The notes beneath the pieces were generated by a model. The model was not told the DNA's origin and made no database searches. It saw only the letters and a list, made by a program, of their open reading frames with translations. DNA of 64,000 bases, taken from NCBI GenBank assembly GCA_948567375.1, contig OX419758.1, positions 68,663,965 through 68,727,964 of the forward strand, written 5' to 3'. Numbering within the stretch: the first letter of the stretch is position 1; the number at the start of each line of letters is the position of its first letter. Source of the stretch: Lunularia cruciata (Eukaryota; Streptophyta; Marchantiopsida; Lunulariales; Lunulariaceae). This document shows, piece after piece, positions 1 to 64,000 of this stretch. A program made the position numbers and the translations under genes.

Positions 1-257
1 GATCCGTGACAATGGTGGCTTTCCCTCCAATCAAGTAGTGTCTAAACTTCTTGAGACCAAAGATCATTGGCAACCCTTCTCTCTCCAAGACAGAGTAGTT
101 CTTTTCTGCTTAAACCATCTACCTACTAGCATAAGTTATTAGACGATCATGCACATCTTGGTCTAATTGACTAAGAGTGCATCCTATAGCTACATTAGAA
201 GCATCAATGTAGAGGATGAAAGGCTTACTCCAATCAGGTTTAGCAAGAATTGGAGCT
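1..257 (-). pseudogene. Element D: RNase H segment of pol
   Basis: Read on the minus strand, this segment encodes a typical gypsy RNase H stretch, with a 'LYIDASNVAIG'-type strand and the region around the HYL motif. It continues the D reverse transcriptase that stops at 21331 on the far side of C. The 5 bp GAGCT at 253-257 is the left target-site duplication of C and recurs at 21326-21330. The integrase expected downstream is outside the window. Confidence 0.75.
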
Positions 258-642
258 TGTGGTGCCCATATTTTTTGTTTTTTTTTAATAAAGAAGAAGA
301 AGTGTATAGAGAAGTCAGATTGCGCCTACATGGCCAAAGAAGGCAAAGAAAAGAGTCTTTGGGATGAAACCCGAAGTAAAGTGACTTTGGGTCATAAGGC
401 GGAGTACTCGGAAATACCTTGTCAGCATACAACCCAAAGTAAGGAGTCTTCGTATCGAGGGGAGCTCAACCCGAGGCGAAGTCGGTCTAACAACCTTTTG
501 TCGGGGCAAGAAATTCAAGAAGGGACCATTCAAAAACTGGCAACCCATATGCATGAAGTATGATTGACAGTGATAGGTGCATGAAGGAGGTGTGATTTCT
601 CGATAGAAACTCAAAGTGAAGAAAGACAAAGAAAGCGCAACT

Positions 643-652
643 CTATAAAAAT
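643..652 (+). promoter_or_regulatory. TATA-like box in C LTR
   Basis: CTATAAAAAT lies 385 bp from the LTR start. The same sequence occurs at nearly the same offset in G and both A LTRs. The LTR-borne coding tract begins about 20 bp downstream. Core promoter function is inferred. Confidence 0.55.
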
Positions 653-3600
653 TGAACTCGCAACAAAGCAATGTCGAGCAATTTTCCTTTGCCGTTGAGG
701 AGTCATCTTGCAAGTGATCGTGGGAAGGGAAATAGAGTGGGAGATGCGCTAGTGTGTAAGGGAGAAGTCGCAAGAGTGAAACCAAGCAACAGTGAGAAAG
801 CCGGAGAGATGGGAGGAGGAAAGAAGAACTCCAAATTTGCAATGAGAACTCATGCAATTTAGAGGTTAGATGTGATCGCGAGGATCAAAGTCTTGAGCCG
901 ACTTCAGATCACCTTCTTGGCGTGGAATTGGAACGTGAGTTTTCCAGGTTTCATGACAGAGATCATCAAGAGCAAGTGTCTCGATGGACCCAAGGAAGAA
1001 GGGAACAGAGGAAATCCAGCTCGCTGGACAGAGTCGGATTGGAAATTAGTACTTGAGAAGGAAGTAGGCTCGGAGTTGGGGGCCACGTTCTTGGGGAAGG
1101 GAGAGATAGCCCAAGAAACCCAAGAGGTGAGAGATGTATTCTAGTCAAAGCGGACAAAGAATGGGTACAAAGTAGAGAGTTACAAAGACCCTGTCAAGAG
1201 AGGAATTGTGAGTGCTCTGATGGCAATCCTGAAGCCGGAGAGAACAACATATGTGATGAAACACCAAGCGGTGTTCTTTCACAAATTGTTTGCAAGAGAA
1301 CCAATTAATTGGGCGAGGTGTTTCCATGAGAGAACACAAAAAATGGTGTGGAATCTGTGGGATAAATCACCTCCACATTACATCGTGCCGTTTGCAGCTC
1401 ATTTCTACCTTGGGTTGAATTTGCTGAACTTGGCGGAGCAAACTCAGATGGTGTTGCATTTCTATCCCAATTTGAGAAGGGAAGTCGATGTAGAGGAGCA
1501 GCAATACATCTTACAAATCAGAAGCACCAACGAGTACTATAAGAAGACAAGGAAGAATGTGGAAATCAAAGTGAGTACTCCAAAGTCAAAGAAGAGAAGT
1601 CGGCAAGGCAAAGCCAAAGATAAGACAAAACCTTACAAGACCAGAAGAGGAAACCCGAGGCAAGGCATGGTGGTGATTGAGTCAGAAGACAAGGACTTGG
1701 AAGGTGAAGCCGAGTGCAAGTCCAAAGATTCGGAACACAAGGAGGAACCCGAGCTAATGCTACAAAGTGGAAATACGAGTAGTGATAGCAATGAGGGTGG
1801 AGAAATAACATCAGGGCCAGCTGCTGCAGAGAAGGAAGAAGAAGTGTAGGCAGAAATCGAAGCCAAGGACAACACAAAGCTGGAAGATGAAGTACACGAG
1901 GCAGAAGAGAAAAACATCGCAATATAGAGGAGAGTGTGCTCAAGACGCAAGGCAAAGTGTGATGCAGGTCCGAGTAACATGAGAGAAGAAGGGAATGAAA
2001 GCTCGAGAAGCGAGGCGTCAGTTCCGATACAAAGACTGTAGAGAAGAAGGTGAGTATTGGATGAAAAAAAAGTGAGAAGAGAAATTGCTATGCAAGAAGA
2101 GGTAAACCCGAGTGATGGAGTCAAGTACCTACGGGAGGTGGTGTGTCCATTGTTGGTGAAATTGGAGCACAAGAAGAAGGAGATGCAGTTAACTTGTCTA
2201 GAGGTGAAGACTGTCTTGCAGGTGTTATCAAGATTAGAAGAAGAGAACTCGGAGTTGAAGAAGAGTATAACCCAAGGTGAGGAGGAAAGTAAAATAATGC
2301 AAGTGGAGGCAGTGGTGAAGACTCAGGTAATTGAAGACCTGAAGAGAGAAGTGAGTTATCAAGAAGATCTTGTTAAGAAGAGTGACATAGCAAGAGAAAG
2401 GCAAGTAGCAGAATATGAAATCTTGAAGCAGCATTTTGCTGATTCAAGAGTAGAACTTATCCATGCTATGGTGAGAGTAGCAACGAAGGATCAAGAGCTC
2501 GATAGGGTGTGTGACAACCCGGCAAATATCACTTTTGCGGTAATCGGGTAAGTAAAGTTCGTTCCCGTAGAGATATGATCCAAAATTGGTCAAATACGAA
2601 GTCAAAAGTCATAATTGCAGTTCTTCTTGATGGCTTCTTTAATCTCTCAGGTAGAAACTACACCCAGAAGAGAGTAACAAGCTCACAATCTTGACAACTT
2701 GTCACGAATTCGCACACATAATCACAACATAGTCAATTTTGTCCAAACAACTCTTGATTGTGATGATTCAGATTCTCTCGAAGACGGCACTTCACTGCGA
2801 AGAACAATTTTGACTCAGAATTGTGTTCCACCCCTCCACTGAAGGCACAACTTCCTTGATCAAAATTGCTTCACACCAACTTCGTGCTACAATCACAAAT
2901 GCAGAATACTAACAACACTACAATTCCTCTCAGACCTGTCAAGGCATTGCTCCGATGCACTTCACTTAGGATCAAACACACAAAATGAAGATCAAGGCTG
3001 TAGACCCCAACATCCACAAACACACTGACTTGCTCTTCGGAATTCTCCACACTCACAAACAAAAACACGAAATTGACAATCGGAATTAAGCTTAAGCGAC
3101 GAGTACTGAAAACATCACTTCTATACTTTATCTATCTTTAGAAAGATGAATACTGAATAACATCGTACTGTGAATGCTTCACTTAAATACTGAAGCAAAT
3201 GGCAGATTTGCCTACCTAGGCACCGCTTCCTAACATCGCTTCCTACTCACAGATCCCAAGGGACAATCTACCTCTTCATATCTGCTCTTTCCTATCTCAA
3301 AATCGACTTTTATCCCGATTCGATGTCTACCTCATCATCGGCTTCCAAACCCGATGATCTTCTTACTACTTCACCTTCTTTGGGTATGACTGATTCTACT
3401 AATTTCTTCACAACTTCTACAACTTCTACACTAGGAACTACAATTGAGCTCATGGGTAATCCATCTACACTCTTATTTCCCGACCCACTCTTCTCTAAAG
3501 TGTCAATTCTCAAGTCCGATGACACCTGACTTCCTACTTCTACGACATCGGGTTTCTTCTCCACTGTCACACTATTCCAAATTTTCTCCAATTCCAAATT

Positions 3601-4454
3601 CCTTCAGCCTCCGTGCTTAGAATTGCTTGTAATCTCCCAGCAAGGTCCCCTACTGAATCTGTGACAACCCGGCAAATATCACTTTTGCGGTAATCGGGTA
3701 AGTAAAGTTCGTTCCCGCAGAGATACGAGTCAGAAATGTCCAAATACAAAGCAAAGTAACAATTTCAGTTCTTCTTGAGTTCTTCTTTAGTCTCTCAGGT
3801 AGAAACCACACCTAGAAGAGAGTAACAAGCACTAACTTGCAGTCTTGTCGCAAATTAACACTCCAAAATCACAACTCCATCAATTATTTCCAAACAATCT
3901 TGATTTGTGATGATTCAGGCTCTCCTGAAAACGACACTTCACTGCAAAACAACTTCACCTCAGAATTGTGTTCCACCCTTCCACTGAAGGCACAACTTCC
4001 TCGATCAAAATTGCTTCACATCAACTTCGCACTGCACTCACAAATGCAGAATACTACCAACACTACAATTCCTCTCAGATCTGTCAAGGCATTGCTTCGA
4101 TTGCACTTCACTCAGGATCAAACACACAGAATGAAGATCAAGGCTGTGGAATCCAACATCCAACAAGCACTCTGACTTGCACTTCAAATTTCTCCAAACA
4201 TTCACAAACACAATTGCAAAGTTGATACTCGGAATCAAGCTTAAGCGACGAGCACTGCTTCACAGTACTTCGCTTTATCTATTCTCAAAAATAATGAGCA
4301 CTGAACAACAATTTCCTGCGAATGCCACTCTTAAGTAGTGAAGCAATCGACAGTTCTAACAACTATACCGTTTCTACAACAACTGTTCTAACCTGCAGAT
4401 CCGAAATGACAATGCACCTCTTCATATCTGCCCCTTCAAATCTCAAATCGGTTA

Positions 4455-7081
4455 CTAATCCGATCCGATGTCTACTTCTTCTTCAGCTTTCAACCCTGAA
4501 CCCGAAGTAATCTTACTTCCTACTATTCTGTCCTCGGGTTTCACAACTCTTACATCTTCTACCAGATCCAGCAATTCTCTTTCTTGATCTGAAATTCCAC
4601 TAGCAGGTAATCTATCCAGCTCTTCATCTTTCGACCCACTCTTCTCTACTGTTCTTGAGACCAACTCCGAAGACATTTGGATCCCGATGTTATCTACGTC
4701 GGGTTTTGCTTTAACATCCTGCCGAAGCTTTTCTAACTCTATTCTTACTAAGTCTAATCTAATGCGATATTGTCTTCTACTTCTAAGATCTTCCTATCTA
4801 CGCGAGTTCTCAACTTAATCAACAAGGCATTCAGATCTGTATCTTTCGCTTGCCTTTGCCTTGTCTCCTGCACTAACAGCTTCAACTCGTGCAGACGTGT
4901 TTCTTCAATTCGAACGCTGGCCTCTGTACTTAGCATCGTGTTTACTCTGAGGACTATCTCCTGCAATGGCTCTAATCTTGTCTTCCTTTCTCGTTCCCGA
5001 TCTGCAAGCCATTCCTCTCTGTACATCGCCAACTCTTCTTCAAATTCGGCCTTCACCGTGTCCTTCTCTTTCTCCTTCTGTGCAACCTTTTCTTCCTGAT
5101 TACAAAGTAAGTCTCGTAATCTCTCTTCTTCTCCATATCTCGCAGCCAACTCTCGCTGCCAGAGTTGCTTCTTCTCCTCCATACTCTCCATCACTTGATC
5201 AAGCTCTTGAACCTTCAATGCTACTCTCGCCATAGCATGGATGAGCTCTACTCTTGAATCAGCAAACTGCTGCTTCAAGATTTCAAATTCAGCTACTTGT
5301 CACTCCCTTACGACATCACTCTTCCTCGCAAGATCCTCTCGATAGCTCAATTCTCTCCTCAGGTCTTCGATTACCTGACTTCTCTCCACTGCTTCCAATT
5401 GCAGTACTTCTCTCCCCTTCTCACCTCGGGTCAAACTCTTCTTCAACTCCAAGTTTTCTTCTTCTAATCTTGCCAACACCTGCAATACAGTCTTTACCTC
5501 TGGACAAGTCGACTGCATCTCTTTCTTCTTATGTTCTAACTTTACTAACAACGGACACACCACTTCTCGCAGGTACTCCACTCCATCACTCGGGATTACT
5601 TCTTCTTGTGCGGCTACTTCTCTTTGTACTTTGTGTTCATCCGATACTTGCCTTCTTCTCTGCAGTCTTCATATCGGAATTGATGCTTCACTGCCCGAGC
5701 TTCCTTCTACTTCTTCTGTCACTCTACTCGGTCCCGCTTCCCCCTTCGCCTTTCGTCTCGAGCGAATTCCTCGCTGTACTGCGATCTTCTTCTCCTTGAG
5801 CACCGGTACTTCGTCTTCCAGCGCTGCATTGTCTTTGGCTTTTACCTCGGCTTGAATTTCTTCTTCGTATTCTTTAGGCGTTGGTGCCGAGGTCATTTCT
5901 CCACCGACTTCACTATCACTGCTTGTATCTCCACTCTGCAGTGTCAGCTCAGGTTCCTCCTCACGTTCCGAGTCCTCTGTCTTGAGCTCAACTTCGCCTT
6001 CTGAGTCTTCATCTTCTGACTCAATCACCACCATTCCTCGCCTCGGGTTATTTTTCTGCATCTTCTGAGGTTTCTTGTTTTCTTCGGCGTCTGCTTGCCG
6101 AGTTCTCTTCTTTGTCGGGGTACTTTCAACGACCTCCACGTTCTTCCCTGTCTTCGAGTAGTAATCGTCTGTGCTCCGGATTTGGAGAATGTATTGCTGC
6201 TCCTCCGCATCGACTTCCTTTCGCACATCCGGATGGAAGTGTGACACCATCCGATTCCGCTCCGCCGAGTTCAGCAAATTGAGCCCGAGATAGAAATGCG
6301 CTGCAAACGGCACAATATAATGTGGAGGGGACTTATCTCGCAGATTCCACACCATCTGCCTTGTTCTCCCGTGAAAACACCTTGCCCAATTAATTGGTTC
6401 TCCTGCAAACAATTTGTGAAAGAACACCGCTTGGTGTTTCATCACATAGGTAGTTCTCTCCGGCTTCAGGATTGCCATCAAAGCACTCACAATTCCTCTC
6501 TTGACAGGGTCTTTGTAACTTTCTACCTTGTACCCATTCTTCGTTCTCTTCGACGAGAAGGCATCTCTCACCTCCTGAGTTTCTTGGGCTATCTCCCCTT
6601 TCCCCAAGAACGTGGCCCCCTGCTCCGAGCCTGCCTCCTTCCCGAGTACGAGTCTCCAATCCGACTCTGTCCAGCGAGCCGGATTTCCTCTCTTCCCTTC
6701 TTCCTCGGGACCATCGAGACATCTACTCTCGATGATTTCTGTCATGAATCCTGGAAAACTTATGTTCCAATTCCATGCCAGAAAGGTGATCCGAAGTCGG
6801 CTCAAGACTTCGATCCTCGCTACTACATCTAATCTCCGAATTGCATGATTTCTCACTACAAATTCGGAGTTCTTCTTTCCTCCTCCCATCTCTTCTGCTT
6901 TCTTTCGGTGTCTTGATTTCGCTCTCTCGACTTCTCCCTTACACACTAACCCAAGGCCAACCCTATGTCCCTTTCCCCGATCACCTGCAAGACGACTCCT
7001 CAACGGCGAAGGAAAATTGTTCGACATTTTGTCGTTGCAGTTTTGATTTTTATAGAGTTGCACTTCTTCGTCTTTCGTCAC
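4455..7081 (-). pseudogene. LTR-borne coding tract in A 3' LTR
   Basis: The first open stretch (5669-7081) encodes 470 residues from MTKDEEVQLYKN. After a basic N-terminus comes a domain of about 220 residues rich in W, F and Y (FLAWNWNISFPGFM, GNPARWTESDW, INWARCFHGRTRQMVWNL, YIVPFAAHFYLGLNLL). A Lys-rich then strongly acidic linker (ESEDEDSEGE) follows. Coil-forming coding in the same orientation continues to about 4455 (LVKLEHKKKEMQ, LEEENLELKKS, RLHELKLLVQETRQ). Nothing resembles gag, protease, RT or integrase. The pattern 'LKPERTTYVMKHQAVFFHKL' faintly recalls the 'putative plant transposon protein' domain known from plant databases, but that is only an impression. The whole tract is broken in a few places. 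Confidence 0.75.
7046..7055 (-). promoter_or_regulatory. TATA-like box in A 3' LTR
   Basis: CTATAAAAAT on the minus strand, 388 bp from the LTR start, identical in sequence and offset to the 5' LTR copy. Promoter role inferred. Confidence 0.55.
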
Positions 7082-7408
7082 TTCGAGTTTCTACCAAGAA
7101 ATCACACCTCTTGCATGCACCCGTTACTGTCGCCTCACCTTCACGCGTATGAGCCGCCAATTTTGAAACCGCCCCTTCTTGAATTTCTCACCCCGATGAA
7201 AGGTTGTTAGACTGTCTCTGCCTTGGGTTGAGCTCCCCTCCCCGATCCAAAGACAATTTACTTCGTATCGTTTGCTGACACGGCATTTCAGAGTACTTCG
7301 CCTTATGACCCGAGGTCACTTTACTTCGGGTTTCACCCCAAAGACAGTTTTCGTCGTCTTCTTCGGCCAACCAGGCGCAATCTGACTTCTCTATACACTT
7401 CTTCGGCT

Positions 7409-8401
7409 TTATTTTGAAAAAAACAAAAAATGTGGGCACCACATACCCCCTCCCTCAAATGTGAGCGTCCCCGCAAACATAGACCTCGGTGTTTTAGAAA
7501 CTTCCGAGTCTATGGTCCAATATCTCCGAACTCTCCACCCGTTTACTTGAGTGGCAAAAGGATTACCTTCCAAATCGACGAGTTGCAGGGATCCATTTTC
7601 GTAAAGATGACGAACTCGATAGGGACCCATCCATCGCAAATGCAACTTGCCTGGAAAAAGTATTCGGCGATTATCATATAACAAAACCAAATCCTCTTCT
7701 CGTACAGTCACAGGCTTGATTCTCTGATCGTGCCTGAATTTCCGCTGTGCTTGTACTTCTTTCGTGGTTTGCATTGCATCGTCTCTTTTCTCTTGTAACC
7801 ACATCAGTTGTTGAATCCGAAGATCCTGACTTTCCTCTTCCGAAATTCGTTCTTCGCACAGGACTCGATAAGTTGGGACTTCAAATTCAACTGGCAGTAT
7901 GGGGTGCAAGCCATATGTCAAGAAGTATGGAGTTTGTTTGGTTGTAATCTTCTCTGTTGTCCGATAGGCCCATAACGCGGCTGGTAATTTTGTATACCAG
8001 TCATAGGCATAATTGGCTGTCACCTTATTCAAAATTTTACAAAGTAACCCATTCGCTTTTTCCGTTAAGCCATTCGCTTTTGGGTTATAAGGAGTCGTCT
8101 TCCGATGTTTAATCTGAAAATACTTGGTTAACTCTTCCATTACAGAGTTCAAAAAATGTGTTCCTCGGTCACTGACCAATTCCAGAGGACACCCATATCG
8201 GGAGATGATGTTTCGAAAGAAAAATTCTGCCACAATTTTAGCATCGTCTCTGCGAGTTGCTTCCGCTTCAACCATCTTGGTAGCGTAATCAGTGCAAACC
8301 AAAATATATCGCTTTCTTGTGACTCGGGTTACTAGTTGAATGGGACCCACAAAATCAATACCCCATTTCTCAAAGGGGGCCAAAGGCAAAATTGGTTTCA
8401 A
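7409..8401 (-). CDS. Element A: integrase core and C-terminal part
   Basis: This 330-residue stretch carries the integrase catalytic fold: WGIDFVGPI with the first acidic strand, VSDRGTHFLNSVM with the second, and the TPYNPKANG helix region. The usual 'ALWAYRTTEKITTKQTPY' segment and a basic C-terminal domain (LPGKLHLRWMGPYRV-like) follow. It continues the pol coding of 8405-11902. The protein would insert the element's cDNA into the genome. The frame ends just inside the 3' LTR, after crossing the polypurine tract. No chromodomain is seen, unlike in J. Confidence 0.88.
   Translation of the reverse strand: MKPILPLAPFEKWGIDFVGPIQLVTRVTRKRYILVCTDYATKMVEAEATRRDDAKIVAEFFFRNIISRYGCPLELVSDRGTHFLNSVMEELTKYFQIKHRKTTPYNPKANGLTEKANGLLCKILNKVTANYAYDWYTKLPAALWAYRTTEKITTKQTPYFLTYGLHPILPVEFEVPTYRVLCEERISEEESQDLRIQQLMWLQEKRDDAMQTTKEVQAQRKFRHDQRIKPVTVREEDLVLLYDNRRILFPGKLHLRWMGPYRVRHLYENGSLQLVDLEGNPFATQVNGWRVRRYWTIDSEVSKTPRSMFAGTLTFEGGGMWCPHFLFFSK
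7445..7459 (-). other. 3' polypurine tract of A
   Basis: On the minus strand, a purine run containing GAGGGAGGGGGT lies two bases before the 3' LTR start (TGTGGTGCCC). This is the expected site of plus-strand DNA priming in LTR retrotransposons. The integrase reading frame passes through it into the LTR. Confidence 0.85.
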
Positions 8402-8404
8402 AGG

Positions 8405-11400
8405 TCATTGAGAAGTGGCCGTCGGCTTCCCCGTTCTCTGACACGCATCAAAGCTTCGAATATGAGCATGTACATCTTTGTACATTGTAGGCCACCAATA
8501 CCCTGCCGAAAGAATTTTCTTTACAGTATTCTTCAGAGCATAGTGTCCTCCCGATGCCTCGGAGTGTAAAGATTCAATTACTCCTCCTACTTCATATGAC
8601 TCCAAGCATCGCCGAAGTACTTCATCTTCGCCCATCTTAAATAAAATGCTGTGTTTAAGCTGGTACGGCCCCATTTTCCGGAGAAAGACTGCCCGCTGTT
8701 CCGGATCCATCCCCTCAGGACAATGGAGAGTATTCAGATAATTATATTCATCTGCATACCTTGTACTTCTCATTGCTGATAAGTGATACAACTCTTCATC
8801 AGGGAACCAATCGTCAATTTCCCACTCCTGGTCTTGAGTGTCTAACCTGGACAGGAAATCCGCATTCGAATGCGAAGCTCCCTCCCTTACTTGTACAGTA
8901 TACGTGAACTCTTGTAATAACAAGATCCATCTTGCAATTTTTCCCGATAAATCTGCCTTCTTGACCAGATGTTGCAATGCATAATGGTCAACATAGAAGA
9001 CAAACTCATACCCCAACAAATAATGCCAAAATTTCTTGCAGGCATACACCATTCCGAGTGCTTCTCTTTCCGTCGTTGAATAATTCTTTTCAGAAACTGA
9101 AAGTTGTCGGCTGGCGTAATACACCGGGTAATCTTTCTTCTTCTCGTCCTTTTGACTTAAGACAACCCCGATGGCCATGGACAAAGTATCCACATACACA
9201 TGAAAAGGGACGTCCCAATTCGGGGCCCTCATGACTGGTGCTTCAACCAGTTTCTTCTTCAACACCTGGAAGGCTTCTTCTTGATGTGCTTCCCATAGAT
9301 AGTCTTCGGATTTCTTCAGAAGCTTTGTAAGTGGTGCAGCAAGCACTGCATAGTTTGACACGAAGTGTCTGTAATATCCGACATGTCCCAAGAAGGCTCT
9401 CAGCTCCCAAATGTTCTTCGGGGATTCCAAAGCTGCGATTATTTTAACCTTCTCAACATCGACTTCAATACCTCGGCTTGACACCCGATGCCCCAGAAGA
9501 ATTCCCTCCTTCATTGCGAAGAAGCATTTCTCCGGGTGTAATGACAAGCCGGCAAAACGACACCTTTCAAACATTTGGCGAAGGTAATCTCTATGTACAT
9601 CCCGTCGTCCAAACACACAAAAGTCATCAATAAAAACTTCGACAAATTTACGCAGGAAATCTTTAAAGATCGAATTCATCATCCACTGGAAAGTAGCGGT
9701 AGCATTACACAACCCAAAGGGCATTTGATTGTAAGCAAAAGTGCCCCAATCGGTCGTGAATGTAGTTTTATCCTTGTCTTCTTCCCGAATAGATACTTGA
9801 TTGTACCCTGAAAATCCATCGAGAAAACTATAACAATGATGCCCAGCCACCTGGTCTAAGATTGTATCGGTAAAAGGCAAGGGATGATGATCTTTCCTTG
9901 TGACTGCGTTCAATTTTTGAAAGTCTTGGCACACTCGGATCTTCCCTGTTTTCTTCTTTGGGACAATGACAATGGGGGAGACCCATTCACTGCTTAAGAC
10001 AGGGAAGATGATTCCGGCCCCTAAGTACTTATCGATTTCATCTTTTACCAAGAGCGAGTACTTCGGGTTCAAGCGGTATTGTCGCTGCCGAACCGGAACT
10101 GCACCTTCAATCAAATCAATCCGGTGTTCTCCAAATTCTTGTGGAATACCCGGCATTTGATCAATCGACCAGGCAAATACATCCTGGAATTCTATAAACA
10201 GGGCAGTGTATCCTGCCAACTCCTCCGAAGTAACTGTCTTCGAGATTTTTAAAATTTTTCCTTCAGTGACTAACACCTCTTGACAGTCATCGGGGTTGAT
10301 GACTCCTTCAACGTGGCTTACTCGGCTTATCCCGAGGCGAGCGGCCATCAAACCCCCTCCCTCCAAGTCAGGTTCACCCGAGGCGAGGTCATATGGATCT
10401 TCGTCGTCAACCTCTACCTCGTAGCATTCCAAGTAATTAACTTGGACTTCTTCTTCGGATTCGTCTGAAGACGAAGACAATGAATCTTCGGACTCGTCCT
10501 CCTCTTCTGACAAACTTGTTTCCCCGAGATGGGGAACCTTCGTCCAACTCACAGTCACCAGCTTCTGATCCTTGGACGAAATGTCCTTGAATCTTAACTT
10601 CTGCTGATGCCAATCTACTACAACTTGGGCACTATACAACCAGGGTCTGCCGATCAACAGAGGGTAACCAGTTTTTGTCACTGGCTGCAACACGATGTAA
10701 TTCAACTTGAAGGGTACCCCTCCAATGATCGTGGTAATGTTCGACAGCATGCCCAAGGGCCGTCTCCTGGTTTGGTCTGCGAACTTCACAACTCGGGGTG
10801 TTGGTTCAAACGTATGATACCCGAGTTGATTTGCAGTATCTTCGGTCATGACATTCACACCGGACCCAGAGTCAATGGGTATCGATGTGATCATGCAACC
10901 TGCAATCTCCGCGTCTACCTCGGGAGATCCCAAATCTTCTTGTTCAATACGATAAATAGCAGGCAGGTCCTTCTTTGACATCAACCTCACCTTCTTGAGG
11001 GCCGAGTTAAGCTGTCTCTTGTACAGCTTGTTATCTTCCCACAATTGCTTAAATGTAACATTGGCATTTGTGGTGGCCAAGTCGGCTATAATATCATATT
11101 GGGGAACTCCTCCCAATTTGACCGTCTTCGTCTTCGGCTTTGAGTCCGAGGACTCTCCATGCTCCCTTTTGACGTCGGGACGCTTCAAAATGGTGATGGG
11201 CTTGCTGATGGCCTTAACTCGAGCTTCCTCGGGTTGGCCTACCTCGGCTTGAATCAGACCCTTTACTTCGGATTGGATGTCCGCCGGAAAAATTGGAGAC
11301 TTCGTCTTTGTCTCTTCTTCCAAACTTAGTTCCCGAGTCCTGAGTAATGCCTCCGTTAATTCTTTCTGCAAGGCTTTAGCTTTAGCTTTTGCAAGGATCT

Positions 11401-11902
11401 TTTCCTCCTTGGCCAAAAGAATTGCTTTTGGGCACTGTCTCTTTGCCTTTCGGGAAGACGACGAGGTCATACTCAGTTCTTTGGGATCACGCTTCTTCTT
11501 GGTGGAGCGTGTCTCAACTTTCAAAATTTCAAGGTCTGGCCATTCTCCTTCTGAGGCCGGACTCCCTTCGTGAGGTCTTTCTTCCTCAAGAGTTATACAA
11601 TTCACATTCGTATCCCCCTTCGGCTGAAGTGCTGCACGCTCAGCGGGGGTCTGTACATATTTTACAAGAGGCTTCGGGTTCAGCGGGTGAGGGCATTGGT
11701 TGCCCGTATGCCCCGATCCTTTACAATTTCCACACAGGGGAATGTACCCAATTTGCCTTCTTGGCTCGGGACAATTTGGAGACCAATGTCCCATCGAGCC
11801 ACATTTATAACATGCTCCGGGCGCAACATTCTGAGGGCGATTTTGGTTGCTCATCGGTGGTCTTCGTGCATGAGCATTGGGGTTATACTCCCTGGGTCCC
11901 AA
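8405..11902 (-). CDS. Element A: gag tail, protease, reverse transcriptase, RNase H, integrase zinc domain
   Basis: This open stretch of 1165 residues encodes most of pol. In order: two CCHC knuckles (CYKCGSMGHWSPNC, CGNCKGSGHTGNQC), a Lys/Glu-rich spacer, a retropepsin (IPIDSGSGVNVM near 10870; LLIGRPWL), an acidic linker, and reverse transcriptase (RVCQDFQKLNAVT, LDGFSGYNQV, MPFGLCNATATF, FIDDFCVFG near 9630, LGHVGYYRHF). RNase H follows (VYVDTLSMAIGVVLSQ, TTEREALGMVYA), then the start of integrase with its His/Cys zinc domain (GGHYALKNT...). It would process Gag-Pol and copy RNA into DNA. It lies between gag (11987-13525) and the integrase core (7409-8401). Confidence 0.93.
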   Translation of the reverse strand: MGPREYNPNAHARRPPMSNQNRPQNVAPGACYKCGSMGHWSPNCPEPRRQIGYIPLCGNCKGSGHTGNQCPHPLNPKPLVKYVQTPAERAALQPKGDTNVNCITLEEERPHEGSPASEGEWPDLEILKVETRSTKKKRDPKELSMTSSSSRKAKRQCPKAILLAKEEKILAKAKAKALQKELTEALLRTRELSLEEETKTKSPIFPADIQSEVKGLIQAEVGQPEEARVKAISKPITILKRPDVKREHGESSDSKPKTKTVKLGGVPQYDIIADLATTNANVTFKQLWEDNKLYKRQLNSALKKVRLMSKKDLPAIYRIEQEDLGSPEVDAEIAGCMITSIPIDSGSGVNVMTEDTANQLGYHTFEPTPRVVKFADQTRRRPLGMLSNITTIIGGVPFKLNYIVLQPVTKTGYPLLIGRPWLYSAQVVVDWHQQKLRFKDISSKDQKLVTVSWTKVPHLGETSLSEEEDESEDSLSSSSDESEEEVQVNYLECYEVEVDDEDPYDLASGEPDLEGGGLMAARLGISRVSHVEGVINPDDCQEVLVTEGKILKISKTVTSEELAGYTALFIEFQDVFAWSIDQMPGIPQEFGEHRIDLIEGAVPVRQRQYRLNPKYSLLVKDEIDKYLGAGIIFPVLSSEWVSPIVIVPKKKTGKIRVCQDFQKLNAVTRKDHHPLPFTDTILDQVAGHHCYSFLDGFSGYNQVSIREEDKDKTTFTTDWGTFAYNQMPFGLCNATATFQWMMNSIFKDFLRKFVEVFIDDFCVFGRRDVHRDYLRQMFERCRFAGLSLHPEKCFFAMKEGILLGHRVSSRGIEVDVEKVKIIAALESPKNIWELRAFLGHVGYYRHFVSNYAVLAAPLTKLLKKSEDYLWEAHQEEAFQVLKKKLVEAPVMRAPNWDVPFHVYVDTLSMAIGVVLSQKDEKKKDYPVYYASRQLSVSEKNYSTTEREALGMVYACKKFWHYLLGYEFVFYVDHYALQHLVKKADLSGKIARWILLLQEFTYTVQVREGASHSNADFLSRLDTQDQEWEIDDWFPDEELYHLSAMRSTRYADEYNYLNTLHCPEGMDPEQRAVFLRKMGPYQLKHSILFKMGEDEVLRRCLESYEVGGVIESLHSEASGGHYALKNTVKKILSAGYWWPTMYKDVHAHIRSFDACQRTGKPTATSQ
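10352..10363 (-). other. Internal copy of the polypurine tract in A
   Basis: The minus strand reads GAGGGAGGGGGT, the same 12 bases as in the 3' polypurine tract at 7445-7456. It lies between protease and RT, about 170 bp from the exact centre of the element. It could act as a central priming site, or be a coincidence of the coded Leu-Glu-Gly-Gly-Gly. Confidence 0.45.
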
Positions 11903-11986
11903 CCTCGGACCTTGATATGATGTGCTCGGTTGAGGCTATACCTCCTGAGTTTGATACACCGCCTCTTCGTCATCGTCTTGGTCCCA

Positions 11987-13525
11987 TCACGGAACCCAAT
12001 CAATTTGCTGCACCGGGAATGCATTACGAGTATTGCATTCTGTGTTGGCGTGGCCGGATTTTCCACAGGCGGTGCACCACACATTAGATTGTCCAAATGC
12101 GGGGGCCTTTCTTCGGTCCTTAGCCCCAATCATCTGGATCTTGAAATCCGAAAAATCCTTGATGAGGGCATCCAGCTTCATATCCGCCTTATGTACACTA
12201 TTAGCTGGCGACGTCACTGGTTTCTTGGCTCCATGTCTTCTGACTCGTCTTGGCTTTGATTCTTCTTCGAATTCCAAAGAAGAGCTTGAAGATGTAGAGG
12301 ATTCATCCAAAGAAGGGGAGGTACTATGCGAAGCTCTCCTTCTGAGCTTCTTGCCCTTCTTCTCCCGATTTCTCCGGTTACCGGCAGAGTGAGAGTGTGC
12401 CGCTTCATAACGAGCGAGATGTTTGAGTACTTTATCGAGGGAAGTTACGTTCCTCTCCCTGGCAAAGATTCGTATCTCTGGTGATAGGCCCCCGAGGAAC
12501 CAGGTAATGGCTTGGGCATCGGAGTATCCCACCACCCCCGATTGCTTGGGAACTCGGTTCAGTAATGCCATGAACTGCTCAGAGTAGTCCCTCAACTTCT
12601 CCTTCTTGCCTCGGTCCAAATCGTTTAGTGCCGCGAAGACACTCGTATCATAGTCAACCTCCCAAAATTGTTCCAGGAAGTTGTTTCTCAAGTCTGCCCA
12701 ATCCGATTGTACAAACCCCTTTTGAGTCACATGCGTGTACCAGCTCCGAGCTTTCTTGCAAAGCAGACTTGGAAAAATTCTTAGTCGATCCGCCGAGTCA
12801 TGCTCCTTGTTAGCAAAGGAGATGACTTTGAATTCTTCGATGAATTCATCGGGGTCTTCGTCTTGTTCTGTCCCCTTATACTTCTGATAGGCGTGTCGGG
12901 TGACAGGAAGCGAAGTCATCGTTTGATGCACTGGGATCGGCTGAGGGAATGTAGAACTTGACGGAACGGAAGAATTGGCTGGAATTGACGCCGTGTTGTC
13001 AGCCCAGGGATTCCAATTCGTCAAATTCAACATAGGGTCTTCTTCGACAATTTCTACTCTGAGAGGGTCGACTTCAACCCGAGTAGAAGATTTAGGATCA
13101 AAACCTTCAATAAGTTCTTCCAAATTCCTTCGGGACAACCGAGGAATCGTTCGTAGAAGATGTTGACACTCGTCTTCAGTAAGTGTGCGTGCTGTCTTTT
13201 CTCGAACAAAGGTCTTCAAGGAAACAACTTCCTTTACAGCTCTAGGGGAAGTTGGGGTATTGGGCCGCAATGCATATGTTTGCCCACTCGATTCTTTCTT
13301 CTTCTTGGAAGAAGAGGGAGAAGCGAAGTAGCCTTGCCAACCGCCTTCGCGTTTCTTGTGATCAAGTTCTCGCAGGGCTTCTTGCACTTCATGAAGGAGT
13401 TGAAACTCCAACACCTCTTGCTCAATTTCGTCAACGATGGATGGGGCGTTCAGACATTTGTCTTCTTCACGCTGAAGTGCTCGTCTTTGGGCTCTCTCTT
13501 CCCGTTGTTCTTTCAATCTAGACAT
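11987..13525 (-). CDS. Element A: gag
   Basis: This 512-residue stretch starts MSRLKEQREERAQRRALQ, just inside the primer-binding site. A basic coil-forming N-terminus is followed by a Ser/Pro-rich region and the typical retrotransposon capsid fold (DEDPDEFIEEFKVISF, ARSWYTHVTQ, WADLRNNFLEQF, LRDYSEQFMALLNRVP, ITWFLGGLSPEIR). A basic, Ser-rich tail and one CCHC knuckle (CTACGKSGHANTEC) end it. Gag packages the genomic RNA in virus-like particles. The next coding stretch (8405-11902) is in the same frame and adds two more knuckles before protease. Confidence 0.92.
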   Translation of the reverse strand: MSRLKEQREERAQRRALQREEDKCLNAPSIVDEIEQEVLEFQLLHEVQEALRELDHKKREGGWQGYFASPSSSKKKKESSGQTYALRPNTPTSPRAVKEVVSLKTFVREKTARTLTEDECQHLLRTIPRLSRRNLEELIEGFDPKSSTRVEVDPLRVEIVEEDPMLNLTNWNPWADNTASIPANSSVPSSSTFPQPIPVHQTMTSLPVTRHAYQKYKGTEQDEDPDEFIEEFKVISFANKEHDSADRLRIFPSLLCKKARSWYTHVTQKGFVQSDWADLRNNFLEQFWEVDYDTSVFAALNDLDRGKKEKLRDYSEQFMALLNRVPKQSGVVGYSDAQAITWFLGGLSPEIRIFARERNVTSLDKVLKHLARYEAAHSHSAGNRRNREKKGKKLRRRASHSTSPSLDESSTSSSSSLEFEEESKPRRVRRHGAKKPVTSPANSVHKADMKLDALIKDFSDFKIQMIGAKDRRKAPAFGQSNVWCTACGKSGHANTECNTRNAFPVQQIDWVP

Positions 13526-13588
13526 TCATATTGCCTTGATACCCAGTGTTCAATTTGGCTTCGTATTCTTCCACTTCCGAGATTTGTA

Positions 13589-13606
13589 TCCCCGGCAGCG
13601 GCGCCA
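13589..13606 (-). other. Primer-binding site of A (tRNA-Asp type)
   Basis: The minus strand reads TGGCGCCGCTGCCGGGGA, seven bases inside the 5' LTR end. It differs at one position from TGGCGCCGTTGCCGGGGA, the Asp-tRNA complementary site common in Athila/Tat-type plant elements. It primes minus-strand DNA synthesis. Confidence 0.9.
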
Positions 13607-14408
13607 AAAATCATGTGACAACCCGGCAAATATCACTTTTGCGGTAATCGGGTAAGTAAAGTTCGTTCCCGCACAGATACGAGTCAGAAATGTCCAAATA
13701 CGAAGCAAAGTAACAATTTCAGTTCTTCTTGAGTTCTTCTTTAGTCTCTCAGGTATAAACCACACCCAAAAGAGAGTAACAAGCACTGACTTGCAGTCTT
13801 GTCGCAAATTAACACTCCAAAATCACAACTCCATCAATTATTTCCAAACAATCTTGATTTGTGATGATTCAGGCTCTCCCGAAAACGGCACTTCACTGCA
13901 AAACAACTTCACCTCAGAATTGTGTTCCACCCTTCCACTGAAGGCACAACTTCCTCGATCGAAATTGCTTCACATCAACTTCGCACTGCACTCACAAATG
14001 CAGAATACTACCAACACTACAATTCCTCTCAGATCTGTCAAGGCATTGCTTCGATTGCACTTCACTCAAGATCAAACACACAGAATGAAGATCAAGGCTG
14101 TGGAATCCAACATCCAACAAGCACTCTGACTTGCACTTCGAATTTCTCCAAACATTCACAAACACAATTGCAAAGTTGATACTCGAAATCAAGCTTAAGC
14201 GATGAGCACTGCTTCACAGTACTTCGCTTTATCTATTCTCAGAAATAATGAGCACTGAACAACAATTTCCTGCGAATGCCACTCTTAAGTAGTGAAGCAA
14301 TCGACAGTTCTAACAACTATACCGTTTCTACAACAACTATTCTAACCTGCAGATCCGAAATGACAATGCACCTCTTCATATCTGCCCCTTCAAATCTCAA
14401 ATCAGTTA

Positions 14409-17038
14409 CTAATCCGATCCGATGTCTACTTCTTCTTTAGCTTTCAACCCTGAACCTGAAGTAATCTTACCTCCTACTATTCTGTCCTCGGGTTTCACAA
14501 CTCTTACATCTTCTACCAGATCCAGCAATTCTCTTTCTTGATCTGAAATTCCACTAGCAAGTAATCTATCTAGCTCTTCATCTTTCGACCCACTCTTCTC
14601 TACTGTTCCTGAGACCAACTCCGAAGACATTTGGATCCCGATGTTATCTACGTCGGGTTTTGCTTTAACATCCTGCCGAAGCTTTTCTAACTCTATTCTT
14701 ACTAAGTCTAATCTAATTGCAATATTGTCTTCTACTTCTAAGATCTTCCTATCTACGCGGGTTCTCAACTTAATCAACAAGGCATTCAGATCTGTATCTT
14801 TCGCTTGCCTTTGCCTTGTCTCCTGCACTAACAGCTTCAACTCGTGCAGACGTGTTTCTTCAATTCAAACGCTGGCCTCTGTACTTAGCATCGCGTTTAC
14901 TTTGAGGACTATCTCTTGCAATGGCTCTAATCTTGTCTTCCTTTCTCGTTCCCGATCTGCAAGCCATTCCTCTCTGTACATCGCCAACTCTTCTTCGAAT
15001 TCGGCCTTCACCGTGTCCTTCTCTTTCTCCTTCTGTGCAACCTTTTCTTCCTGATTACGAAGTAAGTCTCGTAATCTCTCTTCTTCTCCATATCTCGCAG
15101 CCAACTCTCGCTGCCAGAGTTGCTTCTTCTCCTCCATACTCTCCATCACTCGATCGAGCTCTTGATCCTTCGACGCTACTCTTGCCATAGCATGGATGAG
15201 CTCTACTCTTGAATCAGCAAACTGCTGCTTCAAGATTTCAAATTCAGCTACTTGTTGCTCCCTTACGACATCACTCTTCCTCGCAAGATCCTCTCAATAG
15301 CTCAATTCTCTCCTCATGTCTTCGATTACCTGACTTCTCTCCACTGCTTCCAATTGCAGTACTTCTCTCTCCTTCTCACCTCGGGTCATACTCTTCTTCA
15401 ACTCCAAGTTTTCTTCTTCTAATCTTGCCAACACCTGCAATACAGTCTTTACCTCTGGACAAGTCTACTGCATCTCTTTCTTCTTATGTTCTAACTTTAC
15501 TAACAACGGACACACCACTTCCCACAGGTACTCCACTCCATCACTCGGGATTACTTCTTCTCGTGCGGCTACTTCTCTTTGTACTTTGTGTTCATCCGAT
15601 ACTTGCCTTCTTCTCTGCAGTCTTCGTATCGGAATTGATGCTTCACTGCCCGAGCTTCCTTCTACTTCTTCTGTCACTCTACTCGGTCCTGCTTCCCCCT
15701 TCGCCTTACGTCTCGAGCGAATTCCTCGCTGTACTGCGATCTTCTTCTCCTTGAGCACCGGTACTTCGTCTTCCAGCGCTGCATTGTCTTTGGCTTTTAC
15801 CTCGGCTTGAATTTCTTCTTCGTATTCTTTAGGCGTTGGTGCCAAGGTCATTTCTCCACCGACTTCACTATCACTGCTTGTATCTCCACTCTGCAGTGTC
15901 AGCTCAGGTTCCTCCTTACGTTCCGAGTCCTCTTTTCTTGAGCTCGGCTTCGCCTTCTGAGTCTTCATCTTCCGACTCAATCACCACCATTCCCTCGCCT
16001 CGGGTTATTTTTCTGCATCTTCTGAGGTTTCTTGTTTTCTTCGGCGTCTGCTTGCCGAGTTCTCTTCTTCGTCGGGGTACTTTTAACGACCTCCACGTTC
16101 TTCCCTGTCTTGGAGTAGTAATCGTCTGCGCTCCGGATTTGGAGAATGTATTGCTGCTCCTCCGCATCGACTTCCTTTCGCACATCCGGATGGAAGTGCG
16201 ACACCATCCGATGCCGCTCTGCCGAGTTCAGCAAATTGAGCCCGAGATAGAAATGCGCTGCAAACGGCACAATATAATGTGGAGGGGACTTATCCCGCAG
16301 ATTCCACACCATCTGCCTTGTTCTCCCGTGAAAACACCTCGCCCAATTAATTGGTTCTCCTGCAAACAATTTGTGAAAGAACACCGCTTGGTGTTTCATC
16401 ACATAGGTAGTTCTCTCCGGCTTCAGGATTGCCATCAAAGCACTCACAATTCCTCTCTTGACAGGGTCTTTGTAACTTTCTACCTCGTACCCATTCTTCG
16501 TTCTCTTCGACGAGAAGGCATCTCTCACCTCCTGAGTTTCTTGGGCTATCTCCCCTTTCCCCAAGAACGTGGCCCCCTGCTCCGAGCCTGCCTCCTTCCC
16601 GAGTACAAGTCTCCAATCCGACTCTGTCCAGCAAGCCGGATTTCCTCTCTTCCCTTCTTCCTCGAGACCATCGAGACATCTACTCTCGATGATTTCTGTC
16701 ATGAATCCTGGAAAACTTATGTTCCAATTCCATGCCAGAAAGGTGATCCAAAGTCGGCTCAAGACTTCGATCCTCGCTACTACATCTAATCTCCGAATTG
16801 CATGATTTCTCACTGCAAATTCGGAGTTCTTCTTTCCTCCTCCCATCTCTTCTGCTTTCTTTCGGTCTCTCGATTTCTCTCTCTCGACTTCTCCCTTACA
16901 CACTAACCCAAGGCCAACCCTATGTCCCTTTCCCCAATCACTTGCAAGACGACTCCTCAACGGCGAAGGAAAATTGCTCGACATTTCATCGTTGCAGTTT
17001 AGATTTTTATAGAGTTGCACTTCTTCGTCTTCCGTCAC
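14409..17038 (-). pseudogene. LTR-borne coding tract in A 5' LTR
   Basis: This is the second copy of the protein described for the 3' LTR, starting MTEDEEVQLYKN at 17038. The N-terminal 353 residues are open and differ from the 3' LTR copy at scattered positions. Linker and coiled-coil coding continue in the same direction to about 14409 (VEDNIAIRLDLVRIELEKL near the end). The tract starts close downstream of the TATA-like box, so a transcript begun there would meet it first, about 3.4 kb ahead of gag. It has a few breaks. Confidence 0.72.
17003..17012 (-). promoter_or_regulatory. TATA-like box in A 5' LTR
   Basis: CTATAAAAAT on the minus strand, 388 bp from the LTR start. Its position puts a predicted start site near the beginning of the LTR-borne coding tract. 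Promoter role inferred from conservation across copies. Confidence 0.58.
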
Positions 17039-17405
17039 TTCGAGTTTCTACCGAGAAATCACACCTCCTGCATGCACCCATTACTGTCGCCTCACCTTCA
17101 CGCGTATGAGCCGCCAATTTTGAAACCGCCCCTTCTTGAATTTCTCGCCCCGACAAAAGGTTGTTAGACTATCTCTGCCTCGGGTTGAGCTCCCCTCCCC
17201 GATCCGAAGACAATTTACTTCGTATCGTTTGCTGACACGGCATTTCAGAGTACTTCGCCTTATGACCCGAGGTCACTTTACTTCGGGTTTCACCCCAAAG
17301 ACAGTTTTTGTTGTCTTCTTCGGCCAACCAGGCGCAATCCGACTTCTCTATACACTTCTTCGGCTTTATTTTGAAAAAAACAAAAAATGTGGGCACCACA
17401 GAATC

Positions 17406-19436
17406 CGATGCGTATCCTCGAGAACGCTCCACCTTCAACTCCACCCGATACATTTGCAACTCGTCTTCGTATTCTGCAGCGAGCATCTTCTTCACCTCTG
17501 CATACTGCACTTTCGGCTGCTCCGCACTCTTGACAAGTTCTCGCAAACGCTCTTCTTCTTCTTGCCTTGACGCCAATTCTCTCTGCCATGCTTGATCTTT
17601 TGCTGCGGCACTCTTCTTCAAGCTGTCCAATTCTTGCTCCATTACGATGTTCATCGCCTTAAAATGGACATTCTCGACGCGCACATTACTTACTTCCTCC
17701 TGCATCTTACTGAGCCACATCACCTGCTCCTTCAACTCTCCGGCTTGCTTTTGCAGGTCCTTCTCCTTTTCTGCACAACTCTCTTGTAACACGCTCAACA
17801 TTTTCTTCCTCGAATCTTCCTCCCTCCGAAGATCTTCAATTTCTGCACTTCTTTGGATTTGATGCTCCTGCAGCTCCTTGACTTCCTTCAACAGATGCTT
17901 CACCACCTGCAGCTCATTCATCCCTTTAACTTGATCTTGGGGAATTCCTCTCCGATGTTCCTTCAAAATCTCCAGCAATGGTGTGACCACCTTCGTTAAA
18001 TATAATATCCCGCCGAAAGTTTCTTCTTCATCATTGCCTTGTTCGTCTGGAGTCTTTTCCTGTGTCATCGGTTCCTTCATCCAAAGTCGCGATCTTTGTA
18101 TCTTCAGAGTGTTAGCGCTATCTTCGTCTTGGCCTCTTGAACTTGGCCCCGCGGGATATTCCTTCTTTGCTTCGAGTTTTGGCTTGTTCTCCACCATTGC
18201 CTTGCCCGCTTCACTCACCACCACTGATTGCTGGACTTTGGGCTCTCCCTCACTTTCACTACCCGACTCCCCACTCTTCAACGTGAGCTCTTCTTCTTCT
18301 GAGTCTTCTTCTTGCGACTCCGTTTCTTCATCAGACTCCGATCCCGATGATGCTCTTCTCACGACATTGGCGGTCTTCAACATTAGCCTCCGAGTCTTGC
18401 GTTGGATGGCTGATGGTTTAGCTTCTTTGGGTTTACTTTGCTTCTTCGTCTTTGGACTGGCCGCATCTTTGATCTTCCACTGTCCCGTTCTCGCAAAGTA
18501 TTTGTCATTCGCCCGCAGTTGAAGCATATACTGTTGCTCCTCCTTGTCGGCTTCTTGTCTCAAATTAGGGTGCATGTAGGAGACCATATGATGCCGCTCG
18601 TCTTCAAAGAGCAAGTTTAGGCCAAAGTAGAAATGTGCTGCAAATGGCGCAAAATAATGCGGTGGCGAGCCTATTTGCCAATTCACTACCATCTGCCTTG
18701 TTCAGTGATGGAAACACTTTGCCCAATTCACGAGTACTCCTGCAAACATCTGGTGGAAGAAGACCACCTGCTGCATGGTTACATACGTTGTTAGCTCCAG
18801 CTTGAACATGGCCATCATCGCCTCTACGATACTTCTTTGGATCGGGTCCCGATAGGACTCCACCTTGTAACCATTTGTAGTTTGTGGAGCGAAAAACGAG
18901 TTACAAATCTCCTCTATCTCCTCTACAGCATCACACTTCCGATAGAAGGTGATTCCTGTTGGCTCTCCTGCTTCTCTCCCCTGGACTGACTTCCAATCCG
19001 ACTCAGTCCATCGAGCCGGATTGCCTCTCTTCCCCTCCACTTTGGGACCCTCCTCACAATTACTAGCAGCGATTTCTGCCATCACTCCCGAGAAACTGAA
19101 ATTCCAATTCTAGGCTAAAAAGGTGATACAAAGTCTAACCAAGACTTCGATCCTCACTACTACGTCTACCCTTTGAATTGCAAAACCTCTCACTGCCAGC
19201 GCGTTGGCCACCTTCTTTGCCATGATTTGTTCTCTCGTTCTATGCTGTTGGAAGATCAGCTCCTCTCCTGGTCGAGACACTCTAACTCCCTCAGGGTTTC
19301 GGAAAATTTCACTCTCTACGGGCTTCTGGACACGCATTCCTGCAAGATGACTACTCAGAGGAATTGGAAATTTACTCAGCGGATTCAACTTCCCTCTGCG
19401 CATTTGCAATTTTATATTGCTCCAAATCGCAGTCAT
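17406..19436 (-). pseudogene. LTR-borne coding tract of B (5' part)
   Basis: On the minus strand this encodes the second version of the LTR protein: the conserved core GNPARWTESDW, NGYKVESYRDP, VFFHQMFAG and WAKCFH, with different surrounding sequence from A. A long acidic linker and a coiled coil follow. One open stretch of 507 residues (17169-18692) runs over the insertion junction into the start of the A LTR, so its last portion is not B protein. The rest of the B tract lies at about 3310-3659, left of A. It is broken in a few places. Confidence 0.7.
19408..19417 (-). promoter_or_regulatory. TATA-like box in B LTR
   Basis: Read on the minus strand, ATATAAAATT lies 372 bp from the LTR start, exactly the offset seen in E and close to the 384-388 bp seen in A, C and G. 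Promoter role inferred. Confidence 0.5.
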
Positions 19437-21330
19437 TCTTCAGTCAATTTTGTCTGTGAGTTTCTCCCTTCTGTGTGCTCTCCCGGTCAATGTCAAGACA
19501 TGCTTCTTCTGCCCTTGCCATTTCTTGAAATGTACTTTCTTGCCACGTACCAAGGTTGTTAAACGGTCTTCATCATTCCTGCGTTTTCCAACCCAAAGAC
19601 GATGATCTTCGGCCTGCTTCTGGCGTCCTCCTCTTCCGAGTACCTCCATCATCAGATCTGATGTGAGCTTCTTTGGCTTTCCTTCGAAGTTACTTTCACC
19701 TTTTCGTTGTTTGCAATTTGACTTTTTCGTGCTTACTTTGTCTCTTAAACACTACTAACCATAAAAAAACAAAAAATGTGGGTACCACAAGGTGATAGAG
19801 AGTATAGAAGAGAAGAAGCAACTCTGGCAAAGAGAGTTGGCAGTACGATATAGGGAAGAAGAGAGATTACGAGAGTTACTTTGTAATCAGGAGGAGAAGG
19901 TTGTACCGAAGGAGAAGGAGAAGGAAACGGTGAAAGCTGAGTTCAAAGAGGAATTGGCAATGTATAGGGAGGATTGGCTTGCAGATCGAGAGCAAGAAAG
20001 GAAGATGAGATTGGAGCCATTGAAGGAGATAATCCTCAAGATGAACGTAATGTTAAGTACGGAGGCTAGCATTCAAATGGAAGAAACAAGGTTGCACAAG
20101 TTGAAATTGTTGGTGCAAGAGACAAGGCAAAGACAGGCAAAAGACACTGATTTGAATGCCTTGTTGATCAGTTCAAGAACTCGTGTAGACAGGAAGATCT
20201 TAGAAGTTGAAGACAATATTGCGATTAGATTAGACATAGTGAAATTAGAGATAGATAAACTTTGGAAGGATGTTAGAGCCAAACCCAAAGCAGATAACAT
20301 AGGAGTGCAGATGTCTTCGGAGTTACCATTGGAGACATTGGGGAAGAGTGGGTTGAGAGATGAAGGTTTAGAAGGGTTACCCACTAGTGCAATTTCAGAT
20401 CATGAAAGAGAATTGTTGGATCTGGTAGAAGAAGTAGAAGATGTGAAACCCGAGGACAGAGTAGTAGAAAGTAAATTTACTTCAGGTTTGGGTTTGAAAG
20501 CCAAAGAAGAAGTAGACATGGATCGGAGTACTAATAGTTTTGAGATATGAAGAGGCAGATATGAAGAGGTGCATTGTCATTTTGGATCTGTAGGTTAGAA
20601 AAGTTGTTGTAGAACGGTGTAGTTGTTAGAACTGTCAATTGATTCACAATTTAAGAGTGGCATTCGCAAGGAATTGTTGTTCAGTGCTCATAATTCTGAG
20701 AATAGATAAAGCAAAGTGCTGTGAAGCAGTGCTTGTCGCTTAAGCTTGATTTTGAGTATCAACTTTGTGATTGTGTTTGTGAGTGTTGGGAGAATTTCAA
20801 AGTGCAAGTCTGTGTGTTTGTTGGATGTTGGATTCCGCAACCTTGATCTTCATTTTGTGTGTTTGATCCTGAGTGAAGTGCAATCAAAGCAATGCCTTGA
20901 CAGATCTGAGAGGAATTGTAGTGTTGGTAGTATTTTGCATTTGTGAGTGTAGTGAGACGTTGATGTGAAGCAATTTTGATCAAGGAAGTTGTGCCTTCAG
21001 TGGAGGGGTAGAACACAATCCTGAGGCAAAGTCATTTTGCAGTGAAGTGCTATTTTTGGGAGAGCCTGAATCATCACAATCAAGATTGTTTGGAAAGATT
21101 TGATGGAGTTGTGATTATGGAGTGTTACTTTGTGACAAGACTGCAAGTCAGTGCTTGTTACTCTCTTCTGGGTGTGGTTTCTACTTGAGAGATTAAAGAT
21201 GCAACCAAGAAGAACTACATTGTTATTGTTTGACTTTGTATTTGGAAATTTCTGACTCGTATCTCTACGGGAACAAACTTTACTTACCCAATTACCGCAA
21301 AAGTGATATTTGCCGGGTTGTCATAGAGCT

Positions 21331-22290
21331 ACAACAAGGGAATGCTTGAGCCCATCAAAAGCTTTAAGAGCCTCCTTGTCCTCCAAAATCACCATGTAAT
21401 CTACACCCTTCTTCATGTAGATGGTTAATGCATAAGCCTTGTTGAAAAATGAGCACATGAACCTCCTATAGTATTCAACCATCCCCAAGAATTGGCATAA
21501 ATTTTTCAAGCTTGAAGGGAATGGAAGGTCTGAGATTTTCCTCACCTTCTTAGGATCCACTGCTATTCCATCCTTGGAGATGATGTGTCCCAAAAGTAGA
21601 CCTTCTTCACATCCAAAAATGCACTTTTGTGGGTCAAGTGATGCATTTGCCTCATTAAAGCATTGCAAGACCTTGATTGGATGCTCAAAGTGCTCCTCCT
21701 TGCTCCCATAGACACAAAAGTCATCAATGAAATCTCTCACAAATTTCCCAATGAAATTTTCAAATACCTTGTTCATGAACCGTTGGAATGTGGCAGGAGC
21801 ATTGCAAACCCCAAAAGGCATGACCTTGAAAGCATAAGTTCCCCAAGGTGTGGTAAATGTGGTGAGTTGTTGATGCTTTGGTGCAATCTTGATTTGGTTA
21901 TATCCACTATAACCATCTCCAAAATTGTACCTCTCATGACCTGCAACCTCCTCCAAGATCTCATCAATGAATAGCAATGGGTAACAGTCCTTCTTGGTAA
22001 CAGCATTGAGCTTCTTGTAATCCACACATACCCAAAGCTTGCCATTCTTTTTCTTCACCTCCACACAATGACAATTGGAGACACCCATTCTGAATTGCCC
22101 ACTCCAAAGATAAATCCGGTCTCGTTGATCTTATCAATCTCCTCCTTCACAACCAAAGATATTGGTGTGCTAATGTGACATTGCTTTTGGCAGATTGGTC
22201 TTGCATGTGACTCCACCTCTATTTTGTGCTCCTCCAAGGTGACTTCCTTCAAATCCTTGTAACTGAAAGCAAACACATGGATGAACTTAC
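21331..22290 (-). pseudogene. Element D: reverse transcriptase
   Basis: On the minus strand this encodes a gypsy RT: SEWVSPIVIV, LWVCVDYKKLNAVTKKD, DGYSGYNQIKIAPKHQ, WGTYAFKVMPFGVCNAPATF, the catalytic FIDDFCVYG, EEGLLLGHIISKDGI and LGMVEYYRRF. It breaks off where C inserted and continues as RNase H at 1-257. It is related to, but clearly distinct from, the RT of A. It is broken. Confidence 0.85.
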
Positions 22291-23446
22291 GGAAAATCTC
22301 CTCAAATCTCACCTTCTCCTCCTTGGTAACATTTGGGCCATACTTGAGGGTAGTTAACCTTCTCTCTACCTCCTCAAGTGTCAATGGTGATTTATTTGGG
22401 TCCTTCCAAACCTCTAGCTTAGGTGCAAAATCCATACAACACAAGGGATACACATCTGCATCCGATTCAGATTCATCCTCCTCTATGGAAGTCTCCTCTT
22501 CCATGCTCGTGTCCACACCTGAAGCTCCTTCTTCAAAATCTGATTCCCAATAATCAAAGATGGTGTATCTGAATGTGAAGTGGTGGTGGTGTTAGTCATA
22601 GGAACTGTGACTCTATGGTTTGATGGCCCAATCCTCAAGTACCCTTTTTGTCATCTATTAGTTGTGCATGCTGCTCTCAACCATGGCTTCTCAAGAAGTA
22701 AGTCATAGCTTGAATCCTTCAAGACTTGGAAAGTCATGAGATTTTGAACTCCTAACTAAAACTACCACTTTATCAATCACCCCTATTGGTCAAACTTGTT
22801 GCTTGTTTGCCATGCTCACCACAAATGTTGAAGGTCTTGAGGGTATCATACCCAACTTCTTTATCAACCTTTCTGACATGGCATTCATTGTTGATCCTCC
22901 ATCAACAAGTGCATCCTTGATGTTGTGATCATTCACTTTCATATCAATCTTGGAGGCATATTCACAAGCCTCCCATGGTGTTGGCTTGGTATCCACCACC
23001 CCTATTGATATTGGAGCTTTTGCCTTTTTCTTCCTCTTGCTCCTTGTAAAACTCAAACCACCTCTAAGCTCCTTTCTCAAAGTAAGGTTCAAAGCAATCA
23101 ATTGGCGCACTGTGATGTTAACCTTGTGACTACCAACATCTTCCAACACATTGTAGTTCCATTGTTGCTTTGTAATCAAGAAATCCTCCATCTTCAACTT
23201 CTTCCTTGGAGTCTTTGTTGTTGATGGTGTTGATATGCAAGTGCTCCTAGTAGACATAGGAGTATCCTTGCTTGGAGTAAATCCTTGAGAAGAGTGAACA
23301 TCCTCTGCAAAATGAGCTCTCTTCTTCTCTTGTGCCAAAAGCTCCAAATTAAGACCCTTGGAGTTTGAGCACTCTCTCTTCTCATACTTGCTCTCAACCA
23401 CATCTATGTATGCTATCCCCTTACCTTTGTTTGGATTAGGAGCCAC
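22291..23446 (-). pseudogene. Element D: protease and linker
   Basis: The stretch at 22790-23446 encodes 218 residues ending in a retropepsin start (IKDALVDGGSTMNAM, ERLIKKLGMIPS). The acidic linker of 22291-22516 then leads into RT (FEEIFRKFIHVFAFSYKDL). Protease would mature the D polyprotein. It is broken. Confidence 0.7.
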
Positions 23447-23449
23447 TTG

Positions 23450-24890
23450 GGTTTCACTACCTCTCTCTTTCCCTCTATTGGCTCCCTCATAACCCCTTCC
23501 TCCATGGTAAGTGGAATTTGGGCAATTCCTTTGGATATTGCCTCTTCCTCCACAACCAAAACAATTTCTATTTTTTTAAATTGTTGGCTGGTTGGCCTCC
23601 TCTGTATGGATATTTTCCATAAATCCTAGGTTCTCTTCCTAAATTATGATCCACCTCTCTTTTCTCCCATAGTTGCACCACATTGATCTTGAGATTTGCA
23701 AATTGTTCTATGATGGTTTGAAGTGGATCCTTTGGTGGAGGTGCAAGAATTGGAGCAACTACTACTTGTGGTGCAACCCTTGCCACCAAATAATTAGAAG
23801 TTCCACTATACTTGTAGCCTTGAGGAGGATGCACAACCTCCTTCACCACCAAATCACTCTCATCTCCTTCCAAACTCTCCTCCATACAAATTGCAATCTT
23901 GATAGCTTCAACCTTGGAAGAAGATTTCTCATATCTCACCTTGCTTCTAATTTGTGGTCTCAACCCTCCCACAAAATTCTTGGTGAGCATGGCTCCTATG
24001 CCAATCATAGTAGTCTCCACATCATCCCAACCCTTCCTCAACACTATGCAAAATCTAGACTCTAACTTTTCCACTCTTTCCACATAGACTCTCACTTTCT
24101 CTCCATCTTCTTGTTTGAGAAAGGTAACCTTACTCATCAATCTCTCATAACTCTCATCTTGAAGAAAGTTTTCAATCAGTGCTTAAGTCAAACTCTCCCA
24201 AGACTCTTCTTCTCCATCTCTCCTCTCTCTCTTTTGGTATTCTAACTCATACCATGTAAGTGTTGCATCCTCAAAAAATCTGGTAATAATGAGGCCCACT
24301 CATTCTTCCTCCTCTCATTGTTTCCTATGAAAACTCTCCTGAAGTCTCTCACAAAGGCCTCCACATCTTCTCCATCCTTGCCAAAGAAGACCGGATGTTT
24401 CCCCATCTTAACCCTTCATTATCTTTCTTTGCTCTCAATTTTTTCTCTCACTCTTTAACAAATAGAGTATATATATGACTAACACCATTTGAGAATAATC
24501 CACCCTAGGGAACACAAAAGGTTCAAGTTTCTCTAAGATTTCTATAGCAATATCAAATCCTAGAGTGTATATTAATCGAACTCTCATGGATAGTTTATCC
24601 ATAAGTTGAAAGATTATCTCCATCACTAATCTTGAGAACTAGCTGATGAAGGTGGTAGTATTTCTATAGCTTTACTAAGACTCTCTCCAAGATCCTTCAC
24701 CAAAGTCTCCAAAAGTGCTTTTACTCCACTACACTCATGTCTTTTTGGAAGTCCTGCAACTCCACAAACCTCACACAACTCCTTGGTCTTAGATCTTCTC
24801 CCTCCCAATCTTGGTGAAGAAGGGCCAACATGCAAACCTAAGTCAAGTAAGCCTCTCCTTTCCCTTAATCTCTTGCTCTCAAAGGTCAAT
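23450..24890 (-). pseudogene. Element D: gag
   Basis: The minus-strand coding shows a capsid-like segment (GKHPVFFGKDGEDVEAFVRD near 24400, then KVTFLKQEDGEKVRVYVERV, MLTKNFVGGLRPQIRSKV). A basic tail with a zinc-knuckle-like Cys/Gly-rich stretch lies near 23530-23575. The N-terminal part at 24626-24889 contains a Cys-rich ELCEVCGVAGLPKRHEC segment. Gag forms the particle. It is broken in several places. Confidence 0.7.
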
Positions 24891-25950
24891 GGACATGAAA
24901 TTGCCTTATGTCCCTTCTCTCCACATAGAAAGCACTTAGATTCACTCTTTCCTCCAAGTGGTATAGGTTTTTGTATCCTCTCAACACTCTCTTCAAATTC
25001 TATTGTAAACTCTCATTTCCTCAAATCCACCCCTAAAATCACCTCAAATCCTTGGGGAACCTTGCATAGTCTCAATTTCCACTCTTGATGACCCTCCATT
25101 TTCCCAAGATGAATCTAAACACTCAAACATGCTTTTTGTTGCTCTCAAACTCCTCATGCATGAGATTTCAACTCTGCAGAATTGACCCTTCCTCACAATT
25201 TCACTCAAATCTCTCAACTAGTATGTGATAGTCTCTGAAATTTTTCACACTTGATCACAAATTTAGGGCATCCGTCCCTGCAAAATTTCAGATCTTTTCA
25301 TTGAGCCATTTGGCCTAGACACCTTTCTATTCAGCACACATATTTCAGATTTTGTTTGAAAACCACCCCCCTCACTTCAAAAACTCATTACTCCCTGCTC
25401 AAGAATGATCTCTCTCTAATTTTTAATTCAGCAGGTAGGATATAATGTATTGAATCATGGAAATTTTCACTAAAATCCACTGAAAATTGAAGAAATAGCA
25501 AACTCTGTACAATTTTCTAGAGAGCATGTAGTTGCGGGAGCAGTTTACCCTCTCAACTTTCAAAAATGCTAGCCCAATGGGCATAATAACTCTTACAATA
25601 ATTCCAAGTGTGCTAACTGGAGAATAACCCAAGCTATCATGTGTAGAAATTTCAAATCCAGATTTAAAATTTGAAATTTTGCCCAAAATCACCTTAATTT
25701 CCAAAATCTACAATAGACCTCACACAATCTCTCCAAATCATTTACATGTGTACAAGATGTACAAAATCACCTCAAAGACATCATAATGAACTATAGGGTA
25801 AAAAAATGGATCTTGGTTCTCTAACATAAGTTCAGCCCTCTCCTCTCGTAATGTTCTCTCCAAGTGAGCTCTCATAGCCTCCTTTTGCCTAATGTAGAAT
25901 TGAACACGGAACATTATCTTGCCTTCTAAAGAGGTCTTGGCAATGGAACC
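24891..25950 (-). other. Element D: leader with candidate primer-binding site
   Basis: This 1.06 kb stretch between the 5' LTR and gag shows no convincing domain. The minus strand reads TGGTTCCATTGCCAAGAC five bases inside the LTR end (about 25933-25951), a plausible primer-binding site. I do not recognise the matching tRNA. Confidence 0.5.
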
Positions 25951-27295
25951 AAAAATGTGAGCTAGCCTATCTCTCACTCAGGATAAACCTCTGATGGCTA
26001 TTATGGTAGCGCACCATGGACTAAGAAGGCAAGGAACCCCAACTCCATCATACTACTCCAAGGCTAACACTCCAAGACTCAAGACATTGCTTACTAGAGA
26101 ACTCAATGTGAGAGAGATAGTTGCAAATGAAAGGATAATCAAAACCTCCTCACCCCTTGTTTATATACTTATGAAATATTTACGTACCAAAATTACTAAT
26201 TACCATAGTAACTCAAGTTACTAGACTAAAAGTCAAATAAAGTCAAAAAGTAGAAAAGAATATCCATTCACATGGGCATATTCCACTAGCATGTGATCTT
26301 ATCTTGACCCAACCACTAAGTCAAGGATTTCTTCACATGGGCTATCCTTGGACTATAGAAGAATCCAAAACAAAAAGGCTTGCAGGTCCAAGAGTTCTCA
26401 ACTCTTTCCTCAAAGCCAAACACCTAGGAATAATGTGACAACTTGACAAATATCACTTTGGCGGTAATCGAGTAAGTAAAGTTTATTCCCGTAGAGATTC
26501 TTCCCAGAACTGGTCAAATATGAAGTCAAAAGTCACAATTGCAGTTCTTCTTGATGTCTTCTTTAATCTCTTAGGTAGAAACTACACCCAGAAGAGAGTA
26601 ACAAGCTCACAATCTTGACAACTCGTCATTAATACACACATATAATCACAACATAGCAAATTCTGTCCAAACAACTCTTGATTGTGATGATTCAGATTCT
26701 CCCGAAGATGGCACTTTACTGCAAAGACCAATTTTGCCTCAGAATTGTGTTCCACCCCTCCACTAAAGGCACAACTTCCTCGATCGAAATGGCTTCACAT
26801 CAACTTCGTGCTGCACTCAGCAATGCAGAATACTAACAACACTCCAATTCCTCTCAGACCTGTCAAGGCATTGCTCCGATGCACTTCACTCAGGATCAAA
26901 CACACAGAATGAAGATCAAGGCTGTAGATTCCAACATCCACAAACACATTGACTTGCTCTTTGGAATTCTCCACACACTCACAAATACAAACACAAAATT
27001 GACAATCGAAATTAAGCTTAAGTGATGAGTATTGAGAACAACACTTTGCTTTATCTATCTTCAGAAATATGAATACTAAATAACATCGTACTGTGAATGC
27101 TCCACTTAAATACTGAAGCAAATGGCAGATTTTCCTACCTAAGCACCGCTTCCTAACATCTCTTCCTACCTACAGATCCCAAGTGACAAGCTATCGTTTC
27201 ATATCTGTCCTTTCCTATCTCAAAATTGACTTCTATCCCGATCCGATGTCTACTTCATCATTGGCTTCCAAACCCGATGATCTTCTTACTATTTC

Positions 27296-30043
27296 TCATT
27301 CTTCAGGTATGAATGATTCTACTAATTTCTTTACTAATTCTACAACTTCTACACTACAATCTACAATTGAGCTCCGGGTTACTCCATCTACACTCTTATT
27401 TCTCAACCCACTCTTCTCTAAAGTGTCAATTAGCAAGTCCGATGACACTTGAGTTTCTACTTCTCCAACATCGGGTCTCTTCTCCACTGTCACACTAATC
27501 CGAATCTTCTCTAATTCCAAATTGACTAAATCTAACCTAAGACTAAAATTATTCTCTACCTCTAACATTTTCCTATCTACACGCTCTCTCAACCAAATTA
27601 GCAAGGTGTTTATGTCCACGTCCTTGGCTTTTTGTTTCCGAGTCTCCTGCACAAGTAATTTCAACTCATGTAGGCGAGCTTCTTCCAATCTTCCTTCAGC
27701 CTCCGTGCTTAAGATCGCTCTTAATTTCCCTGCAATGTCTCCTACTGATTCCGACTCATATCCTCGAGAGCGTTCTACCTTTAATTCCGCTCAATACATC
27801 TTCGACTCGTCTTTGTATTCTGCAGCAAGTATCTTCTTCTCCTCTGAACACTATATATTCTTTTGTTCCACCCTCTTGACAAGTTCTCACAATCGCTCTT
27901 CTTCTTTGTGCCTGGACGTCAACTCTCTCTGCCATGCTTGATCTTTTGCTGCGGCACTCTTCTTCAAGTTGTCCAACTCCTGCTTCATCACGATAGTCAT
28001 TGCCTTCAAATGAACATTTTCAATGTGCACATCACTCACTTCCTCCTTCATCTTGCTCAGCCACATCGCATGCTCCTTCAATTCTCCAGCTTGCTTCTGC
28101 AATTCCTTCTCCTTCTCGGCGCAGCTTCCTTGTATCAGGCTCAGCGTTTTCTTCCTTGAGTCTTCCTCCATCCGAAGATCTTCAATTTCTTTATTTCTTC
28201 GGACTTGATGCTCATGTAGCTCCTACACTTCCTTCAACAGATACTTCACCATCTGCAATTCGTTCATCCCCTTTCTGCGATCTTGGGGAATTACATTTTG
28301 ATTCTCCTTTAGTAGCTCCAGCAATGGTGTGACTACCTTTGTCAAATACAATATCCCAAAGTGTTCCGCTTCTTCCTTGCCACCTTCGTCTGGAGTCTTC
28401 TCCTCCGTCATCGGCTCCTTCATCCAAAGTCGTGATCTTCGTATCTTCATTGTGTCGGCACTGTCTTTGTCTTTGCCTCTTGAACTCGGCCCCGCAAGAT
28501 ACTCCTCCTTCGCTTCGGGTCTTGGCATGTTCTCCACCATCGCCTCACCAGCCTCACTTACTACCACCGATTGCTGGACTTTTGGTTCTCCCTCACTTTT
28601 GCTCCCAGACTCCTCACTTTTCAATGTGAGCTCTTCTTCTTCCGAGTCTTCCTATGACTTAGTTTCTTCATCAGACTCCAATCTTGATGATGCCCCTCTT
28701 ACAACTTTAGCGGTCTTCAACATCAGCCTCCAAGTCTTTCATTGTATGGGCAACGACTTGGCTTCTTCGGGTTTACTTTGCTTCTTTGTCTTCAGACTAG
28801 TAACATCTTTGATCTTCCATTGTCCCGTCCTTGCAAAGTACTCGTCATTCACTCACAGATGTAGCATATACTGACGCTCCTCTTTGTCTGCTTCCCATCT
28901 CAAATCGAGGTGCATGTGCGACACCATACGATGACGCTTGTCTTCGGTTAGCAAGTTCAGCCCAAAGTAGAAGTGAGTTGCAAATAGTGCAAAATAATGT
29001 GGTGGCAAGCCCGTTCTCCAATTCACCACCATCTGCCTTGTTCAGTGATGGAAGCACTTTGCCCAATTTACTGGTACTCCTGCAAACATCTGATGGAAGA
29101 AGACTGCCTGCTGCATGGTCACGTAGGTCATTTGCTCTGGCTTGAACATGGCCATCATCGCCCCCATGATACTTCTTCAGATCGGGTCCCGATAGGATTC
29201 CACCTTGTAACCATTTGTAGTTCTTGGAGTGAAAAATGAGTTACGGATCTCCGCCGTCTCCTCTACAGCATCACACTTCTGACAGAAGGTGACCCCTGTT
29301 GGCTCTCCTACTTCTCTCCCCAATACTAATTTCCAATCCGACTCAGTTCATCTAGCCGGATTGCCTCTCTTCCCCTCCACCTCGGGACCCTCCTCACAAT
29401 TACTGACAGCAATCTCTGCCATCACTCCCGGGAAACTGAAATTCCAATTCCATGCTAAAAAGGTAATACAAAGTCTAACCAAGACTTTGATTCTAGCTAC
29501 TACATCTACTTGTCGAATTGCAAAACCTCTCACTGCCAGCGCGTTGGCCACCTTCTTTGCCATGATTTGTTCTCTCATTCTACGTTGTTAGAAGATCAGA
29601 CCCTCTCCTAGACGAGAAACTCTAACTCCCTCAGGGTTCCAGAAAATTTCACTCTCGACAGGCTTTTGGACACACATTACTACAGGACGACTACTCAAAG
29701 GAATTGGAAATTTACTCAAGTTGTTTGAATTCCTCCTGCGTAGTCGCAATTTTATATTGCCCCGAATTGTAGTCATTCTTCAGTCAATTTTGTCAATGAT
29801 TTTCTCTCTTCTGCGTGCACTCTCGGTCACTATCAAGACATGATTCTCCTGCCCCCGCCGTTTCTTGAAATGTACTTTCTTGCCACGTACAGAGGTTGTT
29901 AAACGTTCTTTGTCTTTTCTGCATTTTCCAATCCAAAGACGGTGATCTTTGGACCGTTCCCGGCATACTCCTCTTCCGAGTACCTCCATCATCGGATTCG
30001 ATGTCAGCTTCTTTGGCTTCCCTCTGAAGTTACTTCCGTCCAT
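27296..30043 (-). pseudogene. LTR-borne coding tract of E
   Basis: Minus-strand coding of the B-type LTR protein. It has a basic N-terminal part (GKKVHFKKRRGQENHV near 29850; B has the close counterpart GKKVHFKKWQGQKKHV), the WNFSFPGVMAEI and GNPAR core, an acidic linker (28223-28624) and a coiled coil (27887-28171 and 27296-27688, with RLHELKLLVQETRKQ). B and E carry an upstream basic stretch not obvious in A. It is broken in several places. Confidence 0.68.
29748..29757 (-). promoter_or_regulatory. TATA-like box in E LTR
   Basis: ATATAAAATT on the minus strand, 372 bp from the LTR start, identical in sequence and offset to B. Promoter role inferred. Confidence 0.5.
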
Positions 30044-33000
30044 TCTTTGTCCGCAATTTGACTTTTCTGTGCTTACTTCGTCTCTTAAACACTACTAACC
30101 CTAGAAAAACAAAAAATGTGGGTATTACAAATAATACCAAGTCAACACACTAGAATCCAAAATAGTGGTGCTCATCTTTTCCACTTCCTCTAAAGTAAGG
30201 TCCCCTCTATCTTAGCTATGACTAAATTTAGCTAATCATGACTAATGTAGAACCATCCTTTATCTCTATATAAATAATATCTCTCAAGTACTTGTAATAC
30301 CAAGCTAAATATCACAATACCACACACATGCACAAATGGGTGTTACAGTTCCCATAGAGATACGAGTCAAAAATATCCTAATACAAAGCAAAGTAACCAA
30401 ATCAGTTCTTCTTGAGTTCTTCTTTAATCTCTCAAGTAGAAACCACATCCAGAAGAGAGTAACAAGTATTGAAATGCATTCTCGTCACAACAATTTGTCA
30501 CCCATAATCACAAATCTTTCAATTTTGTCCAAACAAACTTGATTGTGATGATTCAATCCCTCCTAAAAACAGCTACTTCATTGTGAAACAACTTTGCCTC
30601 AAAATTGCATTCCACCCCTCCACTAAAGGCACTAGAACTTCCTTAATTGAAATTGCTTCACATCTACACTCACAAATGCAAAATACTACCAACACAACAA
30701 TCCCTTTCAGATCTGTCAAGGCATTGCTTTGATTGCTATCCACTAAGGATCAAACACAGAAAATGGGATCAAAGATGTAGAATCCAACATCTAACATTCA
30801 GAATTGCACTTTGAATTTCTCTAAACACTCACAAACACACACAAAGAGTTGATACTTGGAATTAAACTCAAACGACAAGCACTCAGATCAGCACTTCACT
30901 TTATCTATTCTCAAGAATATGAATATTGAACAACAACACACTACAAGTGCCTCCTTTAAATAGGTTGAGCATTGATAGTTACTTAACTTCCTAAACACCA
31001 ATTCCTAACAACTCTTACCAACCTAGAGATCCAAAATGACAATGCACCTCTTCATATTTATCTCTTCAAATCTCAAAACTATTCCTAATCCGATCTGATG
31101 TCTACTTCTACTTTAGCTTCCAAACCGGAGGAAAGTCCCTTCACCTCATGTACTTTGGGTTCCAAAACTACTAATCCTTCTACCAATTCTAACATGTTTT
31201 CACTCTGATCTGCAATTAAACTCATAGGTAATCTATCTAACTCCTTATCTCGCAACCCACTCTTCTCTAAAGACTCACTTAATAAATCCAAAGACACATG
31301 AACCCTGATTTCTTATACCTCAAATTTAGTCCATAAACTATCCTGAAGTTTCTCTCAATTCTAACTTGACTAAATTTAATCAAATAGTTACATTGTCTTC
31401 TACCTCCACTATCTTCTTGTCTACTTGAGTTTTGAGACTAATCAGTAATGCATTCAGATCATTGTCTTTTGTATTCTTCCTCCTTGTCTCTTGCACTAAC
31501 AACTTCAACTCGTGTAGTCTCATTTCCTTGATCTTCACACTAGATTCAGTACTCAACATCACCTTCAACTATATTGCAACCCCTTCAATTGTCCTTGATC
31601 ATTCTCTCCTCTCCCTCTCACGATCAGCCAGCCAATCCTCTTGATACATCTTCAACTCCTTGGTGAATTCTGCTTGCAGATGCTCTCTTTCCTTCTTCTT
31701 CAATGTCAAGTTCTTCTCCAAACTACTAATTATCTCTTTTGATCTTTCTTCTTCCTCACATCTCCTTATTAACTCTCTCTGCCAATATTGCCTCTTCTCC
31801 TCTACACTTTGCCTCACACTGTCAAGCTCTTGCTCCCTCTCAGCTATCTTTGCAGTAGCATGTATGACTTCTTATCTAGAATCCTTAAACTCCTTCTTTA
31901 ATCTTTCATGCATAGCTACTTGCTTTCTTCTAATCTATAGTATGTTGTTCTATAATTCTATCTTTATTCTCCACCTCCTTTTGTAGATTCTCATTTATCT
32001 TTTTTTGTAATACTTCATCTACTTGTAGTATCTCTCTTTCTCCTTTCTTTGGATTAGACTCACTCTCAACTCTAAATTCTCCGACTCTAACCTTTCCAAT
32101 ACCTATAACACATTTTGCACATTTGGATGTATGCTTTGTATTTCTCTCTTCATATTCTCCATCTCCAATAGTAGTGGGCACACAATTTCTTGAAGATACT
32201 CTAGTCCTTCATATTGTTTCTTCTCTTCTTCTCCTAACACCTTACTTTGCAATTTGGAGCTTTATATCAGCACTAGCTCCTCATACTCTAAGCCTCCATC
32301 TTCTTTAGATTCTTTTCTTTTGCTCGGCCTTGCTTCACTTACTGCACTTCTCCTCAATCTAATTCCCTTTTAAATTAAATCTTAGGTTTGAACTCCTCCA
32401 GAATTTTGTCTTCCTCCTTGTAACTTGCAGCTTTGGTCTTCTGATTTTTCTGTTATTCTTCTCTTGATTGCTGAACCTCTACACCTTTGTCTCTCCCACT
32501 GCTTGATTCTACACTCTGTAATGTGAGCTTTGCTTCTTCTTCTCCTTTCAAGTTCTATGATCTGTACTCAACTTTGCCTTCTGACTCTCCCTCCAATGAC
32601 ACAATCACCACAATGTCTTTCTTCAGATTTACCTTTCTTGCTTTTTGAGGTTTCCCTGATACCAACTCTTCTTCTAGCCAACTCTTCTTCCTTGTCTTTG
32701 GAACGGTTATTGTCACCTTCACATTCTACCCCATTTTGACATAGTGCTTGTCACTATTCTAGATTGTCCAAATGAACTAATGTTCATCCGCATTGACTTC
32801 TCTTCTTAAATCTGGGTGAATGCAACACCATCTTCTGTCTCTCCACCGCATTTAGTACATTCAACCCCAAGTAGAAATGGGCTGCAATGTAGTGTGGTGG
32901 CATCTTGTCTCATAAATTCCACACCATCTACCTCATGTGTTGGTAAAAGGACTTTGCCTAATTGATGGGTTCTCATGCAAATAGTTTGTGAAAGAACCAC

Positions 33001-33574
33001 TTGGTTGTTCATCACATAAGTTGTTCTCTCCGGTTTAAAGATTGCCATCATTGCTCCCACAATACCTTGCTTCACATGATCTTGATAGCTTTTTACCTTA
33101 TATCTATTCTTTGTATATGGACTAGTAAATGATGCTCTCACTTTTGCGGTTTCTTTTGCAACATCTCCTTTCCCAAGGAAAGTGGCTCCATGTGGTACCC
33201 ACATTTTTTGGTTTTTTTCAAAATGGAGAAGAAGAAGTGTATAGAGAAGTCAGATTGCGCTTGTATGGCCAAAGAAGGCAAAGAAAACAGTCTTCATGAT
33301 GAAACCCAAGGTAACATAGCTTTGGGTCATAAGGCAAAGTACTCGGAATTGCCTTGTCAGCATACAACCTGAAGTAAAGAGTCTTTGTATCAAGGGTGCT
33401 CAACCCAAGGTGAGGACAATGTAACAACTTTCCTTCGAGGCAAGAGATTTAAGAAAGGACCGTTCAAAAATGGCGGTCATACGCGTGAAGGACACTTGAC
33501 AGTGACAAGAGCATGCAAGAGGTGTGATTTCTTGGTAGAAACTTGAATTGAAGAGAGATGAAGAAGGCGCAACT

Positions 33575-33584
33575 CTATAAAAAT
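33575..33584 (+). promoter_or_regulatory. TATA-like box in G LTR
   Basis: CTATAAAAAT, 384 bp from the LTR start, as in A and C. Promoter role inferred. Confidence 0.55.
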
Positions 33585-33603
33585 TAGGCTAAAGACAAAG
33601 CAA

Positions 33604-36120
33604 TGACAAGCAATTTTCCTTCGCCATTAAGAAGTTGTCTTGCATGAGATTGTGGGAAGGGAAGTAGAGTTGAAGACGAGTTGGTGTGTAGAGGAGAATT
33701 TGAGAGAGCTAATCCGGGAGTCAACAGGAAGAATAGTCCCCAGCCCAATGAGGAAGAAAGAAAGATAGGAGGAGGGAAGAAGAACTCTGAATTTGCAGTG
33801 AGAAATCATGCAACTCGGAGGTTAGATGTGATCGCAAGAATTGAAGTCTTGAGCAGACTTTGGATCACATTCTTGGCGTGGAACTGGAATGTGAGCCTTC
33901 CAGGATTCATGAATGAGATAATCAAGAGTAGATGTCTTGATGGCCCCGAGGAAGAAGGGAAGAGAGGTAATCCGGCTCATTGGACGGAGTCAGATTGGAG
34001 GTCAGTACTCGGAAGAGAAGCAGGTGTAGAGTAGGGTGCCACATTCTTGGGGAAGGGAGAAGTAGCAGAAGAAACCCATGAGGTGAGAGATGCTTTCTCT
34101 TTGAAGTGCATGAAGAATGGATACAAAGTAGAGAGTTACAAGGGATCCTATCAAGCAAGGGATCGTGAGTGCTCTAATGGCAATCTTGAAGCCGGAGAGA
34201 ACGACTTATGTGATGAAGCACCAAGCGGTGTTCTTCCATAAGATGTTTGCAAACGAGCAAATTAATTGAGCAAAGTGCTTTCATGGGCAAACAAGACAAA
34301 TGGTGTGGAATTTGTGGGATAAATTGCCTCCCCATTACATTGTGCTGTTTGTAGTGCATTTTTATTTGGAGCTGAACTTGCTTATTGCGGTGGAGCGCAA
34401 CAGAATGGTGTCACATTTCCATCTCAACTTAAGAAAGGAGGTTGACATGGAGGAACAATAGTACATTCTTCAGATCAGGAGTAGCAATGAGTACTACGCA
34501 CAGACGGGGAAGAGTGTGCAGTTGGATGTGAGTACTCCAAAGTCAAAGAAGAGGAGTCGACAAGGAGAAGGAGAGATGTCAAGAAAATAAGACCTCAGAA
34601 GACCAGAAGGGTAAACCTGAGGAAAGGTATGGTGGTAATCATATCGTCGGAGGAAGAATCGGAGTGCAAGTCCAAAGACTCAGAAAGAGAAGAAGAACCC
34701 GAGCTCACACTATAGAGTGGAGACACAAGTAGTGACAGCGATGATGGAGGAGAGATGACATTGGTACCTGTAGAAGAAGAAACCAAGATGGAGATAGATG
34801 AGAAAGGTAATGTGAAGTTAGAAGATGAAGTGCTAGAGTAGGAAGAGAGAAAAGTTACCATTCAATGAGGAGTTCATTCCAAGCAAAAGGCAAAGTGTGA
34901 AGCGGGGCCAAGCAAGGTAAGAGAAGAAGAGAATGCAAGTTTGGGAAGTGAAGCATCCATTTTGATACAATGGCTGCAGCTCAAAAGGCGAGTATTGAGA
35001 GAAGAAGAGGTGAAGAAAGAGATCACTCCACAAGTCAAAGTAGCCACAAGTGAAGGAGTGGAGTACTTGCAGGAGGTTGTATGTCCCTTATTGGTGAAGT
35101 TAGAGCACAAGAAGAAGGAGATGCAGTCAAAGTGTCCAGAGGTGAAGACTATGTTGCAGGTGTTAGCCTGATTGGAATAAGAGAACTAGGAATTGAAGAA
35201 GAGTATAATCCGAGGTGAGGAGGAAAGAGAAGTACTATGAGTAGATGCAATAGTACAAAATCAAGTGATTGAGAATTTGAAGAGAGAAGCACGGAATCGA
35301 GAGGAACTCATAGAGCAGAGTGACATAGCAAGGGAAAGACAAGTAGTTGAGTATGATATCTTGAAGCAAAAATTTGCTGATTCAAGATTAGAGATTATCC
35401 ATGCTATGGCAAGAGTAGCCAAGAAGGAACAAGAGCTTGATAGGGTGATGGAGAGTGTAGAAGAGAAGAAGCAGCTCTGGCAATGAGAGTTGACAGTGAG
35501 GTATAGAGAAGAAGAGAGGTTGAGAGAGTTACTTCGCAATCAAGAGGAGAAGATTGTACAAAAGGAGAAGGAGAAGGAGGCTATGAAAGCTGAGTTTGAA
35601 GCACAATTGGCAATGTACCGAGAAGATTGGCTTGCAGATCAAGAACAAGAGAGGAAAATGAGATTGGAGCCATTGAAAGAGATCATAATCAGGATGAATG
35701 CAATGCTAAGTACAGAGGCCAATGTGCATATTGAAGAGACGAGGCTGCACGAGTTGACGTTGTTGGTGTAAGAGACGAGGAGGAGACATGCAAAGGACAA
35801 AGACTTGAATGCTTTGTTGATCAATCTTAGAACTCGTGTAGATAGGAAAATATTGGAAGAAGAAGACAATATCATGATTAGATTAAACTTAATGAAATTA
35901 GAGATAAATAAACTTTGGAAGGATGTTAGAGCAAAACCTGAAGTAGATGAAGTAGGAGTGTAGATGTCTTTGGAGTTACCATTGGAGACATAAGAGAAGA
36001 GTGGGTCGGGAGATAAGGAGTTAAAAAGATTACCAACTAGAGGAATTTCAGATCAGGAAAGAGACCTATTAGATTTGGTAGAGGAATGAGGAGTTGTGAA
36101 AGCTGAGGAAGAAGTAGACA
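33604..36120 (+). pseudogene. LTR-borne coding tract of G
   Basis: Plus-strand coding of the A/C-type LTR protein. The core at 33681-34034 reads GGGKKNSEFAVRNHATRR, FLAWNWNVSLPGFM and GNPAHWTESDW. Linker coding follows, then a coiled coil at 34941-35771 (LVKLEHKKKEMQSK, DSRLEIIHAMARVAKKEQEL, RLHELTLLV). It shares the whole domain order with A and C but is more decayed, with many breaks. Confidence 0.7.
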
Positions 36121-37260
36121 TTGGATCTGATTAGTAAGATAGGAATAGGCAGATATGAAGAGGTGCATTGTCATTTTGGATCTGTAGGTTTGTAGAGTTG
36201 TTAGAAAGAGGTACATTAGGAAGATAACTATCGTTTGCTTTACTATTTAAGAGTGGCATTCGCAGTCTTATGTTGTTCAATGCTCATTATTTCTAAGAAT
36301 AGATAAAGCAAAGCGTTGTGAAGCAGTGCTTGTTGCTTGAGCTTGATTTCGAGTATCAACTTTGTATTTATGTTTGTGAGTGTTGGGAGAATATTGAAGT
36401 GCAAGTCAGTGTGCTTGTTAGATGTTGGATTTTGCAGCCTTGATCTTTACTCTATGTGTGTGATCTTGAGTGAAGTGCAATCGAAGCAATGCCTTGACAG
36501 ATCTGGGAAGAATTTTAGTGTTGGTAGTATTCTGCGTTTGTGAGTGCAGTGCAAAGTTGATGTGAAGCAATTTTGATCGAGGAAGTTGTGTCTTCAGTGG
36601 AGGGGTAGAACACAATTTTGAGGTGAAGTAGTTTTATAGTGAAGTGCCATTTTTGGGAGAACCTGAATCATCACAATCAAGATTGTTTGGAAAGAATTGA
36701 AGGTGTTGTGATTAAGGAGTGTGAATTTTTGACAAGACTGCAAATCAGTGCTTGTTACTCTCTTTTGGGTGTGGTTTCTACTTAAGAGATCAAAGAAGAA
36801 CTCAAGAAGAACTATATTGTTATTGTTTGACTTTGTATTTGGACATTTCTGACTCGTATCTCTATGAGAACAAACTTTACTTACCCAATTACCGCGAAAG
36901 TGATATTTGCCGGGTTGTCACACTCCAATCTCTTCTCCAGCCTCTCTTCCCAGAACTAATCTCCAATCCAACTTTGTCCATCGAGCCGGATTTCCTCTCT
37001 TCCCTTCTTCTTTGGGACCCTCTAGACATTTACTCTCCACTGTTTCAATCATGAAACCTGGAAAACTTAGGTTCCAATTCCACATAAGAAATGTGATTCA
37101 ATGTCCACTCAAGAATTTGATCCTAGCTTACCACATCTAATCAATGAATTGCATGATTCTTCACTGCAAATTTAGCATTCTTCTTTCCATCCCCATTGCA
37201 CTTCTAACTCCCATTGGATTCACAACAACTTCACTCACTACCACTCCTCTTCCTTGATCT

Positions 37261-37951
37261 ATAACACCCATTTGTGCATGTGTGTGGTATTGTGATATTT
37301 AGCTTGGTATTACAAGTACTTAAGAGATCTTATTTATATCAAGATAAAGGATGGTTCTACATTAGTCATGGTTAGCTACAATTAGTCATAGCTAAGATAA
37401 AGGGGACCTTACTTTAGAGGAAGTAGAAAAGATGAGCACCACTATTTTGGATTTTAGTGTGTTGACTTGGTATTATTCGTAGGTGTTTGGCTTTGAGGAA
37501 AGAGTTGAGAACTCTTGGGCCCGCAAGCCTTTTTGTTTTGGATTCTTCTTTCGTCCAAGGATAGCCCGTGTGAAGGAATCCTTGACTTAGTGGTTGGGTC
37601 AAGATAAGACCACATGCTTAGGGGAATATGCCCATGTGAATGAATATTCCTGTCTACTTTTTGACTTTACTTGACTTTAAGTCTAGTAACTTGAGTTACT
37701 ACGGTAATTAGTAACTTTGGTCCATAACTATTTCACAAGTATATAAACAAGGGGTGAGGAGGTACTAATCATCCTTTCATTTGCAACTATCTCTCTCTCA
37801 TTGAGTTCTCTAGTGAGCAATGTCTTGAGTCTTGGAGTGCTAGCCTTGGAGGAGTATGATGGAGTTAGGGTTCCTTGCCTTCTTAGTCCATGGTGCGTTA
37901 CCATAATAGCCACCAGAGGTTCATCCTGAGTGAGAGACAGGCCGGCTCACA
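37261..37951 (+). mobile_element. Element H: solo LTR of the D family in F
   Basis: A 691-bp LTR in plus orientation, matching the reconstructed length of the D 5' LTR. It ends GGCTCACA; its first bases differ slightly from the D start TGTAACACCC. GATCT flanks it at 37256-37260 and 37952-37956. F sequence continues on both sides and no internal region is present. Confidence 0.88.
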
Positions 37952-38426
37952 GATCTTCCTCAAGACAACTTTGCAAGGGCACCAAAAATTCACTTGTCAT
38001 TCCTCTCCTTGATTCAAATCCTGACTTTACAGTCCAATGTTTTGTAGTCATTCTTCAAATGCTTGTCTATCAAGAAATCACACCTTTTGCATGCACTTCT
38101 CCTATCATTGACAATTCTTCCCACTTGTGCCTTAGCCGTTTTATGTGTGGTACAATCTTGAATTTCCAATCCTTAAGGAAAGTTATTATGTTGTCTTTGC
38201 ATCATGTTGATCATCCCAAGGCAAATTATCCTTACTTTGGGTTGAACCCTAATAGATCCAATCCAAGTCCTAATAATTACTGACCTGAGGTAACTTTCTT
38301 TGGGTTGATAAAAAATGTGAATCTTTTTCTTTCTTCCATCCTTCACGCTTAGTTCATCTTCAACTATACACTTCTTCTTTCAAAAATCCCTTAAATCAAC
38401 TCAAAACAAAAAATGTGGGTACCACA

Positions 38427-38918
38427 ACCTCAAAACAAAAACTCTCTTTGCTCTAGCTGTAAGCCCTATATGTCATCTAGCTGCATCCAAAGTGGACCAA
38501 GGGTGTGTCTCAAGTAGACTAATCTCATTAGTAGTTTTTGACTATGTACCAAGAATACCATTCCCATTTGGCTTGTTGCCCCTAGCATGTGCCTAACGTG
38601 TCTTGATAGGTGTAAAGCTCACAAGTGTCCAACTGGTAATGCTTGTCAAGCGCATCCTACACTACTCAACCAATCCAAAGCTCACAATCTAGGTCAAGCA
38701 ATTTAGATCCATGGCTTGACCTAACACTTGAAACTTGGATGCCTTTGACACTAGTATAATTGTAGTGATACCAATACAAAAACCTTTTTTCCATGCTCTC
38801 TCATTGGCATTGGGTTCCACCAAGTACCATAACTACAAGTCCCAAACAAGTCTAAGATCTCCTTCCCAATATGCATGGGAGATTTGGAAACTTATGAGTG
38901 TGGGTAAAGGAAATTTGG
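38427..38918 (-). pseudogene. Degraded gypsy fragment flanking F
   Basis: The first ~190 bp (38427-38620) resemble 49740-49920 in the same orientation, at very roughly three-quarters identity by eye. They therefore look like a second copy of the region upstream of RT in relic I. The remainder to 38918 shows nothing I recognise. F inserted at its left edge, and its other half is outside the window. Confidence 0.45.
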
Positions 38919-39169
38919 CCACCTATAATACTCCAAGGATATGAGACCTAAGAAGAAACACACCATGAAAAACACACGGTTTCACACTCAAACCTCCGAT
39001 GCTCCAAAGGAGAACCTTCTCTTTATTACATAGACAAAGAGGATCTCCTCCAAGGATGCTCCAGCATATGATTAAGCACATAGATAGGTGACATGTCAGC
39101 AAGCTCCACCCTCAGATTACTTACTTGGATGGGTGACATGTCCTAGTCCTACCTGGTTGGTCAAACAAG

Positions 39170-39911
39170 TGTAATACTCCAAGGATAGGAGACCTGAAGA
39201 GAAACACACCCTGAGAACACACCCTTTCACACTCAAACTCCAACGCCCCAAAGAAGCACCTTCTCTTTATTATATAGGCAAAAGCGGATCTCCTCCATTG
39301 AAGCTCCACCATAGGATTAGGTGCATAGATAGGTGACATGTCAGCAAGCTCCACCCTTGGATTACTTACATGGATGGGTGACATGTCGGTCCTGGTCCTA
39401 TCTGGTTGGTAAAACAAGCTTTAACCAGAGGAATCTTTTAGGGAATCTTCTTGTAGGAATCTCAAAATCACATGGGTGAGGTACCGTTGGAAAGCTCTCA
39501 ACAAGACAAAGCAAGAAGGGGAGGCCATATCTTTCTCCATTGGGAGAGGGGAATCTGCACATTTTTGAGGCCTAATTCATCCGTTTAGGCCTCCAAAATT
39601 GCATTCAAAGATTTCAGGCATATTTTGGTTCCAACTCTATTTGTAGAAGTCCCCTTTTGGTGGTACCTCTTTCTGATCTATTCAGTCCATCCTGTGTAAC
39701 ATCCTTCCAGATGTTACCAACCCAATTCTCACCTTCAAAACATATGTCTAGCTATTGGTTCTAAGGTTTTCAAATCTATTTTGGTTTAGTAGAAGTACCC
39801 TTTTGGTGATACTTCTATCTGATCTATTTTGACCATCATGTATAACATCATTCCAGATGTTACCAAAAAGAATTTCACATCTAGATCATATGGCTAGCTC
39901 TTGGTATTACA
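39170..39911 (-). repeat. 3' LTR of J
   Basis: Its ends form a short inverted repeat (TGTAATAC...GTATTACA). It contains an imperfect internal duplication, with the segment starting AGAAGT...CCCTTTTGGTG at 39645 and again at 39791, a 146-bp step. The adjoining polypurine tract (minus strand AAAAGGAGGGAGGTT) is at 39912-39926. Confidence 0.92.
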
Positions 39912-39924
39912 AACCTCCCTCCTT

Positions 39925-41468
39925 TTACGACGCAACATCCTCGTTGTCCAACTGTTGCTCAAATGCTTGCACCAACACCGGTGCATGTGTCAAATTGGCA
40001 GCATGTTCCCAGGTTGCTTCATAGAGGGGGTAACCTTTCCATTGGACAAGATAATCCACCCATGGATGACGAGTACCACGCATGCATTTTTGGAGAATAT
40101 GTTCCACTTCATATTCCTTGTTGCCATCAATGAGTGTCGGACAAGGTCGAAAGTCTCGTGTGGAATGACCCAAGCCTGGTTGGGGAGCATATCTACATAG
40201 TAGGGAAGCATGGAACACTGGATGGAACTTCATGTGTGGTGGTAGCTCAAGGTGATTGGCCACAGCGCCGACTCGACAAAGAATTGAGAAAGGCCCAATA
40301 AAATGAGGTATGAGCTTACGAGGTCCTACTCATGTGAAATTGGTTGTCAATAGCCACACCTGATCCCCAACATTGAACTCCATGTGCCTACGGTGTGCAT
40401 CAGCATACTACTTTTGACGATTTTGTGAAATCTATAATTTGTGCTTAGCGCTCTCCACCCCTTGTTGGATTCTAGAAACAAATGTGTTGATTGCATTGAC
40501 CTTGGTAGCCATCGGATGGATCTTCATCAAGCTAGAAGGTGTGAAGGGATGCCTACCATACATGAGGAAGAATGGAGTGACCTGGGTGGATGCATTCACT
40601 GAATTGTTGTATGTGAATTCTACCAACGAGAGTAGGGTGTCCCACCTCTCTTGCTCTTCTAAGGTGAAGTCGCGTAACATATCTTCAATAGTGCAATTAG
40701 CCCGCTTGGTTTGTCCATCTGTTTGTGGGTGGTAAGTTGTGGACATGGCCAAGTTGGTTTTGAAGGAACCAAAGGGGGTGCGCCAAAACAAAATGGTGAA
40801 TTGAGTACCCCTATCGGTGATGAGTACTCAAGACAAGCCATGGTGAGAGAAGATTGCATCTAAGTATGATTGAGCTACTTGTGGAGCGGTCACCTCCTTG
40901 GTGGTAGGACGTACATGAATCATTTTGTTAAGCCAGTCCACAAAGACCACGATGGAGTCAAATCTTGATGTGGTCTTGGGTAATTCACAGGCGAGATCCA
41001 TACGCACATGTTCCCAACGTTGTGTAGGAGTGGAGAGAGGTTGCAAGAGCCCTACAGGAGCTTGATTAGAAGCTTCATTCTGTTGACAAAGTAAGCAATT
41101 GCGCACGTAGTCCATCACATTGTTGCTCATCTTGGGCCAATAGTAATGGCATTGGACTGCATCCAAGGTCTTGTCCACCCAACATGACCTGCAAGGGCCA
41201 AATCATGACATTCCGCTAGAATGGTGGTGCACAATTTTGGGACATTTGGAATCCATAATCTGCCATCACGAAAGGTGAGTCCTTGGGTGCTGGTGACACC
41301 TTTGGATGATTGCCCTTCTACAATTTGTGGATCAGTTTTTGTAGCCACTAGAATCTCTAGCCAGAATTTAGGGTTAATCTGAACCTCTACCACCAAGTTG
41401 TTTGCCATAGGCATGCACGTGAATGCAGTTGCAAGTTGCTTCTTACCTTCAACATAGGTGATTGTCAT
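39925..41468 (-). pseudogene. Element J: integrase with C-terminal chromodomain
   Basis: The integrase zinc domain and core are read at about 41210-40432 (HYYWPKMSNNVMDYVRNC, SIVVFVDWLNKMIHV, STTYHPQTDGQTKRANC). The C-terminal part at 39925-40263 has LPPHMKFHPVFHASLLC followed by a chromodomain (EYEVEHILQKCMRG, WVDYLVQWKGYPLYEATWEH). Chromodomains in this clade are known to steer integration to marked chromatin. The coding stops next to the polypurine tract. It is broken. Confidence 0.88.
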
Positions 41469-41522
41469 GTTGAAGCATTGTCACCACTCTACCTATCGAA
41501 TCTAGCGACGAGATAGATCCTT

Positions 41523-42640
41523 CTATGTCTTGAGGTAGACTAGAGGTTTGTGGTCTATCTCTACCACAAATGCCTTCTTGCCTAGATAGTGCTTCCAATG
41601 CTTGGTTGCCAAGACGATGGCCAACTCTTCTTGTTCTATGGTGTGGTAGTTGCGCTCTACCGGTAACAACTTTTGGGAGAAATATGCAATGGGATGCAAT
41701 CTGTCATGCCATTCTTGTTGTAGGACTGCTTCGATTGCTACGCTTGATGCATCTATAGTCAACTTGATTGGACGTTTTGGGTCATACCACTTCAAGATTG
41801 GTGCATGTAGCAAGGCGGCTTTCAATTCTTGAAAGGCCAACTCTTGTGCGGTTCACCATGTCCACTTCTTCCCCTTGCCAAGTAGTGTTGTTAAAGGCTA
41901 TGCAACCTTGGAGAAGTCCTTGACAAATTGAGGATAAAATCTCATCAAACCCAAGAAGCTCTTGAGTTGAGTCTGATCTTCTGGGGCACTCCACTTTTGA
42001 ATGACCTCTATTTTACCTGTCAATATTTGAATACCCTCTGCACTTACTCTATGCCCCAAGTTGTCTACTTCAGACTTGCCAAACTCACACTTTGAGATTT
42101 TGGCATACAATCGATTCTATCTTAGAATCTGGAGGACTTCTCGTAGATGTTGTTTGTGTTCCGTCATCGTGCTACTATATACTAAGATGTCATACAAGAA
42201 AATATATGGACAAAATCTGTCATTCATTAGACTCATGAAAGTGCAGGTACGTTGGTGAGACTAAAAGGCATCACGAGATACTCAAAGTAGCCATACTTGG
42301 TTCAAAAGGTAGTCTTGTACACATCCTCCTCTACAATTCAGATTTGATTGTAACCACTCTGCAAATCTAGTTTGGTGAAGTGTCTTGCTCCATTAAGTTG
42401 ATCAAATAGATCATCCATGCGAGGTAAGGGGTATTTGTTCTTCATTGTTTGTTGATTGAGACCTTGATAGTCAATGCACATGCGCATTGTACCATCTTTC
42501 TTCTTCACAAACAAGACCGGAGCCCCATATGGTGATACACTGGGTTGGATGAACCCTTTCTACAGCATATCCTCAATTTGATTTTTTCACTCCTCCAACT
42601 CATGAGGTGATAGGCAATATGGGGCCTTACAGGGCGGTGT
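41523..42640 (-). pseudogene. Element J: reverse transcriptase and RNase H
   Basis: RNase H is clear at 41523-41840 (PIKLTIDASSVAIEAVLQQ, YHTIEQEELAIVLATKHW). Upstream, at 41850-42640, are RT pieces including YAKISKCEFGKSEVDNLGH and FLGLMRFYPQFVKDFSKVA. These are typical of chromoviruses. It is broken. Confidence 0.82.
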
Positions 42641-42780
42641 CTTCCGTGGGAGTGTCTCAATTTTATGATCTACTCTCCTTTTTGGTTGTAATCCTAAGGG
42701 TAGATCATCAAGAAGACATCTTGAAACTCATTTACAACATGCTTCAATTTCTCAAGAATTTGTCCCTCGAGTTGTGCACT

Positions 42781-43340
42781 CTAGACTTCTCTTATTAGAC
42801 ACATGAAACACCTATCAATCTTACAGATAGTTATTGTCCCTATGACATATAGAGGCAATTCTTGCCTATGTGATTTTTCTTTAACCCCAATGATCGACCA
42901 TTGGTGGGTTCTCACTACTTTCTTCCTCCAATCTACCATAGAGTTGTAATGCTCCATCCATGGTATACCTAAGATTGCATCATAACGAGCTAATTGTATC
43001 ACTTGCCACTCAATTGCTCCTTGATATTTTCCTATAGAGAGATTGTTACCCGTCTAGGCAATGATTCAATCATCTCTGTTTGTCCATTTGGTAGCTCTAC
43101 TTCTTCACTCTCATCTCTCTCTAGATCCATTCCCAATCTTATTGCAATAGAGCAAGACAAGAAATTCTTTGTGGCTCCCGGATCTATTAACACTCTCATT
43201 GGATTGCCTTCTAGGACCCCATTCACTACAATCAATTGTGAGGTTGCCTTTTGGTACCTTTGTGCGCTTGTCTTCTTCCTTCCCTCATTTGCTTGCTTCC
43301 TTATTGAGCCAATAAGGCCGCGAGGTACATTTACTGGCAA
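42781..43340 (-). pseudogene. Element J: protease region
   Basis: The minus-strand coding has a retropepsin-type segment (MRVLIDPGATKNFLSCSIAIRL) followed by the conserved YDAILGIPWMEHYN of gypsy proteases. It matures the Gag-Pol polyprotein. It is broken. Confidence 0.8.
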
Positions 43341-43376
43341 TCTTTGTTTTCCGAAGTGATTTCTACCTCCTCCTCT

Positions 43377-44424
43377 TCAATGCATCTCTCCATGTTGTTC
43401 AAAGATTGCTTGTATGAAGGTCAAGGGCCTTTGGGAGGTTGAGCACAACAGTTGGTAGATATATGCCCAATATGACCACAATTCTAACAACGGCATTGTT
43501 TTCCTTGAGGTCCTTCTCCTCATGGGACTCCATCTCTCCGTTCTTCCACTCGTCCCCGTTCTCCTTGAAGCGGTCGTGCTCCTTGGTCTCAAAACCAAAG
43601 GTTGCCCAGTTCCATTGGTATGGGTCCACCCATGGGTGACATTTATGCCCAATAATGTTGAGGTGGAACTACTCCTTCACCTTCACCTAATGCTCCTGCT
43701 ATTCTTTGCGCACAAGCAATGGCTTCAAATACCGTGCGAGGATTTTGTACCATGACTTCTTGGCAAATCCGCTCCTTCAACCCTCGTTTGAAATTTTCGA
43801 GAGCCTTTGTTGGACTCATGTTGGTTATTGCAACTTGTAGATCCAAAAATGCCTCCACATACTCTTGTATGTTGTTTTTTTGTTTCAATCTCCATAGTTG
43901 GATCCGGGCCATCTGCACAGAATCCACCGATTGGAAATTCTTTAGCAATCCTTCTTGCATTATTGTCCATGTGACCTCCCTTCTCTCGGCCAACATGGTC
44001 ATTCCCAAGCATCGTACCATGTGAGGGCTTTATCAATCAAGTACCCACCTGCAGCATGCTCGGTGATCTCTATTGAGAACAACTTAATATATTGATTCAT
44101 TCTCGAGATCCAATTCTCCACTACTCCCATCGTATGCTGCCCCTTATAAGGCTTGATGTTTCAAGTCTTCTTCATCCGGAATAGTAATGTGGCTTCATCA
44201 TTGATAGGGTTTGTAGGCACGGGTGCCTCTCCAAGTACTTCAATCACAAGTATTGGATTTTGAGACGGCTCTTCTTCTTGCATTGCTTGATCATTCCTGA
44301 GGGTCTGCACTTGACTTTGTAATGCCTCCATGGTCATCTTAATCTCTTGAAATTTGTTCAACATCCCCTGCATTCCTTGCACCAACTCCTTCAATTGCGG
44401 ATCCATGGTTCTTGTAACACTCAA
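43377..44424 (-). pseudogene. Element J: gag
   Basis: It starts near 44424 (MSVTRTMDPQLKELVQGMQG) with a coil-forming N-terminus. A capsid segment follows (WTIMQEGLLKNFQSV, IQEYVEAFLDLQVAI, NFKRGLKERICQEV). A CCHC knuckle (CRNCGHIGHISTNC) lies near 43455-43495, just before protease. It is broken. Confidence 0.82.
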
Positions 44425-44969
44425 TTGCTATACCCTAAACTTCAATAGAGAGTTAATGTGATCACTCTAGAGGGCGCATGAACTATTGGAACTACCATTG
44501 GGACCTCAGAAGCTACCACTCATTGGTAATATTCCTCACCAAAATTCCTGACCACAAAATCCCTAAACATCACTTTTGGTCTCACTACATAATGAATTTC
44601 TACTTGAGTGTTAAAAGGGAAAGGATTTGGGACAATCAAATCCATCACAACAAAATATAAATTGTCAAATCCCACTCTCTATTGTAAATCACTACAGGCA
44701 AAATCACTGGGTTTGGCGAATTCATTATTGTATCCAAGAACTCTGCTCTGAAGTGAAAAACCAAATACACTCTCACTTGCTCACATTGAATGTACATAAT
44801 CTTGATGTTGAATGGATTCAAGAATGGAAAGCGAGGCACAAGATATTGTCCTCCCGGAGCATCCATTCTATCCTCCTAATCTACCAACTACACCAGAATG
44901 TCTCTCCTCAAAATTACTCAGTCTCAGTAGCCCATGTTCTTCCAAGAGGGGTGATCCGCTCTCTTGGAC

Positions 44970-44988
44970 AACACCCACTCTAATACCA
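44970..44988 (-). other. Primer-binding site of J (tRNA-iMet type)
   Basis: The minus strand reads TGGTATTAGAGTGGG, one base inside the 5' LTR. It is close to TGGTATCAGAGC, the initiator-Met tRNA site used by many plant elements. Confidence 0.82.
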
Positions 44989-44989
44989 T

Positions 44990-45741
44990 TGTAATACTCC
45001 GAGGATAGGAGACCTGAAGAGAAACACACCCTGAGAACACACCCTTTCACACTCAAACTCCGATGCCCCAAAGGAGCACCTTCTCTATATTATATAGACA
45101 AAAGCGGATCTCCTCCAATGAAGCTCCACCATAGGATTAGGTGCATAGATAGGTGACATGTCAGCAAGCTCCACCCTTGGATTACTTACTTGGATGGGTG
45201 ACATGTTGGTCTTGGTCCTATCTGGTTGGTCAAACAAGCTTTGACCAGAGGAATATTTTAGGGAATCTTCTTGTAGGAATCTCAAAATCACATGGGTGAG
45301 GTACAGTTGGAAAGCTCTTGACCAGACAAAGCAAGGGGGAGGGAAGGCCAACATTCCTTTCATGGATGGAATCTCCACATTTTTGAGGCCTAATTCATCC
45401 GTTTAGGCCTCCAAAATTGCATTCAAAGATTTCAGGTATATTTTGGTTCCAACTCTATTAGTAGAAGTCCCCTTTTGGTGATACCTCTTTCTGATCTATT
45501 CAGTCCATCCTTTGAAACATCCTTACAGATATTACCAACCCAATTCTCACCTTCAAATCATGTGTCTAGCTATTGGTTCTAAGGTTTTTCAAATCTATTT
45601 TGGTTTTTTGCCCTATTAGTAGAAGTACCCTTTTGGTGATACTTCTATCTAATCTATTTTGACCATCATGTATAACATCATTCCAGATGTTACCAAACCA
45701 AATTTCACATCTAGATCATATGGCTAGCTCTTAGTATTACA
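44990..45741 (-). repeat. 5' LTR of J
   Basis: 752 bp, with the same ends and the same internal duplication as the 3' LTR. Right flank ACAAG is the TSD. Its other side abuts the primer-binding site. Confidence 0.92.
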
Positions 45742-46266
45742 ACAAGCTTTGATCAGAGGGAATTTTTTAGGGAATCTTCTTATAGGAATCTCAAAATCAC
45801 GTGGATGAGGTACTATTGGAAAGCTCTTGATGAGACAAAGTTGGGGGAAGGGAAAGCTAACCTTTCCTGCATTGGGGAGATATTATATATTTTCAAGGTC
45901 TAATTTATCCATTTAGACCTCCAAAATTACCTTCAAAGATTTCAAGCATATTTTGGTTCCTACTCTATCCCAAAAAGGGACTAGAAGACCCTTTTGTTGA
46001 TACCTCTTTTTGATCTATTCAATTCATCATATGTAACATCTTTCTAGATGTTACCAAACCAATTCTCACCATATTTAAACCATATGTCTAGCTATTGGTT
46101 CTAAGGTTTTCAAGTCTATTTTGGTTTCTGCTCTATTAGTAGAAGTACCCTTTTGGTAATACTTCTATCTGATCTATTTTGACCATCATGTATAACATCA
46201 TTCTAGATGTTACCAAACCAAATTTCACATCTAGATCATGTGGTTAGGTCTTGGTATTACACAACC

Positions 46267-49200
46267 CAACAAGGTTCATTGCTACTATAGGTGACCTATT
46301 AACCACTCCTATTATTTGAGGTTGGTGCCCAACATCCAAGATGTCATCAAAAATCAAGTGTGATGGTTGTTGTATATGTTATACATATATACATTGATGC
46401 ACGCACACATACATTGTTGTCAAATCATACAGTATAGAAGCACAACTCATACATAAGTCATTCATGAACTCTAAAGTGCCTCAATCACCCCCTAGTTGGT
46501 GGTTAGGTCCCTCTAACTCTAGATAACCATCTACTCCAAGTATGTGACATCTCAAGAGGCTTGGTACCTTCAATCTCTATTATTAGTCATATGTTTGCCA
46601 TCTATACCACATAAAAGGTGAACTAGCTATAAGTCAAGTACATCTATGACATAACCACTATCTTTGAGGAACCACCATGAAGAGAGGAGTAAAATATGTC
46701 ATATGTCATTTGCTCAAATAGCTATCTACACCAATATAGTAGTACCTCCACCAAAAGAGTCTTATAACATACACCGCAAGCTTGCATGTACAAGTGTCAA
46801 GCTTGGGTCCATAGTGCCATCAATGTTTGGGAGGTGATATGGTGCATAATTGCACACATGATCCTTCCAAACAACACCATTAAATCCTTTCAACACAAGG
46901 ACTCTAGAAGGAAAAACCTCACATACACTCAAGACAATGTGGCATGTAGTAACATCAAGTGTCATTGGTGTAGCCTACTATAGATATACATAGTCACCAT
47001 GATGCAATTGATAGATCAAGGACTTATAACCTCCTCTTTGAATAGTAGCATAATGTAAGGTATCACTATGTTGATCAATTATTAAGTTCTCAAAAGCCAT
47101 TGGCATCACTCTCTAGAAGAGATCTACACATTGAGAACATGCATTCACCCATATATATGGATCATCCAAGTAGAAACTATAGTAGCCTCATGATGAATGG
47201 CTGCAAGTAAATCTAGATCTCATCCATAGAGTATAAAGTAAAGAGAGAAGGATGTTAAGGAGGCTTGCTAGCTAAATTGATAGCCCATGGCCAACCAAGG
47301 TAACTAGAGATCCCAATCTCCTAGGTGGCCTCTTTGCAAACATACTTACACAATGCCCTCTTTGCCATCTGAACCACTCTCTCTATTAATCCACTTGCCT
47401 CATGGTGATCTTGGGAAGTATTTACAATGATCAATCAAGGCTTTGTCACACAAGACTTGAAACTCTTCCAAGAACTTTGTACTTTGATCAGTCAAAACCT
47501 CAATTGGTGCATCAAAATGACTAATAATCCAATCTAGGAACAAGTAAGCCATCCTTTCATTGAGCTTGTCAAGAAGTTCCATCAACTTAATCTACTTGGA
47601 GAAGTTCTCTACCATAACTAAACCATACCAATGATGTCTTATAGTCAATGGTAAAGGTCCAACAAGGTCCAAACTCTAATGATAACTCCATCCCATGCTA
47701 GATCATAGGTGTAATTATGGCATAAGAGCATTAAATGATACTCTAACTTGGTCACAAACCACACGTTTGGCAACAAACTACTATGCATTAATCTGCATAC
47801 CACACTACCAATAAGGAATTTGGAGTAAGCTATATGTATGCTTTACTCCAAAATGTCCTAGCTCCTCATGAGCATAACATAGCAACTATGGTCTTTGAGA
47901 TGGAAGTGGTACTATTTTCACTCTACCATCCTCTCATACAAAAAGAAGGTGTTTGTCTCCCAATATAAACCGCCTAGCCTACTAAAGAACATGATTTCTC
48001 TCCTTGGTACCAATTGTGCCACCCACACCATCACCACAAAGATAATCCATCATTAAGACATCATCATGAATGTCTCATTGACTTGTGCTAATATCTCCAC
48101 CCTATGGATCTAAGACCTCAACAATTCCTCCCATATTTACCAAGAGAGATACCACCAAGGCCTCATAAATATACATAAAAATAAGATGCATGAAGACTTA
48201 GGACCATCTACTCATTTATCTCACCATGCCAACATGCTCTAGTTTGATCTTGTTGGCAAGGATATGGGTCCTAGTCAACCCATTTTCATTATGGTTCACC
48301 ACTCTAGGTATATGAATAATTATAAAATCATATTCTTGTAAAAATCAAAGCCCATCATGCAAGCATCCTTGAAATTTTATGAGACTCCATCAACTATTTG
48401 AGTGGTTGATGATTAATTATGAGAATGAAGAGGTTACCAAATAGGTAACATCAAAAATTTACTACTTCACATATTTTTACGAAACACTCTCCCTCATATG
48501 AACTATACTTTGCCTCTATTGAATTGTTGGATCAACTAGAATAAGCCACCACAAACTCCTTCCACTCATTGTCCTACTAGGTGAAAATTGCTCCAAGCTC
48601 CAACACACTCCAATTTTTATGAACCTGGAATGGTCATTCTCTTATTAATCTCCTAAAAATAAGGGCAGATGTCAACCTCTCCTTGAGCTTTATAAAAGCT
48701 CTCTATTTCTCACACTCTTGTGTAAGATTGGTCAGCTTTGTCAAGGCCTTGGCTATGGCACTAAATCCTTTAACATATTGGCAATAGAAGTTTACCAACC
48801 CAAGGAGTGCTCACACTCTACTCACATTTGTAGGCCAAGGAATATGTACAATAGCCTCTACCTTGGTCTATTGAACACCAAGTCCTTTAGGGTAGATAGT
48901 GTGACCAAATACTCAACATGCTTGTGGAAGAATCTACACTTCCTAGGATGTAATTTTAGTCCACGGGATCTCAACCTCTCAAACAACCCAAAAAATTCTC
49001 TCATGCTCCTCCATAATAATGCTATAGACCAAAATGTCATCAATATAGCATTGAGCAAAATCCAATCATACTAGAACCTTGTCCATAACCATTTAGAACT
49101 CATAGGAATGTTCTTTAACCCAAATGGTAAGAACTTCCACTGATATAATACATCCTTACCATGAGGATCAATAGCCCAAATTTTTATCTTGGACTTTTAC

Positions 49201-49920
49201 TCTTTCCTAATTGGCAAATGATGATATACTACTCAAAGATCCAATGTATTGAAGACTTTTGCATACCCAATTGTATCAAAGATCTCCATTATTATAAGCA
49301 TGGCATATCAATCAACTCTAGTCTATTGGTTGATAGGATGGTAATCTCCAAACATTGACCTATCTATGTAATTGCCATGCATATCCTTCTTGGTTGGCAT
49401 CTCTATAGCTAAAGCATATTTTCCATGTGAAATCTCCACCAAACTAGCCTCAAAAAGGTATCTAATCCTGCTCTAAATTACCACTTTCTCCATTTCACTC
49501 TATTTTTAAGGACATAAAAAAACTAGTGTATCACTAGTCAACTCAATCTGAATACCAAGTCCCTTCAAAGCATCCAAATCCTTCATATTAAAATAGAATA
49601 ACTCATGTAGCTCCTCAAGAACCTCCAAACTCTCCATCTGTCCCCTCTTCTAAGCTTGGATCTAATGTCTAGCTCCCAAGTATCCTCTATAATTGATATA
49701 GGAGTGGAAGATGCACTCATTGGTTGCTAAATCGGGTCCTAATATCATGTTAATACACCACTAGAGTCCACAACCTCAGCGTGGAAAACTCCCTTTTCCT
49801 TGGCTTCAAGGTCCATATGTCTTCTAATTGCATCCCAAGTAGACCATGCTCACCTAGATGGACCTCAAGTAAACCACCCTTACTAGTAGCCAATAACTAT
49901 GTCCCAAGAATACCTTCTTT
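46267..49920 (-). mobile_element. Relic I: heavily decayed gypsy pol
   Basis: On the minus strand, integrase remains are at about 47340-47720 (DWIISHFDAPIEVLTDQSTK). RT remains are at about 48700-49480 (an 'IDPHGKD.LYQWKFLPFGLKN' type region, then GLKLHPRKCRFFHKHVEYL). A PR-side segment at 49740-49920 also occurs at 38427-38620. The stretch 46267-47340 shows no domain and includes an alternating AT/AC-rich patch near 46370-46425. No LTRs were found. It is old and broken in many places. Confidence 0.7.
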
Positions 49921-50050
49921 GGTGTCTCTTTATGTTTCTTCCTATCTAATGCTCTTTTCTTTGTAGTAGGTTTGCACTTATGAGTGTGCTTTCTCACAAC
50001 CACATATCTTCTTATCTTTGCCAATTTGGCATTTGTATATTTAATTCTAG

Positions 50051-50236
50051 CTAACATACATCTACTTTCCTATTGATTATGCAAATACACTCCAAAGATA
50101 ATATGATCTTCAAAGGTCTTTTTTTTGTGTGAAATATTTTCATCCTTGCATAAAAATGGATAACAAAAAGCATTAAATAATACGGCACTTTTTCTTCAAT
50201 TATCCCAAACATCCATTGTGTATGTTGATGGAACAT
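50051..50236 (-). pseudogene. LTR-borne coding remnant in L
   Basis: The 61 residues MFHQHTQWMFGIIEEKVPYY... align by eye with the A tract CFHGRTRQMVWNLRDKSPPHY and its following AAHFYLGLNLL segment. It lies about 1.3 kb from the presumed start of the L LTR, as in A (about 1.24 kb). This ties the LTR protein to an older element. Confidence 0.6.
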
Positions 50237-51218
50237 GCATAGACAGTCAATATTGTGTTCTTCAGTGACATGTTCAAAGAATATTTCTTGGCAAATTGTA
50301 AGATAGGTTATTTGTCAAGCCCAAAAAAACCTCTTGATGGAAATTGCAATTGCTCCCCTTGTTAGGTCCTTGTAACTGAAAACCCAATACTCATTACTTG
50401 AGTCCCAAGGGTGCTCAAAAGGTGCTTGTAACTTCTTTATAGTATGCTCTATCTCTTGATATGTTGTCTCAAGACTATGGCTGCCCACATCACATGCATA
50501 TTCACTTAATAATTCTCTCTAATGAGATTTATTTTAGCTCTATAGATTGCCTTGCAAAGTGGCACTTCCTTGATATTGCACTCTTTTGATTTCTTGAGCC
50601 AATGCAACTAAACTGAAATCTCAATACCATAATAAGAACTTAAGCTTTTTTATATAAATAGTAATTCACTTTAAGCTACCATCTCAAACTTCTTGACAAC
50701 ATGTATCCTCAAATTCAAATTGCTAGATTCCTACCTCTCATTACCTTTGTGATATCTTCTTTAATTGAATTCCAAACCTTCAAATAAATCTCACATTTTC
50801 TCAGCTTGTTCCATGGTAACCTTCTTTCAAATTCTCTTGTTCCTCTATTCAACTCCCAAATTCTTGCATTGAAAATTTATTTGTGATTTGATAAATTAAC
50901 AAGCCTCAAGATCTTGCATTTGCATTTAATGATGAAGCCAATGTATCAATCATTCTTAAATAGAATTCTCTCATACATGAGTTTGTTGGTAATTCTTTGA
51001 GTGGTTCTTGATAGAATTCCAAATGTCAATGCTTGCCTTGAAGCTTCTTGTACTTGTCATTAAATCATCATCTTTGGTTGTGAACTCTTTGTATGTTATG
51101 GAGTCTTTGCCTTTGATATCCACTTCTTCTCTCTGGGCTACACATGTTTGGCATACATATCTTTAGCTCTCCAAAGATGCACCTAACTAACTATATACAA
51201 AGAACATGCAAATCAAAC

Positions 51219-51605
51219 TAGGATATGAATTATTCCTCTCTCATTCTCTACCTTCTCATCCCAAAAGTGATAGCAATTTCCAAAACTTAAAAGTTTCAAA
51301 AATTCTTAGTACTACATACTTTATCCTTCAAATGAGGACATCCTTGTAAACCCATGAACCCTTAGTCATGGTATTTGCAAACCCTCCCTTGTTGCAAATT
51401 GATTCCCTTCAAGGTTGGTTATTTGTAAAGACACATTGTCAAATATTTTACCTTATAGGTCCATACACCTCATATGTAGTTTTCTTAAAAAATTCATATG
51501 ATTATTGTCATACAAGAGGACCATTTCACCATTTTGTACTATCATTTTGTACTATCATTTTGGGATGAGAAGGTAGAGAATGAGAGAGGAATAATTCATA
51601 TCCTA
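51219..51605. repeat. Perfect 48-bp inverted repeat
   Basis: The arms are 51219-51266 and 51558-51605, exact reverse complements separated by 291 bp. They lie in relic L around the presumed junction of its LTR and integrase end. The rest of L is strongly diverged, so a perfect pair implies a recent copying event. Confidence 0.92.
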
Positions 51606-54189
51606 CAAGTGCAGAGGGCATTCAAGTATGTCATATTGATCATTTCACTGAGTTGGATGGCCTTTTATGCTTGTATGAATCATCCTTGCTCTCCTCCAAA
51701 AACATAACTTGTTGAATTTTGAAGTTTTAGCTCTCCTCTTCAAATAGTGGATCTTTGGATAGAATATAATACAAAGGAATTCACCCCATTTTACTTTTAT
51801 TCTATAGGTTAAATGGAATAAAACCTATATATTAGGAAATATATGTTTTTTGGTAGTGATCTTTTTTTGAGTACTATATGCTCCTAATGCAATAGGTAGC
51901 TTTTTATCTTATTGTAGGCATAATTAATAGCCACCTTATTGAGTATTTTACATAAAATTACATTGCCTTTTCCATCAGCCCAATTGCCTTTGGATTGTAT
52001 GGTGTTGTCTTTTAATGCTTGATTTGAAAATGTTTTGTCAATCCTTCAATGAAGCATTGAGGAAATGTGTCCCACTATCTCTCACTAATTCCAAGAAACA
52101 CACATCATGTGAAAATCTTTTTTGGAAGAAAATTTTTGCCATAGTATTACATCATCTTTCTTGGTTGCTTCAGCTTCCACCATCTTTATCGCAAAATTTA
52201 TGCACACCAAGATGTGTTTCTTGCATGTCATCTACATGGTCAGCTATATTGGCACCAAAAATTCAATATCCCATTTCTCAAATGGTGCCAAGGGTAAAAT
52301 GAGCTATAAATATTACTAAGTACTAGAAGTTTGTTTCTCAATTTTTTGACATGCATTTTATGTAATCATGCGCATCTTTATACAATGTTGGCTACCAATC
52401 ATTGGTAGTGAGGATCTCCTTTACCATATATTCTTCCAAACATAGTCCTCTCCTTATGCTTTTGTGTGTATGGAATGAATCATCCCACCCACTTTACATG
52501 ATGACAAGCAATATCCAAGTACTTTTGTGCCTCTCATCTTAAACATGATCTTGCTTTTCAACTAGTAAGGTCTCAATTTTTGGAAGAATACAACTTTTTG
52601 TTTTGGATCTAATACTTTTGGAAATTGCATTGTGTTTAAATATTGGTATTCCTCCCTAAAACAAGTTTCTTTTGAGACTATCAAATGAAACAATTCCTCA
52701 TTTGGAAAAAAGTATCTTTGAGTCCTTGATTTGGTCTTTGGTTTCCAATAATGACAAGAAGTTTTCATTCTCATGATGCACTCCTTTCCTCACTTGGACA
52801 ATGTATACAAATTCTTGTAGCATCAAGATTTTTCTAGCCATTTATTTAGATAAGTCTACCTCCTTCACCAAGTGTTACAAAGCTTAATGGCCTATATGGA
52901 AAAAATGTATACCTGAATGAATGATTTTGAAAGTTCTTACATACATACATCATTCCCAAGGCTTATCTTTTGGTGGTGGAGTAATTATTTTATGCTAACA
53001 AAAATTGTCTAAGGTCATAGAATATGGAGTCTTTGATGTTTCATCTTATTGACTAAGGATAATTCCAATTGCTATTGAGGATGTATGTACATATACATGA
53101 AATTTATAGTCCCGAATGGAAGCTTGCATAGTATTTCTTTCATCAGCTTAAACTTCAACATGATAAAAGTATCCTCTTGATCCTTCATCCAATTTTACTC
53201 TTTGGTCTTCTTCAATAATTTTATGAGTGGAGTGACCTAAATTGCATTATTGGCTATGAATCATCTATAATAGCCAACATGGCAAAGAAAGGCTTGTATT
53301 TCCCAAATATTTGTAGGCACTTGAAGTTTTTTGATAATCTTGACCTTTTTTACAGCAAATTCAATTGCCTTCCCTAACATCCAATGCCCTAGTACAATTT
53401 CTTGAGTTAGCACAATAAACATTATTTTAGATGAAGAGAGAACAATATAATTTGACCTATCAAACATATAGGTCACATAGAGGAAGTGATCTTGTCTTTG
53501 GCCAAAGACACAAAAGTCACCATGAAGATCACTACTAAATTTTGCAAAAGACTTTGAAGATAGCATTCATCATTTGCTAGAAGGTAGCAAGTGCATTACA
53601 AAGGGTATTTACTTGTAGATGTACATGCCCCAATGAATCATGAAGGTAGTTTTATCCTTGTCCTTTTCATGAATGGATAGTTGATTGTACCTTGAGAAAC
53701 CAAACAGAAGCTACAACAAGTATAATAGGCCACTTGGTCTATAAATGGCAATGGATAATGATCCTTCTTTGTGACCATGTTAAGCTTCTTGAAATCTTCA
53801 TAGATTCAAATCTTACCTCTCTTCTTCTTAGGTACAATAACAATGAGAGACATCCATTTGTTGTTTGGTATATGGAATATGATCTTGGCTTGAAGATTCA
53901 TGTAGATCTTATTCTTGACTAACAAGAAATATTTAAGATGAGCCAATACTATCATTGGCAAACTGGTATTGCTCCCTTGACAAAATCAATTTGATCTTTC
54001 TCAAATTGGCATGGAATTTTGAGCATATAGTTGATACTCTTGGGAAAGATTTTTGGTATTTCTTGAGTATGTTGCATATTCCTCATACTCTTCTACCAAC
54101 ACATACTTTGAGATTTTTAAGACTTTACCTTTTGCAATAATCACAACTTGGTAGTTGTGAGAGTTAATGATCTCTTCCACATGGATTAC

Positions 54190-54923
54190 TGTAATACCAA
54201 GAGTTAGCCATATGATCTAGATGTGAAATTTGGTTTGGTACCATCTAGAATGATGTTATACATGATGGTCAAAATAGATCAGATAGAAGTATCACCAAAA
54301 GAGTACTTCTACTAATAGGGAAGAAATCGAAATAAACTTGAGAACCTTAGAACCAATAGCTAGACATATGAGTTAAAGGTGAGAATTGGTTTGGTAACAT
54401 CTGGAAGTATGTTACACATGATGGACTAAACAGATCAAAAAGAGGTATCACCAAAAGGGGACTTCTACAAATAGAGTAGGAACCGAAATATGCCTGAAAT
54501 CTTTGAAGGCAATTTCAGAGGCCTAAACGGATGAATTAGGCCTTGAAAATGTGCAAATTTCCCCCCAATGGATGAAAGGCTGGCCTTCCCTCCCCCTGCT
54601 TTGTCTCATCGAGAGCTTTCCAATGGTACATTACATGATTCTGAGATTCCTACAGGAAGATTCTCTAAAAGATTCCCTCTGATCAAAGCTTGTTTGACCA
54701 ACCAGATAGGACCTAGACCAGACATGTCACCCATCCAAGTAAGTAATCCAAGGGTGGAGCTTGCTGACATGTCACCTATCTGTGTCCCTAATCCTATGGT
54801 GGAGCTTCCTTGGAGGAGATCCTCTTTGCCTATATAATAAAGAGAAGGTGCTCCTTTGGGGCATCAAATCCTTTTAGTGTGCAATCTGTGTTTTCTCTCT
54901 TCTCTTGTCCTCAGAGTATTACA
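54190..54923 (+). mobile_element. Element M: solo LTR of the J family in L
   Basis: A 734-bp LTR in plus orientation, from TGTAATACC to GAGTATTACA, opposite to J and K. The perfect TSD ATTAC is at 54185-54189 and 54924-54928. L coding continues on both sides. It shows the same internal duplication as the J LTR. No internal region is present. Confidence 0.94.
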
Positions 54924-55270
54924 ATTACATGGTTGGCTCTCAACATGGCCTTTCTTTGCCAATGAAAATCTTTGTCCTTGATTTCTTCCCTTGTTGAATT
55001 TTCTTTGCCACCTTCAACTTCATCAATCTCATAACACTCTTCATTTAAAGATACTATAGATGACTTCAAAAGGTACCCTTTATTTGATGACAATATCTCC
55101 CTAAGATGTGGTACTTTTTTCCATGACCATCTTAAAAGTCTTTTGGTTGGTTTTCTTTGGATCCTTGAACCATAAATTGTGTTGGTACAAATCAATGTGA
55201 CATAAGCATTGTGTAACCATAGTTTTCCAATCAATAAAGTGTATCCTACCTTTGTGTAGTTTTGGGAGAT

Positions 55271-55700
55271 TTATTTATTTTTGCTTATTTTTGCTCCAAT
55301 TCATACCTTTATTAGAGTTAGTTATACTAAATGGAGGCAAAACCGGAGGAGAACCTCTATAGGAAGAGGGAGGAACTTTCTTTGAGGACCCCAAAGAAAG
55401 TTCAATGTGAAGAAATTTTGACTTGATACCAAGGTGAAGGAGTTGGCCACAAACCAAACCTAAAGGTAAATCCAAATAAGGAATTTGCTAAGATCTAAAG
55501 AAGGATTGATAGCACAACCATACCAAATCCATGAGCAGATAATGGAGTGTACATTCAATTAGCATGATGTTGCTTGGACTTCTTTCAATGAGCCACCCAA
55601 AGGATTGCCCATTTGACTCACACATGATCAAGAGGAATGATGATTGAAGAAGCAAAAAGAAATCACGTAGATAATATATAAAATTGCACCATGTTGCACT
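55271..55700. other. Unassigned spacer
   Basis: The similarity to element A stops near 55270. Short open stretches on the minus strand show no domain I recognise. AT-rich, non-repetitive by eye. Confidence 0.3.
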
Positions 55701-56949
55701 AGTAGGATTAGTTCTCATCCTAATTTTTCCATATCAGGAACTTGCAGCTTCAAGAAGAAGAAATTTACAAGCTCAATTGGTAGACTAGAGGACAATTTGA
55801 GTAGTGAAAATTTGAGTGCTTGTTGAGAAGCTATGATGAGGAGAAAAAAGCATGGATTGGGTGGGACGATCCTCAAAGCCCAAGCCATTCAAAAGTTTGA
55901 GATGGCAACCTATCAAGAATTCCATGAGGATACCAACTTAGTTTTCTTTTGTGGGATTGGAGTTTGCTTTCAATAGGTTTTACTCAAGTGTTGAAGATGG
56001 GAATTATGCATAGCATAATTCTCTACATGCTCATCCCCATAATTGGATTGAGGATCATTGGCATCAAGTATTGGTAGAGGATGCTAGAAAAATTGGAGGT
56101 CATGCCTTGGACTCAAAATTTAAAGAAACCCCAGACATGACAACACAACTTGATACATTGTTCCTAGTTGGGCTAGCATCGATGGGTGGTTACAAGAGAG
56201 TGCATATAAATATCCAAAGAAGGAAATTATGAGTCATCATGTACTTGTTCAAGGCACAACAAACTACATACTTGACTATAAATTAAGCAATCTTCTTCAA
56301 GCTAGTTTTTTTGAAGCAGAATGTAGATTGAGCCCAAGTATTTTAGCATTATACCCAAAAGATGGTATTGAACTTCTTTGAGCAAGGATCCACTTATTTA
56401 ATCCCCTTTGGTAATCCATTTTATATGAGAATGAACCTTCTTAGACAATGAGAAGGTGTTTTTTGAAAAGCATTTTCCATGGTCAAGTAGTAACAAGAGT
56501 ACAATAAGTGGTCCTGAGAGAATGGATAATGTTTGAGTAGAAGACAAATGCCTTTCTCAAACAAGAAAATTGGTCAAATCTAAGGCGTCTACATGCCAAC
56601 AACAAAGTAAACATTGGAACATAAAATATCTAGCAACATTTCAATAGTCCTTAGACTCCCTAGTGTCATAGGGAAAATAGCCAATGCATACCCTTGAGGG
56701 TATGGTGTGAAAGTATTTTTTTCTCTTGTTCTAGTTGTAATGAAGTAGTATTTTATATCAATTTGTCTCAAGAGTTGTTTTATGCTGCCTTGTTGCGGGA
56801 AGAATTTTCTATCTATTGCAAGCCTAGAAACTATTAGTGTTGCGGTGAACTCAAGAATTTCTTTGGTGTTACACAACAGTCGGAGCTTAAATTTGTATTA
56901 CACCAGCTCATGACTTTGTTTATGATACTAGAGTTTTGGGAGTATTTCA

Positions 56950-58800
56950 TTTTAGTGCCATTTGAGCAAAATAGGCTTTTGGCTTGGAGAGGGCCTTGAA
57001 GGAAAGGAGAAAAGAGAAAAAGATTTTTTGGCTTTGAGAAAAAGCCTGAACTGGACAGAGAAGTACTTTTTTGAAGGTATGAGGGTTTGATGGGAGGTGT
57101 TGCCAAGGGAATTTTTTTCAAAAGCATGAGGGTTGGCTGTGAAGAGGGTGGACAGTGAAGAATTTTGCAAGAATGTTAGGGCTGGAGAGTGCAGAACAAG
57201 GGGAGAGAGTTTCTTCACGAAGGAATGAAGGAGTGTGGACTGAGCAGGGTTGAAGGCAGGAAGGACTTTGAGGAAAGCTAAGGAAGAGACTTTGAATTCC
57301 CTTGGGCTGGACAGTGGGAGAGGAAAGCAGGCTGTGCAGGAATTTTTGAATTGAGATAGGGTGTGCAAGAGACGGGAACTTTTTGAAGTGCTTTTGTGCA
57401 AGACAGTGCGAGAGGAAAGCAGAGATGTACATGAATTTTTTAATTGAGATAGGGTGTGCAGGAGAAGAAGAGAAATTTTAGAAGTGCTTGGGCTGGACAG
57501 TGGGAGAGGAAAACAGGGCTGTGCAGGAATTTTTGAAGTTAGATAAGGTGTGCAAGAGAAGAGAAATTTAGAAGTGCTTGGGCTGGACATTGGGAGAGGA
57601 AAGCAAGGCTGTGCAGGAATTTTTTAAGTGAGTTTTTTAAGGTGTGCAGGAGCAGGGAGAATTTTTGAACTGCCTTGGGCAGGACAGTGGGAGAGGGAAG
57701 AAGGTGCTATGCAGGAATTTTTGAAGAGGGCATAGGCTTGTGCAGAAGTAGAGAAAGAGAAGAGCTTTGAATTTTCTTTGATCTGTTCAGAACACTTAGG
57801 CTTTGAAGTATGATTCAAGAGATCAGAGAGAGGCTCTTGACAGTGAATTGACATAAGATCTTTGGAGAGTTCTTCAAGAAATCAGAGAGGAGTTTTGATA
57901 GTGAGTGAAGATTGGACAAGAGATAATTTTGCAAGACAAGGGTTTGGTGAAAGTGTTGGAAGGAGAGAATGTGTTGCTAGGAGAGGAATTTTTGAGTGTA
58001 AGAGGTGGCTGTGCAGGAGTAGAGGGAGTAGGGGTTTTCCCGCAGGAATGGTTGAGTGAGAAAGCTTGGTCAGGAGAGGAAATTTTGAATGTAAGGAGAG
58101 GCTGGATAAGAGAGGAGTTTTTTGAAAAGTTAAGGGCTGTTGAACTCACAAAAATGCTGATGGGCAGAGGAGACATCTTTTGAAAGTAGAGGGCTGTTGT
58201 GAGTGCTGACAAGGAGGGAGATGTGAGAGTGAATTTTTGCAGGAGGATTTTGCCCTGAACAGAAAGAGAAGAAAGGAAGGAGTTCAAGGGCTGAGCTTGA
58301 TCTGTGACAGGCCAGGAGGGAGAGTACAAAGGTAGGGGAAATTTTGAATGAAAGAGTGAGAGTAGGACAAAGAACTTTGTGCAAAAAGGGTTGAGTGCAG
58401 GAGTGGAAAAGATCTGGGCAGGAAAGGAAGATTTTGAATGTAAGAGTGCAGCAAACCAGTGGTAATCCTGTGACAAAGGAGGATTTTTTTTTAATATAGG
58501 AGTGCAAGGGGTAGGTGCTTGAACAGAGAAGGAACTCTTGAGTGTGGGACTTGAGAGAAGTGTATGCAGTAGAGGAGTGATTCAAAATGTGAAGCTGGTT
58601 GTGCAGTTTGTGAAGGATGGGAGGGAGCTGGAAAGAGAGGATTGGAAATGAAAAATCTGTTTGTGAGAACTTGACAAACTAAGGAAGACTTAGAGAAGGG
58701 AGAGGAACTTTGAACATGAAGGGCTAGAGACACTAGACTACAGGGAGGATTTTTGAAAGTGGAGACTTGAACAAGAAGACAACATAGCAAATGTTGTGCT
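56950..58800 (+). repeat. Purine-biased low-complexity region
   Basis: The plus strand is markedly rich in A and G, with recurrent phrases such as GATTTTGAATGTAAGAG and TGTGCAGGA. The minus strand is open over long stretches only because of this composition. It may be the interior of an inserted LTR or a decayed satellite. Confidence 0.6.
57309..57775 (+). repeat. Minisatellite, five ~93-bp units
   Basis: Units start at about 57309, 57400, 57494, 57585 and 57682, giving steps of 91, 94, 91 and 97 bp. Each has GGACAGTGGGAGAGGAAAGC, then GCTGTGCAGGAATTTTT, then AGGTGTGCA, with variation. Further degenerate phrases occur on either side. Confidence 0.8.
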
Positions 58801-59830
58801 TTGAGAAATATGTGACTGTTGTGACTGGGCAGAACGGTGACAAGGTGTGTTATTGAGGACCTACTTGCCTATGCCAAGACTTAAGAGTGTTGAAGCAGAA
58901 TTGTGACTTGAGTGGATGTTGTGTTTCAAGAGAATGTTGTGTTGTGATTGGGCAGAAGTGCCTCAACTGAGCTGGTGATCTATTGCATAGCTTGGTGCAG
59001 ATGCTTTTTAGATTAAAACTGTCCAGCTTGTCCAAACTCATGAATTCCACAAATGAAATTCCCATGAATGATGAATCTTGGATCGAATGTATGTTCTGAG
59101 TTGTGACAAATGTCAAGAGAAGACTCCATTTCTAGAGCTCTCAGTCTGGTCTAGGTGAATGGTGTAGATCATTGAACCGGGTGCAGGGTTTAAGTCTCGA
59201 TTGGTCACTCTTTTTTGTCCCTTTAAAAACCACTTGGTGCAGCTCTATGAAATGCCAGATCCAGATCCATAGCCAAACTTTAAAAGAAGCTAGAATATAA
59301 GACCAGACAAAGGTAGGAACCAATACAAAGAATCCCTGCATGACATGATGAGTTCTATGAAGGTCAAGGACAAACACAAAACCTACAAGGAGAGCTAACC
59401 TTAGGAACAATTGAAACAACATGTTCTAGCAAAAAAGAGGCTTCTTATATTTCAAGAAAGAAAGAGAGTGTCATACTATGGGAAATCCCAAAGTAGTGAT
59501 GATAGAAAAAAACTGAGCACAAGCAGCCATGTGCTCTTGAGACTAAAAAATCCCCATGACACTGGTCCTACAAGAAGAAATAGGTGGTATATCTTGCAAC
59601 AATATCAAAAGAATGAGAAGTCATTCTATAAAGGCCAGTTGGTCACCAAATAGAGTGGAGTTGGTGAATTTTAAATGCATTGAGTCTTGGGTAGAGGAAC
59701 AAACATGAGAAAAGGGAAAGAAGTCCTCAACCACCTCATATAGAAGTTTTAAATTCATATTTAACTTCAATCAAGATAGTGAGGAAATTTGTTCTTCCTA
59801 TTCTTGATTTCTTAGATATCATCATGCCTC
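58801..59830. other. Unassigned stretch within P
   Basis: It contains an 80-residue open stretch at 59411-59653, very basic, with no recognised domain, and a hydrophobic minus-strand stretch at 59141-59422. Probably the edge of whatever interrupted P. Confidence 0.3.
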
Positions 59831-60900
59831 AATATGCAAAGTAGTGGTTAGAAGTAAAAAATGTTATGCTCTTGGTGAAGCAATTGCACACCATGATGAG
59901 CAATCAAAGAGCCAATATAGACTTACTTTGGAACAAATTGGACCAAGTTAAGATATAGTTGGTGGTAACAAAGAAAGAGAATAAAGAAAAGGCAAAAGGT
60001 ATTTTTGAGCTAAAAGTTGAGAAATAATTCTTTGACTATGAGCTACTCAAACCTAAACAAGATTATCAAGAGATGAAGTGGGATGTAGAGGTAATTATTA
60101 TTAATAATAATAAAAAACTGCAAGAATGCTTGTACCATTGGTTTGTTATACAAGAAGCTAGCAATATCCAATGTGTAATGCAAAGAGCTATAAATCCTCT
60201 TTGATGCTGATCAAGATTTACAACATTCCTTTTAAAAGGAAGGAGAATTGGTGGTGATCAATTCTTAATTAAAAATTTTCCATATCTTATTAGTAGCTTT
60301 AGAAGAAAGAGAGAGAGAAGACTAGCCAATTATAGTTGAAAAGGGCTAGTAAGAATAGAGACATAGGATTTTAAACCGCTACTACCACTATCAAACAAAT
60401 AAGGGATCTCTAAGTTGTCAAGTTATGTAAAGCTAGATGAAATTATTAATGTGAAGATTGATTTAGTTCTCATGAGTATAAACACCATGCAATTTATGGA
60501 GACTATGTAGAAATTAATGGTAGAGAAGCAAAGACTCCATTTGCAAAAGGTTGCAATTCATTAAGCAAAGCATCAACAAAGGTCAACCATAGACATTATA
60601 GAAAGTATTAAGTTAGAATTAAGAGAGATAGCATGTAGATTATATATCATTTCAAATAGGTAAGAGGAAGATCATTGTCTATGATCTTTATCCTGACTAC
60701 TTGATATTATTAGTTAGAAAATTTGGATAGGAATTAAGTCATAAGAAGTTAAGAATGACAATTAGTTAGTTTTGTTAGCTCTTGTAACTATTGAGTGTCA
60801 CTTTATCTTACTTTACCTTTCTCTCTATTGAAACACACAATTGCCTAGTTGTGGAGCTTATGGATCAAAGGTTGTATGTAAATCTATCACTACTAGTCTG

Positions 60901-61690
60901 AGTGCATGTGTTACCCAACCATTGGAACCCTTTATTTTTCTTAGTATTCCTTCTACCAGGTAGGAGAGTTATGAATAACCTAACTTGTCATCAAAATAAG
61001 CACTCCTAGTCTATAGTCATCATTTCTAGCACTACCAAGGAGAAATATGCAACATTCTTAAAAGGAAAGAACCTAAGCGCAACACCAACACACTAATCAA
61101 AGCCAATTGGGCATACATACAAGCATGTGAGTACAAAGAGGATCCAACCACAAGAATTCAACAACAAATCTCCATGCTTTTGGTGGAAATTAGCTTCAAA
61201 GCCTCTTGCACTATCCTTAAGTTGATTTCAATATGTATCCCAAGTTACGTTCAATATGTACTCCAGATATCAATCCATTTTGTACTCCAAGTAGGGACAT
61301 TCAATGCAAATTTTTTAAGGAAAACTCTATGCAACTCATATGAGAATAACTTCTTTTGTGTTACTTTGGTTCAAATGACCTAGAACTCAATTTAAATCCT
61401 ATAACATAAGCCTTCCATTGGTGTAAAGCAAGCCACAATCTGACCACAACAACTCTCTTGATAAGATCTAAAACTTGGCTAGTTTTTTCTATAGTTTCCA
61501 CCCTAATTTTGAAATCCCTAATTGAGGGTTTGTTCTTGGTTCTTGGCAACTATCCCTAGATTTCTAGATCAAAGATACACATAATCCTTAAAAAAAACTC
61601 CAACAACCTAAACCCTTTCAATCATAATCACAAAAATGGGAGAATTGACATTCAATCATGATTGAAGAGAGAAATTGTAATAATATGGAG
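60901..61690. other. Unassigned spacer before O
   Basis: AT-rich, with no domain and no clear repeat or LTR end that I could define. A possible 5' LTR or gag of O is not recognisable here. Confidence 0.3.
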
Positions 61691-61716
61691 TTTAGGGGTT
61701 TAGGGTTTAGGGTTTA
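61691..61716 (+). repeat. Short telomere-type motif run
   Basis: TTTAGGGG, TTTAGGG, TTTAGGG and TTTA in a row, the plant telomere unit about three and a half times. Too short to mark an old chromosome end. Confidence 0.7.
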
Positions 61717-61729
61717 ACTAAACTACACA

Positions 61730-64000
61730 CAAGTGGAAGGGCCAGCACCAATGGAGATTAATGCCATTCAACAAAGACCACTTGGCATGACAGATAGAGA
61801 GAAACTGCAACAAAATGGTGGTTGTTTTTATTGTCACCAATTGGGTATCATATTGTTGAATGTCCACTCAAGAATGGATGACCTGGACAAGTTGCCCAGG
61901 TGGAGGTTGTGGAGCGGAATGATCAAGGAAACAAGGAATCCCAATAGTAGATTTTGAGCCACCTACTGGGACCTTGATTAGTTCCAATGGGATTGAAAGC
62001 TCGACCTATACAAGTTTGCTTCACTTACAAGGTACAATATCTAATTGGGGTTGTAGGATTTTGGTTGATTCTGGAAGTTTAGAGAATTGCATGTCTATGC
62101 AAGTAGCAAAGGAATTGGGTATTCCTATCAAGCCAGTGATTGGAAGTAGTTTGATGATGGCGGATGGTAGAAAGGGTTCTACATTCAACACCTTGCATCC
62201 TGTTACTTTCAAGATTAGGAAGGAGTATTTGGAGTGTATGAGGTTTATAGTAGCACCTCTATACTATGATATCATTCTACCTACTATATCAAGCCAAGGA
62301 AGACCCACTACCTTGGCTTGAACATCATAAGGTGCAATTTGATTGGACCCAATGCCAAATCTAAATACAACACCAAGGTAGGAATTCTCAATTAGGTTGT
62401 CAGGCACCTTTGAGTAAGACACCTAAGACTAGTCAGTCCCAAGATGGGAAGTTTGTCAAGAAGGTAGCCATAGAGTGAACTTTGAAGTGAATGGAGTCCC
62501 AAGATGGGAAACTTGCCAAGAAGGTAACCATGGAGCAAGCTTGGAAGAGAGATGAGTCCTTGGAAGGGAAGTTGGTTAGTAAAGCAACCATAAAGCAAGC
62601 TTTGGAGGAAGATAAGTCTGTATTTGCGGTGTGGATCAAGCCGATTGCACACGAACAATTGGAGGAGGGCCAAGAGCCTCATCAAGCAATGGTTGATCAG
62701 ATAGTTTAGGAGTTTGTAGATGTGTTTTTGGATGATTTTCCAAAAGGATTTCCCTCCTATCGAGGTATGCCCTTCAAGATCAAGTTATTGCCAATGAGTA
62801 CTCTAGTGAGTAGACTGATCTATCGGCTCTCACCAAAGGAGTTGGAGTAGTTGCAAAAAACACTTACAGAGTTGTTGGAGAAGGACTTCATACAACATAG
62901 TACCTCTCCTTGGGGAGCACCAGACTATTTGTTCCAAAGAAGGATGGAGGACTTCATTTTTGTATTGATTACCGTTAGCTCAATAAGCAAACCATGAAGA
63001 ATGCATATCCCTTGCCTCAAATTGATGACTTGCTTGCTCAACTAAGTGGAGCACGTTACTTTTCTAAGTTGGATCTTCACAATAGCTATTGGCAAATTCC
63101 TATTGATTGAGAGGATGTGCAAAAGATTGCCTTTCGTACAAGGTATGGGCATTTTAAGTGGAGAGTTCTACCTTTTAGACTCACAAATGCTCCAGCTGTC
63201 TTCATGGATTAGATGCATCGGGTGTTGGATGGACTATTGGATCAGTCCATGGTGGTGTTCATGGATGATATCTTAATTTATAGTAAGATAGAGGTAGAAC
63301 ACGTGAATCATGTGCAAGAAGTCCTAAGACGACTACGACAATAGAGATTTTACTGCAAGAAGTCAAAGTGTGCCTTTTGGCAAAAGGAGGTTACCTTCTT
63401 GGGTCATAAGATCTCATCAGAGGAAATCAAGACAAAAGAAGAGAAAATCAAGGCCATTATTGATTGGCCTACCCCAAAGGATGCTATAGAAGTATGGGCA
63501 TTCAATGGATTGGCCAGTTTCTATCGAGGTTCATCCATTATTATGCTCATGTGGCTGCACCATTGATTGACCTCTTGGGAAAGAACTTGAGCTTCCAATG
63601 GACCACCAAGCATGAAGAAGCATTCCAGAAATTAAAGCATGTGGTGTCTTCAAGACCCATTCTTCAACCATATGATCCTCAACTACCCTGTGTGGTTGAT
63701 TTTGATGCTTCTAACTTTGCAATTGGAGCTATGTTGCAACAAGACTTCACAAATTGACTCCATCCCAATGCCTTTGTGTCTCACCAACTCAATACGGCTG
63801 AACTCAACTACTCTGCTTGAGATCAAAAACAACTTGCAATGGTATATGCCACCAAGGTATGGAGGCCTTACCTCTTGGGGAAACAAGTGATCATGCAAAC
63901 TGATCACAAACCATTGTTGTAGACCTTACACTTGGAACACATGAAGAGTTTGTGTCATTGATGGGAGGAACAACCCCAAGTATATGACATCAAACTTGAG
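61730..64000 (+). mobile_element. Element O: gypsy pol, chromovirus-like, runs off the window
   Basis: On the plus strand: a zinc-knuckle region near 61820 (GGCFYCHQLG), then protease at 62030-62320 (CRILVDSGSLENCM, YDIILPT). A repeated linker follows at 62440-62640, where SQDGKLAKKVTMEQAWK-like units recur. RT is at about 62830-63430 ([32 protein letters not shown]) and RNase H from 63590 (VVDFDASNFAIGAMLQQD). Integrase lies outside the window and gag is missing on the left. It is broken in several places. Confidence 0.85.
62440..62640 (+). repeat. Tandem repeat in O protease-RT linker
   Basis: Three or four copies of a unit of about 54 bp. Recurrent phrases are AGATGGGAA(A/G)(C/T)TTG...AAGAAGGTA(A/G)CCAT and a more diverged GGAAGGGAAGTTGG...AAAGCAACCAT. 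They encode a repeated Gly-Lys-Leu...Lys motif between protease and RT. Confidence 0.6.

What the first reader, a model, noticed from the sequence alone, without database searches (positions are those of the whole stretch)
3660..17400. LTRs of ~3.8 kb that each encode a separate long protein
Both LTRs of A, and LTRs B, C, E, F and G, carry a long same-sense coding tract (aromatic-rich domain, acidic linker, coiled coil) unrelated by eye to gag or pol. In the A 3' LTR the first open stretch is 470 residues. Most plant LTRs are non-coding. A coding LTR means two gene copies per element, and each solo LTR keeps a potential gene plus promoter. This is the strongest candidate here for an undescribed system.
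Basis: partly seen in the sequence, partly recalled or inferred. Interest (0 to 1): 0.88.

Follow-up and report, generated by a model that had tools for sequence, protein, structure and literature searches.

The report
A gene inside retrotransposon end repeats
In what looks like a liverwort genome, a family of jumping genetic elements carries a protein gene, kept by natural selection, inside each of its two end repeats, so that leftover single repeats can also hold a gene; the closest parallel found here is in a mouse retrovirus.

Summary
Element A (3660-17400, minus) is a Ty3/gypsy retrotransposon with two ~3.79-kb LTRs (97.6% identical), TSD GAATC, PBS, PPT, gag and pol. Five further LTR copies lie around it; D, E and G are flanked by exact TSDs, B by a one-mismatch TSD, all without internal region. 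All carry one same-sense frame. In unmodified copies elsewhere in the same 566-Mb genome it runs 811 codons (A type) or 778 (E type).

It is coding, not passive. Between elements dN/dS is 0.10-0.20 in this frame (10 of 20 between-element pairs; dS saturated in the rest); other sense frames of five such pairs give 0.71-1.30. Among ten elements, inherited variable columns fall 58/48/93 over codon positions, while changes since insertion are even (154/128/164). Selection acted in the transposing lineage; copies then largely drift. A TATA box precedes the start in 30 of 30 A-type loci. The product matched nothing in Pfam, PDB sequences or ~5.8 billion proteins, a database that does hold liverwort pol relatives. 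A decayed relative lies at the equivalent LTR position of a distant element.

Best reading: an LTR-borne accessory gene with its own promoter, probably acting in trans. Function and transcription were not tested.

The parts
3660..7443 (-). 3' LTR of element A (TG...CA, 3784 bp)
13614..17400 (-). 5' LTR of element A (3787 bp), 97.6% identical to the 3' LTR
5672..6889 (-). LTR gene in the A 3' LTR: first open part from Met, 406 codons; the frame continues to about 4770 with two in-frame stops, then a frameshift
15992..16846 (-). LTR gene in the A 5' LTR: N-terminal part (285 codons in frame), broken further on
7048..7054 (-). TATA box upstream of the LTR gene (LTR position 390; Met at 555)
3660..4440 (-). 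Conserved non-coding 3' end of the LTR (about LTR 3000-3784), with a second TATA-like motif (TATTTAA type in B, E, F, G; CTACTTAAG in A); probable gag-pol promoter and R-U5 (inference)
3655..3659 (.). TSD GAATC of element A (other copy 17401-17405)
13589..13606 (-). PBS TGGCGCCGCTGCCGGGGA
11987..13525 (-). gag (Retrotrans_gag, Ty3_capsid)
8405..11935 (-). pol: zinc knuckle, RT, RNase H, H2C2 (protease hit below the Pfam cut-off)
7409..8404 (-). integrase part of pol, separated by an in-frame stop; the open frame runs 35 bases into the 3' LTR
258..2509 (+). LTR D, 5' part (TSD GAGCT, no internal region), with LTR gene from 809; 3' part at 19791-21325
17401..19789 (-). LTR B, 5' part, with gene N part at 18381-19217; 3' part at 2510-3655
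26434..30129 (-). LTR E (TSD AATAA, no internal region), with gene N part at 28721-29557
30348..33190 (-). LTR F, 3' part (incomplete), interrupted by G; 5' part at 36923-38426
33191..36922 (+). LTR G (TSD CTCCA, no internal region), with LTR gene 33765-35879
50117..50638 (-). Decayed distant relative of the LTR gene, inside the 3' LTR (start 51316, recognised by eye) of a divergent element with pol pieces at 51387-55297
56026..56454 (+). Second decayed distant relative of the N domain (45.7 bits); element context not resolved

Best explanation
SHOWN: the LTRs of this liverwort-type Ty3/gypsy family contain a protein-coding gene (811 codons in unbroken A-type copies, 778 in the one unbroken E-type copy seen), in the sense of gag-pol, kept by purifying selection while the element transposes; copies drift largely neutrally once inserted. 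INFERRED: it is transcribed from its own TATA promoter about 165-190 bp upstream of the start, inside the LTR, while gag-pol RNA starts at a second TATA-like motif near the conserved LTR 3' end, so the gene lies in U3, as sag does in MMTV. Full elements then carry two copies and solo LTRs one, and the protein (aromatic-rich N domain, acidic linker with basic patches, probable coiled coil) acts in trans as an accessory or regulatory factor of the element. The most likely role, at low confidence (about 0.3), is action on LTR DNA or chromatin, for example against silencing.
For: Two TSD-flanked LTRs around gag-pol. In-frame dN/dS 0.10-0.20 in all 10 between-element pairs where dS could be estimated (e.g. 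A3-D 0.17, A3-G 0.10, D-G 0.13, B-E 0.20, F-G 0.12); for these five pairs the other sense frames give 0.71-1.30 and the antisense frames 0.23-1.60. Third-position excess in the ORF (A3-G 124/105/298) but none marked in the LTR's non-coding ends; pol of A against the 51.8-kb element gives 213/149/364 as a yardstick. Ten LTR pairs: 154/128/164 within elements; inherited variable columns, each counted once, 58/48/93 in the ORF, 12/9/30 in the N domain. E family, each column once: N domain 46/40/113, linker 37/35/72, coil 89/56/151, 5' non-coding part 35/35/39. Full-length open frames without stops (878-879 codons stop-to-stop) in 9 of 90 scored copies. TATA in 30 of 30 A-type loci and Met in 29 of 30; TATA in 17 of 19 E-type loci analysed. 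Relative at LTR position 679 in a divergent element, against 660 in A.
Against: No transcript or protein data. Neutrality after insertion is not perfect: within-element divergence is lower in the ORF than in the flanks (411 of 10430 against 198 of 3474 at C/G sites; lower in each of CG, CHG and CHH contexts; ORF lower in 7 of 10 pairs), and the A LTR pair gives dN/dS 0.34 on 47 differences. The A-type linker shows no third-position excess (13/11/6), nor does the C-terminal stretch (13/10/14). Pairwise tallies count one site many times: even non-coding flanks look uneven there (122/63/33 and 43/110/53), so the per-column counts should be used. Start codon uncertain: an in-frame ATG lies at LTR 417 in A; the stretch before Met shows little coding signal per column (A 4/5/5, E 15/12/16). 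In 6 of 10 elements both LTRs share one stop codon (6 shared, 28 unique), so some copies may have moved with a broken gene; parallel C-to-T change at CGA/CAG codons could also do this. Both structure models are poor (pLDDT 43 and 44).
Confidence: 0.72

Rival explanations
1. The LTR gene has no promoter of its own: the upstream TATA starts the genomic RNA, so the gene is the first cistron of a transcript with a very long R-U5, and gag-pol is translated from it by re-initiation, splicing or an internal start.
For: The TATA upstream of the gene is the clearer match of the two and is present in 30 of 30 A-type loci.
Against: Minus-strand strong-stop DNA would be about 3.4 kb (inference). The most conserved non-coding part of the LTR is its last ~700 bp, with a second TATA-like motif.
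Confidence: 0.2
2. The tract is a captured host gene or gene fragment carried passively or retained in some copies.
For: No similarity to the element's own gag or pol; two-part architecture unlike gag.
Against: Purifying selection over several subfamilies; a relative in the LTR of a distant element; no related protein in a database that holds liverwort proteins, within the limits of a word-based search.
Confidence: 0.06
3. The LTR copies that persist are host-domesticated genes under selection at their own loci.
For: Intact frames exist in some copies. Divergence since insertion is somewhat lower in the ORF than in LTR flanks, and the A LTR pair gives dN/dS 0.34 (few changes).
Against: Within-element differences are even over codon positions (154/128/164; 0.035/0.044/0.041 per C/G site), 28 unshared stops accumulated in ten pairs, and the changes are mostly C>T/G>A: 607 of 735.
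Confidence: 0.05
4. A passive open frame or artefact: composition or an antisense gene explains the openness and the third-position pattern.
For: One antisense frame shows dN/dS 0.23-0.33 and the A 5' LTR has a 318-codon antisense frame.
Against: In all five pairs tested on six frames the sense frame has the lowest dN/dS (0.10-0.20) and the fewest stops, one tie; simulation gives at most 222 open codons, against 473 observed.
Confidence: 0.02

Closest known systems
Mouse mammary tumour virus (MMTV) sag in the LTR
   Same: A protein gene located within the LTR (overlapping U3), making the LTR unusually long (PMC9147501, passages seen), hence two copies per provirus
   Different: Unrelated element; MMTV LTR about 1.3 kb against 3.8 kb here; sag is a superantigen in animals, the function here is unknown and the host lineage is a plant; no direct sequence comparison with sag was made
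Additional ORFs (aORF/eORF) of plant LTR retrotransposons: Grande gene23, RIRE2, Retand ORF4 (Transposase_28), Ogre plant mobile domain, Athila ORF-1
   Same: Extra gene in a Ty3/gypsy element; mostly unknown function; divergent proteins, one nuclear and one with an SMC domain (PMC7264820 parts 1-2 of 3 read; PMC6317226 passages seen)
   Different: Those described lie in the internal region, mostly between pol and the 3' LTR, in sense or antisense; here the gene is inside both LTRs, in sense, and gives no credible Pfam match
Rice Retrosat2 / RIRE3 / RIRE8 ORF0
   Same: Very long LTRs (about 3 kb or more) and an extra ORF (PMC3485330, passages seen)
   Different: ORF0 is described as upstream of the gag-pol ORF, and Retrosat-2 is listed under Del/Tekay (PMC6317226, passage); not described in the passages seen as a gene inside the LTR; no sequence comparison was made here
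Transposon-encoded anti-silencing proteins such as VANC of VANDAL21 (recalled, no call)
   Same: Proposed functional analogy only: a trans-acting element protein that acts on its own non-coding DNA
   Different: DNA transposon; no sequence evidence for a link

Membership tests
Ty3/gypsy LTR retrotransposon | LTR pair with TG...CA ends, 5-bp TSD, PBS and PPT | tested here: met
Ty3/gypsy LTR retrotransposon | gag, then protease-RT-RNaseH-integrase order | tested here: met
   (protease below Pfam cut-off); frames broken in A
Chromovirus | chromodomain after integrase | tested here: not met
   no chromodomain in the 331-codon integrase frame at E <= 1
OTA (Athila/Tat) lineage | RT/IN phylogenetic placement; for Tat, an additional RNase H | not tested
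   no tree was built; only RT-linked RNase H models matched in Pfam
MMTV-sag-like LTR gene | protein-coding gene lying inside the LTR and present in both LTRs | tested here: met
MMTV-sag-like LTR gene | gene in U3, expressed from LTR transcripts | not testable with these tools
   no transcripts; two TATA-like motifs
MMTV-sag-like LTR gene | sequence homology to sag | tested here: inconclusive
   no credible Pfam or protein-database match of any kind; sag itself was not fetched or compared
Plant aORF families with Transposase_28, plant mobile domain or Athila ORF-1 | match to the Pfam model | tested here: not met
   no such hit at E <= 10 for copies, unmodified full-length proteins or distant relatives (HMMER filters drop most weak matches); a remote relation by fold is not excluded

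The most novel reading that the evidence does not exclude
The LTR is a self-contained mobile gene: own promoter, an ~800-codon ORF of a new protein family, and probably its own polyadenylation region. Retrotransposition and LTR-LTR recombination would thereby seed a genome with many solo genes that still make a trans-acting element factor, so solo LTRs are helpers rather than dead remains. The arrangement is old, since it is shared by element lineages whose pol pieces are about 40-48% identical.
Probability: 0.3. Interest if true: 0.88.

Novelty: new variant of a known kind. Interest (0 to 1): 0.76.

Why it matters
LTRs are usually treated as regulatory DNA, and solo LTRs as remains. Here the LTR carries a selected gene, so element counts, LTR dating, repeat masking and small-RNA studies in such genomes may be misreading protein-coding sequence. 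It also gives a plant parallel to MMTV sag, and a direct test of whether solo LTRs can supply an element factor in trans.

Tried and rejected
Protein searches for the LTR gene: single sequence and six-copy alignment, no hit at E <= 10. None of the 120 listed pol proteins contains the LTR-gene domain (best E 0.36). Viral contigs: no relative. Structure prediction twice, pLDDT 43 and 44, so no fold search was run. Relation to the element's own gag and pol: no support. Weak Pfam hits below cut-off were taken as chance: YwqJ-deaminase (E 0.05-2), Peptidase_S49_N (0.1-0.4), SnoaL_4 (0.2-0.4), DUF2300 (8.5), YqhG (1.7). Genome searches with the two distant relatives never got through, so whether those families also carry intact LTR genes is open. 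The 5'-LTR against solo-LTR split of the genome copies was not completed; only upstream ends were read: 10 of 30 loci follow a PPT, 2 of 30 had no readable LTR start. The pairwise inherited tally 683/551/1255 was replaced by per-column counts because it counts a site many times. Recalled but untested: a loose likeness of the N domain to plant 'putative transposon' domains.
Full report
What is there. Element A occupies 3660-17400 on the minus strand. Its LTRs (3660-7443 and 13614-17400) begin TGTGGTGCC and end TTGTCACA, differ at 92 of 3784 aligned sites, and are bounded by the 5-bp TSD GAATC. The PBS TGGCGCCGCTGCCGGGGA follows the 5' LTR and a purine tract precedes the 3' LTR. Between them lie gag (11987-13525) and a pol open in two parts (8405-11935 and 7409-8404) with zinc knuckle, RT, RNase H, H2C2 and integrase matches; the protease match is below the Pfam cut-off. 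Around A are five more LTR copies. D (plus) is interrupted by B (minus), which is interrupted by A; E (minus) stands alone; F (minus) is interrupted by G (plus). D, E and G have exact 5-bp TSDs and no internal region; B has a one-mismatch TSD. F lacks its 3' end.

The LTR gene. In the A 3' LTR a frame is open for 473 codons stop-to-stop (406 from Met 6889) and continues, with two stops, to about 4770. The longest open run in 2000 Markov-1 simulations of that LTR was 222 codons. Over the seven LTRs the same frame holds 2-15 stops per 588-702 codons, against 40-68 and 28-35 in the two other sense frames. Relatives of the N domain were found by tblastn and a profile in all copies, and in two decayed places elsewhere in the window.

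Selection between window copies. Differences pile up at third codon positions inside the ORF (A3-D 99/81/214, A3-G 124/105/298, B-E 83/69/158), while the LTR ends on either side show no marked excess. Of 21 pairs, 10 between-element pairs have an estimable in-frame dN/dS, all 0.10-0.20; 10 are saturated in dS; the A LTR pair itself gives 0.34 on few changes (16/13/18). Five pairs were run on six frames: in-frame 0.10-0.20, other sense frames 0.71-1.30, antisense 0.23-1.60, the low antisense values being one frame that shares the same degenerate sites. Pol of A against the element at 51.8-53.9 kb, a yardstick of a known gene, gives 213/149/364.

The genome. The window lies in a 565.8-Mb assembly (G000, 74 contigs). 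A search with the A 473-codon frame scored 90 of 26,671 first-look candidates; all 90 matched, 36 of 90 without stops in the matched part, and 9 of 90 with the full 878-879-codon stop-to-stop frame and no stop (my count from its table). A search with the E copy, stops read through, scored 139 of 22,977 candidates, all matching. Only the best candidates are scored, so these are not copy counts. Of 30 A-type loci, 29 have Met at the same place, 30 have the TATA box at the same place, and 4 have the 811-codon gene without stops. One of 19 E-type loci analysed has an unbroken 778-codon gene. The proteins of the two types are 45% identical.

When selection acts. I compared the two LTRs of ten elements (twenty loci). 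LTR pairs are identical at insertion, so their differences arose afterwards: 154, 128 and 164 at codon positions 1, 2 and 3, or 0.035, 0.044 and 0.041 per C/G site. Differences in which both LTRs of an element agree are inherited. The pairwise tally was 683/551/1255 over 45 comparisons, but it counts one site many times, and by that measure even the non-coding flanks look uneven (122/63/33 and 43/110/53). Counting each column once gives 58/48/93 in the ORF: N domain 12/9/30, linker 13/11/6, coil region 33/28/57; flanks 10/7/2 and 5/7/5, C-terminal stretch 13/10/14. So the excess is clear in the N domain and the coil and absent in the A-type linker and C-terminus. The E family (19 of 20 loci; one dropped because its start was not recognised), each column once: 5' non-coding 35/35/39, N domain 46/40/113, linker 37/35/72, coil 89/56/151, C-terminus 28/26/35 (all-pairs tallies). 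Selection therefore acts mainly in the lineage that transposes. Drift afterwards is not perfectly neutral in rate: divergence within pairs is lower in the ORF than in the flanks at CG (261/2340 against 141/1018), CHG (105/1840 against 39/608) and CHH sites (45/6250 against 18/1848). Gene conversion, methylation differences or weak selection could do this.

Stops. Within-pair changes are 607 of 735 C>T or G>A, and the recurrent stops lie at CGA and CAG codons. Against a strict need for the gene in cis, 6 of 10 elements have one stop shared by both LTRs, against 28 unshared stops in all; either those elements moved with a broken gene, helped in trans, or hot-spot sites changed twice.

Control elements. 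TATAAAA lies at LTR position 390 in A, 165 bp before Met; in the E type 193 bp before Met, in 17 of 19 loci analysed. A second TATA-like motif (TATTTAA in B, E, F and G, a variant in A and D) lies near the start of the last ~700 bp of the LTR, the most conserved non-coding part (0.69-0.93 identity A against E, against 0.42-0.73 in upstream windows, sequences). I infer two promoters, with the gene in U3. An in-frame ATG at 417 leaves the exact start open; the stretch between it and Met shows little coding signal per column (A 4/5/5; E 15/12/16).

Relatives. Pfam, PDB sequences and about 5.8 billion proteins gave nothing credible for the gene. The same protein database returned 1993 pol relatives, the best from the liverwort Riccia sorocarpa (70%), others from Marchantia and Calypogeia. 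The absence is therefore not for want of liverwort proteins, though repeat-masked annotation may omit such genes and the word-based search misses remote relatives. Inside the window, a decayed relative (26% identity) lies at 50638-50117, downstream of a related pol; the 3' LTR of that element can be recognised by eye at 51316 by its PPT-like border, and the relative sits at LTR position 679, against 660 in A. The arrangement therefore predates the split of elements whose pol pieces are about 40-48% identical (27% in the most upstream piece). The 5' LTR of that element was not found. The host is most probably a liverwort; Lunularia cruciata, whose genome is enlarged by Ty3/Gypsy bursts (PMC9985172, passages seen), is a candidate, but this is inference.

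Literature. The review of plant additional ORFs (PMC7264820, parts 1 and 2 of 3 read) treats ORFs in the internal region. The large survey (PMC6317226, passages) classes extra ORFs by position relative to the polyprotein and names Transposase_28, plant mobile domain and Athila ORF-1; it mentions LTRs up to about 5 kb, and ORFs lying in LTRs could be among its classes without being named so. Retrosat2 ORF0 lies upstream of gag-pol (PMC3485330, passages). MMTV's LTR encodes sag (PMC9147501, passages). Searches for ORFs within LTRs and for liverwort elements listed no plant case that I could recognise from titles and abstracts; these cover open-licence papers only, so 'undescribed' is limited to that.

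Mechanism. Shown: a selected gene in the LTR, mostly drifting after insertion, with a conserved TATA upstream. Inferred: own transcript, gene in U3, protein acting in trans. The basic patches (KKPRK at 272, RRLQRRR at 407) and the probable coiled coil fit a nuclear or chromatin-related role, but that is a guess at about 0.3.

Noticed in passing
39170-39912, 44988-46266, 54190-54925: A family of ~500-760 bp repeats in four copies, 82-92% identical, one of them inverted.
   Followed up: no
39925-43376 (minus): A second Ty3/gypsy element; the ORF 39925-40329 looks like a chromodomain by eye, with RT/IN matches at 40537-42712.
   Followed up: no
8405-8407 and 11936-11989 (minus): In element A the pol frame has a stop between the H2C2 region and the integrase core, and gag and pol are separated by stops in one frame.
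   Followed up: partly
L031-L050 (ten LTR pairs): 83% of post-insertion changes are C>T or G>A (607 of 735), and stop codons recur at the same CGA and CAG codons in different elements.
   Followed up: partly
25956-26433 and 37472-37951: A 480-bp inverted match at 92.5% identity, one copy next to LTR E and the other inside the 5' part of LTR F, which is longer than expected before its gene; perhaps an insertion.
   Followed up: no
62916-63916 (plus): A further pol fragment 35-37% identical to A's pol, 6.5 kb downstream of the relative at 56026; whether the two belong to one element is unknown.
   Followed up: no
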